From positions 1-64,000 of the forward strand of contig DATATI010000087.1 of NCBI GenBank assembly GCA_036268875.1: a DNA stretch of 64,000 nt, written 5' to 3'. The first letter of the stretch is position 1. Every line of letters begins with the position of its first letter. Shown one piece after another: positions 1 to 64,000 of the stretch. Source of the DNA: Polyangia bacterium. Its GTDB lineage: Bacteria; Myxococcota_A; Polyangia; Fen-1088. The translations under genes were made by a program, and so were the position numbers. The notes beneath the pieces are model-generated. The model was not told the origin of the DNA. It ran no database searches and worked only from the letters and a program-made list of their open reading frames with translations.

Positions 1-132
1 AAGAAGCCGGCGACCAAGGCCCGCAAAGGGATCAACCCATTCACCAAAGAGCCGACGATCTTCAAGGCCAAGCCCGCCCGCAAGGTGATCAAGGCGCGCC
101 CGGTGAAGGCCGCCAAGGACGCTCTGCTGTAA
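1..132 (+). CDS. C-terminal end of a small basic, histone/HU-like protein (partial)
   Basis: The window opens inside this gene; only the last 43 codons and a TAA stop at 130-132 are visible. The tail is Lys/Arg/Ala/Pro rich, starting KKPATKARKGINPFTKEP and ending VKAAKDALL, with no acidic clusters. Such tails occur on HU-family or histone-like nucleoid proteins of delta-proteobacteria, so a DNA-binding role is likely, but the diagnostic HU fold lies outside the window. A strong intrinsic terminator follows directly, so this is the last gene of its transcript. The function call is inference; that it is a real 3' gene end is well supported. Confidence 0.55.
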   Translation, partial: KKPATKARKGINPFTKEPTIFKAKPARKVIKARPVKAAKDALL

Positions 133-149
133 TCAGGTTCACTCCCGCG

Positions 150-180
150 CCCCACGCGGTTCGCCGCGTGGGGTTTGGTT
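150..180 (+). terminator. Rho-independent terminator with UUCG tetraloop
   Basis: A perfect 10-bp stem, CCCCACGCGG (150-159) and CCGCGTGGGG (164-173), closes an exceptionally stable TTCG loop (160-163) and is followed by TTTGGTTT. It begins 18 bases after the stop of the preceding basic-protein gene, the right place for an intrinsic terminator. Confidence 0.85.
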
Positions 181-300
181 TATTGATTCGATTGTTTCAT
201 CGCCGAAACGCGCGCGAAATCATCCGCCGCGTATAATCGCCCCGCCTGATCGGACAGGCGTGACGATTGAATAGATTAGAGGGGGAGGAATGAGGGGAGG

Positions 301-615
301 ATGCGGTCAGCTGACCAGTGGGTAGAGCAGTGGATCGGAAACGTGGCGCACGTTCGTCAGCTTCTGATCGAGACCGATGATGTCCGGAACCAGGTGGCTT
401 TTCAGAACGACGTGAACCTGCTTCTGGCGGCGGTGGCCGATCTGGAATCGCCGCGGCCAAAGCTGCCGTACGGGATCGAAGCCACCTTCGGGTTGTTGCC
501 GGCACAGCCGCTGGCCGATCCGCCCGATGTTGATGCGAGACGCTCGCGTGGGGCTCTGGAGCAGCTCACCCGTATGCGACAGGTGGGCAAGGCCGCAGCA
601 AAGTCGCTGCACTGA
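301..615 (+). CDS. Hypothetical protein, 104 aa
   Basis: I do not recognise this protein. It begins MRSADQWVEQWIGNVAHVRQ and has a helical, charged first half (heptad-like Leu/Val spacing through about residue 50), a Pro-rich middle and a basic end (KAAAKSLH). There is no signal peptide or membrane segment, so it is probably cytoplasmic. The start is the ATG at 301; a purine-rich GGGGGAGG at 281-288 lies about 12 bases upstream, and a second GGGGAGG touches the ATG. The earlier ATG at 290 is in another frame that stops quickly. Codon use resembles the neighbours. It stands alone between a terminator and a GGDEF gene. Confidence 0.5.
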   Translation: MRSADQWVEQWIGNVAHVRQLLIETDDVRNQVAFQNDVNLLLAAVADLESPRPKLPYGIEATFGLLPAQPLADPPDVDARRSRGALEQLTRMRQVGKAAAKSLH

Positions 616-792
616 CCGCGGCGGCGCAAAGTGCCGGTCGCTTATTGCCCTCGCTGTCCGCCGGCCGGGGGTGGCGTGCGGCCCCGGCCTACATAAGGCG
701 CCGTCATTCGCGCTCTCGCCGTCGTCGGCGACGCCGCTGGCCCTTATCGGTTTGCCAGGCGGAGCCGAAGCTCAAAGTGGAAGTCCGGTCGT

Positions 793-1425
793 ATGCCAGC
801 GTCACCTCGTCGTCGATCGCAGTCCGCAGAGCAATCACAATCCACGGGACGGTTGTTGCTGCGCCGCCTGTTGCAGGAGCACGCTCAGCTTCTGCGCGAG
901 GTGACCGAGCTGCGCTTGCTGCGCGACCACGCCTATCACGATCCGCTGACCGGCCTGCGCAACGCTCGCTATTTGCAGATTCGCCTGAACGAAGAGCTGC
1001 AGCGGGGTGGTCCGCTGGGAGCGGGCGCCGGGTCTCTGGTGCTGCTGGACATCGACGGGATGGGACGTCTGAACCAGCGCCACGGCCGCGCCGCCGGTGA
1101 CAGCGCGCTTCGCTGGCTCAGCCGGCAGCTCACAGCGACGGTGCGCGTATCGGACGTCTGCTGCCGGACGGGCGCTGACCGCTTCATGCTGATCCTCCCC
1201 GACACCGATCGCGCCGGCGCCGAGACCACGGTCATTCGCATCGCGCAGGCGGTGAGCGCCGCCCGGGGCGAGCCGTGGATGCCCCTCGGCTTCAGTCGAG
1301 GCCTGGCCACCTGGCCGAAAGACGCGCGTGACTGTCGCGACCTGCTCGGCGTTGCCGCGCGATCGCTGGAAGACGATCAACGTCGCCAGCGCTCCGGCCG
1401 CGCGCGCCTGCGCCTGGTTCCCTGA
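793..1425 (+). CDS. Degenerate GGDEF-domain protein (GADRF) with intact I-site
   Basis: A 210-residue cytoplasmic protein with a basic N-terminus, a short coiled coil (about residues 20-50, LLQEHAQLLREVTELRLL) and one GGDEF-type domain (about 53-195). The family entry motif DPLTGLRNARYL is present. The active-site signature reads CRTGADRFMLILPD, so GGDEF has become GADRF: the second Gly and the catalytic Glu are lost and diguanylate cyclase activity is unlikely. Five residues before the signature sits RVSD, matching the RxxD inhibitory c-di-GMP-binding site. It may therefore be a c-di-GMP receptor rather than an enzyme (inference). Its layout matches the canonical GGDEF gene at 6133-6888, beyond sucAB. 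It has no sensory domain. Confidence 0.8.
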   Translation: MPASPRRRSQSAEQSQSTGRLLLRRLLQEHAQLLREVTELRLLRDHAYHDPLTGLRNARYLQIRLNEELQRGGPLGAGAGSLVLLDIDGMGRLNQRHGRAAGDSALRWLSRQLTATVRVSDVCCRTGADRFMLILPDTDRAGAETTVIRIAQAVSAARGEPWMPLGFSRGLATWPKDARDCRDLLGVAARSLEDDQRRQRSGRARLRLVP

Positions 1426-1688
1426 GCACTTTTTTTCGCCGCTCGGTGAGGAGCCTCGGTTGCCGCCCCGATCAGAGATCGGCCGTCCAACTGACGAGAG
1501 CGCGCCTTGATTTCACTAAGTAAATGGACCATGGTTCGCGCAGTTTTTTCGAATGTCGCTCAGGCCCGGGTGTCAAAGCGTCGATGGGAGGACCGCCAGC
1601 GACGGCCGGCGGTGTCGCGGTCTTCGCCAGCGTGACTTACAATGAGGCGGCCTCGGCCGACATTCGTACTCAAACAGGGCGATGACAC

Positions 1689-4598
1689 ATGATCGAAGTG
1701 AAAGCCAACGGGACCGCCACCACTCACGCCGAGCCGGCGCTGTCATCGGCGATTAACCCTTCCAACCTGGCCTTCGTCGAAGAGCTGTACGGCCAGTTCC
1801 TGCAGGATCCGTCGTCGATCGAGCCGGCTTTTCGCGCCTACTTCGAATCGCTGGACAATGGCGTGCCCCGACCCAGCGCCGGCGCCATCAAGCCGCCGGC
1901 GGATTTTTCCCGCAGCATCTTCGCCACCGTGAACGGAACCAGCAACGGCCACGGGCTGGCGGCGCTGGCCATGCCCGCCAAACCGCCCGGCCGTCTGCAG
2001 TCGGAACGCGCCCAGCGTCTGGTCGAGGCGTACCGCGAACTTGGTCATCTGTCCGCGGATCTTGATCCGCTGGGTATGATCAAGCGGTCGGGCGCGCCGC
2101 TGGATCTGGAATTTTACGGCCTGTCCTCGGCGGAGCTGGACCAGGTTTTCAGCAGCGAGACCGTCGCCGGCCCCGATCGCACCACGCTGCGCGATCTGGT
2201 GCAGCTTCTGCGCGAGACCTATTGCCGCCACATCGGCGTCGAGCTGGCCCACCTGCACGACATCGAGCTGCGCACCTGGCTGCAAAACCGCATGGAGAGC
2301 ACGCGCAACCGCCTTGACCTGACCGTCGAGGAGCGCTACCGCCTGCTGGAGAAGGTCACCGACGCCGAGGTGTTCGAACAGTTTCTGCACAAGAAATTCC
2401 TGGGCGCCAAACGCTTTTCGCTGGAAGGGGCGGAAAGCTTGATTCCGCTTCTGGATCGTCTGATCGAACGGGCGGCGCGTTCGCAGGTCAGGGAGATCGT
2501 CATCGGCATGGCCCACCGCGGGCGCCTGAATGTCCTGGCGAACGTTCTGGAGAAACCAGCGGCGCAGATCTTCGCCGAGTTCATGGACAAGCACGGCGAG
2601 GACAGCGGCAGCGGCGGCGACGTCAAATATCACCTGGGACATTCCACCGATCGGGTGTTCGGCGGCGGCGCCGACGCCCTGCGAGTACACCTGTCGCTGT
2701 CCTTCAATCCCAGTCACCTCGAGTGGGTGAACACCGTGGTGCAAGGCCGCGTGCGCGCCAAGCAAGATCGCTTGAACGACACCGAACGCAGCCGTTGCCT
2801 GCCGCTTTTGATCCACGGCGACGCCGCCTTCGCCGGCCAAGGGATCGTGGCCGAGGCGTTCAACCTCTCAGAGCTGGATGGCTATCGGGTGGGCGGGACC
2901 GTGCACATCGTGGTCAACAACCAGATCGGGTTCACCACCTCGCCCCGCAGCGGGTACTCGACCACGTACGCCACCGACGTGGCGCGCATGCTGCAAATCC
3001 CGATCTTTCACGTCAACGGCGAGGATCCCGAGGCGGTCTCGCAGGTGGTCGACCTGGCCTTGGACTTCCGCCAGCGCTTTCACCGCGACGTCTTGATCGA
3101 GATGTGGTGCTACCGCAAGTACGGCCACAACGAAGGGGACGAGCCGGCGTTCACCCAACCGATCATGTACCGCGCCATCGCCGCCAAGCCGTCCATCCGG
3201 ATGGCCTTCGTCCAGGCCTTCGCCGATCGTCCGCCCAGCGACGACTCCAAACCGATCACCGTCGCCGACGCCGACGCCATGGCGACGAAAAAACGCGAGG
3301 CCCTGGATCGCGAGCTCGAGAAGGCCGACAAGCTGGAGGTCGCGCCGCGCGGGAGCACCTTCGCCGGCGCCTGGTCGCAGGTGCGCGGCGGCGCCGACAA
3401 CACCGTTCCGCAGGTCCCGACCGCGGTGCCGGCGTCCACCATTCAGGCGGTGGGTCGCGTGCTGACCCAGGTGCCACCGGGCTTCTCGATGCACCCCAAG
3501 TTGAAGGACATCGTCGACGGCCGCGCCGAGATGGCGCTGGGGCAAAAGCCGATCAACTGGGGCATGGGCGAGGCGCTGGCGTTCGGGACGCTGCTCAATG
3601 AAGGCGTGCGCGTGCGCTTCACCGGTCAGGACGTGCGGCGCGGGACCTTCAGCCACCGGCATTCGGTCTTCGTCGACTATCAGAACGGGCGCGAGTATTC
3701 GCCGCTGGCCGAGATTCACGGCTCCGGCGCCAAACCCGGCACGTTCGAGATCCGCGACAGCCCGCTGTCCGAGGCGGGCGTGCTGGGGTTCGACTATGGC
3801 TACAGTCTGGACATGCCCGACGGGCTGACGCTGTGGGAGGCGCAGTTCGGCGACTTCGTGAACGGCGCCCAGGTGATCATCGATCAGTTCCTGGTCTCGT
3901 CAGAGGTGAAGTGGAACCGGGTCAGCGGGTTGGTGCTGCTGCTGCCGCACGGGATGGAAGGGCAGGGACCCGAACACTCGAGCGCGCGGCTGGAACGGTT
4001 CCTCACCATGGCGGTGAACGACAACATCCAGGTTTGCGATCTGACCACGCCGGCCCAGTATTTCCACGTGCTGCGCCGCCAGGTGCTGCGGCCTTACCGC
4101 AAGCCATTGATCATCATGACGCCGAAGAGTCTGTTGCGGCATCCGGTGGCGACGTCGCAGCTGGCGGAGTTCACCAACGGCGGTTTTCAGCACATCATCC
4201 CCGACGTCACAGTGAAGAATTATTCGAAAGTGCGCCGGGTCCTTCTGTGCACGGGGAAGGTCTATTACGATCTCATCGCCGAGCGCGAGGAGCGCAAGTA
4301 CAATGACGTGGCCATCTTGCGTGTCGAGCAGCTTTACCCGCTGCAGATTGGCGAGCTGCTGGAGATGTTGAGCGTGTATCCGGAAGGCACGCCCCTCGTG
4401 TGGGTGCAGGAAGAGCCGCGCAACATGGGCGCCTGGGTGTACATGAACCGCGAGCTGCCGGCGTTCTTGTCGGGCAGCTTCACCTGGTCGTGCGCCAGCC
4501 GGCCGCTGTCGTCCAGCCCGGCGGTTGGCTCGCTCGGGCGACACAAGCGCGAGCAGGCACGGCTGATGGCGGACGCGTTCGGAACAGGAGCTCTGTGA
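1689..4598 (+). CDS. sucA: 2-oxoglutarate dehydrogenase E1 component
   Basis: This is the thiamine-diphosphate-dependent E1 subunit of the 2-oxoglutarate dehydrogenase complex of the TCA cycle. It decarboxylates 2-oxoglutarate and passes the succinyl group to the lipoyl arm of E2. At 969 aa it has normal family length. The N-terminal E2-binding segment ([17 protein letters not shown], about residues 27-43) is followed by the E1 domain with [14 protein letters not shown], the HLGHSTDR region and the ThDP/Mg motif area [10 protein letters not shown]...NNQIGFTT. The transketolase-like pyrimidine domain carries [17 protein letters not shown], and the C-terminal domain carries [12 protein letters not shown] and [12 protein letters not shown]. 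The ATG at 1689 fits the family N-terminus. sucB starts one base after the stop, so the two are cotranscribed; no E3 (lpd) gene follows. Confidence 0.97.
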
Positions 4599-4599
4599 G

Positions 4600-5862
4600 A
4601 TGGCGCTGTCACTGAAAGTTCCGGCCTTGGGAGAATCGGTCAGCGAGGCGACGCTGGGCGTGTGGAAGCGCGCCGAGGGCGACTTCGTGCAAGCCGACGA
4701 GCCGCTGGTGGAAGTGGAAAGCGAAAAGGCCACGCTCGAGGTGGGCGCGCCCGGCGCCGGCGTGCTGAAACGCATTCTGCGCAAGTCCGGCGAGACGGTG
4801 GCGGTGGGCGAGGTGATCGCCGAGATCGATCAGGCGGCGAAGCCTGAACCGATCACCAAGGCACCAGTCACTGCCAACAACGGTGGCGGCAACCCGGCCC
4901 CCGCCAACGCCGGCAATGGCAGTGGCAACGGCAACGACGGTCTGCGCGCCCCCCCGTCGGCGCGCCGGCTGCTGGCCGAGACCGGGTTGCCAGCGTCCGA
5001 GGTGAAAGGCACCGGCCGCGGCGGTCGCATCTCCAAGCAGGACGTCGTACGAGCGCTGCAAGATCGCACCGGCGAATCCAGCGAGGCGCCGGCCAGCGAA
5101 TTGCCCACGCCGGAGCCGCTGCAGGCCGATACGGAAGTGCCGCTGCCCTTGCGTCCGGACGGCGCCCGCGAGCGCATGGTGGCCATGTCGCCACTGCGCC
5201 GCACAGTCGCCCGCCGCCTGGTCGAAGCCCAGCACACCGCCGCCATCCTCACCACCTTCAACGAGGTGGACATGACCAACGTGATGAGCCTGCGCGAGCG
5301 CTTTCAAGAGCGCTTCGTCAAGCAGCACAACGTGAAGCTCGGCTTCATGTCGTTCTTCGTCAAAGCGGCCATCGATGCCCTGAAGGCATTCCCGGCCGTC
5401 AACGCCGAGCTGCGCGGCACCGACATCATCTACAAGGACCACTACGACATTGGCGTGGCCGTCGGTGGCGGTAAGGGTCTGGTGGTGCCGGTGGTGCGTG
5501 ACGCCGACCGGCTGTCCTTCGCCGAGCTGGAAAAGGGCATCAGCGCCCTGGCGGTGCGCGCGCGCGACAACAAGTTGACCATGAAGGATCTCGAGGGTGG
5601 CACCTTCACCATCTCGAACGGCGGCGTGTACGGATCGATGCTGTCCACGCCGATCTTGAACCCGCCCCAGACCGGCATTCTGGGCCTGCACGCCATCCAG
5701 CGCCGCCCGATGGCCGTCGGTGACGAGGTGAAGATCCGTTCGATGATGTTCCTGGCGCTGTCCTACGATCACCGCCTGGTCGACGGCCGCGAAGCCGTCC
5801 AGTTTCTCGTCCGCATCAAAGAGTGCGTCGAGGATCCAGATCGGATCCTGCTGGAGGTTTGA
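4600..5862 (+). CDS. sucB: Dihydrolipoyllysine succinyltransferase, E2 of the 2-oxoglutarate dehydrogenase complex
   Basis: This is the E2 core enzyme that transfers the succinyl group from lipoate to CoA. Its 420 residues hold, in order: one lipoyl domain (residues 1-77) with the lipoylated Lys in [12 protein letters not shown]; an Ala/Pro/Gly/Asn-rich flexible linker (about 80-115); a peripheral-subunit (E1/E3) binding domain, [20 protein letters not shown], ending [12 protein letters not shown]; a second linker; and the catalytic acyltransferase domain (about 190-420) with [26 protein letters not shown] and the active-site motif [10 protein letters not shown]. The ATG is one base past the sucA stop, and AGGAG at 4583-4587 lies inside the end of sucA. 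No dihydrolipoamide dehydrogenase gene follows. Confidence 0.97.
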
Positions 5863-6132
5863 GGCGCTTTCTAGCGGCGCGCGCAGGCCGACTGGCCGTT
5901 TGGGGGCGGATCCGCGCCCGCGGCGCGGGCCCGCCCCTTGTCGAGAAAGGCAGCGTCGGATTTTCCCACCACCGCGACGGTCGAGGCGCCCTTCACGCCC
6001 AGTTTGTCCAGGCGGCTGGCCATGGCGGCCGAGAATCGCCGCGGAAGATCAGCTCGTTGGTTTCCAGCAGCGCCTTGCCTTCGCCTTTCTGTCGACCGAG
6101 ACGCGCCTGGCAGGCCGCCTCACGTCCCTACG

Positions 6133-6888
6133 CTAATTGGCGACAGCGCGGCTCACGGGGCCGGCGGCGCGCTGTTCCGCCTCGGCGGCGCGCGCGGCTT
6201 TCTGGCGGCGCTTGTCGGCGTACATCGCCTCGTCGGCCTGGGCCAGGAGGCGCTCGCTGCTGGCGGTGACCTCGGGCCAGCTGGCGGTGCCCAGGCTGAG
6301 GTTGACGGCCACCTGGCGCTCGCGGTTGGCGGCGGCCAGCTGATCGCGCAAGCGAACGATGAAACGCCCGCAGTCCTCGCCCGACAGATCGGGCAGCAGC
6401 ACCGCGAACTCGTCGCCGCCGGTGCGGCAGGGCACGTCGTGCGTGCGCAGGTGGGTGCTCAGAAACTCGCCCACCCAGCGCAACATCTCGTCGCCCGCCT
6501 GGTGGCCGAACTCGTCGTTCACGTCTTTGAAGTCATTGATGTCGATCATCAACACCGAGAACTTGCGCCCGACGCCGGCGCGCTGGGACCGGCTGAACTC
6601 TTCTTTCAGACGCTCTTCGAAATAGCGGCGGTTCCACAGGCCGGTCAGCGGATCGCGGTAGGCCATGGCTCGGTAGACCTGCAGCCGCGCGATCTCCTTG
6701 CGCAGGACCGCGTTCTGCCGGGACAGTCGGACCAGCTGAGCCTCGAGCTCGTCGCCGACTTTCTGTTCCGTGGGGTGCTTCTTTGCCATCGCCAGTTTCA
6801 TGACGAACCCTAGTTGTGCAAGCGCGGTGCCGACGTTTTGGGCGGTCCGGTTCTGCGAAATACCAACACTCGCCCTTTTTCGTGACAC
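6133..6888 (-). CDS. GGDEF-domain diguanylate cyclase, probably active
   Basis: Predicted to make the second messenger c-di-GMP from two GTP. A short N-terminal coiled coil (QNAVLRKEIARLQVYRAMAY) leads into one GGDEF domain (DPLTGLWNRRYFEERLKEEF onward). The active site CRTGGDEFAVLLPDL is canonical, and RTHD five residues before it is a standard RxxD product-inhibition site. There is no membrane or sensor domain, so it is cytoplasmic and probably controlled through dimerisation. The end of the protein is basic and Ala rich. Starts at 6801 (MKLAMAKKHP, with AGGG just upstream) or 6789 are as likely as the 6888 start used here. It is convergent with sucB across a 270-bp gap in which I see no gene. 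Confidence 0.9.
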   Translation of the reverse strand: MSRKRASVGISQNRTAQNVGTALAQLGFVMKLAMAKKHPTEQKVGDELEAQLVRLSRQNAVLRKEIARLQVYRAMAYRDPLTGLWNRRYFEERLKEEFSRSQRAGVGRKFSVLMIDINDFKDVNDEFGHQAGDEMLRWVGEFLSTHLRTHDVPCRTGGDEFAVLLPDLSGEDCGRFIVRLRDQLAAANRERQVAVNLSLGTASWPEVTASSERLLAQADEAMYADKRRQKAARAAEAEQRAAGPVSRAVAN

Positions 6889-7127
6889 GAATTTGGCGCG
6901 GCGCTGGTCGGAAAGGCCTGTCCGTTGTGGCGCGCTGCGCGCGGCGCCGCTCGAAGCGTCGTGAACATGGCGCGCCGTCAGACCTGACGGTCGGCGTCAA
7001 CGCAGGCAGGTGGGGAAACCGGCGAGATTTCGGCTGATCTTTCAACGACCCGACGGGCCGGCTCGGATCGCTGGCGGGGTGCGCGGATCTGGACAGCGCT
7101 CTGCAAAGGCGTTACCGGTCGTAGTTC

Positions 7128-7877
7128 GTGACCATCTCTGTCATCACGCCGACGTTTGGCCGCGAGAAATTTCTCCCCGGTCTTTACCACTGCTTCATCG
7201 AACAGACGCACACCGATCGTGAGCTGCTGGTCTTCGATGACAGTCCCTCACCGTCGTCGTTCTTCACCTCGCTGCGCGATCCGCGGGTTCGCTATCAGCA
7301 CACTGCCGAACGCCTGACCATCGGCGAAAAGCGCAATCACCTGATCGAGCAGGCGCAGGGCGAGCTGATCGCTTTTTTCGACGACGACGACTTTTACAGC
7401 CCCGACTATCTGCGCGTGCTGGCCGGCAGCCTGGGCGAAGCGGATCTGATCAAGCTGGCCGGCTGGTTCGCGCTGTCGGTTCCCGACGACGCGCTTTATT
7501 TCTGGGACACCAGCGTCAATCATCCGCTGCACCACAAGGTCGGCGAGGGGGCGCCCAGCTTTGTGACCAGCAATCAGTTCAAGTCGGACTTCGTGGCCAA
7601 GAACATCGACGGCTACGGGTTTTCGTATCTCTTTCGGCGAGCGGTGTTCGGCACGGCGCGTTTTCCGCCCAAAAATTTCGCCGAGGACGTGGCGTTCCTG
7701 AACGAGCTGCGGGTGCAGGGAAAACGGGTGGTGCACGCCCAGGACACCGTCGGTCTGGCCGTGCACATCCTGCACACCCGAAACACGTCGGTGATCTTTC
7801 CGCAGTACCGCTTGCCGGTCGGCATCAGCGAACGATTGTTTCCCGGGCTGGGCGCGTTTTTGGCGGCGGTCAAGTAG
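7128..7877 (+). CDS. Family 2 glycosyltransferase
   Basis: A 249-residue GT-A fold transferase that probably moves a sugar from a nucleotide-sugar to a surface glycan or lipid acceptor. It starts with the classic GT2 strand ISVITPTFGREKFLPGLY, followed by the nucleotide-binding ELLVFDDSPSP region and a metal-binding acidic run, IAFFDDDDFYSPDYL (about residues 80-95). A region around FLNELRVQGKRVV lies where the acceptor-binding part is expected. No transmembrane segment is visible, so it is cytoplasmic or peripheral. The start is a GTG at 7128, chosen because it gives the normal GT2 N-terminus. It converges with the CgeB-like glycosyltransferase across 19 bases. The sugar and acceptor cannot be read from sequence. 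Confidence 0.88.
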   Translation: MTISVITPTFGREKFLPGLYHCFIEQTHTDRELLVFDDSPSPSSFFTSLRDPRVRYQHTAERLTIGEKRNHLIEQAQGELIAFFDDDDFYSPDYLRVLAGSLGEADLIKLAGWFALSVPDDALYFWDTSVNHPLHHKVGEGAPSFVTSNQFKSDFVAKNIDGYGFSYLFRRAVFGTARFPPKNFAEDVAFLNELRVQGKRVVHAQDTVGLAVHILHTRNTSVIFPQYRLPVGISERLFPGLGAFLAAVK

Positions 7878-7896
7878 CGCGCTTCGGTAGCGGTGT

Positions 7897-9582
7897 TCAC
7901 AGCGCCGCCAGCATCTGCCGCACGCGCAGCGCGATGGTGTGCCGACCGAGCACCGCCTGCCGCCCCCGCGCGGCGATAGCCCAGGCCGCCTCCGGGTGAG
8001 CGCGGTAGTGCGCGACCTTCGCTTCCATCTCGTCCAGCGAGTGATAGCAGTCGATCTCGCTGCCGACGGCGAACAGTTCCTCGAGGGCCTCCGAGTGTTC
8101 AGCCAGGACGAAGCCGCCACAGCAGAGGACGTCGAACACCCGCATGGTGACGATGTCGTTCTGGTACAGCCGTCCGACGTCAAGGTTGATCAGCGACGCG
8201 TTGTAGATCTTGGTCAGCTCGACGGCGTGGCCGGCCGGGCCGCGGTAGTGCGCGGATAGCTCGGGCGTGGCGCGCCAGCCGTCGTCACCCCACACGGCGA
8301 TCTGGTGCGCGCGCAGACGCACCACCGCCGCCGCGCGCTTGTCGGCGGCGCCAAGCTCGGCCAGCAGGCGCGCCAGGGGGGCCAGGCGCTGTGGTACGGC
8401 GCCGGCCAGATCGGGTCGGCGCGCGGCCAGCAGCGACGGCACCAGATAGCGCGAAAGATCGCGCCGCTGCTCGGCCAGCACGTCGCGCATCACCGCATCG
8501 GCTTCGACGTCGGTCTCCGCGCCGTCGGTGTTCGGTTGTCCGGCCTCGGCCAGCGCCGCGGCAAAGGCGGCGGTGAACGCCCGTCGAAATCCTTCCCGTT
8601 GCGGGACCAGGCTGGACCCGACGAAGGTCACCGGCGCGCCATAGCGGGCGCGCTCGGCGCTGGTCAGCGCTACCGGCGCGCGCCGCTGCGGATCGGCGCC
8701 GAGCGGCAGGTACGTGACGTTGACGAACCCGGCGGCGTGAAAGTCGGCGACGTTGGCTTGGCGATAGGTGAAGACGTGCGCCGTCGTGGTCGGCGCGCGG
8801 CAGAGCGGCAAGGCGCTGGTGGCGGGATCAATTTCCCAGACCAGCAGCTTGCAGCCGTGTGCGGCGGCGAACTCGGCCAGCCCTTCGGTGTAGTTGATCG
8901 CGGCCAGGAAGGCCGGCCGCCGCCCGCGCAGGGCGCGATCAAGCTCTTCTTGTGACAGCCGGTGCAGATCCAGGGTGAAGGTGGCGAAGCCTTCGTCGTG
9001 CAGGGCGCTGCTGAGATCGTCGACGAACAAGCCGCCCGCGCCCACCAGCGCCAGCGGCCGCCGCGCCACGCCCGGTTCCAGCAGCGGCCGTTCGTTCTGG
9101 TAGATCGCGCCCAGCAGCGGGTGCAGGATCACCCGCGCGGCGGGAACACCGTCGCTGGCGGCGGCATCGTCGATCAGATCGGTTCCCAGGCGCAGGCGCA
9201 AGGTTCCCGACGCCAGCGCCTCGGCCCAGGGCTGGCGCTGCAGTGCCAGGCGCAGCAGCCAGGGATCGCGCTCCCAGGCGGTGATGATCAGGCCGGGCCG
9301 CGCGGCGCCGAGCGCCGTGATCAACTCGCCCGTCCCGACGCCGAACACCAGCGCCTGGCCGTCGGTGGGAGCGGTGGCGATCGCCGCGGCGAGGGCGGCG
9401 TCGCCGAGCACCAGCCGGTGCCGGGTCTGGTGCAGCTGATACCACAACGTGCCGTCGCCGTCGGTGGTGACGTGGCGATCGTCGACGGGCCAGCCGATGC
9501 GCGCCGCCAGCTCGGGATCGCGGCGGCCGAGCGCCTCCAGGTTCGCGCGCAGCAGCGGCGCGCTGCCGCCGGTGACCGTCAT
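7897..9582 (-). CDS. CgeB-like glycosyltransferase
   Basis: A 561-residue protein. The N-terminal half includes a Rossmann-like stretch (ALVFGVGTGELITALGAARP, about residues 85-105). The C-terminal half resembles the spore-maturation CgeB / Glyco_trans_1_2 group: KIYNASLINLDVGR, then RVFDVLCCGGFVLAEHSEAL, then DEMEAKVAHYRAHPEA. In that family this region binds the nucleotide-sugar. The ATG at 9582 overlaps the TGA of the upstream glycosidase gene as ATGA, which fixes the start; an in-frame extension upstream to 9717 is only read-through of that gene's other frame. The coupling suggests both act on the same glycan. The exact substrate is unknown. Confidence 0.75.
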   Translation of the reverse strand: MTVTGGSAPLLRANLEALGRRDPELAARIGWPVDDRHVTTDGDGTLWYQLHQTRHRLVLGDAALAAAIATAPTDGQALVFGVGTGELITALGAARPGLIITAWERDPWLLRLALQRQPWAEALASGTLRLRLGTDLIDDAAASDGVPAARVILHPLLGAIYQNERPLLEPGVARRPLALVGAGGLFVDDLSSALHDEGFATFTLDLHRLSQEELDRALRGRRPAFLAAINYTEGLAEFAAAHGCKLLVWEIDPATSALPLCRAPTTTAHVFTYRQANVADFHAAGFVNVTYLPLGADPQRRAPVALTSAERARYGAPVTFVGSSLVPQREGFRRAFTAAFAAALAEAGQPNTDGAETDVEADAVMRDVLAEQRRDLSRYLVPSLLAARRPDLAGAVPQRLAPLARLLAELGAADKRAAAVVRLRAHQIAVWGDDGWRATPELSAHYRGPAGHAVELTKIYNASLINLDVGRLYQNDIVTMRVFDVLCCGGFVLAEHSEALEELFAVGSEIDCYHSLDEMEAKVAHYRAHPEAAWAIAARGRQAVLGRHTIALRVRQMLAAL

Positions 9583-10811
9583 CGCAAGGATCGTCCCCAG
9601 CGGGCCAGGATCCAGGCGGTGGCGTTGTCCTGGCGCGAGTACACCGCGTACCCGTCGTTGGCCGAGCGCCCGGCTGGCAAAAGCTGCCAGAACAAACCCA
9701 GCGGCGCCGCGTTCCACGCAAACAGATGGCCGAGCCAGCCGTCATAGCTGGCGGCGCGCTCCGGATCCGAACCGGCAAAGCCGCACTCGCCGAGATAACC
9801 GACCTTGCCGACCGACGCGGCCAGGGCCTGATGCCGTTCGATCCAGATCTCCGTGTCGCGCGCGGTGGAAAGGCCATAATTGCGCGGATAAAAGTGGTAG
9901 CTCAGCATGTCCAGATCGTCGACGGCGGTCAGCTTGGAATAGCTGGCCCCTTCGTCGCCGCGCACGGCGTACAGGTTCGAAAGGCCAGCGTACGGGATCG
10001 GGTCGTCGTCGAAGCCGTCGCCACCGTCGGCGACCAGCTGGTTCGGGGCGATGGCTTTCAGGAAACCGGCCAGCTCGGCGATGGCGTCGGGCAGTGAGCG
10101 GGTGCCGCGGCAACTCTTGCAGCGCAGCTCGTTGCCGATCTCCCAGGCCATGATCGTCGGCTCGTCTTTGTAGGCCACGCCGGTGAAGGTGTTCACCCGG
10201 TTCACCAGCATGAAGGCGTAGTCCTTCCACCACTGCTTCATCTGCGGCGTGGTGAAAAAATCGTCGTGCGTGTATGGCGTGCCCAGCGCTTGCGTGGCCC
10301 AGGCCGCGTAGGCCGGCAGGCCGCCGTATTCGGACCAGTTGTTCACCAGCGGAATGATCAACCGAATGCCGCGTTTTTTCGCCTCCCACACCGCCTGGTC
10401 CAGGCCCAAGAGGCCTTCTTCGCGAAACCCTTCGCTTGGGTTGTGGCGAATCGACGACGCGTCGGTGGGCGAATCGTTGAAGCCCCAGATGCGCGCCACC
10501 GGCAGTGACAAGCAGACCAGATCGTCCAGCACCTCGCGCACCACGCGCAAGGCGGTGGTGTCCTTGTCCTGCTGGGCGTACGACAGCAGCTGCTGCAGGT
10601 AATAAAGGTTCGTGCCGGTGGCGCGGTAAGGCGACAGGTGATTGAACAGCAGCGCGCCGTCGTCGCGGCCAACGAACCCGGCGATGGGCGGCAGGGGCGG
10701 GCAGCCGATGTCTTCCAGCTCGTCGGCGTGGGCGGGCGGCTCGGGCGGCGTGGCCACCGGCGCTGGCGCTGAGGAACTGTGGCACCCGGCGGTCGAAAGA
10801 GCGATTCCCAT
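9579..10811 (-). CDS. GH5-like glycoside hydrolase lipoprotein (mannanase/cellulase-like)
   Basis: A predicted exported hydrolase anchored by lipid: the lipobox LSTAGC is followed by a Pro/Ala linker. The (beta/alpha)8 catalytic domain resembles GH5 endo-mannanases: GTNLYYLQQLLSY near the start, IRLIIPLVNNWSEYGG, the acid/base motif IMAWEIGNELR, the HFYPRNYG region and the nucleophile motif VGYLGECGF. Cys-rich RCKSCRGTRS follows the acid/base loop. The ATG at 10811 gives a signal peptide with no positive n-region; reading further back in frame adds IVRRRLLSAA, so the true start may be a rare ATT or CTG codon slightly upstream. It lies 53 bases after mgtE and overlaps the CgeB-like gene by four bases. 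Confidence 0.75.
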   Translation of the reverse strand: MGIALSTAGCHSSSAPAPVATPPEPPAHADELEDIGCPPLPPIAGFVGRDDGALLFNHLSPYRATGTNLYYLQQLLSYAQQDKDTTALRVVREVLDDLVCLSLPVARIWGFNDSPTDASSIRHNPSEGFREEGLLGLDQAVWEAKKRGIRLIIPLVNNWSEYGGLPAYAAWATQALGTPYTHDDFFTTPQMKQWWKDYAFMLVNRVNTFTGVAYKDEPTIMAWEIGNELRCKSCRGTRSLPDAIAELAGFLKAIAPNQLVADGGDGFDDDPIPYAGLSNLYAVRGDEGASYSKLTAVDDLDMLSYHFYPRNYGLSTARDTEIWIERHQALAASVGKVGYLGECGFAGSDPERAASYDGWLGHLFAWNAAPLGLFWQLLPAGRSANDGYAVYSRQDNATAWILARWGRSLR

Positions 10812-10864
10812 CGCCGCGGACAGAAGACGCCGGCGAACAATGCGGCCTGCGGTGCCGCCCGCGT

Positions 10865-12199
10865 TCAGAGCAAACTTCCTCTCAAGATCATCGCTGCCAT
10901 GGTGAAGTAAATGACCAGTCCGCTGACGTCCACCAATGTTGCCACGAAGGGGGCCGACGCGCTGGCGGGGTCGAAGCGAAAGGTGCGTAACAAAAACGGT
11001 AGCATCGATCCAGCCAGCGTGCCCCACAGAACCACCCCCACCAGGCTGGCGGCGACGGTGGAGGCGATGCCGAAGTAGTGATCGCCGTAGGTGTGAAAGA
11101 TCGCCTGCCAGGCCATGATGCGAATGAAGCCCAGCACCGCCAGCACCAGGCCCAGGCCCAGACCGGCCAAAAACTCCCGCCGCACCACCCGCCACCAGTC
11201 GCGCAACCGCACCTCGCCCAGCGCCATGGCCCGGATGACCAGCGTGGTGGCCTGCGAACCGGAGTTGCCGCCGCTCGAGATGATGAGCGGGACGAACAGC
11301 GCCAGCACCACCGCGCGGGCGATCTCTTTTTCGAAGTAGCCCATCGCGCTGGCGGTCAGCATCTCGCCCACGAACAGCACGCTCAGCCAGCCGACCCGCT
11401 TGCGCAGCATTTGAAACAGGCGGATTTCGAGATACGGCGCCTCCAAGGCGGCCACGCCGCCTAGTTTCTGCATATCCTCGGTGGCCTCTTCCTGCACCAC
11501 CTCGACAACGTCGTCGGCGGTGACGATACCTTTCATCCGCCCCTCGCCGTCGACGACCGGCAGGGCGACCAGGTGGTAGCGGCCGAACTCGCGGCTGACC
11601 GATTCCTGATCCATCTGCTCGGGGATGGTGACCACCGACGTGCTCATCACGTCGCGCACCCGGGTCTGCCCGGCGGCGGTGAAGAGATCGCCGAAGGACA
11701 CCGTGCCCAGCAAATGTTGATCGGCGTCCAGCACGTACGCGTAGTAGATCGACCGCGGCTGCTCGCGGGTTTGCCGGCGCAGGTAGCTGACCGCTTCGTC
11801 GACGGTGATGTCCGGGCGCAGGCGGGCAAAACGCGGGTTCATCAGACCGCCGGCGTTGTCCTCGGCGTAGGCCAAAAGCGCGCTGACCTCGCGCCGGGTG
11901 GGATCGTCCAGCAGGGCCAGCACGGTTTCGCGTTTGTCCTGTGGGACCGCCTGGATAACGTCGGCGGCGTCGTCGGGCGGCAGCAGGCGCACCCACGATC
12001 GCTGATCGCGCGCCGGCAGGGCCAGCACCACCTGCGCTTGATCGCGGGCGTCCAGGCCAAAGAAAAATTCCTCCGCCTCGTCGCGGGGCAACTGCGTGAA
12101 GGCATCCACGCGGTCTTCCACCGTGAGCAACGGCCAGACGTCGCGGATCTCCACCAGCGACAGGGGTTCACGTTCAATCGGCGGCGTGGCTGCGGTCAT
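10865..12199 (-). CDS. mgtE: MgtE-family magnesium transporter
   Basis: A Mg2+ channel/transporter of the inner membrane, 444 aa, the usual size. The N-terminal MgtE_N helical domain (about residues 25-130) includes QLPRDEAEEFFFGL and RLLPPDDAADVIQ. Two CBS motifs follow (about 135-260): MNPRFARLRPDITVDEAV, then VRDVMSTSVVTIPEQM and IVTADDVVEVVQEE; these sense cytosolic Mg2+ in the family. The C-terminal five-helix pore domain contains VPLIISSGGNSGSQATTLVI, the conserved pore motif. No M-box riboswitch was recognised upstream; only 74 bases separate it from the DUF4393 gene. The glycosidase gene begins 53 bases downstream on the same strand, so cotranscription is possible. Confidence 0.95.
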   Translation of the reverse strand: MTAATPPIEREPLSLVEIRDVWPLLTVEDRVDAFTQLPRDEAEEFFFGLDARDQAQVVLALPARDQRSWVRLLPPDDAADVIQAVPQDKRETVLALLDDPTRREVSALLAYAEDNAGGLMNPRFARLRPDITVDEAVSYLRRQTREQPRSIYYAYVLDADQHLLGTVSFGDLFTAAGQTRVRDVMSTSVVTIPEQMDQESVSREFGRYHLVALPVVDGEGRMKGIVTADDVVEVVQEEATEDMQKLGGVAALEAPYLEIRLFQMLRKRVGWLSVLFVGEMLTASAMGYFEKEIARAVVLALFVPLIISSGGNSGSQATTLVIRAMALGEVRLRDWWRVVRREFLAGLGLGLVLAVLGFIRIMAWQAIFHTYGDHYFGIASTVAASLVGVVLWGTLAGSMLPFLLRTFRFDPASASAPFVATLVDVSGLVIYFTMAAMILRGSLL

Positions 12200-12273
12200 G
12201 ACGGCGCTCCGGGGCGCGAGTTGTTTCGGTGTTTCGCGGGTTGGGCTTTTTCAGGGGGCGCGGTGGCCGTCGA

Positions 12274-13095
12274 CTACGACTCGGCCTCCGGGCGGTACTC
12301 GCAGGCGTCGTAAAATTGCCGGCCGAACGCGGTGACGAAGAGATACTTGCGCTGGATGTCGGGGACGATCGGCTCGTCGCTGGGACCGAGCTCGGCCGGC
12401 CGGCGTGCTTCGATGCGGGCCAGGGCTTCCAGCACGCGCGGGTGCTGCTCGACCACCTTGAACATGCGGGCGTCTTCCGAGACCCGGGCGGCGCGGATCT
12501 CGGTCAGGCCCAGGCGGCAGAGGTTGTCCAGGTACATCGGCGCCCGATCGGGGAAATCGCAGCCGGCTTGCTCGCCCAGCAAATTGAAATTTCGCAGCTC
12601 GGTGTGGGTGTAGCCGCCGAACTTGTAACGGGCTTGCACGGTGATCACCGGGTAAGGACCGTCGGTGTCGAACAGGCTGAAGATGCGCGCCTCGTCGGGG
12701 GTGATCTCGCGCAGCACCTGCACGAAGGCGGGGTGAACGCGGCGGGCGGTGGCGCTGTCCATCGACGCCGCCAAAAGATTCAGGTACCGCTCGCGCAGAA
12801 CCTCGTCGGCGCGCAGCGAGGCGGACAGGACCTGGGCGGTCAGGATCGGGTTCGGAGCCAGGCGCCGCCGCTCCGGGATGGCCCGCCGTCGTTCGCCGAG
12901 CTCGCGCAGCATGCCCGGCACGCGCGCCGCCGCCTGGGGAACAAAACCGAGCGGCGACATCGCCAGCCGGGCCAACACCTGCAGGCCGCCCCCGAGGTCG
13001 GTCTCGCCTCCGCCGCTGGCCCGCGGACGAACCATCAGCTCGCGGATTGCCCGCGTTGCGCTGGCCACCTTCTCCCTCTCCTTGCTGAACAGCAT
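12274..13095 (-). CDS. Abi-alpha (DUF4393) family protein
   Basis: A 273-residue soluble protein whose centre fits the DUF4393 / Abi-alpha family: LRERYLNLLAASMDSATA, then RVHPAFVQVLREITPDEARI, then LFDTDGPYPVI. Members are named after abortive-infection proteins, but their biochemical activity is not known to me. A short basic N-terminus (MLFSKEREKVASATRAIREL) and a Gly-rich hinge precede it. The C-terminus has a domain around NLCRLGLTEIRAARVSEDAR and ends with KYLFVTAFGRQFYDACEY, which resembles the usual end of these proteins. It sits 74 bases upstream of mgtE on the same strand. No restriction or other defence gene is adjacent, so a defence role is only suggestive. Confidence 0.75.
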   Translation of the reverse strand: MLFSKEREKVASATRAIRELMVRPRASGGGETDLGGGLQVLARLAMSPLGFVPQAAARVPGMLRELGERRRAIPERRRLAPNPILTAQVLSASLRADEVLRERYLNLLAASMDSATARRVHPAFVQVLREITPDEARIFSLFDTDGPYPVITVQARYKFGGYTHTELRNFNLLGEQAGCDFPDRAPMYLDNLCRLGLTEIRAARVSEDARMFKVVEQHPRVLEALARIEARRPAELGPSDEPIVPDIQRKYLFVTAFGRQFYDACEYRPEAES

Positions 13096-13293
13096 CGGCG
13101 GGCAGGTTACTCCATTCGGCAGTCAATTGTTGGTCGACTTAGAGCGCCTTTTCCCCCCCGTTTCAGGAAGCTTTCGTGGCTGCTCGCGCCGGCCAAATAT
13201 GTCAGCACCCGTTGCTTGACAGTCATCCGTAGCCGATGAGACAAACCTCGCTCGGTTTTCCAACCGATCAGTTTTTTTACTTCTCCGATCGAC

Positions 13294-13578
13294 GTGTCTA
13301 CCATTCCAACCATCGTGCGTTCGTCAAAGCCATCCCTGCCGGCGCACACCCGCAGCGTGATCACCTTGCGCCAGCTTCTGCGCGACGTGGCCGCCGGCAT
13401 TCGCGTCCTGCAGACCCGCGACGGCCTGGACCTGTCGGAAGGGCAGATCACCGAACGGGCCCGCAACATCGTCGCCGGCCTGATCGGCAACTATCGCATC
13501 GAAGCGCTGGAGGTCAGCGCCTCGCGCGCCGGCCGCCCGGACGTCGCCGACGAAGCCGATCACGATCAGGCGCCGTAG
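13294..13578 (+). CDS. Hypothetical protein, 94 aa
   Basis: I do not recognise the family. The start is a GTG at 13294 giving MSTIPTIVRSSKPSLPAHTR; no clear ribosome-binding site is visible. The core (about residues 25-70, LRQLLRDVAAGIRVLQTRDG and QITERARNIVAGLIGNYRIE) looks helical and amphipathic, and the C-terminus is acidic (DVADEADHDQAP). There is no signal peptide or membrane helix. It is convergent with a small coiled-coil gene 25 bases away. Codon choice matches neighbouring genes, which supports a real gene. Confidence 0.5.
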   Translation: MSTIPTIVRSSKPSLPAHTRSVITLRQLLRDVAAGIRVLQTRDGLDLSEGQITERARNIVAGLIGNYRIEALEVSASRAGRPDVADEADHDQAP

Positions 13579-13603
13579 GGCGCCGCGCTCAGGGTGCGGG
13601 CGG

Positions 13604-13840
13604 TTACTGCAGCAGCCGGGCGTCGGCGGGCGACTGGTCAGGGCTCAGGGTCGCCTTGATCTGGCGCAGGCTGACGCGCATGGCGTCGACCTCGTCGCGC
13701 AGGGCGCGCATCTCGGCGCCGCCGTCCGGGCGCGTCCCTTTCGCCGCGTCCTGAATATCAGCCAGGGTGATGAGGGCCCGGCGCAGACATTTGACGCCGA
13801 CGATCAGCGCGTACGCTCCCGCTTTTTGCAGCGTTTCCAT
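13604..13840 (-). CDS. Small helical hypothetical protein, 78 aa
   Basis: Unrecognised protein starting METLQKAGAYALIVGVKCLR. The first half is hydrophobic and amphipathic; the second half (about residues 35-70) is a charged coiled coil with a heptad feel (MRALRDEVDAMRVSLRQIKA). The open frame extends upstream to 13999, but that part is Arg/Pro rich and overlaps the next gene, so the ATG at 13840 is preferred. It is on the same strand as the YdjM-like gene, 64 bases downstream of it. The hydrophobic stretch is too short to call a membrane helix with confidence. Confidence 0.45.
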   Translation of the reverse strand: METLQKAGAYALIVGVKCLRRALITLADIQDAAKGTRPDGGAEMRALRDEVDAMRVSLRQIKATLSPDQSPADARLLQ

Positions 13841-13904
13841 GGGGCGATCATTTCCATCGACAGCCGGCCCCCGGGACTTGAAGACAAACCGTGGTGGCGC
13901 CGCC

Positions 13905-14633
13905 TTAACCGCTGGAACGCAGCGGCGGATCGTCGCCGCGGCTGGCGTCGGTTGGCCGAACGTCGCTGGCCTCGGCATCATTCGCCGCCGCGCACACACC
14001 CATCGGCGGCGTGTCGGGCCGGCCGCCTCTGACCACGGTCAGGACCGAAAGCGCGGTTTCCACTGTCGCGGTCGACAGGGCTGCCTCGGCCGTCGCTGTC
14101 GCCGTCGCTCCGGCGCGCTTGCGCGGCCACAGCACGTACACCATGAGCGGCAGGAAATAACAGAACTCGGACAGCAGGCTGACGATGCCGGCGTGCGACA
14201 GATAGTCTTCGACGCGCGGCGCGTCCGGCAGCACGCGCCACGGCGACATGAAGCGATGGGCGGAAAACGGCCACAGAAGCGGGATGCCGCGTCCGCCTTC
14301 GCCGAGGGTGTCCAGCAAGCCATGGCTGCCGACGGCGACGGTGATGGCGAAGGCGGTTCGCCACGCCGGCACGCCCATCCGGCGCGCGAAAAGCCCGCAG
14401 GCCAGGCCCACCATCAACGCCATCACCAGCGAGTGCGAGGCGCCGCGATGACCGATGGCGCCCCAATCGTGCACGCCCAACGCCACCGGGATCAGATCGG
14501 CGTCGGGCAGAATGGAGAGCACCGCAAACAGCAGGATGGCGGTATAGCAGCGTTTCCGCGAGCGGTTCCCGGCCCCTGCGTTGTGCAGCCGACCCGTCAG
14601 CATCCCGACGGCGAGATGACCAAAACTCGCCAC
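13905..14633 (-). CDS. YdjM/DUF457-like membrane-bound metal-dependent hydrolase
   Basis: A 242-residue polytopic inner-membrane protein of the LexA-binding inner membrane / YdjM type. Conserved polar residues sit at helix ends: ILPDADLIPVAL, then GHRGASHSLVMAL, then GSHGLLDTL, the His/Asp set expected to bind metal. Four or more hydrophobic segments lie between about residues 30 and 170. The remaining 70 or so residues are a low-complexity, Ala/Thr/Val-rich tail that looks dispensable. The start is a GTG at 14633 giving MASFGHLAVG, the usual family N-terminus. The physiological substrate is unknown for most members. Confidence 0.75.
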   Translation of the reverse strand: MASFGHLAVGMLTGRLHNAGAGNRSRKRCYTAILLFAVLSILPDADLIPVALGVHDWGAIGHRGASHSLVMALMVGLACGLFARRMGVPAWRTAFAITVAVGSHGLLDTLGEGGRGIPLLWPFSAHRFMSPWRVLPDAPRVEDYLSHAGIVSLLSEFCYFLPLMVYVLWPRKRAGATATATAEAALSTATVETALSVLTVVRGGRPDTPPMGVCAAANDAEASDVRPTDASRGDDPPLRSSG

Positions 14634-14808
14634 CCAAAAGCTTGGCCTGGGTCGCGCTGCGCGGCCACCGATAAAATTATGTCGGCCGCTGATTTTGCCT
14701 CGATTTGCCGGGGGATATGTCGGTCGTCAGCGTTAACGCCAGCTCGGCCGGCTACCGGTGGGGACGACTCCCACGCGAGTGGTGGCCAACTGCAGTATCC
14801 TGCGCCCG

Positions 14809-15543
14809 ATGATCCGCTTTCGGGACGTCAACAAATGGTTCGGGAAAAACCACGTCCTGCGCGACGTCACCCTGTCCGTCGAAGGCGGCGAGGTGGTCGT
14901 GGTCTGCGGGCCGTCCGGGTCGGGCAAGTCCACTCTGATCCGCACCATCAACAAGCTCGAGCCGATTGACAGCGGCTCCCTGGTGGTCGACGGCCAGGAT
15001 CTGGCCGATTCAAAGCTAGCGATTAACAAACTGCGCGCCGAGATCGGTTTCGTCTTCCAGCAGTTCAATCTCTACCCGCACCTTTCTGTGCTGGCCAACA
15101 TCACGCTGGCGCCCCGCCTGGTGCGCAAGGTGCCGCCGCGCGAGGCCGACGAGCAGGCGGCGGCGCTGCTGGCGCGCGTGGGCCTTTCGGAAAAACGCGA
15201 CGCCTATCCGTCGCAGCTGTCCGGCGGCCAGCAGCAGCGGGTGGCCATCGCCCGGGCGCTGGCCATGAAACCGAAGATCATGCTGTTCGACGAGCCGACA
15301 TCGGCGCTGGACCCCGAGATGATCGGCGAGGTGCTGGCGGTGATGAAGGACCTGGCAGGCACCGGCATGACCATGATGGTGGTGACGCATGAGATGGGCT
15401 TCGCGCGCGAGGTGTCGAGCCGCGTGGTGTTCATCGATCAGGGCGCCATCCTGGAAGACGCCCCGCCGGCCGAATTTTTTCGCAGCCCGAAGCACGCCCG
15501 CGCGCAGCAGTTTCTAAAGCAGGTGCTGTCGCCGATGCATTGA
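14809..15543 (+). CDS. Polar amino-acid ABC transporter, ATP-binding protein (GlnQ-like)
   Basis: The nucleotide-binding subunit of a PAAT-family importer, 244 aa. Walker A is [14 protein letters not shown] (about residues 33-46), the Q-loop lies in [12 protein letters not shown], the signature is [16 protein letters not shown], Walker B is [17 protein letters not shown], and the H-loop is [12 protein letters not shown]. The family ending [20 protein letters not shown] is present. The ATG at 14809 ([17 protein letters not shown]) gives the normal N-terminus; the frame upstream to 14758 is extra. It is the first gene of a four-gene operon followed by the binding protein and two permeases. It acts on the cytoplasmic face of the inner membrane. 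Confidence 0.95.
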
Positions 15544-15581
15544 CGCGAACCAAGGCAGCAAACAAAAAGGGGATGACCAAC

Positions 15582-16397
15582 ATGAAGCGACTTTTCTTGG
15601 CGCTGCTGGCCACGGCGGCGGTGCTTTCGTTCCGCGTGAGCCCGGCCGCCGCGGCCGACACGCTGGCCGAGGTGAAGAAGAAGGGCGTGCTGGTGTGCGG
15701 GGTGAAGGACTCGCTGCCGCCGTTCGGGTATGTCGACGCCGGCTCGCGCGAGCTGGTGGGATACGACATCGATTTCTGCAAGGCGCTGGCCGACAAGCTG
15801 AAGGTCAAAGCCGAGCTGAAACCGGTGACGTCGGCCAGCCGCATCCCGCAGCTGCAAGAGCGCAACATCGACCTCATCGCCGCCACCATGACCCACACCG
15901 CCGAGCGCGAAAAACAGATCGCCTTTTCCCACACCTATTTTCTCACCGGGCAAAAGTTCCTGGCCAAGGTGGGGACGGTGAAGACGCTGAAGGATCTCGA
16001 AGGCAAGAAGGTGGCCACCGCCAAGGGATCGACGTCGGAGCAGAACGTCGCCCAGGCGGTGCCCACCGCCACCGTGCTGTCATTCGACGACTACCCGCAG
16101 GCGGTGCTGGCCTTGCAACAGGGCAAGGTGGTGGCGGTGACCACCGACGAGTCGATCTTGATCGGCCAGCTGAACAACCTGCACGACCCGCACTACGAGA
16201 TCGCGTCGTTGCAGATCTCCGAAGAGCCCTACGGCCTGGGCATGCGCAAGGGCGACCCCGCGTTCGTGTCGTTCGTGAACAAGACGCTGCTGGAGATGGA
16301 AAAAAACGGTCAGGCCCGCACGATCTACGACAAGTGGTTCTCGTCCACGTCGGGCACGCCGCGCCCGCGCAATTTCCAGATCACGGCCGGGAAATAG
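15582..16397 (+). CDS. Polar amino-acid ABC transporter, periplasmic binding protein
   Basis: The substrate-binding component, 271 aa, with a Sec signal peptide MKRLFLALLATAAVLS ending in SPAAAADT. The mature part is an SBP_bac_3 domain: VLVCGVKDSLPPFGYVD, VGYDIDFCKALADKLKV, RIPQLQERNIDLIAATMT, GKKVATAKGSTSEQN and GLGMRKGDPAFVSFVN. This set resembles glutamate/aspartate-type binders, but the ligand is not provable here. Three starts are possible: 15540 (overlapping the previous stop as ATGA), 15573, and 15582. The last is preferred because AAGGGG lies about nine bases upstream and it gives a clean signal peptide. Confidence 0.93.
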   Translation: MKRLFLALLATAAVLSFRVSPAAAADTLAEVKKKGVLVCGVKDSLPPFGYVDAGSRELVGYDIDFCKALADKLKVKAELKPVTSASRIPQLQERNIDLIAATMTHTAEREKQIAFSHTYFLTGQKFLAKVGTVKTLKDLEGKKVATAKGSTSEQNVAQAVPTATVLSFDDYPQAVLALQQGKVVAVTTDESILIGQLNNLHDPHYEIASLQISEEPYGLGMRKGDPAFVSFVNKTLLEMEKNGQARTIYDKWFSSTSGTPRPRNFQITAGK

Positions 16398-16415
16398 CGC
16401 GCCCGCTGGCCGCCC

Positions 16416-17123
16416 GTGCTGCACTACGCGTTCGACTGGTCGACGGTCACGTCGGGCAAATATTTCGGCTGGCTGATCTCGGGGCTGAAGGTCACGGTCG
16501 AACTGTCGGCGATATCGGCGGTGGTGGCGTTTGTGCTGGGCCTGCTGGTGGCGGTGCTGCGCCTGGCGCCGACCCGACCGCTGCGGGTGGTGGCGTCGGC
16601 GTACATCGAGTTCTTTCGCAACACCCCGCTCGTGGTGCAGATCTTCTTTTGGTACTTCGGGTCATACAAGATCCTGCCCGACGCGTTGAACACCTGGCTG
16701 AACGAACACAACTTCGAGTTCGCCGCCGCCGCCATCGCCCTTTCGATCTACACGTCGGCCTTCATCGCCGAGGACATTCGTTCCGGCATCCTGGCGGTTC
16801 CGAAGGAACAGATGGAGGCGGCGCGCAGCGTCGGGTTTTCGTACCTGGCGGCGATGCGCCGGGTGATCTTGCCGCAGGCGGTGCGCATCACCGTCCCGCC
16901 GCTGGTGAACCAGTTCTTGAACCTGACCAAGAACTCGTCGCTGGCCATGACCATCGGGGTGGCCGAGGTGACGTATCAAGCGCGGCAGATCGAAAGTTAC
17001 AGCTTCAAGGGCTTTGAAGCGTTCACCGCGGCGACGGTGATTTACCTGGGCCTGTCGCTGCTGATCACCGCCCTGGTGGCCGCGTACGACCGCGCGGTGT
17101 TGAACCCGGCGCACGGGCGCTGA
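16416..17123 (+). CDS. Polar amino-acid ABC transporter permease 1
   Basis: An inner-membrane permease of the HisM/GlnP family, 235 aa, with about five transmembrane segments. The N-terminal HEQRO-family entry is followed by YIEFFRNTPLVVQIFFWYFG, the typical PAAT motif. The cytoplasmic EAA loop that docks on the ATPase reads KEQMEAARSVGFSYLAAMRR. Family-conserved PPLVNQFLNLTKNSSLAMTI follows. The start is a GTG at 16416, 18 bases after the binding-protein stop. It forms the heteromeric pore with the next gene. Confidence 0.93.
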   Translation: MLHYAFDWSTVTSGKYFGWLISGLKVTVELSAISAVVAFVLGLLVAVLRLAPTRPLRVVASAYIEFFRNTPLVVQIFFWYFGSYKILPDALNTWLNEHNFEFAAAAIALSIYTSAFIAEDIRSGILAVPKEQMEAARSVGFSYLAAMRRVILPQAVRITVPPLVNQFLNLTKNSSLAMTIGVAEVTYQARQIESYSFKGFEAFTAATVIYLGLSLLITALVAAYDRAVLNPAHGR

Positions 17124-17135
17124 CGGAAACGCGCC

Positions 17136-17825
17136 GTGGATTTTTCCGTCGTCAAAGACAACCTGACCTACTTTTTGATCGGGCGCTTTCCGCACGGCCC
17201 GCTGGGCGGCGTGGCGCTGACGTTGATTTTGGCCGTGGTGTCGCTGGTGCTGTCGCTGTTTGGCGGGTTGATATTGGGGCTTTGCAGCGTGTCGCGGCGG
17301 CGCTGGGTGCGGTGGCCGTCGGCGGTGTTCATCAACACCGTGCGGGGGATGCCGCTGCTGATGGTGATCTTCTGGGCGTATTTTCTCTGGCCGGCGTTGC
17401 TCGGTCACCCGACGGCAGAGAGCCAGACCGTGGTGCTGTCGCTGACCGTGTTCACGTCGGCGTACATGTCGCAAATCGTCCGGGCGGGGATCGCCGCCGT
17501 GCCGCGCGGGCAGACCGAAGCGGCGGTGGCCGCCGGTCTGTCGCCGCACCAGACGTTGTGGCGGGTGGTGCTGCCGCAGGCCCTGCGCAATATGATCCCC
17601 TCGTTCGTCAATCAGTTCGTCTCGATGATCAAAGACACCTCCCTGGCCTTCATCGTCGGTGTCGACGAGCTGACCCACGTGGCAACCCAGGTCAACAACC
17701 GGACGTTGACCCACCCGACGGAGATCTTCCTGTTCGTCGCGGTGGTGTATTTCGCGATGTGCTACGCCTTCACCGCGTTGTCGCGCTGGCTGGAACGGCG
17801 TCTGGTTTGGCGGCGGTCGATCTGA
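17136..17825 (+). CDS. Polar amino-acid ABC transporter permease 2
   Basis: The second permease subunit, 229 aa, paralogous to the gene just upstream and separated from it by 12 bases. It shows FINTVRGMPLLMVIFWAYF, an EAA loop with RGQTEAAVAAGLSPHQTLWR, and MIPSFVNQFVSMIKDTSLAF. Roughly five hydrophobic segments are visible. The start is a GTG at 17136. The final residues, RWLERRLVWRRSI, are basic as expected for a cytoplasmic C-terminus. The operon ends here; no clear intrinsic terminator follows. Confidence 0.93.
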   Translation: MDFSVVKDNLTYFLIGRFPHGPLGGVALTLILAVVSLVLSLFGGLILGLCSVSRRRWVRWPSAVFINTVRGMPLLMVIFWAYFLWPALLGHPTAESQTVVLSLTVFTSAYMSQIVRAGIAAVPRGQTEAAVAAGLSPHQTLWRVVLPQALRNMIPSFVNQFVSMIKDTSLAFIVGVDELTHVATQVNNRTLTHPTEIFLFVAVVYFAMCYAFTALSRWLERRLVWRRSI

Positions 17826-18205
17826 GTTTGGGGAGAGAGCTTGTGGCGCCCGCCGGCTTCGCGTGGCCGGGTCCTGTCACTGCGTGGACGCCTTCCGAGC
17901 GGGTTGTCTCGTCGGGCTGCGTTCGAGAGCCTGGACCGAGCGACTGGTGAATTTGTAGCGCCGAGGGACGCGGCCCGACGAACCAACCCGCTGGGTCCCC
18001 TCCACTCCGCGCCACCCGCCCACGCTGTGCCGGCCGGCAACAAGAGCACCGAACGTGAGTATCGAAACGGAATCTGATCCGGATCTCTGGATCAATCGTG
18101 GGTATAGGCGAAGCGCAGCGGGGGTGGGGTTTGGACTGGCGGGGGGCGGCGAAGCAGGCGGGCGCGCCACCATCACCCCCGCGAAAGCGAAGCCGGCGGG
18201 CGCGC
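17826..18205. other. 380-bp intergenic region, no gene seen
   Basis: This gap lies between the converging permease and RNase HI genes. Short open frames exist in it but are Arg/Pro-rich translations with no start signal. It holds a 12-bp direct repeat, GGCGGGCGCGCC, at 18157-18168 and 18195-18206 (the second reaches the RNase HI stop codon), and a GATCCGGATC palindrome near 18076. I see no tRNA, promoter or intrinsic terminator that can be supported. Confidence 0.5.
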
Positions 18206-18907
18206 CTACCGGCCGCGGCTGATCGCCTGCCGAGCCAAGGTGTCGCAGCGTTCGTTTTCGGGGACGCCGGCGTGGCCGGGGACTTTGACGAACTCCAGGT
18301 TGGGGACCGCCGCCACTTGCTTGCGCAGGCGCGCCACCAGATCCTGGTTGGCCTTCGCTTTCCAGCCTTTTTCCAGCAAGCCGATGGCATAACCGCTGTC
18401 GCTGTACACGCGCACGCGGCGGGCGCGATCGTCTTTGCCGACCTTTGCCTTCGACAGCGTGGCGACCACGTCCAGGCCGCGTTCGATGGCCACCAGCTCG
18501 GCGATGTTGTTGGTGCCGACGCCCAGGTATTCGCTGACCTCTTCGCGGAGCTCGCCGTCGACCACCACCACGCCGATGCCCATCGGGCCGGGGTTTCCCG
18601 AACAGGCACCGTCGGTCCACACCTCGACGGCGCCCGGCACGCGCAACGGCGACAGCGAGCCCTTTTGGGCGCTGGCGCTGCTGCGGCGAACGTACGGCGC
18701 GCCACCCGACTTTGCCTCGGACAGTTCGCGCGGCGGGCCGCCGTCGGCGTCGGGCAAAAGATTGGACGCCGACGGACGATAACTTTTCTCGTCGGTCTCG
18801 CGATATTTCATCTCGGCGCGGCCGGCGCCGTCCAGCACCAGCTTGCCGGCGCTGTCGGCGCGCACCCAGACGCTTTGATCTTTGAACCGCATGCGTATCC
18901 AAGCCAT
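18206..18907 (-). CDS. rnhA: Ribonuclease HI with an N-terminal extension
   Basis: Degrades the RNA strand of RNA-DNA hybrids in the cytoplasm. The catalytic DEDD set is complete: VEVWTDGACSGNPGPMGIG, NNIAELVAIERGL, VRVYSDSGYAIGLL and VPGHAGVPENERCDTLA. The enzyme domain covers about residues 92-233. The first 90 residues are an extension not found in minimal RNase HI: MAWIRMRFKDQSVWVRADSA, a KLVLDGAGRAEMKYRETDE stretch and a Ser/Pro-rich linker. It is not the usual dsRNA/hybrid-binding domain I would recognise. The ATG at 18907 gives this full form and lies inside the 5' end of the divergent gene if that one starts at 18882. Confidence 0.92.
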   Translation of the reverse strand: MAWIRMRFKDQSVWVRADSAGKLVLDGAGRAEMKYRETDEKSYRPSASNLLPDADGGPPRELSEAKSGGAPYVRRSSASAQKGSLSPLRVPGAVEVWTDGACSGNPGPMGIGVVVVDGELREEVSEYLGVGTNNIAELVAIERGLDVVATLSKAKVGKDDRARRVRVYSDSGYAIGLLEKGWKAKANQDLVARLRKQVAAVPNLEFVKVPGHAGVPENERCDTLARQAISRGR

Positions 18908-19997
18908 CGCGGGCGCACTATTGCGCGAACGTCGGGCGCATTCTAGTGTTTGCCGCCTGCGCGCCTGTCGATCTTTCTCGTGGTTCTGCGCCGGCCTCGG
19001 CCTGTTGCTCTTTGCCGGGGCGTCGTGCCGCGGCGGCTGCGCGCGTACCCGCGGTGTGCCGCCGAGCGCGGGTGGCCGCCTGGCGCTGTTTCCCATCGAG
19101 ACACGCGTGGTGGTGGCGTTCGACTTTGAAAAGTTGCGGCAATCGCCGCTGGCCGGCGCGCTGGCCCAGCTGGCCACCGACGCCGAGGCCGATCAGGCCC
19201 AGGTCGATGCGTTCACCAAACGCACCGGCTTCGGTCCGTTTCGCGACACGCAGAGCCTGGTGGTGGCGTTCCCCGATGAGGCGCGCCGGGGGGGCCAATT
19301 CGGCCTGGTCCTGCGCGCGCAAGCCCTGGATCAAAAGCGCCTCATCGCCTATGCCCGCGAACAGGCACAGCAGCAAGGCAGCGATCTTTTGTCGACAGCG
19401 CGCGGCCATCGCCTGCTGTGGTCACGCAAGGGCGAGGAGGATCTGGCGGGGTTCTTCCTCGACGATCGCACCTTCGTTCTGGGCGCGGGCGGCTGGGCCG
19501 AGAAGATGGCGGATCTCTCCGACGGCGCAGCAGCGGCCGGCAGCGCGGACACCAACATCGATCTGATGCGGCTTTGCGATCGGGTGGCGGGCGATCGCGC
19601 GGTGTGGGCGGCGGCGATGGTTCCCGACGAGACCCGCCGGCAACTGCAGACCGAGGCGCGATTCAAGAGCGCGGCGTCGATCAGCCGGCTGGCGGCGGCG
19701 CTGGAAGTGACCAAGGGATTCCAGGCCACGCTGCTCGGCGATCTGGGCAGCGCCGCCGACGCGCAGGCGCTGGTCGGGCAGATGACCGACACCGTGCGCG
19801 ACGCCAAGAAGAACCCGCAAATCTTGATGCTGGGTCTCGGCCCGTATCTCGATGGCGTCAGCGCCAAGGCGGTCGGTTCGTCGTTCGAAGTGCGCGCCAC
19901 CCTGACCGACGCGCAGGTCACCGATCTGCTGGGCCGCGCGGCGGCGTACCTCAAGCTCCTGCGCCAAGGCCGGGTCCCTGGGTTTCACCGACCCTAG
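18882..19997 (+). CDS. Unknown exported lipoprotein, 371 aa
   Basis: I do not recognise this family. A hydrophobic stretch ends in a lipobox-like LLLFAGASC followed by another Cys, so it is probably a lipoprotein. The mature part begins near LALFPIETRVVVAFDFEKLR and carries two apparently similar halves that read like a surface or periplasmic domain (TQSLVVAFPDEARRGGQFGL; EVTKGFQATLLGDLGSAADA). The ending ASSFEVRATLTDAQVTDLLG-like region is acidic/Leu rich. The start is uncertain: ATG 18882 would overlap the divergent RNase HI start, while TTG 18921 avoids overlap and leaves a basic n-region before the hydrophobic segment. It converges with glpX over 19 bases. Confidence 0.7.
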   Translation: MNRMRIQAIAGALLRERRAHSSVCRLRACRSFSWFCAGLGLLLFAGASCRGGCARTRGVPPSAGGRLALFPIETRVVVAFDFEKLRQSPLAGALAQLATDAEADQAQVDAFTKRTGFGPFRDTQSLVVAFPDEARRGGQFGLVLRAQALDQKRLIAYAREQAQQQGSDLLSTARGHRLLWSRKGEEDLAGFFLDDRTFVLGAGGWAEKMADLSDGAAAAGSADTNIDLMRLCDRVAGDRAVWAAAMVPDETRRQLQTEARFKSAASISRLAAALEVTKGFQATLLGDLGSAADAQALVGQMTDTVRDAKKNPQILMLGLGPYLDGVSAKAVGSSFEVRATLTDAQVTDLLGRAAAYLKLLRQGRVPGFHRP

Positions 19998-20016
19998 ATC
20001 GACCGGGGCGCCGGCG

Positions 20017-20991
20017 TCAGCGGCGGCGCGGACTGTAATCGGGGTTGATCGCGAAGCGGTGGCGCGCGCGGATAAAGCGCACCGTGCCCGAACGCGACCG
20101 CATCACCACCGAGTGGGTGTCCGCGCCGGTGCCAGTGAAGTGCACCCCGCGCAGCAGAAACCCGTCGGTGACGCCGGTGGCGGCGAACATCACGTCGCCG
20201 CTGGCCAGCTGATCGATCGAGAAAACATGGTCCGGATCGCTGACGCCCATGGCGATGGCCCGGGTCCGCTCAGCGTCGTTGCGCGGGCGCAGGATGCCCT
20301 GCATGTCGCCGCCCACGCAGCGCAGGGCGGCCGCCGCCAGGACGCCCTCGGGGGCCCCGCCGGTGCCCAGCAGGACGTCGATGCCGGTCGACGGATCGGC
20401 GGTCGCGATCGCGCCGCCCACGTCGCCGTCGGAGATGAGGCGGATGCGCACGCCGGCTTTTCTCACCTCGTCGATCAAGGCGGCGTGGCGCGGGCGATCC
20501 AAGATGACCGCCGTCAGATCGCCGACCGAGACGCCCTTGGCCTCGGCGATGGCGCCGAGGTTGGCGGTGGCGCTCTTGCGAATGTCGATCACGCCGGCGG
20601 CCACGCTGCCGACGGCGATCTTCTGCATGTACGTGTCGGGCGCGTTCAGGAACTGGCCGTGCTCGGCCATCGCCACCACCGCCAGGGCGTCGTTGATGCC
20701 GTTGGCGCACAGGTTCGTGCCCTCCAGCGGATCGACGGCGATGTCCACGCGCGGCGACGTCGGATCGCCGTCGCCTAGCTTCTCGCCGATGTAAAGCATG
20801 GGCGCCTCGTCGCGCTCGCCCTCGCCGATCACCACCGTGCCGGCGACGTGCAGGTCTTCGAACGTCTTGCGCATCGCCTCGGTGGCGGCCTGGTCGGCGT
20901 TGTTGCGATCCCCGAGCCCGACAAAGCGCGCCGCGGCCAGCGCCGCCGCTTCGGTCACCCGCACCACCTCCAAGGCCAGGTTGCGATCCAT
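20017..20991 (-). CDS. glpX: Class II fructose-1,6-bisphosphatase
   Basis: Hydrolyses fructose-1,6-bisphosphate to fructose-6-phosphate in gluconeogenesis; cytoplasmic, metal dependent. At 324 aa it has the GlpX family length and motifs: MDRNLALEVVRVTEAAALAA, GTVVIGEGERDEAPMLYIG, the metal-binding VDIAVDPLEGTNLCA, HAALIDEVRKAGVRIRLISD, DVLLGTGGAPEGVLAAAAL and LLRGVHFTGTGADTHSVVMR. The ATG at 20991 follows GAGGAG with a short spacer, and the family always begins at this MDRN-type position, so the in-frame extension to 21030 is ignored. The C-terminus is basic. Confidence 0.95.
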   Translation of the reverse strand: MDRNLALEVVRVTEAAALAAARFVGLGDRNNADQAATEAMRKTFEDLHVAGTVVIGEGERDEAPMLYIGEKLGDGDPTSPRVDIAVDPLEGTNLCANGINDALAVVAMAEHGQFLNAPDTYMQKIAVGSVAAGVIDIRKSATANLGAIAEAKGVSVGDLTAVILDRPRHAALIDEVRKAGVRIRLISDGDVGGAIATADPSTGIDVLLGTGGAPEGVLAAAALRCVGGDMQGILRPRNDAERTRAIAMGVSDPDHVFSIDQLASGDVMFAATGVTDGFLLRGVHFTGTGADTHSVVMRSRSGTVRFIRARHRFAINPDYSPRRR

Positions 20992-21197
20992 TGTCTCCTC
21001 GGTGGTAACACCGCGGCGCGCGCTCGACAAATAAGGTCACCGGCCATTCGCGCGGCGCCGCCCACATCTGGCGCGCCGGCCCTACAAAGAACGAACGCGC
21101 TAAAGCCGGCACTTGGTTTCGACGAAGTGTGGATCCGCGGCGCGGTCGTGCCGTGGTCCGAAAACTTTCTTGCGGCAATAGCGAACCAGGGGATTGC

Positions 21198-24100
21198 ATG
21201 AATCGTCTCTCTCGCGCGCTGGCAGTGGCGGGTTGTTTGGCAGCGGGTCTCGGGGTCGGGTGTGGCAAGAGCAAGCCTGGTTCGCCGACGACGCCCACCG
21301 GCGCCGCCAGCCAGGCCTTGCACGTCATCTCCACACCGGTGAACTACGCCGAGGTCGGCGAGGATCTGAAATACCAGGCGGTGCTGTCCAAGCCGGGCGC
21401 GGCGGTCTGGTCGCTGACGTCGGCACCGATCGGCGCGACCATCGATCAGGGCGGGTCGCTGCACTGGACCCCGACCGCCGATCAAGGCGGCGCCCAGGAC
21501 ATCGCCGTGCACGCCGCGCTGGCCGGCGAAAGCGTCGACCAGACCGTGCACGTCACCGCCGCCTCGACGGTGTTGCAGGCCAGCGCCCAGGTCGATCCGG
21601 CCAGCACCAACGGCGCGCTGATCGCGGTGGACGCGCCGCTGTCGCCCATCCAGGGCACGGCGGTGCAGATCGATCCAGGCGCGCTGCCGCCCGGTGGCTC
21701 GGTGGCGGTGACCATCGGCCTCATGGATCACGCGCCGGTGCCGGCGGCGGCCAAGGTGGCGGGCGTGTCGCCTTCGGATCTGCGGCCGGTCGACTTTGGA
21801 CCGACGGGCCTGGCCTTCCAGGTGCCGGTCAAGGTGCACCTGCCGGTGACCAGCGCGGTCCTGTTAAAAGGACGACCGGAGATCCAGACCTACGACTACG
21901 ACACCGGCAAATGGCAGAAAGTAACCGTGGTGTCCGTCGATCCGGACCACGGCTTCGTGGTCGGCGAGATCAAGCACTTTTCGACCTACGTGGTGACGCC
22001 GCCCTCGACGGTGTTCAATTTGCAGCTTGGTCTCGGCGCCAGCGGGTCCAGCTGCGCGGCGGCGCTGCTGGTGCGCCCGACGCTGGCGGCGACGTTCGAA
22101 CAGATCCCGGCGTCGTCGGTGAACGGATACAAAGGTCAAGGCGCCACCGTCGCCGACGTGCTGGCCGGCCTGGCGGTGGGCGAGGCGCTGCAGGTTTACA
22201 CGCGCGTGCGGGCGCAAGCCGTCGCCGCCACCGGCGAGCAGACCGCCTGGGTGCTGGCCTCGGCCACCCGGCTGCCCGACGGCAAGCTGAAGGTCAACGT
22301 CACCACCGACAGCAACGGCAACAGCTTCCTCACCACCCCGCCCGAGTTGGACGCCGCTGACTCCGAGGTGGCGGCCTGGCTGTCGGGTGGGCGCGTCGAT
22401 CTGGTCTTCGGGGGCCTGGGCGCTCTGGACGGCGGCGCCACCGCCGACGCCGAGGTTTCGTTCTACGACGTGCTGGGCACCGACGCCGACCGCGCGCCCC
22501 CGCAAAGCGCGAACCCCTTCGGTTCCGACAGCGTCACGCAGGCGATGTTGTTGCCGATGGCGAACGTCGACGACGACTGCGACGGCGCGCCCAACCAGTG
22601 GGATCCGACGCCGCAGGGCACGCCGCCACCGCTTTTGAGCGGCTTGCCGCCCAGCCCCGTTCACACCGTGGTGGGCAGCCCGGCGGGCTTCAAGATCGCC
22701 GCCAATCAAAATGGCGTGACGTTCACCTGGACCGCCAGCGATCCGTCGGTGGCCGTCACCACCGCCGTGGGCGGCACGGTCGCCACCGCCGCGCCGTCCC
22801 TGCCGGGGTTGTTCCACCTCGACGTGGTCGGCTCGAACGGCACGTCGTCGTCGCGGCTGCGCTGGGACCTGGTCGCCGATCCGGTGTCCGTGCAATCGGC
22901 CAACACGCCCCCACACGTGTTCATCGGCGCCAGCGCCACCGTCGTCCACCCCGGTGAAAAGGTGGTGCTGAACGCCTACGGCAAGGACGCCGAGCAGGCG
23001 CAGTTGACGTTCGCCTGGTACGCCGACAACGCCGCCTCGCTGTCGGCGCAGCTAGGCAGCAGCGTGGTCTTCACCGCGACCACGCCCGGCGATTACAAGA
23101 TCGGCTGCATCGCCAACGACGGCATCGTCAACTCGACGCCGGCGACGGTGGTGGTGTCGGTGATCTCGCCGATGACCGACCGGCCGCCCAGCCCGCCCGT
23201 GGTTTCGCCGACCAGCGTGGTCCTGCAGCACGCCGCCGGCGCGCCCGTGACGGTGGTGCTGCAAGCCAGCTCCAGCGATCCCGACGGCGATCCCCTGACC
23301 TACGATTTTCAGCCGGATCCGTCCCTGCCGCCGTCGTTCACCCTGACCAAGGCCGGGGCGATGGCCTCGTTCACCAGCGCCGAGAACGGTTTCTATCTTT
23401 TCTACGTCACCGCCCAGGACAACCGCGGCGCCACCAGCGGCTGGACGCCAGTGAAGATCCAGGTGATGCCCACGCTGCCGCCCATGCCCGTCGACGTGGA
23501 CAAGGACGGCTACCCGGCCGGCATCGATTGCAATGACAACGATCCGACCATTCACCCGGGCGCCAAGGAGATCTGCGGCGACAACATCGATCAGAACTGC
23601 GACGGCCGCGATCTGGGCGCCGCCGACTGCGACGTCGACGGCGATCGCTTCAGCGTCAACCAGGGCGACTGCGACGACAACAACCCGTCCATCAGCCCGG
23701 GCGCGATCGAACGCTGCGACGGCATCGACAACAACTGCAACGGCGTGGTCGACGAAGGCTTTGGCCTGGGCGTCGACTGCAGCGCCGGCGTGGGTGCTTG
23801 CCGGGTGGCCGCTAACACAATCTGCAACGCCAGCTTCAACGGCGTGGTCTGCGGCGGCACGCCCGGCCTGCCCAAGCCCGAAACCTGCGACGGCATCGAC
23901 AACGACTGCGACGGACAGATCGACGACGTGACCGGCGCGGCGGGCGGCGACGTCAGCAACTGCGGCGGCTGCAACGTCAAGTGCGCGGCGCCGGCCAACA
24001 GCGTCGCCGCTTGCGTGAAGGGCGGCTGTGCCACCACTTGTTCGCCCGGCTGGATCGACACCGACCACAACCCCGACAACGGCTGCGAGTGCCAGCTCAC

Positions 24101-26645
24101 CAACGGCGGCGTCGAGATCTGCGACGGCATCGACAACGACTGCAACGGCAGCATCGACGACGGCGCCAGCATGATCTTCTATGACGGACCGACCGGCTCG
24201 ATGGGCGTCGGCATCTGCGCGCCGGGAACCCGCGTCTGCCAGGGCGGCAAGCTGACCACCCAGCGCGCCCAGCAGGTGCCGGTGCCGGAGATCTGCGACG
24301 GCCTGGACAACGACTGCAACGGCAAGGTAGACGACGGCTTCGATCTGACCTCCGACCCGCGCAACTGCGGCGCCTGCGGCGTCAACTGCGGCGGCGGCAA
24401 GTGCGCGAACGGTGCCTGCATGGGCGTGGTCGGGTTGCCCGACGCCGGCGTCGGGGGCACCAGCGGCAGCGATGGCGGAACCGTGGTCGGTGGCGGCGGC
24501 GGCAGCACCGGCGCTGGGCCGAGCATGCTGGCCATCTGCGCCAGCGCGACCGGATCGTTTTGCACCGACCTGGCGTTTGATCCCGCCAACTGCGGCGGAT
24601 GCGGCAAGGTCTGCGCCGCCGGCGCAGCCTGCAGCGGCGGCACCTGCGTCGATCCGACCACGGCTTGCCCGTCGCCGAAGCTGCTGTGCAAGGACAACGT
24701 CGATCCGAACAAGATCTACTGCACCGATCCGATGAACGATCCCGGCAACTGCGGCGGCTGCGGCCTGCGCTGTCCGACCGGAGTCTGTCAGGCGGGCGTC
24801 TGCCAGGGTGGCAGCGGGACCACGGGCGGCGTCGACGGCGGCACCAGCGGCGGCGGCACCGGGACCGGCGACGGCGGCACCTCGACGATGCCGATCGTCT
24901 GCGATGCGGTCAAACCGATCGCCTGTCAGTTGAACGACAACACCTGGTACTGCACCGATCTGAAATCGGACAGCGCCAACTGCGGCGGATGCGGCAAGGC
25001 TTGCCCAGCGGGCGTCGCCTGCACCGGCGGCCAGTGCGCGGGCGGTGCGGTGGCCTGCACGGCGCCGCTCAGCTCGTGCGGCAGTATCTGCACCACGCTC
25101 AGCGACGATCCCGGTAACTGCGGCACCTGCGGCACGGCTTGCGCCGGCGGCGTTTGCAGCGCGGCGATGTGCCAGGCACCGGGCGGCGGCAAGTTCGGCG
25201 ATCCCTGCAAGGCCAACACGGACTGCGCGGTCGGCACCTTCTGCATGGACGAAAAACGCTTCGGCTGGATCGGCGGCGCCTGCACCGCCGCCTGTGACGC
25301 CAGCCGTCCGTGCGGCAATGGCCAGACCTGCGTGGTCATCGGCATCGAGTACGGCGGCTTCGGCACCTGCCGCCAGTCCTGCGGCACTGACGCCGACTGC
25401 GGCAATGGTGGTCGCGGTTATCTGTGCACCGCTGGCACGTGCGCGCCGGACTGCCGCACGTCGGCCGACGTTTGTATGAACGGCCAGATGTGCGACGCCA
25501 CCGGCCACTGCATCACCGGCACCGGCCTTGTCTGCCCGCAACCGATGGTGACGTGTTCCACCGCGACGCAGACGCCGTACTGCACCGACGTCACCCAGGA
25601 TCCGATGAACTGCGGCGGCTGCGGCAAGGTCTGCCCGGGCGTCTGCAACGGCGGCGTCTGCCAGCCGAGCGGCGTGAATCTGGGCACGGGCCTGGCGGCC
25701 TGTCCCGGCACCAACGGCGCGCCAGTTTGCGCGAACCTCTACAACGACCCGTCGAACTGCGGCGCCTGCGGGATCACCTGCCAAAGCGGCACCTACTGTC
25801 AGGGCGGCGTGTGCGCCGCGCCGCCGGCCTGTCCGCAGGCGACGTGCGTCGACGCCGCCAGCGGCAAACGATATTGCACGGACACCGCCGGCGATCCGGG
25901 GAACTGTGGCGCCTGCGGCGTGGTTTGCCCGGGCGGCACGTACTGTGGCGCGGGCGCGTGCGTTCCCGGGACGCAACCGATCAACTGTCCGGCGCCGGCG
26001 GTCATGTGCGCCGACCCGACCAACACCAAGGTCTTCTGCACCCGCACCGACGCCGATCCCAGCAACTGCGGCGCGTGCGGCAACGTTTGTCCCGCAGGTC
26101 AAGGGTGCGCGAACGCAGTCTGCGTGCCCGGCGGCACGGTCCCCGACGGAGGCACCATCGGGACGTGCGCCGACCCGGTGGCCAAGCCGTGCCCGAATGC
26201 CACCGGCTCGGGTTATTACTGCGTGTACCCGCAGAGCGATCCCGGCAACTGCGGCGGCTGCGGCATCGCCTGCCCCAGCGCCATCTGCCAGAACTATGCA
26301 TGCGTTCCGGTGGGCGGTGCGCCCGATGGCGGCGTCGCGAACTGCACCGGCAGCACCAAGCCCTGCCAGACCCCCAACGGCACGTTCTTCTGCGCGAACA
26401 TCGTCAGCGATCCGGGTAACTGCGGTGGCTGCGGCGTGATCTGCCCGGCGAATCAGTACTGCAACAACGCCGCGTGCACGCCGAATCAGACGATCACCTG
26501 CACTGATCCGGCGGTGCCCTGCAAAGATCCGAACGGCCTGCTCATCTGCGTCGACCTGCGCGCTGACAACAACAACTGTGGTGCTTGTGGCAAAGTGTGT
26601 CCCGCAAATATGCACTGCGCCCAGTCGGTCTGCGTCACGGGCTAG
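21198..26645 (+). CDS. Giant Cys-rich lipoprotein with MopE-like metal-binding motifs
   Basis: An 1815-residue predicted surface lipoprotein. The signal peptide MNRLSRALAVAGCLAAG ends in lipobox GVGC followed by a Gly/Ser/Pro linker. Residues to about 760 are beta-rich Ig/PKD-like domains. From about 765 come metal-binding repeats like those in MopE: VDKDGYPAGIDCNDNDPT and five copies of an EICDGIDNDCNG-type motif. From about 915 to the end there are thirteen copies of a motif like DPGNCGGCGKVCPAG, spaced by Gly/Thr-rich linkers, plus one Cys-rich module with a different pattern (FGDPCKANTDCAVGTFCMDE). The many paired Cys suggest disulfide-bonded beads; the Asp/Asn loops suggest Ca2+ or another metal. 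The ATG at 21198 is chosen because it gives the signal peptide. Function unknown. Confidence 0.85.
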   Translation: MNRLSRALAVAGCLAAGLGVGCGKSKPGSPTTPTGAASQALHVISTPVNYAEVGEDLKYQAVLSKPGAAVWSLTSAPIGATIDQGGSLHWTPTADQGGAQDIAVHAALAGESVDQTVHVTAASTVLQASAQVDPASTNGALIAVDAPLSPIQGTAVQIDPGALPPGGSVAVTIGLMDHAPVPAAAKVAGVSPSDLRPVDFGPTGLAFQVPVKVHLPVTSAVLLKGRPEIQTYDYDTGKWQKVTVVSVDPDHGFVVGEIKHFSTYVVTPPSTVFNLQLGLGASGSSCAAALLVRPTLAATFEQIPASSVNGYKGQGATVADVLAGLAVGEALQVYTRVRAQAVAATGEQTAWVLASATRLPDGKLKVNVTTDSNGNSFLTTPPELDAADSEVAAWLSGGRVDLVFGGLGALDGGATADAEVSFYDVLGTDADRAPPQSANPFGSDSVTQAMLLPMANVDDDCDGAPNQWDPTPQGTPPPLLSGLPPSPVHTVVGSPAGFKIAANQNGVTFTWTASDPSVAVTTAVGGTVATAAPSLPGLFHLDVVGSNGTSSSRLRWDLVADPVSVQSANTPPHVFIGASATVVHPGEKVVLNAYGKDAEQAQLTFAWYADNAASLSAQLGSSVVFTATTPGDYKIGCIANDGIVNSTPATVVVSVISPMTDRPPSPPVVSPTSVVLQHAAGAPVTVVLQASSSDPDGDPLTYDFQPDPSLPPSFTLTKAGAMASFTSAENGFYLFYVTAQDNRGATSGWTPVKIQVMPTLPPMPVDVDKDGYPAGIDCNDNDPTIHPGAKEICGDNIDQNCDGRDLGAADCDVDGDRFSVNQGDCDDNNPSISPGAIERCDGIDNNCNGVVDEGFGLGVDCSAGVGACRVAANTICNASFNGVVCGGTPGLPKPETCDGIDNDCDGQIDDVTGAAGGDVSNCGGCNVKCAAPANSVAACVKGGCATTCSPGWIDTDHNPDNGCECQLTNGGVEICDGIDNDCNGSIDDGASMIFYDGPTGSMGVGICAPGTRVCQGGKLTTQRAQQVPVPEICDGLDNDCNGKVDDGFDLTSDPRNCGACGVNCGGGKCANGACMGVVGLPDAGVGGTSGSDGGTVVGGGGGSTGAGPSMLAICASATGSFCTDLAFDPANCGGCGKVCAAGAACSGGTCVDPTTACPSPKLLCKDNVDPNKIYCTDPMNDPGNCGGCGLRCPTGVCQAGVCQGGSGTTGGVDGGTSGGGTGTGDGGTSTMPIVCDAVKPIACQLNDNTWYCTDLKSDSANCGGCGKACPAGVACTGGQCAGGAVACTAPLSSCGSICTTLSDDPGNCGTCGTACAGGVCSAAMCQAPGGGKFGDPCKANTDCAVGTFCMDEKRFGWIGGACTAACDASRPCGNGQTCVVIGIEYGGFGTCRQSCGTDADCGNGGRGYLCTAGTCAPDCRTSADVCMNGQMCDATGHCITGTGLVCPQPMVTCSTATQTPYCTDVTQDPMNCGGCGKVCPGVCNGGVCQPSGVNLGTGLAACPGTNGAPVCANLYNDPSNCGACGITCQSGTYCQGGVCAAPPACPQATCVDAASGKRYCTDTAGDPGNCGACGVVCPGGTYCGAGACVPGTQPINCPAPAVMCADPTNTKVFCTRTDADPSNCGACGNVCPAGQGCANAVCVPGGTVPDGGTIGTCADPVAKPCPNATGSGYYCVYPQSDPGNCGGCGIACPSAICQNYACVPVGGAPDGGVANCTGSTKPCQTPNGTFFCANIVSDPGNCGGCGVICPANQYCNNAACTPNQTITCTDPAVPCKDPNGLLICVDLRADNNNCGACGKVCPANMHCAQSVCVTG

Positions 26646-26710
26646 GAGGACGACCGTGGGTCCCCGGCGGCGTACCTATTGATGCCGTCAGGGGCGGCCG
26701 AAAACGCCAT

Positions 26711-26747
26711 CCCGGCCGTTGGTTGGCCGGGCGGCCGGCGCCGGCCG
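26711..26747. repeat. Two adjacent GC-rich inverted repeats
   Basis: CCCGGCC (26711-26717) pairs with GGCCGGG (26725-26731) across a 7-base loop, and next to it CGGCCGGCGCCGGCCG (26732-26747) is a perfect 16-bp palindrome. They lie between the giant lipoprotein gene and the carboxypeptidase gene. No T-tract follows, so a plain intrinsic terminator is unlikely; they may stall transcription or protect mRNA ends. Confidence 0.6.
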
Positions 26748-26780
26748 AGCCGCGCGGCCTTCGCCGTGACAGACTGAAGG

Positions 26781-27635
26781 GTGATTTTTGACGACTACGC
26801 GCAGCGCTGGCGGTCGTCGCTGGACGGGCGGGCCGCTCTGTTCGACTTCGGATCGGTGACCGAAAACGGCCGCCGCTATCCCTTGCTGGTCGCGACGTCG
26901 CCGGGGCCGTCGACGCTGATCCTCACCGCCGGCTTTCATGGCGACGAACAGGCCGGCCCGCTCACCATGCTGTCCCATGCGCCGGAGATCGTCCGCTATG
27001 CGCGCGCACGCGGCGTCGGGTTGCGCCTTTACCCCTGCCTCAACCCTTCAGGGTTTGAAGGCCGCACACGCTACAACGCCTCGGGCGAGCGGCCCAACAA
27101 CGATCTGCTGCGCTATGAGATCGCGCCCGGCGTCTGGAAAGGCGAGATCCAATCCGACCAGTCCTTCCTGCGCTTTGCCCCGACCGACCTCGACGCCGTG
27201 CCGAAAGAAACCGCCGCCCTGGCGCGCGAGCTGGGCGGCCAGCCGACCCCGGCCGCGTCGCTGGATCTGCACCAGGACGCGTTCATCCATGGCGCGCTGT
27301 TCTATGCTTACGTCTTCGGCGATCGCCGCGCTTACCGTCCGCTGCTAGCGCAATCGGGCGCCCTGGTTCCCGTGCTGCGGAGCTGCATCGTCGATTCGGG
27401 ACACGAACCGGGAACCGACGTGCGCGCCGACCAGGAAGGCTTCATCGCCTGCCACGACGGCAGCATCACCGACTATTACTTTCGCCGCGGCTGCCCCTAC
27501 ACGGCGGCGATCGAGACCACCACCGAAACGCCGACCGCCGAGGCCGACGCCATCAACTTGATCTGGATTTACGGCTTCATCGATTTGGTAGCCAAGCAAA
27601 CAGAATCGCCGCCGCGACCGCGCTCGCCGCGCTGA
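26781..27635 (+). CDS. M14-like carboxypeptidase / succinylglutamate-desuccinylase-type metallohydrolase
   Basis: A 284-residue zinc hydrolase without a signal peptide, so probably cytoplasmic. The first zinc motif is TAGFHGDEQAGPL (His and Glu), the third ligand is in SLDLHQDAFIHG, and the likely general base Glu lies in AAIETTTETPTAEA. A substrate-binding RTRYNASGERPNNDLL (Arg and Asn pair) fits M14 enzymes. The start is a GTG at 26781, 135 bases after the giant lipoprotein gene, and no Shine-Dalgarno is obvious. Members cleave C-terminal amino acids or amide-linked acyl groups; the substrate cannot be named. Confidence 0.82.
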   Translation: MIFDDYAQRWRSSLDGRAALFDFGSVTENGRRYPLLVATSPGPSTLILTAGFHGDEQAGPLTMLSHAPEIVRYARARGVGLRLYPCLNPSGFEGRTRYNASGERPNNDLLRYEIAPGVWKGEIQSDQSFLRFAPTDLDAVPKETAALARELGGQPTPAASLDLHQDAFIHGALFYAYVFGDRRAYRPLLAQSGALVPVLRSCIVDSGHEPGTDVRADQEGFIACHDGSITDYYFRRGCPYTAAIETTTETPTAEADAINLIWIYGFIDLVAKQTESPPRPRSPR

Positions 27636-27814
27636 TCTTTCCGCTGATCTTCTCTTGCGCACCTTAACCTTCGCGCCGCCGCAGGGTCTCAGCTGTTCGC
27701 GGGAATTGCAGGCGGCGTGAAGGTTTCTGGCTTAGCCGCCTCTATGCACGGGGGGCCAGGAACATTCTCCGGTTGCCTTACGACAGATTTGGCTCAACCC
27801 CGAAAGGCCAGAAA

Positions 27815-28831
27815 ATGAATCATCCAGCGGGTCGCTCAGTCATCGGTCTTGCGGTCGGCGCTTTGTTCGCGCTTGCAGCGTGCGGTAAGTCGTCCAGCCC
27901 GGGCGCGGGGGGCGGCGGCGCGTCAGGCGGTGGAGGCTCGGGCGGGCCGACGGTCACCGGGAGCTGCGCCAAGAGCGAAGTGAACATCGTCTTCAGCCCG
28001 ATGTACTCGGCGTTCGACGGCATGCACACCTTTCAGATTCCGGCCGTGGTCGACGGCATCGATCCCAGCGCCATCACCTGGAGCGCATCGGATCCGTCAA
28101 TGGTCGCCATCGCCACCGACGACACCACGGGCGGCGCCATGATCACCATGCAGAAGGCGGGCACGGTGACCATCATCGCCACCGCTGGGTCGATCTGCGG
28201 CACGTCGTTGCTGACCATCGACAATAACACTGCGGACGACTGGGAGATCGGCAGCGCCCGCTACAACAGCGGCGTGGTGTTGACCCGCCTGCCCAACGGT
28301 CGCGGCGTCGGCATGGGTGGGACGCAAGGCGCCGACGGTGGAGACGCCGCCTCGGTCGAGTACGCCTGCACGAACTGTCACGGCGACACCGCGATCAACA
28401 ATGTCTACAAGACCGTCCAGCACACCCCCGAACAGGCCGGCGGTTTCAGCGACGACGATCTCAAGAACATCTTCCTGCACGGCACGGTGCCGACGGGGGG
28501 GTACTTCGATACGATGATCACGAGTTACGCCAACTGGCATATGTTCCACCAGTGGCAGATGACGGACGAGCAGGCGAACGGGATCATTGTTTACCTCCGG
28601 TCGTTGGCGCCGACGGCGCAGACCGGGGCCAGCAACTTCGGCGGTCGCTTCGACGGCGGAGCTCCGCGCGGTGACGGCGGCCGGGGTCGCGGCGACGGCG
28701 GGGGGGCCGATCGCATGGGTGGGATGGGCATGGGCATGGGCGGGGCGGCGGGTACTGGCGGGGCGGCCGGTACTGGCGGGGCCGCGGGCACCGGCGGGGC
28801 CGCGGGCACGGACGACGCTGCGACTGACTAA
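27815..28831 (+). CDS. Cytochrome c-like lipoprotein with Big_2-like domain and GGAAGT repeats
   Basis: A 338-residue lipoprotein: signal peptide to LFALAACGKSS (lipobox LAAC), a Gly/Ala/Ser linker, then a bacterial-Ig-like domain (about residues 65-130, WSASDPSMVAIATDD and AGTVTIIATAG). After it comes a single heme-c motif, YACTNCHGDTAI, and a possible axial Met in HQWQMTDEQANG. The C-terminal 60 residues are Gly/Ala/Asp/Met rich, ending in four GGAAGT repeats and DDAATD. The ATG at 27815 gives the signal peptide; CGAAAGG lies upstream. It is followed 24 bases later by a second cytochrome-like lipoprotein, so the pair probably works together in envelope electron transfer (inference). Confidence 0.8.
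   Translation: MNHPAGRSVIGLAVGALFALAACGKSSSPGAGGGGASGGGGSGGPTVTGSCAKSEVNIVFSPMYSAFDGMHTFQIPAVVDGIDPSAITWSASDPSMVAIATDDTTGGAMITMQKAGTVTIIATAGSICGTSLLTIDNNTADDWEIGSARYNSGVVLTRLPNGRGVGMGGTQGADGGDAASVEYACTNCHGDTAINNVYKTVQHTPEQAGGFSDDDLKNIFLHGTVPTGGYFDTMITSYANWHMFHQWQMTDEQANGIIVYLRSLAPTAQTGASNFGGRFDGGAPRGDGGRGRGDGGGADRMGGMGMGMGGAAGTGGAAGTGGAAGTGGAAGTDDAATD
28739..28810 (+). repeat. Four 18-bp tandem repeats encoding GGAAGT
   Basis: Four in-frame 18-bp units with small third-base differences, each encoding Gly-Gly-Ala-Ala-Gly-Thr, at the very end of the cytochrome-like lipoprotein. Units are at 28739, 28757, 28775 and 28793. It is a protein linker type repeat, not a CRISPR or mobile repeat. Confidence 0.85.
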
Positions 28832-28855
28832 TTTCGCGCTAATCTGACGGCCGAC

Positions 28856-30232
28856 ATGAAGTACCGCGTCTTGGCCGCCGCCGCCCTTCTGGGGATCGGT
28901 TGCGGTCGGGCCAAGCCGGCGGGAGAGTCCGCCGTCAACAACCCGGATGGTTCCGCGGACGGCGCTTCGCAGGAGGCGCCGTCTGTCGTCTTACCGCCTG
29001 AGTGCGCCAAGGTCACGGTGCCACCCTCCAGTCTGGTGTGCACCGGGCTTTACGCCGACATCGTGAACAAGGTGCTGGCGCCGGACGTGGTGGCGTACGC
29101 GCCGGCAGTTCCGCTTTGGTCGGACGGAGCGGAAAAACAGCGCTGGATTCGTTTGCCGGCAGGCGGGGTGATCGATAACAGCAATCCCAACGAATGGATC
29201 TTTCCGGTCGGGACGCAGGCCTGGAAAGAGTTCTCGCGCGGTGGCGGCCGGGTCGAGACGCGCATGTGGCAGAAGATGACCGCCACATTTTGGGTCAACG
29301 TCACCTATGCCTGGAACGCCGACGAATCGGCGGCCACCCAATCCAAGGGCGGCGACTTCACGCTCGGCGACGGCAGCACGTACCATATCCCCACCGACGA
29401 CGAGTGCCAGAAGTGCCACCGCGGTCGCACCGATCGAATACTGGGCTTCGAGCAGGTCAACCTTGGCCTCGACGGGGCGACCGGTTTGACGCTGGCGCAA
29501 CTGGTAGCAGATGGGCTGCTCACGGTTCCGCCCCCTTCCACCACCCTGGTGATAGGCGACGACGGCACCGGCGTCGCCGCGCCGGCCCTGGCCTGGTTGC
29601 ACACGAACTGCGGCGTGACCTGCCACAACCCCAACTCGAGCGCCACGGCTTATCAGGCCGGGATGCACCTGCGGCTGGATGCCACGTTGCTGGACGGACG
29701 ATCTTCGGCTGGTTTCGATCCGTTGCTGACCACCGTCGGAGTCACCGTGAACAATCCCGATTGGAGTGGGCAGACGCGCATCGTGCCTGGCGACCCGACC
29801 ACTAGCCTGCTTTACCACCTCATCACCAATCGCGGCACCGGCAACCAGATGCCACCCATCGCCAGCAGCATCGTCGACACCGAGCACACGCCGCTGGTGC
29901 AGTCGTGGATCGCGGCGATGCCACCGGCGGCGCCGCCCGTCCCGGACGCCGGCTCGCCACCGACCGACGACGCCGGCACCGTCGACGAAACTGGCGGTGG
30001 TGACGACGCGGGCGGGACCGACGACGCGGGCGGGACCGACGACGCGGGCGCGGGCGACGACGCGGGCGCGGGCGACGACGCCGCGTCGCCGGACGACGCG
30101 GGCGCGACCGACGACGCGGGCGCGGGCGACGACGCCGCGTCGCCGGACGACGCGGCCAACCTCGACGATGCGTTGGACGTCAACGACGCCGTGCTCGACG
30201 AAGTATCGCCGGCCAGCGCCAGCGGGCCCTGA
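28856..30232 (+). CDS. SO_2930-family diheme cytochrome-like lipoprotein with DDAG-repeat tail
   Basis: A 458-residue lipoprotein (MKYRVLAAAALLGIGCGRAK; lipobox GIGC). The body fits the SO_2930/HNE_0200 type cytochrome family: VVAYAPAVPLWSDGAEKQRW, IRLPAGGVIDNSNPNEWIFP, WQKMTATFWVNVTYAWN, then the heme motif DECQKCHRGRTDRILGF. The second expected heme motif reads LHTNCGVTCHNPNSS, a CxxxCH form rather than CxxCH. A later NRGTGNQMPPIASSIVD carries a Met that may be the axial ligand. From about residue 380 the tail is Asp/Ala/Gly/Pro rich with nine 18-bp repeats (30002-30163). Electron transfer or oxidation in the periplasm is likely; the substrate is unknown. Confidence 0.82.
   Translation: MKYRVLAAAALLGIGCGRAKPAGESAVNNPDGSADGASQEAPSVVLPPECAKVTVPPSSLVCTGLYADIVNKVLAPDVVAYAPAVPLWSDGAEKQRWIRLPAGGVIDNSNPNEWIFPVGTQAWKEFSRGGGRVETRMWQKMTATFWVNVTYAWNADESAATQSKGGDFTLGDGSTYHIPTDDECQKCHRGRTDRILGFEQVNLGLDGATGLTLAQLVADGLLTVPPPSTTLVIGDDGTGVAAPALAWLHTNCGVTCHNPNSSATAYQAGMHLRLDATLLDGRSSAGFDPLLTTVGVTVNNPDWSGQTRIVPGDPTTSLLYHLITNRGTGNQMPPIASSIVDTEHTPLVQSWIAAMPPAAPPVPDAGSPPTDDAGTVDETGGGDDAGGTDDAGGTDDAGAGDDAGAGDDAASPDDAGATDDAGAGDDAASPDDAANLDDALDVNDAVLDEVSPASASGP
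30002..30163 (+). repeat. Nine 18-bp tandem repeats encoding DDAG-type hexapeptides
   Basis: Nine in-frame units starting at 30002 and stepping 18 bases encode DDAGGT, DDAGGT, DDAGAG, DDAGAG, DDAASP, DDAGAT, DDAGAG, DDAASP and DDAANL. The units are nearly identical in DNA, which is consistent with recent slippage or unequal exchange. The encoded tail is strongly acidic and low complexity. Confidence 0.9.
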
Positions 30233-30261
30233 CGCTTCACCGGAGCTATGCTGCGGCCGTT

Positions 30262-30804
30262 GTGCTGCGCTGCCACGTGCGATTGCCTCGCCCGCGTTCC
30301 CGGCGGCCTTTCGTGCGCGCGCTGCGCGCGCTGTGGACCCTGCCGACGAACCTGCTCGGCCATCTCGCCGGCTGGCTGGTCAGCGGTGGCCGGCGCCCGC
30401 GACGAATCAGCGGGCCGTTGGCTGTCGGGTGGTTCTATCCCATCCGGCCGCGCACCGGCCTTGACTGGGTGGGCGCGGTGACGTTGGGGCACGCCATCCT
30501 CTGCCGCCGCGAACTCCTCGAGGACGCGACGCCCCGCGCGCGTCTGACCCTGGCGCACGAGCTGGCCCACACGCGGCAGCACGATCGCCTGGGGCCGCTT
30601 TATTTACCGCTGCACATCCTGGCCCAGGCCGCCAGCGCCGCCCTGTCGATCAGCGGCCGTCCCCGGGTCAGCCGGCTCCACGATCACAATCCACTGGAAC
30701 AGACATTTATCTGTCTATCCGCCGGCGCGGTGAACGAATCGCTGTTTGCCTGGACAGACGACGGGCCGGCCGTCGAAGCCTATCTGGCCGCCTTCGGCGT
30801 CTGA
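30262..30804 (+). CDS. Small HExxH-motif protein, unknown family
   Basis: A 180-residue protein carrying a zinc-protease-like motif, TLAHELAHTRQHDRLGPLYL, where HELAH can bind metal with the Glu as base. Before it the sequence is basic at the N-terminus (LPRPRSRRPFVRALRALWTL) and has a mildly hydrophobic region near TNLLGHLAGWLVSG. After it lies a hydrophobic stretch, LPLHILAQAASAAL, and a Gly/Asp-containing end. No clear signal peptide is visible. The GTG at 30262 is used; the ATG at 30248 lies in another frame. It starts 29 bases after the cytochrome gene and may be cotranscribed. Whether it is an active peptidase is not provable from sequence. Confidence 0.6.
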   Translation: MLRCHVRLPRPRSRRPFVRALRALWTLPTNLLGHLAGWLVSGGRRPRRISGPLAVGWFYPIRPRTGLDWVGAVTLGHAILCRRELLEDATPRARLTLAHELAHTRQHDRLGPLYLPLHILAQAASAALSISGRPRVSRLHDHNPLEQTFICLSAGAVNESLFAWTDDGPAVEAYLAAFGV

Positions 30805-30808
30805 TCGC

Positions 30809-32017
30809 TCAGAATGAAAGCACGGCGGTGGCGGGCGCCGCCTCGAAGGTGCCCAGCACCGGCAGCGGCGCCGGGGCGCCCACCGCGTGGCGCAGATCGT
30901 TGTTGAAACTGTCGTGATAGCTGATGTTCGGATTTCCGGCGGTGTCGAGGGCGATGGCCGTCGTTCCAAATCCCGAACCCAGAATGTCCGCGCGCTCGTT
31001 GGTCCAGCCGAAGAAGGTGTGGTGGGCGTAGCGCACCTCGGCGGCCACGGTCCGGTAAAAGCTGATGTGCGGGACGCCGCCGGCGGTCACCGCCAGCGAC
31101 GGCCCGGCCAGTTGCCCGGCGCCGGCGAAGACGGTCTGCGTGGTCCAGGTGCACCCGGTGGCATTGGGATCGCAAGCGCGATGCGCGTACTTCACGTCGC
31201 TGTTGTTGCTATAGGCGACGTGGGCGTGGCCGGCGCCGTCCAGACGGATGACGCCGTGGTCGCCGTGATCGATCGGCTCGAAGCTGAAGCCGCACAAGAT
31301 GAACACACAGGCGACGTGGACATAGCCTTGCGTGCCAGCGTTCTGATCGCTGAAGGTGATGTGGGGCAGGTCGTTGCTATCGACGGCGATCGAGGTCGTC
31401 CCTGAACCAAGGGGCGTCACGGCCATCGGCGTCCACCAGCCGGTCGAATCATGCTTGGTATAGCGAAGCTCGCTGGTCGCGTTGTCCACGAACGTGACGT
31501 GGATGTTGCCGGCGCCGTCGATGGCGATGCCGGTGTTACCGACGGCGAAGGGCGAGTGCGTGCCGGTGGCCAGCGTGGTGATCGCCCAGGAGCAGAAGAA
31601 ATCGCCGAAAAAGCAGTGTCGTTCGGCATAACGGACGTCGCCGGTGCTGACGCTGTCGGCGCTGCGGTGATAACTGATGTGGGCCATCCCCGACGCGTCC
31701 AGGGCCAGCGACACGCCCGAGCCGGCCAGGCCGGCGCTGTCCACGGTCTCCACCACCCAGACGTTGCCGGCGTTTTTATGCGCGTACTTGAGATTGCCGT
31801 CGATGCGTTCGCTGTACGCGATGTGCGGCCGGCCCGCGCTGTCGAAGGCGATCGACGATTCCAGCCCGGCGTCGTGATCCGGCGGTGAATCGACCACCTC
31901 GCTGGTCCACCCCAGCGCGTGCGCCTTTCCCGCCGTCAGGCCCAACGCCGCCGCCAACAGTCCCGCCGGCGCCGTTCGGCGCGCCCATCGCATTCGTCGT
32001 CCTTCCCATCCACGCAT
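30809..32017 (-). CDS. Secreted beta-propeller-like repeat protein
   Basis: A 402-residue exported protein with a Sec signal peptide (RRTAPAGLLAAALGLTAGKAHA). The mature part is a string of repeats of about 50-60 residues with the pattern of an Asp-box/BNR-like or propeller domain: SSIAFDSAGRPHIAYSERID, VSLALDASGMAHISYHRSA, TGIAIDGAGNIHVTFVDN, TSIAVDSNDLPHITFSDQ, GVIRLDGAGHAHVAYSNN, PSLAVTAGGVPHISFYRT and TAIALDTAGNPNISYHDS, giving seven blades. No sialidase catalytic residues are visible, so a binding or structural role is as likely as an enzymatic one. The ATG at 32017 has GGGAGG six bases upstream. It converges with the HExxH gene over 4 bases. Confidence 0.75.
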   Translation of the reverse strand: MRGWEGRRMRWARRTAPAGLLAAALGLTAGKAHALGWTSEVVDSPPDHDAGLESSIAFDSAGRPHIAYSERIDGNLKYAHKNAGNVWVVETVDSAGLAGSGVSLALDASGMAHISYHRSADSVSTGDVRYAERHCFFGDFFCSWAITTLATGTHSPFAVGNTGIAIDGAGNIHVTFVDNATSELRYTKHDSTGWWTPMAVTPLGSGTTSIAVDSNDLPHITFSDQNAGTQGYVHVACVFILCGFSFEPIDHGDHGVIRLDGAGHAHVAYSNNSDVKYAHRACDPNATGCTWTTQTVFAGAGQLAGPSLAVTAGGVPHISFYRTVAAEVRYAHHTFFGWTNERADILGSGFGTTAIALDTAGNPNISYHDSFNNDLRHAVGAPAPLPVLGTFEAAPATAVLSF

Positions 32018-32143
32018 TGCTGTCCTCCCTTTTGTTGGGACGACCCCGCGAAGGTTTGTTCCCGGCGGAAAAAATTTCCCGCCCGTTCATTCGCTGTGCC
32101 CGCCGACGGTTTCTTGGACAGAAGTCTTTTTCGTCGACGATGG

Positions 32144-32773
32144 CTAGTGACGGTAAACGATCACGTCGTGGTAACGGCCCTCGGCGGCGCCCGGGTTTTC
32201 GTAGACGTGGCGTTGATCGGCGGGGAAGACCAGCGAATCGCCCAGCGCCAGCAGATAACTCTCCGGGCCGACGGTCATGCGCAGCGAACCGCTGATCACC
32301 GTGACCAGCTCGCGCGTGCCCGGGCCGTGAGGTTCGGAGGCATAGCTGCCGTGGGCGGCCAGTCGCAGCTCGTAGGCTTCGACTCCCTGGCCGGCGCCCG
32401 AACGGGCCAGCGGCCGGCTCTCGAATTTTCCGTCGGGCGAGCGCAGCACCTGGGCCTCTCCGCGCCGCAACAGCGAGACATTATCGCGATCATTACCCAG
32501 CAATTCGGCGAAGGGGATGCCCAGGCCGACCGCCACCTTCCACAGCACGCTCAGCGACGGGTTGGTCTTGCAGGTCTCGATCTGCGACAGGGCCGCGCGA
32601 CTGACCCCGGAGGCCTGGGCCAGCTCATCCAGCGACAGCCCCAGCACGCGCCGCCGTTCCTTCAGATTGTCGGCCACCCGTCGCCCCAGATCGGCCGCGC
32701 CCGCTTCATCACCCGGGGTCGAGACCGGCCGCCGTCCCCGCGCTGCCGCCGGGGTCGATGAAGTCCGCGCCAT
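32144..32773 (-). CDS. XRE-family regulator with C-terminal cupin domain
   Basis: A 209-residue DNA-binding regulator. The helix-turn-helix (about residues 38-92) reads LGLSLDELAQASGVSRAALS then QIETCKTNPSLSVLWKVAVG. The C-terminal cupin (about 125-205) reads YELRLAAHGSYASEPHGPGT then ELVTVISGSLRMTVGPESYL then LALGDSLVFPADQRHVYEN. This architecture usually senses a small metabolite and represses nearby genes. The ATG at 32773 (MARTSSTPAAARG) is preferred over an in-frame extension to 32794 that lacks a clear ribosome site. The upstream 240 bp holds a large inverted repeat. No obvious target gene is identified. Confidence 0.9.
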   Translation of the reverse strand: MARTSSTPAAARGRRPVSTPGDEAGAADLGRRVADNLKERRRVLGLSLDELAQASGVSRAALSQIETCKTNPSLSVLWKVAVGLGIPFAELLGNDRDNVSLLRRGEAQVLRSPDGKFESRPLARSGAGQGVEAYELRLAAHGSYASEPHGPGTRELVTVISGSLRMTVGPESYLLALGDSLVFPADQRHVYENPGAAEGRYHDVIVYRH

Positions 32774-32852
32774 GATCGCCGGGCAGATTATCATGGGTGG
32801 CTGACCCTGGCACGGCCCTGTCTTGTTAGATAGAAAGACGTCTAGACTTAGC

Positions 32853-32938
32853 CTTTCGCGCGTTTGCGCTCCTGGCGGAGCGCCCTATTTTGGATCCGTC
32901 AAAGAGCTCCTCGTCAGAGGAGCGCAAACGCGCGAAAG
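32853..32938. repeat. Perfect 21-bp inverted repeat enclosing two smaller hairpins
   Basis: The arm at 32853-32873 (starts CTTTCGCGCGTTTGCG) is perfectly complementary to 32918-32938. The 44-base centre begins with a sequence that makes a local hairpin with the arm end: GCGCTCC-TGGC-GGAGCGC. The other side does the same: GCTCCTC-GTCA-GAGGAGC. So the DNA can form either one long stem or two hairpins. It sits between the XRE-cupin gene and the lipoprotein gene at 33035. Confidence 0.85.
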
Positions 32939-33034
32939 CAGCGGTTCAATCGCATTGCACCCTTCGCCCCGCGCGTAACGGGTTCACTTTTCTAGGGCCG
33001 GGCCCGACGACCCACTACAGTCAGTTTCCCGACG

Positions 33035-33991
33035 TCAGTTTCCCGACGTCCAGGGCTTGCTGCTGAGGGCGTCGCGAATGTGATTGACCTGCTGGATGGT
33101 GGAAAAGTCGTACCAGCCGCCGGTGTAAAAGCTGGCGGCGCAGCCGAACTCATCGTTGGGGCCGTAGACGTTGCCCGCCGGGCCCACGCCTTTAAAGTAG
33201 CTGTCCCAGCCCTCGAAACACACGCGCTGCAACGCCAGCGAATAGTCGACGGTGAACGGCGTGCTGTCGTGGATCATCGGCCACGCAGACTTGTGGAATT
33301 GCCAGGTCACCCCGAACAGGCCGAAGACCTGCGCGCACTGGGTGCCGCCCATGCCGGCGCGGGTGGGACCACCAGACGGGCACAACGACGTGGTGTCGGT
33401 CCAGCCCGAGATGCTGCCCTGGTGCCAGCCGTTGGCCTGGTACGAATCGGCGCGCACGAAGTCCTCGTCGAGGCCCCACTTGCAGGCCCCCCACTGCAGG
33501 ATCTCGTCGGTGGTGCCGGTGAAGTTGCCGGTCACGCGTTTTCCCATCGGCATCGCCGCCGGGGCGAAACCTTGCGGATCGCCCCAGGTGGCGAGCTGGC
33601 CAAGCTGGGCCGCGGTGGCGATGACCTTGTTGAATGGGGTGTTGTCGGTGCGCTGTTCCTTGCCGCCGCGGCGGACCAGGGCGGCGCAGGTCGCCTCGTC
33701 GGGGAGCGGCTGGCCGGCCGGAATGCGCGAAAAATGTACCGTCGACGCCGGCCCGTCGGACGAGGCGTCGGTCGTCGGACCGATCGAACCGCTATCGTCG
33801 CCAATGGGCGGACCGGCGTCGTCGATGGGCATGCTCGGATCTCGGCCGACATCGGCGGGGCCGCCGGCGTCAAGCGACGGCGGCATGTTGTCGATGAGGA
33901 TGCCTACCCGTCGTTCGTTCGTGCACGACAGCGCCGACAGCGCCGCCGCCAAGAACGCCCCGGCGCATTTGCTTCGCGCGGACACCATCAT
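33035..33991 (-). CDS. Unknown lipoprotein, possibly lysozyme-like, 318 aa
   Basis: A lipoprotein of unclear function: the signal peptide ends LSALSC, followed by an acidic Asp/Pro/Gly linker (about residues 35-85). The folded part (about 90-318) includes TDEILQWGACKWGLDEDFVR, ADSYQANGWHQGSISGW, FGVTWQFHKSAWPMIHDST and ASFYTGGWYDFSTIQQVNHI. The overall feel is a lysozyme/transglycosylase-like fold, but the usual catalytic Glu position around ADSYQANGW seems changed, so activity is doubtful (inference). The ATG at 33991 overlaps the stop of the upstream exported-protein gene as ATGA, so it is the last gene of the ECF sigma operon. Confidence 0.7.
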   Translation of the reverse strand: MMVSARSKCAGAFLAAALSALSCTNERRVGILIDNMPPSLDAGGPADVGRDPSMPIDDAGPPIGDDSGSIGPTTDASSDGPASTVHFSRIPAGQPLPDEATCAALVRRGGKEQRTDNTPFNKVIATAAQLGQLATWGDPQGFAPAAMPMGKRVTGNFTGTTDEILQWGACKWGLDEDFVRADSYQANGWHQGSISGWTDTTSLCPSGGPTRAGMGGTQCAQVFGLFGVTWQFHKSAWPMIHDSTPFTVDYSLALQRVCFEGWDSYFKGVGPAGNVYGPNDEFGCAASFYTGGWYDFSTIQQVNHIRDALSSKPWTSGN

Positions 33992-35208
33992 GGAAGAAGC
34001 TCACTACCCATGATACGCCCCTCGATGCCCAGCAGCACGGATGGGCGAAAACGAGACGGCTCGTACACCGCGTCAGTGCTGCCGTCGTGCTCGACGTAGT
34101 ACTGGGTTTTTTCCAGGTTCAGATCGCCGGTGGCGGCCGCGAAGGCCACCAGCGTCCGCGTCAGATCCAGATCCAGGCGCAATGCCGCCCGCACGAACGG
34201 GGCGGCGATCCAGTGCGGCGGATCCAGACGAACGATCACCTGGCCTTCGCCCAGCATCGGTTTGACGGACAGCAGATCCAGGCCGGGCCCGACGCCCGCG
34301 CGTACCGCCAGCCGCCGTCCCAGTCGCCAGCCAGGCAGCGCCACCAGCGCCAACGAACCGCCGCGCAATTGCAAAGTCACCGATTGGCCGGAAGTGGTGG
34401 CGCCGTGATAGCCGACCGTCATCCACAGCGCCGGTTGAAACCGCTGCCCGCTGGTGGCTCGGCCAAGCAGCGTGGAAAGCCCGAAGGCGGGAACCGCGCT
34501 TTGATCTTCGGACCAGCGCTCGGCGGCGCCGGTGGCGCCCAGGGTCAGCAAGGCGCCGCGGCGGGGTCTTTCCGGGCCGCTGGAGATGAGCACATCGCCG
34601 GCGTGGGCCGCGTTCAGCGGCGCGCCCGTTCGCAGCGTATCGACTGACGAGGCGACGATTTGCGAGACCTCTTCGCGCGCCACCTCGTCCAGGCCGTTCG
34701 GGAGCATCACCGTGCGTTGCAGGACGCGGGCGCGATCGGCGCCGGACAGATACACCAGCACCCGGTCCGGCTTGGCCACCGCCAGATCGATCCACACGTA
34801 GGCCAGCGCGGGCGGAATGTTGTCGAGCGGTTTCATCAACTGCTCGGGTTCGATCGCGCGCGCGTCCCGGTACCAGGCGATGGCATCGATGCGGCTGAAC
34901 AACTCGAACAGGTTGTCGCGCAGGGCGGTGGCCTGGCCGCCTTGTCGGGCGGCGATCACCACCTGCACGATGTCCGGCCCGTCCGCGCGGGCAAAGGCAC
35001 GGGCGCCGGTCAACGCCACGATCAGCGCCGCGACGGCGAGAGCAGCGACAGAGCGGCGACCATTGCGCGCGACAGAGCGGCGACCATTGCGCGCGACAGC
35101 GCGGCGACCATTGCGCGCGACAGCGCGGCGACCATTGCGCGCGACAGCGCGGCGACCATTGCGCGCGACAGCGCGGCTACAATTGATGGCAAGGTGCCCG
35201 CGCCGCAC
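33988..35208 (-). CDS. Predicted outer-membrane/exported protein of ECF operon with repeat-expanded signal peptide
   Basis: A 406-residue protein. Its N-terminus is made of five to six copies of RAVARNGR-like octapeptides before a hydrophobic SVAALAVAALIVALTGARAFA signal segment. After the signal comes an alpha/beta part (about residues 78-190, VQVVIAARQGGQATALRDNL, DRVLVYLSGADRARVLQRTV) and then a beta-strand-rich C-terminal half (about 210-406) that looks like an outer-membrane barrel (LQLRGGSLALVALPGWRLGR, FVRAALRLDLDLTRTLVAFA). The start is a GTG at 35208. It follows the anti-sigma gene by 10 bases and overlaps the next lipoprotein gene by four. No known family was recognised. Confidence 0.7.
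   Translation of the reverse strand: MRRGHLAINCSRAVARNGRRAVARNGRRAVARNGRRAVARNGRRSVARNGRRSVAALAVAALIVALTGARAFARADGPDIVQVVIAARQGGQATALRDNLFELFSRIDAIAWYRDARAIEPEQLMKPLDNIPPALAYVWIDLAVAKPDRVLVYLSGADRARVLQRTVMLPNGLDEVAREEVSQIVASSVDTLRTGAPLNAAHAGDVLISSGPERPRRGALLTLGATGAAERWSEDQSAVPAFGLSTLLGRATSGQRFQPALWMTVGYHGATTSGQSVTLQLRGGSLALVALPGWRLGRRLAVRAGVGPGLDLLSVKPMLGEGQVIVRLDPPHWIAAPFVRAALRLDLDLTRTLVAFAAATGDLNLEKTQYYVEHDGSTDAVYEPSRFRPSVLLGIEGRIMGSELLP
35053..35190 (-). repeat. 24-bp tandem repeat, five copies plus a partial
   Basis: Units start at 35053, 35077, 35101, 35125 and 35149; a diverging partial sixth copy covers 35173-35190. Copies differ by only a base or two. On the minus strand each encodes eight residues, R(A/S)VARNGR, at the extreme N-terminus of the exported protein. 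Confidence 0.93.
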
Positions 35209-35218
35209 GTCCCCCCTA

Positions 35219-36217
35219 TTATCGGAGCTGGCTCAGTCGCTCGCGGGCTCGTTGGGCGTGAACCGACGCCGGGTGCTTACGCAGCAGCTCTTGCCAGGCG
35301 GCGCGCTCGTCGAAGGATCTTCCCAACGTCTGCAACGCTTCGGCGCGACCGACGCGCGCTTCTTCGGCCAGCGTCCCATTGGGACTGGCGGACAGGTAGC
35401 TGTCGAACTGGCTCAGTGCCTCCTCGGGCGCGTGGCGCGCCATCGCCAGCTCGGCGACGATCATCCGGCCGGTGATCTCTTCGCGCGAACCGGGAAATTG
35501 CGTGGACAGCTTTCGGTACTCAACCAGCGCCGCCGCGTAATCGCCCGAGCGTCGCGCCCGGTTGGCCTCGGAGAAGATCGCGCTGGCCGAAACAGTGGAC
35601 GCCGGCGCGGCCATCGCCACGGCGACGTGGTGATGGTGCAAACGACGCACGGGTGTTCGCACAGGCGCGGGCAAAGGCGCAGGCGCTTCCGGCGCGGGTG
35701 ACGGCGCCAGATCCTCTTCTTCCTCGACGGTGAGAGGGGCCAGGTATGGCGCTGGTGCCCGCGGAGTGGTGCGCGCACGGGTGTGCACCGGCTCGTGGAC
35801 GGGCAATTGTTCAATCGTCGGTCCGCGCAAGGCATCGCGCCTGACCGACCACATGGCGGTCGCGACGCTGCCACCCAGGAGCAGACAGACCGCCGGCAAG
35901 ACCATCCGCCGCAACATCACCGCCGATGACCGGCTGAACCCGCTCCGCCGTTCGCGGTAGGTCGAGCTGGCCGACGGTTCGACCAGCGAACGCTGGACCA
36001 TGTCCGACAGCAAGGCCACGTCGCGGCCTTTCGGAGCGCCCTCGGCCACGATGTCGTTGGCCAGGTCCAGTTCCAGCCGGCAAGCGGCGCACCGATTGAG
36101 GTGCGCCATTAAATCGCGTCGCGCCAGCGGACCCAGCGTCCCGGCTCGCGCGGCGGTCAGCATCTCTTCCGGATGCAGCTCGCTGGTCGTTGCTTCAGTT
36201 GTCCCCACCGTTTTCAC
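35219..36217 (-). CDS. Anti-sigma factor with zinc finger, membrane helix and TPR-like tail
   Basis: A 332-residue membrane protein that should hold the upstream ECF sigma factor inactive. The N-terminal cytoplasmic part has the ZAS zinc motif HLNRCAAC (His39, Cys43, Cys46). One transmembrane segment (about residues 103-122, RRMVLPAVCLLLGGSVATAM) is followed by a Pro/Ala/Glu-rich periplasmic linker with LHHHHVAVAM. The C-terminal periplasmic part (about 205-332) is TPR/YbgF-like: ANRARRSGDYAAALVEYRKL, RHAPEEALSQFDSYLSASP and DERAAWQELLRKHPASVHA. The GTG start at 36217 overlaps the sigma stop as GTGA, so translation is coupled. The signal it senses is unknown. Confidence 0.85.
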   Translation of the reverse strand: MKTVGTTEATTSELHPEEMLTAARAGTLGPLARRDLMAHLNRCAACRLELDLANDIVAEGAPKGRDVALLSDMVQRSLVEPSASSTYRERRSGFSRSSAVMLRRMVLPAVCLLLGGSVATAMWSVRRDALRGPTIEQLPVHEPVHTRARTTPRAPAPYLAPLTVEEEEDLAPSPAPEAPAPLPAPVRTPVRRLHHHHVAVAMAAPASTVSASAIFSEANRARRSGDYAAALVEYRKLSTQFPGSREEITGRMIVAELAMARHAPEEALSQFDSYLSASPNGTLAEEARVGRAEALQTLGRSFDERAAWQELLRKHPASVHAQRARERLSQLR

Positions 36218-36852
36218 CTCTCGCCCCCCCTCAAAATGTCGTACAGCGCGGGGTCCGTTTCAATCCGGCGCTTGAGCTTCTCTTTCGCCAGGCGAACCCG
36301 GCTGCGAACTGTATTGATCGGAACACCGGTCGCCGAGGCGACTTGCGGCAAAGTGTAATCCAGGACCACCCGCAAGGCGAATGTCTCGGCCTGCGCGTCT
36401 GGCAGGTCGTCCAGCAGCGCCCGGAAGGCCGCCGTCCGACGCGCCCGCACCAAGGGATCGTCGGTGGTCTCGTTGTCGCTGCCGGTCTCGGTTTCGCGGC
36501 GAAATTCCTGCAGGCGCTGCTCGCGCGAGCGCCAGCGTCGGCGCGCGGTCAACGCCGTGCGCACGGCGACCTGCTTGGCATACTGAGTGACCGACGATTC
36601 ACGGCGGAAAATGCGCAAGGCATCGCGCAGGGCCATCAAGCCCTCTTGCGCGACGTCAGGAACGTCGGGGTTGTCGGGGCCGAGGATCACGCGCACCACG
36701 GTCAAGACTGCCGGCGCTACCGCCTGCAGGATGCCGCCCATCATCTGGCGATCGCCCGCGGCTGCACCGGCGACCAGGGGACCCAAGGGATCCTCGGGGG
36801 GGGCTTCGTTCGGGGTGTGCTCTGCGACAGTCCCGTTCGTGAGCAACTTCAT
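36214..36852 (-). CDS. ECF-type RNA polymerase sigma factor
   Basis: A 212-residue sigma-70 family (extracytoplasmic function) factor. Region 2 (about residues 30-105) reads GDRQMMGGILQAVAPAVLTV, DVPDVAQEGLMALRDALRIF and YAKQVAVRTALTARRRW. An acidic linker (ETGSDNETTDDP) leads to region 4 (about 145-200): LLDDLPDAQAETFALRVVLD, LPQVASATGVPINTVRSRVR, the helix-turn-helix that reads the -35 element. It is the first gene of a four-gene operon with an anti-sigma, an exported protein and a lipoprotein. The ATG at 36852 was used; no strong ribosome site is visible. Confidence 0.9.
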   Translation of the reverse strand: MKLLTNGTVAEHTPNEAPPEDPLGPLVAGAAAGDRQMMGGILQAVAPAVLTVVRVILGPDNPDVPDVAQEGLMALRDALRIFRRESSVTQYAKQVAVRTALTARRRWRSREQRLQEFRRETETGSDNETTDDPLVRARRTAAFRALLDDLPDAQAETFALRVVLDYTLPQVASATGVPINTVRSRVRLAKEKLKRRIETDPALYDILRGGER

Positions 36853-37021
36853 GGGATCGATCCAATAGTAACCGATATCGCCTGAGCATCGGTGCGTTTA
36901 CGCCCGACTCCTCCGACTTTTGCTGCCGCCCACCCGCTGGCTGACACACCGTGCTGGCGATTTCGCAAATCCGACAATGGAATGTCGGGTACTTGGAAGC
37001 GTTTCGGGCCCAGGAGGGAGT

Positions 37022-37876
37022 TCAATGGTCGGCGCTGGAGGGGCCGCGGCGTTCGACGTCAAGCAAATTGATATTGTCTCTTAGGCCTGGTAAAAGTGGG
37101 TACGCCCGGGCGGCGGCGGCATAAGCGGCGGCCGCGTCGTCCAGAGCGCCCAGCAGGTGCAGCGTCGCGCCCAGGCTGGCGTGAGCCTCAGCGAAGGCGG
37201 GGAAATCTTCGGTGGCGCGCTGGTAGGCGCGGCGCGCGTCGGCCAGTTGATTGAGGCGCTTTGCTTGCTGGCCGACGTTGTATTCGATAACGCCGCGCAC
37301 TTCGGTGACGGTCAGCAGGCGGCCATAAGCCGATGCGCCGTCGCCAGCGATGGGGTAGCGGGCTCGGTACCAGTCGTCGGGCATCTCTTCACCGCGCCGG
37401 AGCAGCTCGACGTTGCGCGAGCGGCCGCCTTCGGCGACGCGAACGAAGAAATGTCCCGGCACCACCACTCCCGCCACGGGAACGTCCAGCAGCGCGCCCA
37501 GCGCGATGTAAAGCGCGCCCAGCCCGACACAGCTGCCGCGCCGCCGGCGCAGCACCGAGGGCAGCAGCACGAACGCGATGTCCGCATCGTCCACCTCGCG
37601 CGAAAACGCCAGCACGTCGAACAGCGTCCGGTTGATCGCCGCCGCCGCGCCCGCGCCCGGATCGCGCTGGCGCTCCGCGCGCGCCCGGGCGGCGATGCGC
37701 TGAAGCTCGGCCGCCGCCCATTCCTGGTCGTCGCTTTTCGTGGACGGCGTCCGGTCACGGCCGGCAGCCAGCAGTGTCCGCGTCGTCGCGTCACGGTTCG
37801 CGCCCCCGCCGTGGCTGCCGTGGCAAGCACCGCCCAGCAACGACCCGATGACCACGACGACGATCGACCGATTCAC
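37022..37876 (-). CDS. SirB1/transglutaminase-like lipoprotein with TPRs
   Basis: A 284-residue protein with a lipoprotein signal (IGSLLGGAC). The middle (about residues 55-190) fits the SirB1 N-terminal/transglutaminase-like family: RTLFDVLAFSREVDDADIAF, then RRRGSCVGLGALYIALGALL with the Cys in the nucleophile position, then VVVPGHFFVRVAEGGRSRNV with His. The C-terminal 100 residues carry two or three TPR units: QAKRLNQLADARRAYQRATE and LGATLHLLGALDDAAAAYAA. The ATG at 37876 overlaps the stop of the AlgX-like gene as ATGA. It is the final gene of the glycan operon; its role there is unknown. Confidence 0.75.
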   Translation of the reverse strand: MNRSIVVVVIGSLLGGACHGSHGGGANRDATTRTLLAAGRDRTPSTKSDDQEWAAAELQRIAARARAERQRDPGAGAAAAINRTLFDVLAFSREVDDADIAFVLLPSVLRRRRGSCVGLGALYIALGALLDVPVAGVVVPGHFFVRVAEGGRSRNVELLRRGEEMPDDWYRARYPIAGDGASAYGRLLTVTEVRGVIEYNVGQQAKRLNQLADARRAYQRATEDFPAFAEAHASLGATLHLLGALDDAAAAYAAAARAYPLLPGLRDNINLLDVERRGPSSADH

Positions 37877-39966
37877 TTCGTGCTCAGCGGCTCCCAGTTC
37901 TCCCAGTAGTTATACAGATCGCGCGCCGTCATCATCCAGATGACCAGCTTTTTCGAATCCAGCGCAGCGGCGCCCCGGCGCATCAGTTTTTGGCGCACGT
38001 TTGGACCGCCGCCGTAGCTCATCACCAGATCCACCGGGTACGACACGCCCTTGGCGATGTGCGCCGAGACCCCAGCATGTTCGGCGTCGGTCAGCTCGTA
38101 GACGCCGGTAAAGCTGTCGCCCAGCACCACGATCGGGCTGTCGGCGTCGTCGTCGTAAAGGGCGCCGTCGGCGCCGATCACCTGGTGCGCGGCCAGGGTC
38201 TCCGGCTTGTATTTCTTCTTCAGCGCGTCGGGCAAGCGCGAGTGCAGATCGCCGAAACGGGTGAATGACGTCTCCTTGACGCTGAACGTGTGCGCGTGGG
38301 CGGCGACGTCGTGGTACCAGGGATACTTCTTGACCCGCGCGCTGATGATGTCGGCGGCCAGACGCAGCCCGCGATCGGTCCAGTGCGTGTCCTGGCGTTG
38401 ATAAAGCGGTTCGGCCTTGGGTTTGTCGTGGTCGACCCGGGCGGCCAGAAAGCTGGGCAGCAGATCGACGACTTCGACGCCCGCCTCGGACAGGCTCTCG
38501 ATGAATTTGCGGCCGTACGGGTTCACCACCTTGCCGACCAGCGCTTTTTGTTTCGGCTCCAGCTCGTCGGGGAAGATCTCTTCCTTGTTCGGCACGGGGA
38601 CGAACAGAAAGTCCACGCCGTGGGCGTCAAGCTCTTTCTTGAATTCGAGGATGATGGGCAGCGGGTTCTTCCCGGCCGGCTGCTTTTCCAGATCGCCGCC
38701 GGCGACGTACTCCATGCTGTTGCGGAAGAACAAGAACCCGTCGCTGCCGGCAAAGCCTTTCACCTTGGGCGCGGCGTGCAGCCGCTTGCGGACGGCTTCG
38801 TCGAACGGTTTGACCTTGGCGGCCCATTTTTCCCACGAACCGCTGCCCTGTTTCTTCAGCTCGTCTTTGATCTCCGGCAGCACCGCCCCCGGTTGGGGCG
38901 TCGGCTTGGTCTTGGCCAGCTTCAAGGCGGGCGCGCTGGCCACCGGTTTGCCGTCGCCGGCGGCGCCGCTGGATTTGCCGTCGTCACCTTCGCGGCGGAC
39001 GATGAAGATGTTGTACGTGGCCTTGCCTTGCGGCTTGCCACGCATGACGAACGTCGGCGAGGCGAACGTCTGCGTGCCCAGCTCTTTCCTGATGTCCGCC
39101 TCGGTGTGATCGTCGGGCCACACCGGGCCGGCCGGCAGCAGATCGGTGTTGTACGACACGTACCAGTACGACGACAATTTGTTCGCCCATCCCTTCACCT
39201 CGGCGGCGGTCAGCTCCTTGCTGCTGTATTCGCCCAGCAGGGCTTCGACGCACGCAGCGTTGACCAGGTCGGCCTTCACCCGGCCGTAGATCTCCGGAAA
39301 GCCGTCGCCATCTTGATCGGGCAGCTTGCCGAAGCCGTCGAACCAGGGTTGAAACTCGATCTTCACCCACAATTGCGCGGGGCCGGTGTCGCCAGCGTGA
39401 ATGAACATCTCGCTGATGCCTTGCCGCACGAACTGCGGACCGCCGGCCAGGCCCCACGATTCGCCTCGCACCGCGGCCGCCACATCGCCCAGCGAATCGG
39501 CGCCCGCCACCTTCTTCGCCGCCAGCCACTCCACCGCGGGAGCGAAGGCGATGGGATGCGTGCGCTCGCTGTCGGTCAGCGGCGTGCGGGCGATGTCCGC
39601 CACCAGCGTCTCCTTGTCGATGTTGCCGCCGAACGGATTCGACGGGTCCGCCTTGGCGCCCTTGGGCGGCGCTTCTTCAGGTGGCGGATCAGCGATCATG
39701 AAGTTGGCGTGGTAGGCGGCGAAATCCAGCGCCGCCCGCGTCGGCCGCTTTATCTGGCGCACCAGCACGCTGGATTTGGTGCGGGCGTAGCCATCGTTCA
39801 ACGTGGTCACGTCGACGTGGGTGAAGGCCACGTCGCTTTTGCCGGTGGGCCAGGGCGATTTTTGTCCCAGGCCCATCAACTGACAGGAAGCAGAGACCAA
39901 GACGGCGCCCGCCACGGTCAGGAACAACGCCAGGCGGCCTGGCGCGCGGAAGCTAGTTCGGATCAT
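37873..39966 (-). CDS. AlgX-like SGNH O-acetyltransferase lipoprotein with extra N-terminal domain
   Basis: A 697-residue lipoprotein (AGAVLVSASCQLMG, lipobox). The C-terminal half (about residues 390-697) has the AlgX/AlgJ SGNH fold: FLFFRNSMEYVAGGD, FLFVPVPNKEEIFPDELEPK, the Asp-His pair in YQRQDTHWTDRGLRLAADI, and the nucleophile motif PIVVLGDSFTGVYE. The N-terminal half (about 30-350) is an unrelated domain with an EF-hand-like loop, DQDGDGFPEIYG, that I do not recognise. It probably accepts acyl groups from the MBOAT protein and modifies a surface glycan. The end of the GT2 gene overlaps its start by 14 bases. Confidence 0.82.
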   Translation of the reverse strand: MIRTSFRAPGRLALFLTVAGAVLVSASCQLMGLGQKSPWPTGKSDVAFTHVDVTTLNDGYARTKSSVLVRQIKRPTRAALDFAAYHANFMIADPPPEEAPPKGAKADPSNPFGGNIDKETLVADIARTPLTDSERTHPIAFAPAVEWLAAKKVAGADSLGDVAAAVRGESWGLAGGPQFVRQGISEMFIHAGDTGPAQLWVKIEFQPWFDGFGKLPDQDGDGFPEIYGRVKADLVNAACVEALLGEYSSKELTAAEVKGWANKLSSYWYVSYNTDLLPAGPVWPDDHTEADIRKELGTQTFASPTFVMRGKPQGKATYNIFIVRREGDDGKSSGAAGDGKPVASAPALKLAKTKPTPQPGAVLPEIKDELKKQGSGSWEKWAAKVKPFDEAVRKRLHAAPKVKGFAGSDGFLFFRNSMEYVAGGDLEKQPAGKNPLPIILEFKKELDAHGVDFLFVPVPNKEEIFPDELEPKQKALVGKVVNPYGRKFIESLSEAGVEVVDLLPSFLAARVDHDKPKAEPLYQRQDTHWTDRGLRLAADIISARVKKYPWYHDVAAHAHTFSVKETSFTRFGDLHSRLPDALKKKYKPETLAAHQVIGADGALYDDDADSPIVVLGDSFTGVYELTDAEHAGVSAHIAKGVSYPVDLVMSYGGGPNVRQKLMRRGAAALDSKKLVIWMMTARDLYNYWENWEPLSTK

Positions 39967-40675
39967 AACGTCCCCTTCGGTAGTTCCACATGACCCGCAA
40001 GACGCGCAGGCCGTAGGTGATCGGATTCAAGTGCGAAACCTCGTCGCCATAGTGCGTGGGCACGGGCGCCTCCGCCACCGCCAGGCGGCGCGCCCGAGCG
40101 GCGGCGATCATCTCCAGGTCGAAATCAAAGCTGTCGGAAAGCCGGCGAAACGGCACGTCGGCGAGCACCCGCCGACCGTAGACCAAATACCCGCTGTGAT
40201 AATCGGTCATCGACAGGCCCAAGGTGGCGTTCTCCAGCCGGTTCAAAACCGCGTTCGCAAAGATTTTGTAAATCGGCATACCGCCCGAACGCGCCGTTCC
40301 CGAGGCGATGCGCGAGCCTTGCAGCAGATCCAGTCGCTGCTCGCGCATGGTGGCCACCAGCGCCGGCAGCGCCTCCGGGCTGTACTGGCCGTCGGCGTGA
40401 ACGCAGGCGACGATCTCGGGGTCGCCTTGCCGCGCCCGCTCCAGGCCGTCCTTCATGGCGGCGCCGTAGCCGCCGTTGGCCGGTCGATCGATGAGCTCGA
40501 TCGGGCAGCGCTGGGCGGGCAGGGCGGCCACCACCGCGCGCGTGTCATCGGTGCTGCCGTCGTTGACCACGATGATCCGCTGCAGGGCCGGCAGCGGCGC
40601 GCCGGTTATCCGCGCCACCACCACCGGCAGGTATCGGCCGGCGTTGTACGCCGGGATGACCACCACGATGCCCAT
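39953..40675 (-). CDS. Family 2 glycosyltransferase (DPM1-like)
   Basis: A 240-residue GT2 enzyme similar in layout to polyprenyl-phosphate mannosyl/glucosyltransferases: MGIVVVIPAYNAGRYLPVVV, IIVVNDGSTDDTRAVV, GYGAAMKDGLERA, VACVHADGQYSPEALPAL, then a motif DYHSGYLVYGRRVLADVPF, and VPTHYGDEVSHLNPI near the end. No C-terminal membrane helices follow, so it is a soluble or peripheral enzyme. The ATG at 40675 is used; a longer open frame upstream lies over the epimerase gene in another frame and is not coding. It is in the glycan operon between the ArnA-like epimerase and the AlgX-like gene. Donor sugar unknown. Confidence 0.9.
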   Translation of the reverse strand: MGIVVVIPAYNAGRYLPVVVARITGAPLPALQRIIVVNDGSTDDTRAVVAALPAQRCPIELIDRPANGGYGAAMKDGLERARQGDPEIVACVHADGQYSPEALPALVATMREQRLDLLQGSRIASGTARSGGMPIYKIFANAVLNRLENATLGLSMTDYHSGYLVYGRRVLADVPFRRLSDSFDFDLEMIAAARARRLAVAEAPVPTHYGDEVSHLNPITYGLRVLRVMWNYRRGRYDPN

Positions 40676-40701
40676 GCCCGAGTCTTCGTCGCCGTCCGTG
40701 G

Positions 40702-41790
40702 TCAGGCGCCGCTGATCTTGCGGGCGGTGGTTGCGACCGTGGCGGCTTGATGGTCCAGCAGCGGACGGTAACGGGCCACATAGTCGGCGATGATCTCCGG
40801 CAGCATCGCCGGCAGGGGCGTCTGCGGGTTCCAGCTTAAGAGCCGCCGCGCCTTGCCGATGTCGGGAATGCGTTCGGCGGTGTCGTCGTAGCCGGCGCCA
40901 TAGATCGCGGCCGCGGTGACGGTCTCGAATTGCGGCGGCGGCCCACCCTGCGCGGCGACGAAGGCCCGTGACAATTCCTCGCCCAGCGCGCGGATGGTGA
41001 GGTCGTTGTCCGGGTTGCCGAGATTCAAGATCTCCCCGCGACAGACGCTGGGCCGTTCCACCACCCGCACCACCGCGTCCACGAAATCGTGCACCGAGAT
41101 GAACGTCCGCCGTTGCTGCCCGCCGTCGACCAGCGGCAGTGGTTGGCCGCGTAGAAGCGCATTCATGAACGACGCCAGCACGCGCGGTACGCCTTCGCCG
41201 TCGATGCCGGGAAGAAAATCCATCCGTGGCCCGATGACGTTGAACGGGCGAATGATGGTGAACGCCAGCGCGCCGTGCTGGCCGTGGGCGAAGATCACCC
41301 GTTCGAGAAGCTGCTTCGCGCAGGCGTAGGTCCAGCGCTCGCGGTGCACCGGCCCCAGGAAAAAACCGGAGCCGTCTTCGTTCATGACCTCCATCGGGCG
41401 GCCATGCGCATCCAGGGCCAGCCGTCCGTACACCTCGCAGGTGGAAAAATGGATCAGCCGGTTGCCGCGAGCGGCGCACGCCTTCACCAGCGGAACCAGC
41501 TCGGTGTAGTTGGCGTCGATGACGTCCAGCGGTTTGGTGCTGTAAAGCGCCGGATTGCACAGCGCGGTCAGCGAGATCACCGTCGGGCAGCGCGCGGTGA
41601 TCCCGTCAATCAAACCCGGCGCATCCAGGCGGGCGGCGATCCGGTGAACGCCGGGGTCGTCGCCCGCCAGCTTGCCAAGGTTGATGTCCACCGCCTCGAT
41701 CTCGCAGCCGAGCGCGACCCGCAAGGCCGGCACGATGTGCGACCCCAGAAATCCACCGGCGCCCAGGACTGCGATTCGCTGCGCTGGCAT
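40702..41790 (-). CDS. NAD-dependent sugar epimerase/decarboxylase, ArnA-dehydrogenase-like
   Basis: A 362-residue short-chain dehydrogenase acting on a nucleotide-sugar. The NAD-binding motif is VLGAGGFLGSHIVPAL. The catalytic region resembles the C-terminal domain of ArnA: NPALYSTKPLDVIDANYTEL, HFSTCEVYGR, PVHRERWTYACAKQLLERV (YxxxK) and FTIIRPFNVIGPRMDFLPG. DGGQQRRTFISVHDFVDAVV also fits. In ArnA the motif is STSEVYG; here it is STCEVYG, so a Ser near the active site has become Cys while the Glu is kept. A UDP-glucuronate decarboxylase-type reaction is plausible but unproven. Its ATG overlaps the previous gene's stop as TAATG. Confidence 0.88.
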   Translation of the reverse strand: MPAQRIAVLGAGGFLGSHIVPALRVALGCEIEAVDINLGKLAGDDPGVHRIAARLDAPGLIDGITARCPTVISLTALCNPALYSTKPLDVIDANYTELVPLVKACAARGNRLIHFSTCEVYGRLALDAHGRPMEVMNEDGSGFFLGPVHRERWTYACAKQLLERVIFAHGQHGALAFTIIRPFNVIGPRMDFLPGIDGEGVPRVLASFMNALLRGQPLPLVDGGQQRRTFISVHDFVDAVVRVVERPSVCRGEILNLGNPDNDLTIRALGEELSRAFVAAQGGPPPQFETVTAAAIYGAGYDDTAERIPDIGKARRLLSWNPQTPLPAMLPEIIADYVARYRPLLDHQAATVATTARKISGA

Positions 41791-43058
41791 TACGACTTGG
41801 CGTGGGTCTTCCGGCTGCTGGTCTTCCTCGCTTTTTTCGCTTTTTTCTTCAGTGCAGCGGCCGCCGGCTTGGAATCGGCGGCGTCGTCGTCCTTGGCGGC
41901 GGCGGAGGTGTTGGTCGCCACCTCGTCTTTGCCCCCGGCGAGCGCCTCTTCCGGCGCGGCCTTTTCCTCGCCGCCAGATTTCTGCGCCAGCGAAGACGGG
42001 ATGAAGATATCCGGCCATCGATCGTTGCCCGAGTGGTAGGTCAAGCGTGCCGCCGTCTCGAAGGGCGTGCCCACCTCCCACAGGTAGATCTCGTAATCGG
42101 CGATGTCGTGGTCATGTCCGCGCTGGGTGATGCCCCAGACCAGGAATTTCCCGTCGGTAGAGAACTGCGGAAAATACTCATGCGACCGGCGGCCGGGCAT
42201 GTCCATGAAGCGCAGGTCGTCGTCGCTGAACTCCTTGGTCGGCTTGCCGTTCTTCATCGGCATGCGGAAGATCTCGCTGCCGCCGTTGCCAGTGGGATTC
42301 ATCCAGAAGATCGAGCTGCCGTCGGGGGTCCAGTTCACCTGACAGCCGAGACCCGTCTTGGTCCAGGTCTTCTTCTTGACGTCCCAGATGCCCGTTTCGC
42401 GCTTCGATCCGCGCAAGGTGATGGCGATGTACTTGCCGTCGTGGGACATCTCGGGCTGCTGCAGCACGGCACCGTCCAGGTCGGAGACGCCGGCGCTGTC
42501 CATCAGCTCGACTTCCTTGTCCGAGCCCAGCTTGGTCTTGAAGATCTTCGTCCCGCGCACGAAGACGATCTCGTTTGCGCCGATGAAGCTGCCCCAGCTG
42601 GCGTTCTCGACCACCTTGGTTATGTCGTTGCCGTCGGGCTTGATGGTGTAGAGATCCCACTTGTCGCTGTCGTTGGCGTCGCGCTCGCTGACCCAACCTT
42701 TCTTGCTGCGACAAAACAGGATCTTCGAGCCGTCGGGCGAAAAGCGCGGGAACCAGTCGACCTGGTCGCCCGAGGTGATCGACTTGATGTTCGAGCCGTC
42801 GGTGTTCATCACGAACAGGTCGTGGTTGCCGTTGCGCGAGCTGGACCAGACGATGGTCCCCTTCACCCGCTCGCCCATCCTGGTCATGTTCTCTTCGTCG
42901 GCGGCCGACGGTTTGTCGCTGCTGCCGGTGGGCGCGGCGCCGCCCATGCTGGCGCAACCCATTCCCGCCACCGAGGCCAGCAGCAGCGTTCCCAACAGCG
43001 CGCGCGAAGACCGGCGGCCGGTCTTGGCGGACGATTTCGTTTGGTCGTGTGTTGTCAT
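41790..43058 (-). CDS. TolB-like beta-propeller lipoprotein with Lys-rich tail
   Basis: A 422-residue lipoprotein (LLGTLLLASVAGMGCASMG, lipobox). The mature domain is a TolB/WD40-like propeller: KGTIVWSSSRNGNHDLFVMN, SGDQVDWFPRFSPDGSKILF, QPEMSHDGKYIAITLRGSK, CQVNWTPDGSSIFWMNPTG and YFPQFSTDGKFLVWGITQR. Residues from about 375 to the end form an Ala/Asp/Lys-rich low-complexity tail ending in a strongly basic KKKAKKARKTSSRKTHAKS. It lies between two sugar epimerases in the glycan operon and overlaps both neighbours by start/stop. It may bind the glycan or envelope partner (inference). The ATG at 43058 has GGGAG just upstream. Confidence 0.85.
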   Translation of the reverse strand: MTTHDQTKSSAKTGRRSSRALLGTLLLASVAGMGCASMGGAAPTGSSDKPSAADEENMTRMGERVKGTIVWSSSRNGNHDLFVMNTDGSNIKSITSGDQVDWFPRFSPDGSKILFCRSKKGWVSERDANDSDKWDLYTIKPDGNDITKVVENASWGSFIGANEIVFVRGTKIFKTKLGSDKEVELMDSAGVSDLDGAVLQQPEMSHDGKYIAITLRGSKRETGIWDVKKKTWTKTGLGCQVNWTPDGSSIFWMNPTGNGGSEIFRMPMKNGKPTKEFSDDDLRFMDMPGRRSHEYFPQFSTDGKFLVWGITQRGHDHDIADYEIYLWEVGTPFETAARLTYHSGNDRWPDIFIPSSLAQKSGGEEKAAPEEALAGGKDEVATNTSAAAKDDDAADSKPAAAALKKKAKKARKTSSRKTHAKS

Positions 43059-44077
43059 CTCCCGTTCCCTTCTTGCGCTGACAGTTGAACCGACCCGCCC
43101 GGAATCATGTTTGGAGCGGTTACCGGGGAAAAACAGCGAGAAAATCCGTTGTGGACGCCCAGCGGCCGATAGCCGAGATCGTGCGTCGCCTCGCCGGGAT
43201 CGAGGTTCGCGTCGTTGACCAGGCCGGCGATGGCGTTGCTGGTCAGGGGCGGCTTGGCCATCACCAGGGCCATCAGGCGCGCCGCCAGTCGACAGAGCCA
43301 CACCGGCAGGTGGACGAAGCGCCGATCGCCGCCATGATAGCGCAGCATCAGATGCGCCAGCGCGCCGATGCTGATCGCTTCGCCGCCGCTGAAGTTGTAG
43401 GTCTTGCCAAAAGCGCGCGGGTTGCCAGCCAGGCGCATGAGGCCGTCGACGATGTCGGCGGCCAGCACCGGTCGTTTAAGCGCACGCCCGTCGCCGATGA
43501 ACGGCACCACCGGAAAACGGCGCAGGTAATCGAGGAACATCAAGAACTCTTGACCCCCGTTTTCTTCGTAGACCAGCGTTGGCCGCACGATGGTGTGGGC
43601 GAAGGCGCGTTCGTCGGTGACCAGCTTTTCAGCTTGCAGCTTTGATTCGGCGTACAGCGTGCGGCGCGGATAGACCACTGACGCCGACGAGACGTAGATG
43701 AAATGCCGCACGCGTGCCGCCGCCGCCTCGCGCACCAGATGGGCGGTGCCGTTGCGGTTCACCCGCTGAAACACCGACGGATCAGGCGAGATGATCACCG
43801 CCGCCAGGTGAAAGACTGTGTCCACGTCGTCGCAGGCCCCGCGCAGCGATTCGCGCTCGCTGACGTCGCCCTCGCGTAGGTCACAGCCCAGGCCGGCGAG
43901 GCGCGTGCGCAGCGGATCGCCCGGCAGCACCAGCGCGCGCACCGTCCAGCCGGCGTCGACAAGACCGCGCACCAACCGCGCGCCCATCACGCCGGCCGCG
44001 CCCGTCACCAGCGCCAGGCGCCCGCGCCCGCTGGCGCGCTGGTCATCGTCGGTGGCATCGCGGGCTTCGGCTGTCAC
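43055..44077 (-). CDS. NAD-dependent epimerase/dehydratase
   Basis: A 340-residue short-chain dehydrogenase of the extended type. The NAD-binding glycine motif is LVTGAAGVMGARLVRGL; FHLAAVIISPDPSVFQRVN is the usual next conserved block; catalytic Ser and YxxxK are in IYVSSASVVYP and LYAESKLQAEKLV. TIVRPTLVYEENGGQEFLMF and YNFSGGEAISIGALAHLML follow. It ends with a Gly/Ser tail. The start is a GTG at 44077, and its stop overlaps the ATG of the TolB-like gene (ATGA). It is most likely a nucleotide-sugar epimerase or reductase for the operon's glycan, but the substrate is not readable. Confidence 0.85.
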   Translation of the reverse strand: MTAEARDATDDDQRASGRGRLALVTGAAGVMGARLVRGLVDAGWTVRALVLPGDPLRTRLAGLGCDLREGDVSERESLRGACDDVDTVFHLAAVIISPDPSVFQRVNRNGTAHLVREAAAARVRHFIYVSSASVVYPRRTLYAESKLQAEKLVTDERAFAHTIVRPTLVYEENGGQEFLMFLDYLRRFPVVPFIGDGRALKRPVLAADIVDGLMRLAGNPRAFGKTYNFSGGEAISIGALAHLMLRYHGGDRRFVHLPVWLCRLAARLMALVMAKPPLTSNAIAGLVNDANLDPGEATHDLGYRPLGVHNGFSRCFSPVTAPNMIPGGSVQLSAQEGNGR

Positions 44078-44078
44078 G

Positions 44079-45458
44079 TCAGTGCGCCCCCGCCGCCGCG
44101 GCCAGGGCGGCGTCCCAGTCGATCGGTTTCCAGTCGCCCACCGCCAGCTCGCGCGAGGCGAACTCCCAGATGACCACCTTCTTGCCGGCCAGGCGATCCT
44201 CGCCGGCGAGCTCGCGGGCCAACGCCTGTCGGGTGGCGAAGGCGCCCGAATCGTTCTGGGCCATCACGTCCAGGTCGCGGCCAAGAGCCAGCGACAGATG
44301 CTGCCCGAAGCCCGCTGCCTCGCCCCAGCCCATGGAGTCCAGCGAAAAAACGTTGGTGAAGCTGTCGCCCAGCAGCAACACGTCGGCCTTGGGATTCGAT
44401 TCCCACGGCGTGCCGTTGGCTTCTTGCACCTGCTGCACGGTGATCCGTTGCGGCGCGAAGATGGTCTCTGCTTCGGGGAGCTTCAGCATGTCCACGATGT
44501 CGCCCACGCGTTCGATCGGCATCGCCACCGCCTGGCGCGTGGCTGGTGAAGTCTGACCTATCATTGTCGTCAGGGCAGGCAGCGCCGCCGTCTCGATGAC
44601 GAAATGGGCCAGCTGCCGCGCCACGGCGTCCATCCACTCGGGCGTCCAGTGCGTGTCCTGGACCAGAAAGCGCGGCGGCTCGCCCGGCAGCAGCGTCGGC
44701 GGCCCTGGATCAAAAACGGCGATACCGCGCCCGCGCACCTCGGCGACGAATGGCGCCCAGTCGGGGTTGTGCGGCACCGGCAGTGGACGGCCCGCATCGC
44801 CGCGGCCGTGCAGCTGCAACGGCTGCAGCATGGCCTTGTCGGGCACCGGAAACAAAATCAGCTTGATGCCTCGTTTGCCGAGCGCGTCGGCGAAGGCGAA
44901 GATCGCCGGGCGCGGATCGGGATGGCCGGCCGGCTCGCCGGCGTCCAGCGACGCTTTGATGCGCACCGCGAGGATGTTCGGGTCCAAAAACCCCGGCCCG
45001 CCGAGGTAGGTGATCCCGGGCTTGTAATACAGCCAGCCGCCGTGGCCGACGACCGCTTTCTTGTTGCCCACCCGGCCGAGGCGAGTCAGCAGCGCCTGCA
45101 TGCGCGGCTGTACGGCGTCTTTCGCGTACGACGCCTTGTCCAGATCGTCTTCGAATTGCTTGAGGTTGTCGCGGGTGGGCGCGCGATGAAAAATATCCAG
45201 CAGCATCGTCTCTTCGCCGCGCGCTTTCTCCATCACCGCCTGGCTGACCGGGACGGCGAAGATGAGCAGCAAGAAGAACGACGTGATGGCGATGGCCATC
45301 CCGCGCGAGACGTCGGTGTGGATGATGCCGCGGCGCAGGTGCTCGTCGTGCGAAGGATCGGTGGGCCCGCCGTGACCGGATGTCTTCACGGGTTTTGCCG
45401 TCGGTGCCGGGGCAGCGGCGGCGGCGGTCGCGCGGTTCATATTGGCAAGTGGTCGCAT
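44079..45458 (-). CDS. AlgJ/AlgX-like membrane-anchored SGNH O-acetyltransferase
   Basis: A protein of about 459 residues, anchored by one N-terminal membrane helix (about residues 48-72, GMAIAITSFFLLLIFAVPVS). The periplasmic part has the AlgX/AlgJ SGNH signature: GHGGWLYYKPGITYLGGPG, LILFPVPDKAMLQPLQLHG, the Asp-His pair RFLVQDTHWTPEWMDAV and the nucleophile motif VLLLGDSFTNVFSLDS. It starts 24 bases after the MBOAT acyltransferase gene, the normal AlgI-AlgJ partner order, and should receive acetyl groups from it. The ATG at 45458 is used; TTG 45476 and ATG 45440 are alternatives, none with a clear ribosome site. Confidence 0.85.
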   Translation of the reverse strand: MRPLANMNRATAAAAAPAPTAKPVKTSGHGGPTDPSHDEHLRRGIIHTDVSRGMAIAITSFFLLLIFAVPVSQAVMEKARGEETMLLDIFHRAPTRDNLKQFEDDLDKASYAKDAVQPRMQALLTRLGRVGNKKAVVGHGGWLYYKPGITYLGGPGFLDPNILAVRIKASLDAGEPAGHPDPRPAIFAFADALGKRGIKLILFPVPDKAMLQPLQLHGRGDAGRPLPVPHNPDWAPFVAEVRGRGIAVFDPGPPTLLPGEPPRFLVQDTHWTPEWMDAVARQLAHFVIETAALPALTTMIGQTSPATRQAVAMPIERVGDIVDMLKLPEAETIFAPQRITVQQVQEANGTPWESNPKADVLLLGDSFTNVFSLDSMGWGEAAGFGQHLSLALGRDLDVMAQNDSGAFATRQALARELAGEDRLAGKKVVIWEFASRELAVGDWKPIDWDAALAAAAGAH

Positions 45459-45482
45459 GGTCGTGAAAATGGTCAAACGATT

Positions 45483-46940
45483 TTAGAACTGGAAATACAG
45501 GAACGGGTTAACTGTTTGGGTCCACATCATCAAGATCGCCAGCGCCAGCAAAGCCATACCGCCGACCGAGCGTCCGACGGACAGCTTGTTGGTGAAGGCC
45601 CAGGTGTTTGGCAGGCCCCAGACAGTGATGCCGCAGAGCACGAACATCGCGCCGTGATAAGGCGTGTACATCGCGCCCGCCACGCTGTCGGCCGCCGAGG
45701 TCACGGTGGCCAGGCCCAGCATCGATTTGAAATAGACCAGCGCCTGTCCCAGCGTCTTGGCGCGGAAGAAGACCCACGACAGACACACCACGATGAACGT
45801 GATGCCCACCCGCACCGGGTGCGGCAGCCGGCGGTAAGGGCTGTTTTTTCCCTGCGCGCGTTCGAAGGCCAGCATGCCGCCGTGGATGAGTCCCCAGATG
45901 ATGAAGTTCCAGCTGGCGCCGTGCCACAGGCCGCCCAGCAGCATGACAGCCATCAGGTTGACGTACGTGCGGACCGGGCCTTTGCGGTTGCCGCCCAGCG
46001 GGATGTACAGGTAATCGCGCAGCCACGTCGACAGGCTGATGTGCCAGCGCCGCCAGAAATCGGTGATGTTGTCCGCCTTGTACGGCGAATCGAAGTTCTG
46101 GATCAGGACAAAGCCCATCATCAGCGCCAGCCCGACCGCCATGTCCGAGTATCCGGAGAAATCGAAGTAGATCTGAAACGCGTAGCCGAAGATCCCGAAC
46201 CAGGCGTCGCCCACGTGCAGGGCGCCGCCGGCGAAGGCGGTGTCGGCGATGTGACCCATCGGGTTGGCCAGCAAGATCTTCTTGCCCATGCCGAAGGCGA
46301 AGAAGGCCACGCCGCGGGCGAACTTGTCCCAGGTGTGCTGGCGTTCGCGCATCTGCTGTTCCAGCGCGGCGTAGCGAATGATCGGGCCGGCGACCAGATC
46401 GGGGAAGAACGCCTCGAAGCACATGTAGTCGGTGAAGCGGCGCATGGGCCGGGCTTCGCCGCGGTAGACGTCGATGGCGTAGCTCATCGCCTTGAACGTG
46501 TAGAACGAGATTCCCACCGGCAGCACGAGGTGCAGCACCGGCACGAGATCGTGTCCCATCCCCAGCGCGCGGCCGAGAGCGTTGACGTTCTCCGCGGCGA
46601 AGCCGGTGTACTTGAACACCGCCAGCAAACCCATGTTGGTGACGATCGAAACCGCCAGGACGATCCGCATCTTGCGGGTGCGCGGGATCTCCGGTCCGAT
46701 GATCGGCGGCAGGCCGTCCTGATCAGGCAGCCCGGCGAAGCGGACCAGGGCCAGCCCGCAGAAATAATCGACGCTGGACCCGAAGAACATGATCACCGCC
46801 CAGATCGGATTCGCCCAGCCGTAGAACACGTAGCTGGACAGCGCGATCATCGCGGTGCGGGCCCGGAAAGGCAGCGCGTAGTAAAGACAAAGAACCAGCG
46901 GCAAAAAGTAGAACAGAAAGATCTGACTGGAAAAAACCAT
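45483..46940 (-). CDS. MBOAT-family O-acyltransferase (AlgI-like)
   Basis: A 485-residue multi-pass inner-membrane protein that transfers acetyl groups across the membrane for glycan O-acetylation. MBOAT hallmarks are clear: an N-terminal MVFSSQIFLFYFLPLVLCLY, VLHLVLPVGISFYTFKAMSY, FPDLVAGPIIRYAALEQQM, YAFQIYFDFSGYSDMAVGLA, NITDFWRRWHISLSTWLRDY and the active-site His region LLGGLWHGASWNFIIWGLIH. About ten hydrophobic segments are present. It is the first gene of the minus-strand glycan operon and is directly followed by an AlgJ-like gene. The ATG at 46940 is preceded by AGGAACGC. Confidence 0.94.
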   Translation of the reverse strand: MVFSSQIFLFYFLPLVLCLYYALPFRARTAMIALSSYVFYGWANPIWAVIMFFGSSVDYFCGLALVRFAGLPDQDGLPPIIGPEIPRTRKMRIVLAVSIVTNMGLLAVFKYTGFAAENVNALGRALGMGHDLVPVLHLVLPVGISFYTFKAMSYAIDVYRGEARPMRRFTDYMCFEAFFPDLVAGPIIRYAALEQQMRERQHTWDKFARGVAFFAFGMGKKILLANPMGHIADTAFAGGALHVGDAWFGIFGYAFQIYFDFSGYSDMAVGLALMMGFVLIQNFDSPYKADNITDFWRRWHISLSTWLRDYLYIPLGGNRKGPVRTYVNLMAVMLLGGLWHGASWNFIIWGLIHGGMLAFERAQGKNSPYRRLPHPVRVGITFIVVCLSWVFFRAKTLGQALVYFKSMLGLATVTSAADSVAGAMYTPYHGAMFVLCGITVWGLPNTWAFTNKLSVGRSVGGMALLALAILMMWTQTVNPFLYFQF

Positions 46941-47389
46941 CCGCGTTCCTGCTTCTCAAAGTGAGGGCCGATTGCCCGCCGACTTCAGCGCGGACGCACG
47001 GACGTTGCCGATCGCGACTCGCCGCTGCAACCAACGACGAGTTCCTCGGTGACCGGCCCATAAACGGCCTTCACCGCTGCGCGAGAGACGTGGCAATAAC
47101 GAGACCGCCTTCAAATTCAAACGTCGAATTCTTTGCGGCAGTATCGTTTTTTGCCGCCGTCACGTTCTCAAACGTCAAAGCGAAGGGCTTAATTCACAAA
47201 CAAAAAGGCAGCGCGCACCGTGCGGTTCGCCCTCATCGGGTGCATACACCGACCCATGCCAACCCCGGCTTCCCGACGCTACCTACATCACTCTAACATG
47301 AAGAGTTGATCGTCAGTCAGAATTTCGCCTGCTTGGTCGGACCACGACGGTGGACGCGACAATTTCACGGCCGGCGGCGAAGGAATTCC
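46941..47389. other. 449-bp intergenic region, likely promoter of the glycan operon
   Basis: This gap separates the divergent MBOAT gene and a small plus-strand gene. It is visibly more AT-rich than the genes (for example around 47110-47220) and holds the 9-bp direct repeat TCAAACGTC at 47117-47125 and 47168-47176, 51 bases apart. That suggests a regulator site, but no consensus promoter can be named. Short open frames here show no coding signs. Confidence 0.5.
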
Positions 47390-47611
47390 GTGGGTTGGGC
47401 ACACACGGCCATTAAACCTGGCGACACGCTTCAACGGCATCTGCGCAACCTGGTGGGCAAGACGATCACTTTGCGTCTCAGCGACGGCACCGATCTGACG
47501 GGCCGAACCCGGTTCGTGGCCAAAGATTGTATGCTGTTCGAGGAGACCCCCGGCGCACCGCTCGTCACCGTATCCTTGGAACATGTGGTGACGGTTCGCC
47601 TCAGCGACTAG
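47390..47611 (+). CDS. Small SH3/Sm-like barrel protein, 73 aa
   Basis: A 73-residue protein starting at the GTG at 47390, which has AAGGA seven bases upstream; an in-frame extension to 47306 has none. The body is a compact strand-turn pattern: LRNLVGKTITLRLSDGTDLT, GRTRFVAKDCMLFEETPG and VTVSLEHVVTVRLSD. The opening TITLRLSDGTDLTGRT resembles Sm/Lsm or RNA-thumb-like small barrels, but similarity to any family is unproven. No signal peptide. Its last 11 bases overlap the end of the convergent anti-sigma gene. It may bind nucleic acid or a peptide; this is inference. Confidence 0.55.
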   Translation: MGWAHTAIKPGDTLQRHLRNLVGKTITLRLSDGTDLTGRTRFVAKDCMLFEETPGAPLVTVSLEHVVTVRLSD

Positions 47612-48902
47612 CGGCGGCGGCTTCTCTCCCGTCGGCCGGCGCATCTTCGGCTGCTTCGATCTGTTGCAGGCCGTTGCGGGCGCTGGCCCGAACGCGGTCG
47701 GAGCGATCGCGCGCGGCGCGTTCAAACAATGACCGCGCGCCCACCCGATCGCCGGCTTCGACCAGCAGCCAACCCAGCGAGGCGCTGGCCTCGCCGGCGC
47801 GGGCCGATTGCGGGAATCGGCTGACAAAGCTGGCGATGGCGGCGCGCGCTTGCTGCCGCTGACCGGCGCGGCCCAAAGCCACCCCGCGCCAGAACAGGGC
47901 GTCCTCGACGATGGCGTCGCCCGGCACGCGTCGTTCGAGATCGGCGAAGGCGGCGGCGGCGGCCATGAAGTCGCCCTGGCGAAGCAGCATCCAGCCTTGC
48001 TGGAAAGCGGCGCGATCGGCGGCGGCGATCGTCGGCGCGGGCGGCGGCGGCGCCGCTGACGCCACCACTGGCCAGCGGGCGCTTGCTCGCCGCGACGACG
48101 GTTGTATCGGTGGACGTGACGCGGCTTCGGGCGGCGTGACCAGGGCGGGTTTTTGCGGTGCGCGTTTCGGAGCGTCGGTGGCCACCAGCGACGGCGCAAC
48201 CGGTGTCGGTGGCGACGCCAACCATTGATCGCCTTCGCCCAGTCGGGTCACCCGCTTGTCGCCGATGCTCACGTCGACCACGCCATGATGGACGTGCACC
48301 GATTGCAGCCGATTGCCGGCGGCCGTGATGTCAAAGTGCGTGCCGCGCACCTCGACCGTCGCGTCGCCCACCATCACGCGCAGCCGCTCGGTCGGGGCCA
48401 GCGGCTTGACCTCGAGATCGATGGTGCCGGATTCCAGGCGGATGATCTCGTCACCGCCGGTTTGCGCGCGATCGTAAGCCGCTTGTCCGATCACGCGCAC
48501 CGAGGCGTGCGACGCCGACGCCGCGGGCGCGGGCGGGTTTCGCGTTCCGTGATAGAGCGACGCCAGCAAGGTGCCGGCCCCGATCGTCAACGCCAGCGCC
48601 GCTGCCGCCGACCAGCGCCACGGTCGGCCCATCGACAGGGCCCGCCGCCGCGGCCCCGACGCTTCCGAGCGCAACGCCATCACGATGCGCGTGCGCGATG
48701 CCGCCGGGATGATCGGCGCGGTCAGCGTGCGGGCGCGCCGGCCCAGCTGCTCCAGCGCCCGCAGCTCGGAGGCGCAATGGGCGCACGATTCGACGTGCGT
48801 GGTCTGTGCGGCGGTCAATCCTTGCGACGCGGCTTGACCCAATTTCCATCCGGTCGGGCATTGCGCCGATCGAAAGCGCCGCCAAAAATCTCCCGTCGTC
48901 AT
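47601..48902 (-). CDS. FecR-like anti-sigma factor with zinc finger and TPR tail
   Basis: A 433-residue membrane protein. The N-terminal cytoplasmic part has the ZAS motif HVESCAHC (His36, Cys40, Cys43); a membrane helix follows (about residues 90-110, WSAAAALALTIGAGTLLASL). The periplasmic FecR domain (about 125-230) reads IIRLESGTIDLEVKPLAPTE, VMVGDATVEVRGTHFDITAA and VHHGVVDVSIGDKRVTRLG. A Pro-rich linker leads to a TPR/YbgF-like tail (about 295-420: QQGWMLLRQGDFMAAAAAFA, LGWLLVEAGDRVGARSLFE). It should restrain the upstream sigma factor; both overlap as ATGA. The ATG at 48902 matches the coupled start. Confidence 0.88.
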   Translation of the reverse strand: MTTGDFWRRFRSAQCPTGWKLGQAASQGLTAAQTTHVESCAHCASELRALEQLGRRARTLTAPIIPAASRTRIVMALRSEASGPRRRALSMGRPWRWSAAAALALTIGAGTLLASLYHGTRNPPAPAASASHASVRVIGQAAYDRAQTGGDEIIRLESGTIDLEVKPLAPTERLRVMVGDATVEVRGTHFDITAAGNRLQSVHVHHGVVDVSIGDKRVTRLGEGDQWLASPPTPVAPSLVATDAPKRAPQKPALVTPPEAASRPPIQPSSRRASARWPVVASAAPPPPAPTIAAADRAAFQQGWMLLRQGDFMAAAAAFADLERRVPGDAIVEDALFWRGVALGRAGQRQQARAAIASFVSRFPQSARAGEASASLGWLLVEAGDRVGARSLFERAARDRSDRVRASARNGLQQIEAAEDAPADGREAAAASR

Positions 48903-49522
48903 GGCCCGTTCCCTTCCATCAACGCGGCCCGCAAGCGCGTGCGTGCGTCGTGCAGCCGCCTCCACACCGTTCCTTCGGGAATGCCCAGCGCTCGGGCCAC
49001 GTCGACGCCACGCAGGCCTTCGATCTCGCACAGCGTGAAGACCAGCGACAGATCACTCGGCAGCAGAGCCAGGCTGCGTTCCAGGCGCGAAAGAAACTGG
49101 CTGCGCACGGCGTCTTCGTCGGGCGGGTCGGCGGTGGTTCGCCAAAGCGCGTCCGTCGCCGCCGCCACCATCGATCGCCGTCGCGATTCGCCGCGCACGT
49201 GGTGGCGCATGACGTTGACGGCGATGCCCAGCAACCAGGTGCTGACCGCCGCCTTGCCAGCATAGCCAGGCGCTGACCGAAACACTTCGATGAAGGTCGA
49301 CTGCACCAGATCGTCCAGATCCTTGGCGTCGACGCCGCGGGCCCGGCCAAGGACGCGGTACACGCGATCGCCGTGGCGGTTGAACAACTCTTCCAGCGCC
49401 ACCGCCTCGCCGCGCGCGCAGGCGGTCAGCAGATCTTCGTCGGACAATTCCCGGTGCGCCTGCCTCGCGCGGTGAAGCAAAAGCAGTTTTCCGCTGGTCT
49501 TTCCCGACGTGTTTGCGGTCAT
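48899..49522 (-). CDS. ECF-type RNA polymerase sigma factor
   Basis: A 207-residue sigma-70 family factor. Region 2 (about residues 42-115) reads LEELFNRHGDRVYRVLGRA, DAKDLDDLVQSTFIEVFRSA and VSTWLLGIAVNVMRHHVRGE. Region 4 (about 148-200) reads LALLPSDLSLVFTLCEIEGL, RGVDVARALGIPEGTVWRRL, the helix-turn-helix. It is coupled to both neighbours by ATGA overlaps, with an exported protein upstream and a FecR-like anti-sigma downstream. The ATG at 49522 is supported by this overlap. It is not closely similar to the sigma factor at 36214-36852 but plays the same role in a parallel operon. Confidence 0.92.
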   Translation of the reverse strand: MTANTSGKTSGKLLLLHRARQAHRELSDEDLLTACARGEAVALEELFNRHGDRVYRVLGRARGVDAKDLDDLVQSTFIEVFRSAPGYAGKAAVSTWLLGIAVNVMRHHVRGESRRRSMVAAATDALWRTTADPPDEDAVRSQFLSRLERSLALLPSDLSLVFTLCEIEGLRGVDVARALGIPEGTVWRRLHDARTRLRAALMEGNGP

Positions 49523-50472
49523 GGTGTCACCACGCAGAATAACCCCAAGCGAACGTGGCCGGCCGGCTCGCCGATCAAGATGGCCCCCTGATCGTCGGTG
49601 GCCTGCGAACGGGCAAAGGGCGACCAGGCGCCGCCCAGTTCGGCGGCCAACGCCGTGTGCGGTCCGAGCGGCCAGCGGCCTTGCAGGGAAACTTCCAGCC
49701 GCAATCCGTGGTCGTTCAGGACCGAGGCGTCGCGCAAAAGACCGCCTTCGGTGCGCGTGCGAAACCACCCCGCCCCGACGCCGACCGCGGGGACAATCAG
49801 AAAACCACCGGCGTCGTGCAGCCACGCCGCCGTCGCCAGGAGATCGACATCTTCGCGCAAGACAGTGTCCGGCTGCGAGGCACCCGTCAGGTCCGCGTCG
49901 CGCATCGAGCGCAGGCGTGCGCCCGCGCAGATCGCGCCCGCCCGCACGCAGGCGCCCAGCGTCACGCCCAGCCAGACCGATCGATCAGCCGCCAGTGACG
50001 TCTCCGGCCCGCCGTGCAGGTGGACCCGGGCAGCGCTTTGGAGGCCGGGCAGCGAAAGGGGGAGAGCACCGGCGCGGGCCGTCTGGGCGTCTGGCGCCGG
50101 CACCAGCAGCATGGGGTCTTCGTCCAGGGTCCAGCTTTCGATCAAACTGGCGGCGGTTCTGGCTTCAGCGAAGACGCGGGTGCTGGTGCGTCCCGATTCG
50201 TCTACCGTGGTCAAGGTGAACCCGGTCTGGTCGCGGTGAGCTTCGATCCGCGCCCGGACGGTCCGGGCGGAGCACCGCGGTTGCGGCGACACTCGGACGC
50301 CGTGTTCGTTAAGAATGATCTTGATTGATTCAACAATGGCGGGCGGGCCCTCCAGCAGAGCCACCGGCTCGCAGACCGCGGCCGGCGATGCAATTGATCG
50401 TGGAGGCCCGATCAACGCGATCAATAAACCGATCAGCGGCGCCAACAACAAACGCGCCCGCTGGTTTGCCAT
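49519..50472 (-). CDS. Exported protein of second ECF operon, possible outer-membrane barrel
   Basis: A 317-residue protein with a signal peptide (LLLAPLIGLLIALIGPPRSIASP). A short alpha/beta domain follows (about residues 33-120: VALLEGPPAIVESIKIILNE, ARTVRARIEAHRDQTGF), then a strand-rich C-terminal half (about 145-317: LPGLQSAARVHLHGGPETSL, VPAVGVGAGWFRTRTEGGLL) that could be an outer-membrane barrel. No family is recognised. The layout (small alpha/beta part then barrel-like half) matches the exported protein at 33988-35208. The ATG at 50472 opens a three-gene operon; its stop overlaps the sigma start. Confidence 0.65.
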   Translation of the reverse strand: MANQRARLLLAPLIGLLIALIGPPRSIASPAAVCEPVALLEGPPAIVESIKIILNEHGVRVSPQPRCSARTVRARIEAHRDQTGFTLTTVDESGRTSTRVFAEARTAASLIESWTLDEDPMLLVPAPDAQTARAGALPLSLPGLQSAARVHLHGGPETSLAADRSVWLGVTLGACVRAGAICAGARLRSMRDADLTGASQPDTVLREDVDLLATAAWLHDAGGFLIVPAVGVGAGWFRTRTEGGLLRDASVLNDHGLRLEVSLQGRWPLGPHTALAAELGGAWSPFARSQATDDQGAILIGEPAGHVRLGLFCVVTP

Positions 50473-50773
50473 TCCACTTCTCGCTTGATTGACGTCGGCT
50501 CAGCGTAGCGTAAATCCGTCGCCAGCGATCAACCGGCCCGCGCTGTAACCGCTGTTTCTCCGAGGACACCGGCCAGGCGAAGGATGGGGACGTCGCGGGC
50601 ACTTATCCTAGTGCGCTGCTTGGCTCTAGGTCGAAAATCAAGCCAAGATTTCGCGGTTGGCGAAAATGGTGCCGGGTCTTGAAGGTTTCGGGCGCGGCCG
50701 ACGGTATTGCCATGGACCTGACGGTTCCGCTCTGTCCAAGGTCCTAGTTTTCCTTCTGAAGAATTCCGTTCCG

Positions 50774-50785
50774 GTCTGGCCAGAC
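50774..50785. promoter_or_regulatory. 12-bp palindrome GTCTGGCCAGAC
   Basis: A perfect dyad in the middle of the divergent intergenic region, about 300 bases before the first codon of either flanking gene. Its size fits a dimeric regulator site, but no consensus promoter is seen beside it. Confidence 0.35.
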
Positions 50786-50980
50786 ATGCTAAGTTCGAAT
50801 CAAGCAGCTTCGGGGAGGCGGAGTGTCGTGGCTGGTGTGAGCACCCCGAACGCGGCGGATTTTTTTCCGCCAACGGACTTGGGCTCAACGTCGCATTGTT
50901 ATCGCGGCAGCTTTATTCGGGTGGTTTGGCTGGAAGGATTCTTTCGGGGGGCGGAACGATCACAGTAGGAATGACGTCGA

Positions 50981-50994
50981 ACGAGACGTCTCGT
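50981..50994. promoter_or_regulatory. 14-bp palindrome ACGAGACGTCTCGT
   Basis: A perfect 14-bp dyad ending 29 bases before the ATG of the esterase lipoprotein gene and upstream of its GGAGG ribosome site. The position suits an operator or an mRNA 5' hairpin. Confidence 0.45.
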
Positions 50995-51023
50995 TGGCTC
51001 CTTTTCTCAGTTGGAGGCGAAAG

Positions 51024-52181
51024 ATGTCCAAAGTCAGCCCCGTCGGAATTGCGGTGACGGCCCTGGCCAGCCTCACTTTGGCGGCTTCGTGCGGGTTGCA
51101 GGTCAAGTATTATCCGGACGAGGAGCCAGGCAGCGGCGGGTCCCCGGTCGGCAGTGGCAGCGGTGGCACCACGGTCGGCAGCGGCGGCACCACGGTCGGC
51201 AGCGGCAGCGGTGGCTCAAACGGCAGCGGTGGCAATTCCCAGAGCACCGGCAGCGGCGGTCAGACGGGTGGCGACGGAGGCATGCCGACGACGGGCAGCG
51301 GCGGCGCCGGCATGGGCGGCGTGTCGGGCATCATGGTGAACATCGGCGGCACGATGGTCCCGAAGGAGAAGGCCATCGCCTTCATTCACTTCGGTCACTC
51401 GAACATGGCGGGACGCGGTCAGGCGCCCGCCAGTCTTAAGCCATACTTCCTCACCGACGTTGATCCGCACGCCTGGATGTATCACGCGTCCGGCAACAAG
51501 AAAGGGTTCCTCCCGGCCAATGAACCTTTTACGGCGGGCGACGCGACGAGCTTGCAAGAGAACGACGGCGGCCCAGGAACACCATTGGTCAAGCAAGCAG
51601 CCGCGATGGCGCCTGGGTATGAATTCATTTCAGTCGGATTTGGCCAGAACGCGCTGTTCTGTCGCAATTACGCACCCGGCGGCACGTATTACAAAGCGGC
51701 AATGGCCGGCCCGATGGCCCTCAAAGGCCAAGTCACATTCGCCGCCATTGTCATCATGCTGGGAATTACCGAACGTCACGGCACGGCGACGGACATTCAA
51801 AATTACCCGATGTGCATCAACAGCATTGTCACGCAGATCCGCACCGACCTGGGATTGCCCAATCTACCGCTGATGATCACCGACTACGAGATGACCGCCA
51901 ACACCAGCGCCGGCGAGGATCTGACGTACAACGGACCGTTCGGCAGCCAGATCCTGCCGCGCATTCACACCATCCCGTCGTTTATCTCCAAGTTGCACCC
52001 CATCACGTACATGCCGCCAACTGGGATGAACCCGGCGGTCATGAACTCGGCGCTGGTGCCGACAGACAAGCTGGCGTTGAGAGACGATCACCACTTTCAG
52101 CTCGACTCGCACAAAACCTGGACCCAAAACCTACTGGACATCATGAAAGAAGCCGGCTGGTTCCCCTGGGCAGCGCAATAA
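51024..52181 (+). CDS. SASA/SGNH-type carbohydrate esterase lipoprotein
   Basis: A 385-residue lipoprotein (VTALASLTLAASCGLQVK, lipobox) with an 80-residue Gly/Ser/Thr linker full of GSGG runs. The catalytic domain (about residues 120-385) resembles the sialate O-acetylesterase (SASA, DUF303) group: block I reads AFIHFGHSNMAGRGQAPA, block II FISVGFGQNALFC, the Gly-rich YAPGGTYYKAAM, and the Asp-His pair DDHHFQLDSHKTW near the end. Block I normally reads GQSNM; here Gln is His. It probably removes acetyl groups from a surface or environmental glycan. The ATG at 51024 has GGAGG seven bases upstream. Confidence 0.78.
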   Translation: MSKVSPVGIAVTALASLTLAASCGLQVKYYPDEEPGSGGSPVGSGSGGTTVGSGGTTVGSGSGGSNGSGGNSQSTGSGGQTGGDGGMPTTGSGGAGMGGVSGIMVNIGGTMVPKEKAIAFIHFGHSNMAGRGQAPASLKPYFLTDVDPHAWMYHASGNKKGFLPANEPFTAGDATSLQENDGGPGTPLVKQAAAMAPGYEFISVGFGQNALFCRNYAPGGTYYKAAMAGPMALKGQVTFAAIVIMLGITERHGTATDIQNYPMCINSIVTQIRTDLGLPNLPLMITDYEMTANTSAGEDLTYNGPFGSQILPRIHTIPSFISKLHPITYMPPTGMNPAVMNSALVPTDKLALRDDHHFQLDSHKTWTQNLLDIMKEAGWFPWAAQ

Positions 52182-52346
52182 ACGTTGCGCGCTGACAGCG
52201 AGACCACGGCGATCTCCGTCGAGAAATTGCCATCCCCACTCTTGCCAGGTAAATCGTTCTCACGTACGGTCTGATTTCTTGCGGGCCCAATCGGCAAGCA
52301 ACTGGTCGAAAGGAACCGCGGGGATGCAACACGCGAGTTTGGCGGC

Positions 52347-53477
52347 ATGATGGCTGAGAAAAGTTCACGCAACGTTCTTTTATCCCTTCGGCAGCAGAGC
52401 AAAATCCAGACAGTGCGTTGGGCCGTTGCCGCCGTGTTCGTTGCGGCGGCAGTGGCGACTTATCCGACGGTGGCCCGCCGCCTGGTCGCCGGAGATCTGA
52501 GTGCGCGTCTATCCGGAATCGAGCATCACCTCGGCCGCACCTGTGATGTCGCTGTCGGCGACGAAGCGACCAGTGCTTTGTCGATACGGACCCGGCGGCT
52601 CGGAGCCTTGCTCTCAAGCTGGCAGACAATAGGCGGCTGCGGCGCCGGCGGTTCGGGTTCGGGCGCGGCGATCAAATGGATTGGTCGCAATGTGCACGGT
52701 GGTCTCTTCAACGTCACAGAGACGACCGGCTATTTGCATCTGAATCCCAGTCCGCAGGATTACGACGCCGGCGGTTACAACCTGTCGAGCACCACGCAGA
52801 TAAGCCACGACCTCAACGAGAAGTGGAACGTCGGCGCGATCATTCCTCTCACGTACAAGGTCTACAACGATTACCGGCGCGTCGGCATGAATCCTCGCAG
52901 AGACGTCACGAACGGCGGTCTCGGCGACGCCAGCCTGCTGATACTGCGCAAGCTCGGCGAGATCAACGACACCATCGTCACGTTGACGGTCGGCTTGCCG
53001 ACCGGCGCGTACAAGGCCGAGGTTCCAGGTGACGGCACGACGATCAGTCAGGAGAAACAACTCGGTTTTGGAAGGCCGAACGCCACTCTCACTCTGGATC
53101 ATGTCTTCGATGAGATCTGGGGGTTGATCGTGACGGGCGGGACCGCCAGCTATCGCGGTGGTCGCAACTCGCTGGAGAGTTATCGCGCGCCCAACGCCAG
53201 CGCTTATGCCTATGCCGGATATTTTTTGGGTCCGTTCGTTCCGTCGCTTGGGCTGACGCTGACGGGCTTTGCGTCCCACGACCAGGACGTCAACTCGGAT
53301 CAGGACACGCCCCTCGTCACGCTCTCACCGACGGCGGCGGTGGAATGGTCCAGCGACTACCTCGCCATCCTTCTGGGTGGTTCGGTGCCGCTGGGCACGA
53401 AATATATCAAGCCCGGCGAAGGGGTGAAGACGCTGCCCTGGCAAGTCTCTCTCGGCCTATCGATCTCGCCGTTCTAA
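52347..53477 (+). CDS. Predicted outer-membrane beta-barrel protein
   Basis: A 376-residue exported protein. A basic N-terminus and hydrophobic stretch (TVRWAVAAVFVAAAVATYPT) act as signal or anchor. After a Cys-containing linker (GCGAGGSGSGAA) the mature part is strand-rich with alternating residues: GYNLSSTTQISHDLNEKWNV, IIPLTYKVYNDYRRVGMNPR, TLTVGLPTGAYKAEVPGDG, ATLTLDHVFDEIWGLIVTGG, TPLVTLSPTAAVEWSSDYLA and an aromatic C-terminal Phe (LGLSISPF), typical of barrel proteins. It resembles transporter-type porins of unknown substrate. Start at the first of two Met codons. Its end overlaps the convergent TPR gene by 21 bases. Confidence 0.65.
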   Translation: MMAEKSSRNVLLSLRQQSKIQTVRWAVAAVFVAAAVATYPTVARRLVAGDLSARLSGIEHHLGRTCDVAVGDEATSALSIRTRRLGALLSSWQTIGGCGAGGSGSGAAIKWIGRNVHGGLFNVTETTGYLHLNPSPQDYDAGGYNLSSTTQISHDLNEKWNVGAIIPLTYKVYNDYRRVGMNPRRDVTNGGLGDASLLILRKLGEINDTIVTLTVGLPTGAYKAEVPGDGTTISQEKQLGFGRPNATLTLDHVFDEIWGLIVTGGTASYRGGRNSLESYRAPNASAYAYAGYFLGPFVPSLGLTLTGFASHDQDVNSDQDTPLVTLSPTAAVEWSSDYLAILLGGSVPLGTKYIKPGEGVKTLPWQVSLGLSISPF

Positions 53478-55457
53478 CTGTTCCAGCATTCTGGTGGCGT
53501 CGGCGTCTGTGGGATCGACGGCCAGGGCGCGTTTGAGAAACGCGATGGTTTCTTTGACGTCGCCTCGCTGCAAGGCCAGCGCCGCTAGCAGATCCAGCGC
53601 CTGAACGTCATCCGGATCGGTGCGCAGCAGCTTTTCAGCGATCGCTTGCGCGCCGGGGGCGTCGTCCAGGCCCAGACGGCTGTGGGCGCGGATGAGGTCG
53701 GCGTCAGCGGAATCCAGCCCCGCCACGGCGCGATCGGCCTCGGCGAAAATGCCCACGCTCAACTCCAAGATCGCCAGCTGCAGCCGCGCCGCCTGGTGCA
53801 GCCGCGGCTGCTGGCCGAAGCGAAGGGCCAGCTCGCTCAGAATGCTGTCCGTGGTCTCCGGCTGCGCCAGATCCACGGCCGGCGTCGCGGCCGATGACGT
53901 GCGGGCGAACAGCGTCTCGGTCCCGTCGGTGTAGATCAGGGTCCAGGTCTCGCTGGCATAAAGATGCGCGATGAGGCCGCGGTAGCGATCGGGGTACGCC
54001 GTCGGCAGCGCGACATAGTCAAAGTGAAAACGCTGCTCCCAGGCGTCGAAGCTGTCCGGATCGTCGGCCAGGGCCAGGTATTCGGTGAATTCGTCGGCGG
54101 TGCGCAAGACCAGGCGAGTGTCCATGTACGGCCGAAAACGCGGGTAAAGACGCCAGATCAAATAGCCGCCGTAGTTGTCGGCGGCGAAGATGGTGCCGGG
54201 GCCAGCCTGCCGATCAAGAATGCCCACGCTTTGCACCGGCGCGCGCCAGGGCGCCGCCTCGCGAATGGTCGGCTCGCGGATGGCGGCGATCACGGCGACA
54301 GTGGAAAGACCGACCGGCAACGCCGCCGCGCCGGCCAACACCCAGCGCTGGCCACGTCGCCGCCGGCCGAGACCAACCCGAACCGATTTAAAAGCCGGGG
54401 CGAAATTGAAAACCGCGATGGGCACGCCCAGCCAATACAAAAGCAGGATATTTCGGTTGGCCAGGATGGCCAGCACCACCAGCGCTGCACCGAGCAGGCA
54501 GTGACTGGCCACCAACCGCCGCCGAGCGGCGACGAAACTACCGGCGAAAAACGTCAGAAACCAACGCAAGTGCCAGAACGATTCCCGCGCCGCCAGCGAC
54601 AACGACCAGGGCGGCACGTTCTCGGCGATGTTGGCCGAGTAGACGTTGCCGCCTCCCGGAATCAGCCGCAGCAGAAGCTGCCACGCCAGCAACGGGCCGC
54701 GTAGGCCGTACGGCGTGAGCAAACAGGCGAGCGAGCACAGCGCCAGGCATGCCGCCAGCCAGCGCACGCGTGTGGCGCTGGTGGGGGCGTCGGCACGGTC
54801 GGCTTCATTGGCGGCGATCGCTGGCCAGCGCCGCCCGACCACCACCGCCACGCTGGCGCCCGCCGCATAAGCCGCCACCAGCGCCGGTCCCAGGGCAAAC
54901 AAGCCTTGCAGGTTGGCCCACAGGATTTGCAAGAGCGGCAGCCACAACAACGCGCGCGGCGGACCACCGCGCCGAAACGCCTCCAGCCGACGAAAAAAGA
55001 TCGCCACCAGCAGCAACGTCGGGATCACCGGCCGCACCAGCAACAGCGGGCGGGCGACGAAAAGCGCCGCCACCAGCGCCACCGAAAAAAGCGGCTCCGC
55101 CGGTCGCGCTGCTGGCGAATCGACGATTGCCGCGCGCAGGACCCAGGCGCCGGCCGCCACCAGTACGCCCTTCGCCAACACCAACGCCGCCAAGCCGCCG
55201 GCGGCGAAAACAGCGTAAGCCAGTAGCTGAAACAACCAGTGAACGTCGACCCACGGCCGCCCGGCGGCTCCCGACGAAAAGGGATCCGTCCACAAAAGAC
55301 CGTGCGTGCGCACCATTTCGCGTCCGGCGGCCAGGTGCCACCAGATATCACCGTCGGCGGACGGCGCCCACGCCACCACGAACGTGGCGGCGACTAACCA
55401 GGCCGCCAGCGCCGTCGACGCCCGACCGTTGCTCACGAGCGACCGCAGGCAGACCAC
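53457..55457 (-). CDS. Polytopic membrane protein with TPR tail
   Basis: A 666-residue inner-membrane protein with ten or so hydrophobic segments between about residues 15 and 400. The N-terminus (DGDIWWHLAAGREMVRTHGL, WVDVHWLFQLLAYAVFAAGG) resembles PMT/Wzy-like glycosyltransferase membrane proteins, but no catalytic motif of a known family is identified. A soluble part follows (GPGTIFAADNYGGYLIWRLY, YPRFRPYMDTRLVLRTADEF), then TPR-like repeats near the end (DDPDSFDAWEQRFHFDYVAL region and TDPDDVQALDLLAALALQRG). The start is a GTG at 55457; GTG 55436 is also possible. A secreted small protein gene lies 31 bases upstream, so they may be cotranscribed. Confidence 0.7.
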   Translation of the reverse strand: MVCLRSLVSNGRASTALAAWLVAATFVVAWAPSADGDIWWHLAAGREMVRTHGLLWTDPFSSGAAGRPWVDVHWLFQLLAYAVFAAGGLAALVLAKGVLVAAGAWVLRAAIVDSPAARPAEPLFSVALVAALFVARPLLLVRPVIPTLLLVAIFFRRLEAFRRGGPPRALLWLPLLQILWANLQGLFALGPALVAAYAAGASVAVVVGRRWPAIAANEADRADAPTSATRVRWLAACLALCSLACLLTPYGLRGPLLAWQLLLRLIPGGGNVYSANIAENVPPWSLSLAARESFWHLRWFLTFFAGSFVAARRRLVASHCLLGAALVVLAILANRNILLLYWLGVPIAVFNFAPAFKSVRVGLGRRRRGQRWVLAGAAALPVGLSTVAVIAAIREPTIREAAPWRAPVQSVGILDRQAGPGTIFAADNYGGYLIWRLYPRFRPYMDTRLVLRTADEFTEYLALADDPDSFDAWEQRFHFDYVALPTAYPDRYRGLIAHLYASETWTLIYTDGTETLFARTSSAATPAVDLAQPETTDSILSELALRFGQQPRLHQAARLQLAILELSVGIFAEADRAVAGLDSADADLIRAHSRLGLDDAPGAQAIAEKLLRTDPDDVQALDLLAALALQRGDVKETIAFLKRALAVDPTDADATRMLEQLERRDR

Positions 55458-55488
55458 CGCAGGTGCGTCGCGGCCACCGACGCCGGCA

Positions 55489-55938
55489 TCAGGCGGGATT
55501 GGCCTCGAGGCACCAATAGCGCACGCTCTTGCGGTCGGTGGCGGCGTATTCGTCGATGAGGGCGCCTTTCCAGACCTTCTTCAGGTCGGCGGTCAGCTTC
55601 AGCTTGTGCGTGTCGCCCTGGTTGAAGCTGCGCAGCTTGCCGCTGGTGTGCTTTTCTTTGATCTTGCTGCGGGGCTGGCGCGGCTTGTAGTGCGCGACCA
55701 GGATGGTTTGCTTGTCCAGCGGGCCACCGATGACCTCGTACTTCATGACGAAGGCATAGTCGTACAGATCGTCGGGCGGGAACTTGGTGGGGATCTCGAC
55801 CAGCTTGGCGGTGACCACCAGCGGATCGGCAAGCGTTTCGGCGCGGGCGGGGGCCGCCGCGACAAGAACCGCCAACACGGTCGCAATGGTCAAACCACTG
55901 CTCAGGGATAGACGGCGCCAGGCAGACGAATGATGCAT
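55489..55938 (-). CDS. Small secreted hypothetical protein, 149 aa
   Basis: Unrecognised exported protein. A Sec signal peptide (LSLSSGLTIATVLAVLVAAA then PARAE) is followed by a beta-rich domain: DPLVVTAKLVEIPTKFPP, YDYAFVMKYEVIGGPLDKQ and TILVAHYKPRQPRSKIKEKH, then LKLTADLKKVWKGALIDEYA and a Cys-containing end. The ATG at 55938 is preferred to an in-frame extension to 55998 that lacks a signal-like start; GGAAAGGAACC lies upstream. It is immediately upstream of the polytopic TPR gene. Confidence 0.7.
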   Translation of the reverse strand: MHHSSAWRRLSLSSGLTIATVLAVLVAAAPARAETLADPLVVTAKLVEIPTKFPPDDLYDYAFVMKYEVIGGPLDKQTILVAHYKPRQPRSKIKEKHTSGKLRSFNQGDTHKLKLTADLKKVWKGALIDEYAATDRKSVRYWCLEANPA

Positions 55939-56122
55939 TCTGCGGTTCCTTTCCTTTGCTTCGGGGCGGCGGTCAATCGCCCGGGCGGCGACGCGCACGC
56001 GGGTTTGACCCTACGCGAGGGGCCCGCACCCTGGCAAGCGCCAGCGACCAGGCGGTCGGCCCGCGGGCATGGCGGCGATTGCCTTCTATTGACGGGGCGT
56101 GGCCCCCGAGAATTCACGGGTC

Positions 56123-56140
56123 TGTCACCGATTCGTCACG
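56123..56140 (+). promoter_or_regulatory. Pho-box-like direct repeat
   Basis: CTGTCAC (56123-56129) and TCGTCAC (56134-56140) are 11 bases apart, centre to centre, matching the spacing of PhoB-type boxes (two CTGTCAT-like heptamers separated by four bases). It lies 25 bases before the ATG of the PhoB-like response regulator at 56166. The second heptamer differs from consensus. Confidence 0.5.
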
Positions 56141-56165
56141 AGAAGCTCGTAACGTGACCGCACCG

Positions 56166-56918
56166 ATGACGGAAACAGTCTCTACCGGTCGCCGCGTTTT
56201 GGTCGTCGAAGACGAACCGGATCTGCGCGAGCTGCTCAGTTTCAACCTGCAGAGCAACGGATACAGCGTGGAGACGGCCGAGTCCGGGGCGGTGGCCATC
56301 GCTCGTCTGGACGCTTTTCTGCCCGATGTCGTGCTGCTGGATTTGATGCTGCCGGATATGTCCGGCACGGAGATCTGCCGGCGCATTCGCAGCGCGGCGG
56401 ACGGCCGCCAGCCGGTGGTGATCATGCTGACCGCCAAGGGCGAAGAGATCGATCGCGTGGTGGGGTTCGAGCTGGGCGCCAATGACTATGTCGTCAAGCC
56501 GTTCAGCATGCGCGAGCTGGTGCTGCGGGTGAACGCTTTTGTCCGCCGTCGGCGTCTCGGTCCAGAGCCGGAGGTCGACGGCAAGACGCGCGGCAAGCGG
56601 CGCGCGGTGGCCATCGGGCCGCTGACCGTCGACACCGACGCCCATCGCGTGTTCGTGGGCGGCCAGGAGGTTCATGTCAGCGCGCTGGAGATGCGCTTTT
56701 TGTCGTACCTGGTCGATCACCGCGGGCGCGTGCGGTCCCGCGACGATCTGCTGGAAGACGTCTGGGGCTATAGCCCGGGCGCGACCACCCGTACCGTCGA
56801 CACGCACGTCAAGCGGTTGCGCGATAAGCTGGGCGCCGCCGGAGCCTTGATCGAAACCGTGCGCGGGGCCGGCTACCGCTTGTCCGACGCCGAGGAGCCG
56901 CGACCGCTGGAAGAGTAG
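56166..56918 (+). CDS. OmpR/PhoB-family response regulator 1
   Basis: A 250-residue two-component regulator. The receiver (about residues 9-128) reads RRVLVVEDEPDLRELLSFNL, LPDVVLLDLMLPDMSGTEIC with phospho-acceptor Asp, VIMLTAKGEEIDRVVGFELG and NDYVVKPFSMRELVLRVNAF with the conserved Lys. After a basic linker comes a winged-helix DNA-binding domain (about 150-240): VGGQEVHVSALEMRFLSYLV, LLEDVWGYSPGATTRTVDTH and VKRLRDKLGAAGALIETVRG. No histidine kinase gene is nearby, so it is an orphan or is served from elsewhere. The ATG at 56166 is used; GTG 56154 is in frame. Upstream is a Pho-box-like repeat. Confidence 0.95.
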   Translation: MTETVSTGRRVLVVEDEPDLRELLSFNLQSNGYSVETAESGAVAIARLDAFLPDVVLLDLMLPDMSGTEICRRIRSAADGRQPVVIMLTAKGEEIDRVVGFELGANDYVVKPFSMRELVLRVNAFVRRRRLGPEPEVDGKTRGKRRAVAIGPLTVDTDAHRVFVGGQEVHVSALEMRFLSYLVDHRGRVRSRDDLLEDVWGYSPGATTRTVDTHVKRLRDKLGAAGALIETVRGAGYRLSDAEEPRPLEE

Positions 56919-56960
56919 GGCGGTTCAACGCCCGGCCGAGAGATGCTAGAAAGAACGTCG

Positions 56961-57665
56961 ATGGCGCGCGTCTTGGTGGTGGAGGACGAACAGGACCTTC
57001 AGGACGTCATGGATTACAACCTGCGCGCCGCCGGCCACGACGTGTCAGTGTCGGCGCGGGGCGGGCCGGTGCAGGCGCTGGTGCAGCAGTCGCCGCCCGA
57101 TTTGATCCTGCTGGATCTGATGCTCCCGGACATGTCGGGGCTGGACGTCTGCCGCACGCTGAAAAGCCACCCGCAATGGCGGACCATCCCCATCATCATG
57201 GTCACCGCCCGCGACGCCGAGGTGGACCGTATCGTCGGCTTCGAGCTGGGCGCCGACGACTATGTGGTGAAACCCTTCAGCGTGCGCGAGCTGATGCTGC
57301 GGGTGCAGGCCATCCTGCGCCGCAAGCGCGCCGAGGCTCCGGCGGTCGCCGCCGGCCCTGTCACCTTCGGGCGCCTCAGCCTTGAACGCGACGTGCCGCG
57401 GGTTCTGGTCGACGGCCAGGAGGTCCTGTTGACCGCGCTTGAGCTGAAGCTTCTGTGCACGCTTTACGATCGGCGCGATCGGGTACAGTCGCGGTCAGTG
57501 TTGCTGGACGACGTGTGGGGCGTCAGCGGCGACAACACCACGCGCACCGTCGACACGCACGTCAAACGCCTGCGCGAAAAACTGGCCGCCGCCGGCGACT
57601 ACATCGAAACCGTGCGCGGCATCGGCTATCGCTTCAGCGGCAGTGTACCCGACGAACGTTCCTAG
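56961..57665 (+). CDS. OmpR/PhoB-family response regulator 2
   Basis: A 234-residue paralogue of the preceding gene: the receiver reads ARVLVVEDEQDLQDVMDYNL, PPDLILLDLMLPDMSGLDVC (acceptor Asp) and DDYVVKPFSVRELMLRVQAI; the winged-helix domain reads LTALELKLLCTLYDRRDRVQ, LLDDVWGVSGDNTTRTVDTH and LAAAGDYIETVRGIGYRFSG. It starts 42 bases after the first regulator's stop. The ATG at 56961 (MARVLVVEDE) gives the usual short N-terminus with GAAAGA upstream; ATG 56943 is in frame. The tail overlaps the convergent STAS gene by four bases. No sensor kinase is seen. Confidence 0.94.
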   Translation: MARVLVVEDEQDLQDVMDYNLRAAGHDVSVSARGGPVQALVQQSPPDLILLDLMLPDMSGLDVCRTLKSHPQWRTIPIIMVTARDAEVDRIVGFELGADDYVVKPFSVRELMLRVQAILRRKRAEAPAVAAGPVTFGRLSLERDVPRVLVDGQEVLLTALELKLLCTLYDRRDRVQSRSVLLDDVWGVSGDNTTRTVDTHVKRLREKLAAAGDYIETVRGIGYRFSGSVPDERS

Positions 57666-58165
57666 TCCCGCTTGGGCGGGCGAGCCACGCGGGTGGCCTC
57701 GTCGGAGGTGTCGGAGGGCTTGCCCACCGGCGTGGTGCTGGTGATCTCCGCCGCTGGCTCCGGGGGCGCTGCTTTTGGCGCCGGCGATGCCTTCACCGTC
57801 ACCACGTCTTCGCCCAGCTGAGTCAGCACGTCGAAGCTGCGGCGGTGCCAGTCGCGCACCGCTTTGAAGTGAAACGCGATCTGATAGCGCCGGTTCACCA
57901 TCGACTGCACCGTGGTTATCCAGGTGACGATGGCCATCAAGCACGACGAGTTGATGAACTCGAGACCGCTGACGTCCACGCTGACCGATTTGACGTCCAT
58001 TCGCGACGCCTCGGCGTGCACGTCAATCAGGAATCGGTCCATGATGTCTTTGACGCTGAGATCGGCGGTCCCGGAAAATCGAACCGCAATCTCGGTTCCA
58101 TCGAGCATCGCCTCCGCGTTGAAGGTCGGATGGTGAATAGGTTTTATCTGCAGCGAGGGCATCAC
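57662..58165 (-). CDS. STAS-domain (anti-sigma-factor-antagonist-like) protein
   Basis: A 167-residue cytoplasmic protein. The core (about residues 20-110) reads EAMLDGTEIAVRFSGTADLS, VKDIMDRFLIDVHAEASRM, then VSVDVSGLEFINSSCLMAIV, which matches the SpoIIAA/STAS motif where the Ser (FINSS) is the usual phosphorylation site. The C-terminal 50 residues are Pro/Ala/Lys-rich and disordered. It is on the same strand as, and 110 bases downstream of, the giant kinase/SpoIIE gene. Such STAS proteins are switched by a kinase and a SpoIIE-type phosphatase (family knowledge). Start at the first of two Met codons, 58165. Confidence 0.8.
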   Translation of the reverse strand: MMPSLQIKPIHHPTFNAEAMLDGTEIAVRFSGTADLSVKDIMDRFLIDVHAEASRMDVKSVSVDVSGLEFINSSCLMAIVTWITTVQSMVNRRYQIAFHFKAVRDWHRRSFDVLTQLGEDVVTVKASPAPKAAPPEPAAEITSTTPVGKPSDTSDEATRVARPPKRD

Positions 58166-58275
58166 GATTGGTTAATCGGGAGACAACCAGAGGTCAATCC
58201 TGGCATGACTTTCGGTGCGAAGATAGAGCTACCAAATTTACGGCAGCAACCAGGATGGCCGATGTGTGTCGGGCA

Positions 58276-61200
58276 TTACTGGCCGGGTTGCGCGGAGGCG
58301 CGATAACGAACAATGACGAACGTAATATCGTCGTCCTGGCGGAACATCCAGTTCTTCACCGTCGTCATCAAGTGATCGCGGATGGCTTCCACCGGCTGGT
58401 CGTGGACTTCACCCAGCGCCGCGCACAGGCGATCGATGCCCAGTTGTTTGCGGTCTTGATTGGCGGCCTCGATGACGCCGTCGGTGTACAGCACCAGCAC
58501 GTCGTCCGCGGACAGGCGAAATTGTTCGTCGACCATGCTCCGTGGAATATTGGGAATGGCCGCCATCCAGATGCCGCGCGTGGCGATGAGTTCGCACCGT
58601 TTTTCTTTGGCCCGCCAAACGATGAATTCTTCGTGCGCCCCGGCGTAGGTGAATTGCCCGTTTCGCTCGTATCGTAACAGCGACAGCGTGGCGTGTTCCT
58701 GCTGGCCCAGGCGTTTGCGAACGTTGTCGAACAGCATCTGGTTGAGCACCCGCAAAAGCTCGCGCGGTGAAGCGGCCGGTGCCTCGCGGGTCAACGCCGC
58801 CAGGCCGCTTTGGATCATCAGCATCACCAACCCCGAGCCGAGGCCGTGGCCGGCCACGTCGCCGATGCCCAGCCAGCAGCCGTTTTCAACAGGCACCACG
58901 TCGTAGTAATCGCCGCCTACCTCCGTCGCCGGCAGCATGGTGGCGGAAATTTCCAGGCCCGGCACGTCCAGCACGCGCGGCAGGATCGACGTCTGGATGC
59001 GCCGGGCGATCTCCATCTCCCGCACCAGGCGTTCTTTTTCTTTCAGGCCTTCCTGCGCCTCTTCCAGCTGGCGGATCTTTTCTTCCAGGCCGGAATAAAG
59101 GCGGGCGTTCTCCAGCGAGATGGCGACCTGTGAAGAAAGAATGCGCAGCACCTCGACTCGTTCGCGGGTGAACATGCCAGGAGCCAGGTTGTTTTCCAGG
59201 TAGACGATGCAGCTGACCCGACCCTGGTGCATGGCCGGAAAGCACAGCACCGACCGCGGTTGGGTGCGCTGAACGTATGGATCGGCTTTCAGCTCGGCGC
59301 TCTTGGAGGCGTCTTCGTAAAGAACGCTGGTCTGATTGGCGGCGGCCTTCTGCACCACCACCGCGGAGATGTCCGGGTACGCGCCCAGCGGCCGATCGAT
59401 CGAGATGGCGTCTTCCGCGTCGTCGATGTGGCGGCGGGCCACCACCCGCAGGGTCCCGTCCTCACCGGCGAAAAGGATGACGCCGATCTGGGCGCCAGCG
59501 CTTTCGACCAACGTGCGGGTGACCTTCTTGATCAATCGGTCGAGGACGATCACCTCGCCGATCGATCGGGCGCTCTTCATGATCGCGGCGACGTCCAGGC
59601 CCTCGGCCGATTCGTTGGGCAGGCGCACCGCCTCGAACTTGCGTCCCTCGTTGGTGCCGCTCCGACGGGTGGTCGGGCCCAGCAGGGCGCCGAACTCTTG
59701 ATCCAGCTGGCTGACTTTTTCGGCCGCGCCCCAGCGCGAGTAGGCGTACCGCGCCTGCTTCAGATACGAGCTGGCAATGAACGGGCGCTGGCGGCCGAGG
59801 TGGTATCGTCCGCCGAGCTCGTTGGCCAGCGCCTCGACAAACAGGTTGCGCGCTTCGCGCGCCGCAGCCACTGCGCGTTCGTACAGATCAACCGCGGCGT
59901 CCTGCGCGCCGGCCACCCGTGCGCACTCTGCTTCGACCAGCAGGTGTTTGGCCTCGAAGTTTTCTGGACAGTGGGTCGCCCATTGCGCCAGCAGCTTTCG
60001 TGACGTGCCAAGCTCGTTGCCGCCATCGTCAGCGTCGAGCGGCAGCGGCTGCTCGCCACGAGCCAAGGCGATCAGCGCGTTCAAGGTGTGGTGCTCGGAA
60101 AAGAGCAGCGATCCCAGGGAGTGCGACAAGATCTCCGCCGAGCGCGCCACCATCTCGGCCGCTTCGTCCAGCTTGCCGAACAGATAGAAAAGCTGCGCCT
60201 TGGTCAGGTAATACCAGTGCAGCGGCGTCTTGATGCCCACGCCGCGCATGTTGATCACCGTGGCCTGTTCGTCGAAGTCGTCGCCGTCCAGGCTGGTGGG
60301 CGCAGCGGTGAGGCCGCTCAGCGCCATGCCGGCGCGATCCACGCAGGCCATGAAGTCGATCATCTCGCGGTACTTGGCCTGGCGCAGATAGGCCAGGCTC
60401 TTGGCGGCGTCGGCGCGCACGCGATCCAGCGCCTCGCCTTTGATCCACAGGGTGGCGGTGTGCAGGCACAGGGCAAAGCTCCCCAGCACCACGTTGCCGG
60501 CCTCGCGCAGGTACTGGTGACCGTCAAGCAAGTGCACCAGCGATTCGTCCGCCGCGTGGGTCCAGTGTCCGATGAAGCAGCCGTAAAGCACCCGGCTGAC
60601 CCCTTTCATCTGCACGTTGCCAAGCTCGTCGGACAGCGAGATGGCCAGCTCGCCATAGCGGGCGCCCTCCTCGAACGATCCGAACTCCCAGCCCAGGATC
60701 ATCCCGTAAACGGAATATCCGCGCACCGATTCGGAGGCGTGGCCGTACTGCAAGGTCAGCTCGATGACCAGGCAGTGCATCAGCGCGTAAAGGCCCTGAT
60801 CGGTGAAGTACGCTGGCGGCCCCAGACGGTTGAAGACGCGCATGATGGTCAGCTTTTCGCGATCCGCCATGCGCGGCAGGCGCAGCAGCTGCTCGGTGCT
60901 GAGATCGCCCAGGCGTTGCCGGGTCTCGATGATCGCCTCGGTCACCACCGCTGGCGGCGGCTTGGCGGAAAGCTCGATGTCGAACAAGGCGAGGGCTTCG
61001 ATGCCCAGGCGGATCGCTTCGGCGGGGCGTCCCCGGTTGGTGCGCATCGGGATCTTGATGTCGTAGACCGCCGCCCGCTCGACGTTGCTGCGCAGGTGGA
61101 TCGACGCTTCGTCCAGCAGCTGCTCGGCGACGTCGAAGTTGCCCGAGAGATATTCGCAGTCGGCGCATTCCAGAAAAAGCTGGCTGGTCTCCGCGTACTG

Positions 61201-63597
61201 ATCTTTCCAGGCCCGCGGCGGTAGGTTGGCCATGGCGTGGCGCAACGACCGCGCCGCCACGTCATACGCGACGTTGGCCTTGGCTCGAATACCGGCGCGC
61301 AGGTTCAGGGTCACGGCCTGGGCGCGCTCGGCCGCGTCGGTGATGAGATCCCAGGCCTGGTTCAGGTGGTCGACGATCTCGAACAGGTAATCATTGCCGT
61401 CCGGGTGGGCTTCACGGGCGCGCTGGATCAGCAGGCGGGCGATCCGCAGGTGGACGCGCTTGCGGGCGTCGTCGGCCAGCATGTCGTGCACCGATTGCTG
61501 CACGCGATCGTGGACGAATCGAAAGGCCACGTGGGCATCGGGAAGCGACGCCTCGAACAACCGGTACGACGCCCCCACCAGGGTGACAAAGCCCTCGGCC
61601 AGCGCTGATTGCAGCTCGGCCGCCAATACGGCGCGCGACTTTTCGCTGACGATCGAGAGCGTGCGCAGATCAAAGCTGGACCCGATGCAGGCGGCGATCT
61701 GCAGCGTCTCGCGCGCCGCCTGAGGCGCTTTCAAGATCTTGGCCCGCATCAGATCGGCGATACCGTCGGTGATGCGCCCTTCACCCAGGCGCGCCGGGTC
61801 CCAGGTCCACGACCCCAGACCGTGCACGAAGCGGATCACCCCTTCGCGGCTGAGGTGGTCCAGGTACTGGTTGACGAAGAACGGATTGCCGTCGCAACGC
61901 TCGCACACGATGCTGGCCAGCGCCGCCAGATCCTGGTGCCGCCCGCGCAGACCGTCGGAGATCAGCTGGTGCACGTCGGCCTTGCCGAGAGGGCTGACCT
62001 TGATCTGATCGACCGGCACCCCCATTTGCGTGCCTTCGTCCACCAGACGGGCCATGGGCTGATTGGCGGCGACTTCGTCGTCACGGAACGACCACACGAA
62101 GAGAAGATTACTGATGAGGCCATCGAGGAGAATGGCCCGCAAGAGGCGCAACCCGGCGGCGTCGATCCATTGCACATCGTCGAAGAACAGCACGAACGGC
62201 TGGCCGAAGCGGCAAAACAACCGCACGAATCGCCGGAAGGTGGCGTTGAAACGGATCTGCGATTCTTCCGGATCAAGGGCGGGCACCGCCGGCTGCCCGC
62301 CGATGATCGATTCCAGCTCGGGCACGATGTCAATGATCACCTGGCCGTTCGGTCCCACCGCTTCGAGGATCGAATGCCGCCAGCGAGCCAGGCTCTCGGC
62401 GCTCTCGCTTTCAAGCTGGCGGATCAAATCGCGGAAGGCCTGGGTGAACGCCGCGTACGGGATGTTGCGGTTCAGCGCCTCGCACTTGCCGGCCACGAAG
62501 AAGCCGCGGGTGGCGGCGATCGGTTTTTGGACTTCCTGCACCAACGCCGACTTGCCGATGCCCGACGGACCCGACACCAGCACCACCCGTTTGTCGCCGG
62601 CGCTGGCCCGATCGAAGGCGCCGAGGATGATCTCGGTTTCGCGCTGCCGGCCGTAAAGCCGATGCGGAAGCTGAAAGCGGTCGGAAGCGTCGTTTTCGCC
62701 CGGCGTGAAGACGGAGATGCGGCCCAGGTGCCGCAGTTCTTGCAGGCAGCGCCGCAGATCGGCGCTGAGGCCTCCGGTGCTCTGGTAACGCTCCTCCGGC
62801 GTCTTGGCCAAGAGCTTGAGGACGATCGCGCACAGCGATTCGGGGATCTGCTCCCGGCGGGCAGGCGGGATCTGCGGCCGGCGCGCGATGTGGTCGTAGA
62901 CCAGTTCCAGCGGATCGCGCGCCTCGAACACCGGCGCGCCCATCAACACCTCGAACAGGATCGCCCCCAGCGAATAAAAATCGCTGCGGTAATCGACCGG
63001 CCGGTTGATCCGTCCGGTTTGTTCGGGCGCGATGTAGCCCAGCGTTCCTTCCAGAGCGTTCGGCGCCACCACGTCCTGCGTCTCGCGGCCCACGCGCGAG
63101 GCGATTCCAAAGTCGATGATCTTCACCGACGACCGATCGGGCGCCACCAGGATGTTGCCGGGGTTCAGGTCCTTGTGAACGATCCCTTCCTGGTGAATGG
63201 CGCCCAGGCCCTCCAGCACCAGCAGGAACAGGGACAGCGTGCTTTGCAGGTCGGGCGGATCGGCGCGCGGCAGGGCGTGCAGCGGAACGCCCGGGTAATC
63301 GTCGAAGACCAGATAATGGCGCTGGTTCCGCTGCGAAAACTCCAGGGCCCGCGCGACGAATGGATGGTCGATGAGCTGGGTGATCTCGTATTCGTTGCGC
63401 AGGCGGGCGATCTGATCAGGCGTCGGGTACTCGGCGCGCAGGAACTTCAGGACCACGGGCGCACCATCGCTGATGCGCACGCCGCGATAGGCGATGGTGC
63501 GCGCGCCCTCGTCAACCGGCTCGTGGATCTCGTAGCCGCCGAGATTCGTGGCGGTGGGCGGCGGCGGCGGCTCCCCTCGGAGAGGGGACGTGGTCAC
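58276..63597 (-). CDS. Ser/Thr kinase - AAA ATPase - TPR - GAF - SpoIIE phosphatase signalling protein
   Basis: A 1773-residue cytoplasmic signalling giant. The kinase (about residues 20-290) has the ATP-anchoring Lys in APVVLKFLRAEYPTPDQI, the catalytic loop IVHKDLNPGNILV and metal motif VKIIDFGIAS. A STAND/AAA module follows with Walker A GPSGIGKSALVQEVQ and Walker B-like FVLFFDDVQWIDAAGLRLL. A long helical TPR-like region (about 700-1300) leads to a GAF domain (about 1350-1480: SAGAQIGVILFAGEDGTLRV), a coiled coil (LEEAQEGLKEKERLVREMEI) and a SpoIIE/PP2C domain (EVGGDYYDVVPVENG, IGDVAGHGLGSG, VLYTDGVIEAANQD). The GTG at 63597 overlaps the upstream stop as GTGA. It may control the STAS protein downstream (inference). 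Confidence 0.93.
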   Translation of the reverse strand: MTTSPLRGEPPPPPTATNLGGYEIHEPVDEGARTIAYRGVRISDGAPVVLKFLRAEYPTPDQIARLRNEYEITQLIDHPFVARALEFSQRNQRHYLVFDDYPGVPLHALPRADPPDLQSTLSLFLLVLEGLGAIHQEGIVHKDLNPGNILVAPDRSSVKIIDFGIASRVGRETQDVVAPNALEGTLGYIAPEQTGRINRPVDYRSDFYSLGAILFEVLMGAPVFEARDPLELVYDHIARRPQIPPARREQIPESLCAIVLKLLAKTPEERYQSTGGLSADLRRCLQELRHLGRISVFTPGENDASDRFQLPHRLYGRQRETEIILGAFDRASAGDKRVVLVSGPSGIGKSALVQEVQKPIAATRGFFVAGKCEALNRNIPYAAFTQAFRDLIRQLESESAESLARWRHSILEAVGPNGQVIIDIVPELESIIGGQPAVPALDPEESQIRFNATFRRFVRLFCRFGQPFVLFFDDVQWIDAAGLRLLRAILLDGLISNLLFVWSFRDDEVAANQPMARLVDEGTQMGVPVDQIKVSPLGKADVHQLISDGLRGRHQDLAALASIVCERCDGNPFFVNQYLDHLSREGVIRFVHGLGSWTWDPARLGEGRITDGIADLMRAKILKAPQAARETLQIAACIGSSFDLRTLSIVSEKSRAVLAAELQSALAEGFVTLVGASYRLFEASLPDAHVAFRFVHDRVQQSVHDMLADDARKRVHLRIARLLIQRAREAHPDGNDYLFEIVDHLNQAWDLITDAAERAQAVTLNLRAGIRAKANVAYDVAARSLRHAMANLPPRAWKDQYAETSQLFLECADCEYLSGNFDVAEQLLDEASIHLRSNVERAAVYDIKIPMRTNRGRPAEAIRLGIEALALFDIELSAKPPPAVVTEAIIETRQRLGDLSTEQLLRLPRMADREKLTIMRVFNRLGPPAYFTDQGLYALMHCLVIELTLQYGHASESVRGYSVYGMILGWEFGSFEEGARYGELAISLSDELGNVQMKGVSRVLYGCFIGHWTHAADESLVHLLDGHQYLREAGNVVLGSFALCLHTATLWIKGEALDRVRADAAKSLAYLRQAKYREMIDFMACVDRAGMALSGLTAAPTSLDGDDFDEQATVINMRGVGIKTPLHWYYLTKAQLFYLFGKLDEAAEMVARSAEILSHSLGSLLFSEHHTLNALIALARGEQPLPLDADDGGNELGTSRKLLAQWATHCPENFEAKHLLVEAECARVAGAQDAAVDLYERAVAAAREARNLFVEALANELGGRYHLGRQRPFIASSYLKQARYAYSRWGAAEKVSQLDQEFGALLGPTTRRSGTNEGRKFEAVRLPNESAEGLDVAAIMKSARSIGEVIVLDRLIKKVTRTLVESAGAQIGVILFAGEDGTLRVVARRHIDDAEDAISIDRPLGAYPDISAVVVQKAAANQTSVLYEDASKSAELKADPYVQRTQPRSVLCFPAMHQGRVSCIVYLENNLAPGMFTRERVEVLRILSSQVAISLENARLYSGLEEKIRQLEEAQEGLKEKERLVREMEIARRIQTSILPRVLDVPGLEISATMLPATEVGGDYYDVVPVENGCWLGIGDVAGHGLGSGLVMLMIQSGLAALTREAPAASPRELLRVLNQMLFDNVRKRLGQQEHATLSLLRYERNGQFTYAGAHEEFIVWRAKEKRCELIATRGIWMAAIPNIPRSMVDEQFRLSADDVLVLYTDGVIEAANQDRKQLGIDRLCAALGEVHDQPVEAIRDHLMTTVKNWMFRQDDDITFVIVRYRASAQPGQ

Positions 63598-64000
63598 AGC
63601 GCTACGCACACCGCCTTGATCTGGGTGTAAAGCTCGATGGTCTCCGGGCTGCTCTCGCGGCCCCACCCCGACTGCTTGTACCCGCCGAACGGCAGCGCCG
63701 TGTCGAAGATGTTGTAGCAGTTGATCCAGACCGTGCCCGACTTCAGCGCGGCGGCGGTCTTGTGCGCCTTGCTGATGTCGCGGGTCCAAACGCCGGCGGC
63801 CAGGCCGTACATGGTGTTGTTGGCCTCGGCGATCACCTGGTCGGCGTCCTTGAAGCGCGCCACTGTCACCACCGGACCGAAGACCTCATCGGCGACGACC
63901 TTCATGTCGGGCGTGGCGTTGGTGATGACCGTCGGCTGCACGAAGTAGCCGGGGCGTTTCACCCGTTCGCCGCCGGTGGCGACCTTGGCGCCGCCGCGGC
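63594..64000 (-). CDS. Aldehyde dehydrogenase, C-terminal part (runs off window)
   Basis: Only the last 135 or so codons are visible; the 5' end is beyond the window. The tail is unmistakable for the NAD(P)-dependent aldehyde dehydrogenase superfamily: GYFVQPTVITNATPDMKVVA, DEVFGPVVTVARFKDADQVI, ANNTMYGLAAGVWTRDISKA, GTVWINCYNIFDTALPFGG and YKQSGWGRESSPETIELYTQ. The catalytic Cys and Glu lie upstream, out of view. Its stop overlaps the kinase start (GTGA), so the two are cotranscribed. Confidence 0.95.
   Translation of the reverse strand, partial: RGGAKVATGGERVKRPGYFVQPTVITNATPDMKVVADEVFGPVVTVARFKDADQVIAEANNTMYGLAAGVWTRDISKAHKTAAALKSGTVWINCYNIFDTALPFGGYKQSGWGRESSPETIELYTQIKAVCVAL

Follow-up and report, generated by a model that had tools for sequence, protein, structure and literature searches.

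A set of three overlapping genes on the minus strand of the analysed window (64,000 nucleotides of a Polyangia bacterium contig), encoding an exported protein (EXP2), an ECF sigma factor (SIG2) and an anti-sigma factor (AS2), looks like an undescribed route by which signals at the cell surface could reach the genes. With a probability of about 0.57, the module would be a trans-envelope switch, akin in logic to Fec-type cell-surface signalling but with a small barrel where that has a TonB receptor. The anatomy and synteny of the unit are well supported, and its parts are as follows.

49519..50472, minus strand: EXP2, exported two-domain protein, 317 aa, no Pfam or NCBIfam family
50113..50385, minus strand: predicted N-terminal alpha/beta domain of EXP2, residues about 30-120 (AlphaFold2 model)
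49522..50037, minus strand: predicted 8-stranded outer-membrane barrel of EXP2, residues about 146-317 (AlphaFold2 model and fold search)
48899..49522, minus strand: SIG2, ECF sigma factor, ATGA overlap with EXP2
47601..48902, minus strand: AS2, anti-sigma factor, 433 aa, ATGA overlap with SIG2
48276..48485, minus strand: FecR domain of AS2, residues 140-209, with G187-T188 in the GTxF motif (Pfam and motif)
47718..48014, minus strand: TPR/YbgF-like tail of AS2, residues about 297-395 (domain matches)

The gene order claimed by the first-pass annotation for 47601-50472, that is, exported protein, sigma factor and FecR/TPR anti-sigma factor, was borne out. The EXP2 stop codon is overlapped (ATGA) by the SIG2 start ATG at 49522; SIG2 ends at 48899, and its stop is overlapped in the same manner by the AS2 start ATG at 48902, AS2 ending at 47601. 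SIG2 has the two regions of an ECF sigma factor (Pfam Sigma70_r2, E = 3.9e-13; Sigma70_r4_2, E = 8.7e-11). AS2 has the plan of a one-pass FecR-domain anti-sigma factor: an HxxxCxxC motif at residue 36, a single transmembrane segment at about residue 98, the FecR domain (PF04773, E = 2.3e-6), a proline-rich linker and the TPR tail (TPR_6, E = 3e-11). No STN or DUF4974 row was observed for AS2 in the sequence-level Pfam search at E 1, and TPR is found there instead. The GTxF motif is retained in all ten FecR-type anti-sigma factors of the genome and may be the plain family consensus.

EXP2 starts with a hydrophobic stretch and matches no Pfam or NCBIfam family. It was modelled with AlphaFold2 from a 26-sequence alignment, in which 25 of the 32 loci matching the EXP2 profile were taken in (L156, L162, L173, L174, L176, L188 and L199 were left out); L136 was excluded due to a frame error. 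According to the model, EXP2 is a confident alpha/beta domain followed by a loose linker and an 8-stranded barrel of the OmpA/NspA type. The N-terminal domain is composed of strand 37-41, helix 44-56, strands 71-78, 85-90 and 96-101, and helix 104-116, with which it terminates; the pLDDT is 80-97 in 10-residue blocks over residues 31-120, while the linker at about residues 120-148 is of low confidence. Among the matches listed in the fold search, which were filled by barrels, there was no known fold for the N-terminal domain. The barrel resembled NspA (1p4t; Z 19.6, 150 residues, rmsd 2.5), OmpA (1bxw; Z 17.7, 149 residues, rmsd 2.2) and OprF (4rlc; Z 16.8, 130 residues, rmsd 1.9), and the model thus has the OmpA-type fold of an 8-stranded outer-membrane barrel. 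The Pfam search of EXP2 yielded no OmpA domain; the C-terminal peptidoglycan-binding domain of OmpA is absent, and the protein ends with the barrel. TonB-dependent receptors have a 22-stranded barrel with a plug; the modelled barrel of EXP2 is formed by 8 strands within about 170 residues and lacks a plug domain, and none of the 26 members has a Pfam row for a TonB receptor at E 0.1 or a Pfam match to STN.

The EXP2-SIG2-AS2 order recurs across the class. A search with EXP2 only, beyond the family, retrieved 23 loci, where all three genes have the same order and strand in 19 cases and a sigma factor is present in 21. Among 80 sigma-seeded loci, 32 matched the EXP2 profile, and in 31 of these the match immediately precedes the sigma gene (L156 is not counted among the 31); as these loci were seeded from such sets, they are not independent evidence. 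When another exported family of the genome (the L061 type) was searched alone, 16 of 20 loci had a sigma gene no more than 1.5 kb away. Given 59 sigma matches in 6.15 Mb, about 3% would be expected by our own arithmetic, and chance neighbourhood was thus rejected. Three of these loci, from one genus and with full flanks (L241, L243 and L244), have no sigma gene nearby, and at L233 the flank is incomplete.

A module type had been suggested from the two units of the window, and about 19 sets are present in the 6.15-Mb genome, comprising 13 with the order EXP-SIG-AS and six with the order SIG-AS-EXP. They account for about 19 of the 59 sigma region-4 matches; sets with a sigma factor and without such a partner (e.g. 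L069, L075, L076, L105 and L112) are outside this count. For four exported partners (L059, L086, L100 and L106) the assignment was made by eye, and their probability against all three profiles was 14.4 or less. The exported proteins tested belong to no Pfam or NCBIfam family over its cut-off. Iterated sequence search joined 12 of the 19 partners (EXP2, L060, L061, L066, L068, L070, L071, L077, L081, L087, L092 and L096), L060 being joined with L096 only. These links are partly one-sided, as no other partner was retrieved by the queries L058, L059, L070, L078, L086, L092, L096, L100, L106 and EXP1, the exported protein of a second unit in the window. Profile-profile comparison weakly linked L058 to EXP2 and L078 to EXP1, and linked EXP1 via its barrel. 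Single-step HMMs of the EXP2 N-terminal domain or barrel matched none of the 18 other partners at E < 0.9 (the best was L058, E = 0.93); the links among partners come from iterated profiles and profile-profile comparison. The strand-alternation score was positive in every one of the 19 exported proteins and passed the shuffle test (p < 0.05) in 13 of them; as it did so in two of six controls too, it is not decisive. A FecR match at E 0.01 was observed in ten of the 19 anti-sigma factors (eight over the Pfam cut-off) and was missing from nine; therefore, a FecR-type cut cannot be general.

The computation gives the gene order with its overlaps, the domains, the barrel model and the conservation of the set; what we infer concerns the membrane topology, the contact between EXP2 and AS2, proteolysis, and which signal and target genes are involved. 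The overlapping operon, the ECF sigma factor, the FecR/TPR anti-sigma factor with one transmembrane segment and the barrel with a separate N-terminal domain support the switch. EXP2 would form its barrel in the outer membrane and hold the alpha/beta domain in the periplasm on the flexible linker. AS2 would be a single-pass protein of the inner membrane, with SIG2 held on the cytoplasmic side by the N-terminal part and with the FecR and TPR parts extending into the periplasm via the proline-rich linker. When the barrel changes, the contact between the EXP2 N-terminal domain and AS2 would be altered, AS2 would be cleaved, at the FecR-type GT site and then by membrane proteolysis, and SIG2 would be released. 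Receptor N-terminal domains are described as contacting the anti-sigma factor in known signalling (PMC11637429), and cleavage at the Gly-Thr bond is described for FecR and a Pseudomonas relative (PMC9249621). In the mirror-tree analysis, based on the 18 of 35 loci with a complete set of six parts, correlations appeared everywhere and were unspecific; the N-terminal domain was not singled out (partial r was 0.70 for FecR and the barrel and 0.33 for FecR and the N-terminal domain).

If, alternatively, EXP2 is the output of the sigma factor, it would be a surface protein made on demand, and AS2 would respond to a different cue via its TPR or FecR part. The position of EXP2 as the first gene of the operon agrees with that, as a self-driving sigma factor would raise EXP2, and so does the downstream position of the exported gene in six of 19 sets. 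However, a pure output need not adjoin its own sigma and anti-sigma genes in most loci, nor occur as about 19 matched sets, and the presumed periplasmic N-terminal domain suits a contact role. Moreover, the best candidate promoter motif upstream of EXP2 was found in eight of 30 sequences, compared to 5-7 in ten shuffles, and none was clearly above them; thus, autoregulation is unsupported, and we regard this explanation as rather unlikely.

EXP2 could also be a guarded client, so that AS2 would monitor barrel assembly, and unfolded EXP2 or its free N-terminal domain would switch on the sigma factor, in the manner of outer-membrane stress responses. A small barrel translated beside the protein that monitors it would make a good sentinel, and YbgF/BamD-like TPRs are found in envelope proteins (CpoB, E = 6.2e-5). 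The TPR similarity is generic, however, and surveillance of assembly needs fewer than about 19 dedicated sets, which makes such a role improbable. Nor do we give much weight to the possibility that the real sensor or ligand is the lipoprotein-like family F4, with EXP2 as its anchor or export route, for which RcsF with OmpA is a proposed precedent. In about 14 distinct loci the gene immediately upstream of EXP2 is F4 (20 of 20 matches, several being the same place twice), but no F4 match was obtained in the window or in five of six same-family relatives with EXP2 (L155, L157, L159, L160 and L186), the sixth, L038, having one.

As a proposed trans-envelope switch, the module shares with FecI/FecR/FecA adjoining genes for an ECF sigma factor and a one-pass FecR-domain anti-sigma factor with the GT motif, and, by the model, a barrel for the outer membrane that carries a periplasmic domain at its N-terminus. 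It differs in that the EXP2 barrel has 8 predicted strands and no plug or TonB receptor domain was found, AS2 ends in TPR without a detected STN/DUF4974 domain, and nine of the 19 sets have no FecR match. SigX/CfrX/OprF of Pseudomonas (ECF102) likewise links an ECF sigma factor with an outer-membrane protein having an OmpA-type barrel; there, according to PMC8999054, CfrX is small and soluble, and OprF is a porin that takes part in a mechanosensing complex, whereas EXP2 has an additional N-terminal domain and its own linked anti-sigma factor. LIC_12756/LIC_12757 of Leptospira is a FecR-like one-pass anti-sigma factor beside an ECF sigma factor, with no TonB transducer identified; the relevant passages name no outer-membrane partner, and the main text does not contain the term "TPR" (PMC12155086). 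The same paper raises the question of what drives such anti-sigma factors without a known TonB transducer, and the module would supply a concrete outer-membrane partner. The open literature covered, which did not include the main ECF classification (10.1093/nar/gkaa1229), yielded no description of the module. The three-gene form can be tested in E. coli.

The module would help to explain which signals many ECF sigma factors in genomes of this kind respond to (here, about 19 of the 59 region-4 matches). Tentatively, Myxococcota of this class might possess a large private repertoire of surface receptors independent of TonB. The matched sets of this genome, about 19 in number and none sharing its barrel, anti-sigma or sigma factor with another, would then act as parallel surface-to-gene wires, possibly for recognition of prey, kin or polymers, and the small alpha/beta domain would replace STN as the periplasmic messenger.

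The window contains a parallel unit.

36214..36852, minus strand: SIG1, ECF sigma factor
35219..36217, minus strand: AS1, anti-sigma factor with a zf-HC2-like start, a transmembrane segment at about residue 100 and a TPR tail, no FecR
33988..35208, minus strand: EXP1, exported partner

For AS1, the zf-HC2 and TPR/YbgF-like matches are under or just under their cut-offs, and Pfam gives no FecR match. Both anti-sigma factors had been said to end in TPR, and TPR/YbgF-like tails were found in both; as the tails are of the common YbgF/BamD-like kind, their resemblance is unspecific. Coupling by ATGA applies to both joins of the EXP2 unit but not to this one, where SIG1 and AS1 overlap by 4 bases at a GTG start, and AS1 and EXP1 are separated by 10 bases. 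The same broad plan had been suggested for the two exported proteins. The alpha/beta-plus-barrel plan is predicted for EXP2, and barrel similarity to EXP1 was detected by profile-profile comparison with wider profiles (probability 93.9, pairwise E = 1.6e-7) and by another such comparison (probability 77.6, E = 1.9e-5); with a shallow EXP2 profile it was not significant (probability 0.2-39.9), and the alpha/beta parts have no significant profile-profile similarity. A structure of EXP1 from folding alone had a pLDDT of 32 and was discarded. EXP1 relatives are present in 17 of the 18 genomes of the family, its own included. The first-pass annotation considered the EXP2 unit rearranged; however, the orders EXP2-SIG2-AS2 and SIG1-AS1-EXP1 each recur in relatives. 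Thus, the arrangement is more than chance, and we may conclude that the two units are separate old lineages, each order being kept in its own lineage.

The three genes of unit 2 are as the first-pass annotation had described them, with two ATGA overlaps at the joins of the exported protein (EXP2, 317 aa), the sigma factor (SIG2) and the anti-sigma (AS2):

50472-49519, minus strand: EXP2, exported protein
49522-48899, minus strand: SIG2, ECF sigma factor
48902-47601, minus strand: AS2, anti-sigma with an HxxxCxxC start, one TM segment, a FecR domain and a TPR/YbgF-like tail

Unlike these, the genes of unit 1 (SIG1, AS1 and EXP1) are joined by one 4-base GTGA overlap and one 10-base gap, and AS1 had no FecR match in the Pfam scan. 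The same scan yielded zero families at E 1 for both EXP2 and EXP1, and no NCBIfam family was found for either, the sole exception being a stray EXP1 row far under the cut-off. A 24-base tandem repeat (35045-35185, 5.9 copies), encoding RNGRRAVA units, precedes the hydrophobic stretch of EXP1, and the true start of this protein may be further in than called. The end of EXP1 shares a 4-base overlap with a lipoprotein-like gene (33035-33991; no Pfam match at E 0.01), which possibly belongs to unit 1 as well.

The two units had been proposed to be parallel, a claim hinging on similarity between the exported proteins. This similarity is detectable: in profile comparison, where E-values refer to single pairs and are not database-wide, EXP1 and EXP2 matched over the barrel half (prob 93.9, E 1.6e-7). 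EXP2 also matched, almost end to end, the exported-protein family typified by locus L061 (prob 95.4, pairwise E 1.8e-8), and EXP1 matched that family over a 30-column stretch where the N-domain begins (prob 91.2). Six unrelated neighbours, being single sequences and so not fully matched controls, gave prob <1; the true neighbours L059, L060, L086, L100 and L106 were likewise low (prob 14.4 or less). Iterated search linked EXP2 to L061, L068 and L081 and, via L061, onward to L066, L070, L071, L077, L087 and L092.

Eight iterated searches gave 59 distinct database matches, 44 of them directly beside a sigma gene on their own strand and eight at a distance of two genes; the background is 235 immediate sigma neighbours among 1300 non-sigma proteins of the searched database. 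Of the other seven, five (the window, L070, L125, L141 and L146) have a sigma call that was missed or truncated; in L048 and L052 the nearby sigma is on the opposite strand. At the latter two (L048:11849-12934; L052:1577-2659) the L061-type genes are divergent from the neighbouring sigma gene, a third arrangement.

Region-4 sigma matches in the genome number 59 (55 over the Pfam cut-off). The surroundings of all 59 were taken and genes were called with a home-made caller, which missed SIG2 and called no sigma in L070, L105, L115 and L116; in the L070 set the sigma was counted on its Pfam match alone. At 19 places a sigma and a TPR and/or FecR anti-sigma adjoin an exported protein of approximately 300-400 residues (494 as called in L092) built of a small domain, a proline-rich linker and a second half rich in glycine. 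The exported protein is first in 13 sets, as in unit 2, and last, behind the sigma and anti-sigma, in six. At Pfam E 0.01, FecR was matched in 10 of the 19 anti-sigmas (eight over the curated cut-off) and TPR in 17 (only four over the cut-off, the partner of EXP2 included). Of the other 17 exported proteins, ten were scanned: NCBIfam matched none of them at E 0.1, and Pfam gave just four weak rows, each under its cut-off. A further L061-type exported match in this genome (G000:C93:14423-15439, E 1.8e-13) is on a contig that contributes no sigma match to the 59.

In the family (n = 18 genomes), EXP2 relatives were found in seven, own genome included; for EXP1 relatives the count was 11 with a single-sequence query and 17 with an alignment. 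EXP2 precedes SIG2 and AS2 there, and EXP1 follows SIG1 and AS1; a weak EXP2 match, L021, has neither a sigma nor an anti-sigma neighbour. The EXP2 profile matched 37 of 317 class genomes. Outside the family, all three genes stand in the order and strand of unit 2 at 19 of 23 fetched loci; L142 and L145 have the exported protein and sigma, and L141 and L146, on short stretches, the exported protein alone; at a stricter threshold the sigma was found in 21 and the anti-sigma in 18.

In searches by the exported protein alone, a sigma no more than about 1.5 kb away was found for 21 of 23 EXP2 loci and 16 of 20 L061-type loci (one from own genome) in the class, and for seven of eight EXP2 loci in the order. 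The EXP1 loci of the order had a sigma in 10 of 15 and an anti-sigma in 15 of 15; order loci include split places, L017/L020, L030/L035 and L034/L037 each being two pieces of one place. A sigma was lacking at four L061-type loci: L233, which is truncated, and L241, L243 and L244, which come from one genus and have complete flanks. These last three slightly lower the confidence in the proposed surface-to-cytoplasm relay. Across the class, 59 of 114 genomes have the L061 type, the richest of them with 13 matches; among 237 phylum genomes it was found in 38, of which 35 belong to the own class. Judged by this family alone, the module is mainly a feature of its own class.

An alignment of 10 of the 22 sigmas, scanned against named genomes, found 80 loci. 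Most are from MAGs with a Myxococcota, Myxococcales, Polyangiaceae, Kofleriaceae or Deltaproteobacteria label, and some are labelled Planctomycetes or Bacteroidetes. An EXP2-profile match was present in 32 of these loci, in 31 directly upstream of the sigma; in the remaining one, L156, the EXP2 and AS2 matches are within one long frame. One contig labelled Blastopirellula (L178) bears an EXP2-type unit, and on another, labelled Klebsiella (L215), a related sigma is accompanied by an anti-sigma match of the TPR/FecR type; both probably come from mislabelled or mixed MAG bins.

The EXP2 model (alignment A5, 25 homologues; mean pLDDT 83.9, pTM 0.57) has two domains, mostly above 90 pLDDT, joined by a low-confidence linker. 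Its last 170 residues resemble 8-stranded barrels (NspA, Z 19.6; OmpA, Z 17.7; OprF, Z 16.8; Foldseek E down to 9.3e-7); these barrel matches filled the fold-search list, in which no known fold appeared for the N-domain. Modelled turns are of 2, 7 and 4 residues after strands 2, 4 and 6, and of 4, 11, 8 and 21 after strands 1, 3, 5 and 7, a pattern that fits a periplasmic location of both termini.

In Fec-type signalling, the N-domain of the receptor is described as contacting a FecR-type anti-sigma in its periplasmic part (PMC9249621, PMC11637429). The parts of the module fit a similar surface-to-cytoplasm relay. In contrast to TonB transducer systems, the modelled EXP2 barrel has eight strands and no plug, and hence the module, going by the model, is not a member of these systems. 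The GTxF motif is kept in all 10 FecR-type anti-sigmas of the genome (G187-T188 in AS2); a GTxF also occurs, within the membrane stretch, in one TPR-only anti-sigma (L068). Autocleavage of a Gly-Thr bond is reported for FecR and a Pseudomonas relative (PMC9249621), and the Gly-Thr of GTxF would be the same residues. In the open-access literature searched, no title or abstract start describing such a set was found; its sigma factors may already be listed as a numbered group in the main ECF classification.

In more distant relatives, a fourth, lipoprotein-like gene (F4) is directly upstream of EXP2. About 14 distinct loci have it in this place, including:

L150:2400-3527
L164:4201-5016
L151:3665-4861
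L167:4334-5050
L038:6874-7782

F4 has a beta-type domain and ECEDGID..TGAVCVDDD-like acidic repeats or cysteine-rich tails, some members with a weak carboxypeptidase-regulatory-like or Ig-like match; it had no match elsewhere in the fetched DNA, and is absent beside EXP2 in the window. In L148 and L149 its place is taken by a D-rich DUF5666 protein. F4 may contribute a ligand or sensor part.

Between the two units, 37022-46940 encodes an MBOAT acyltransferase, a pair of AlgX-like proteins, one transglutaminase-TPR and one epimerase-type protein, and looks like a polymer O-acetylation locus. Unit 2 is flanked by a SASA-type esterase gene (50994-52181).
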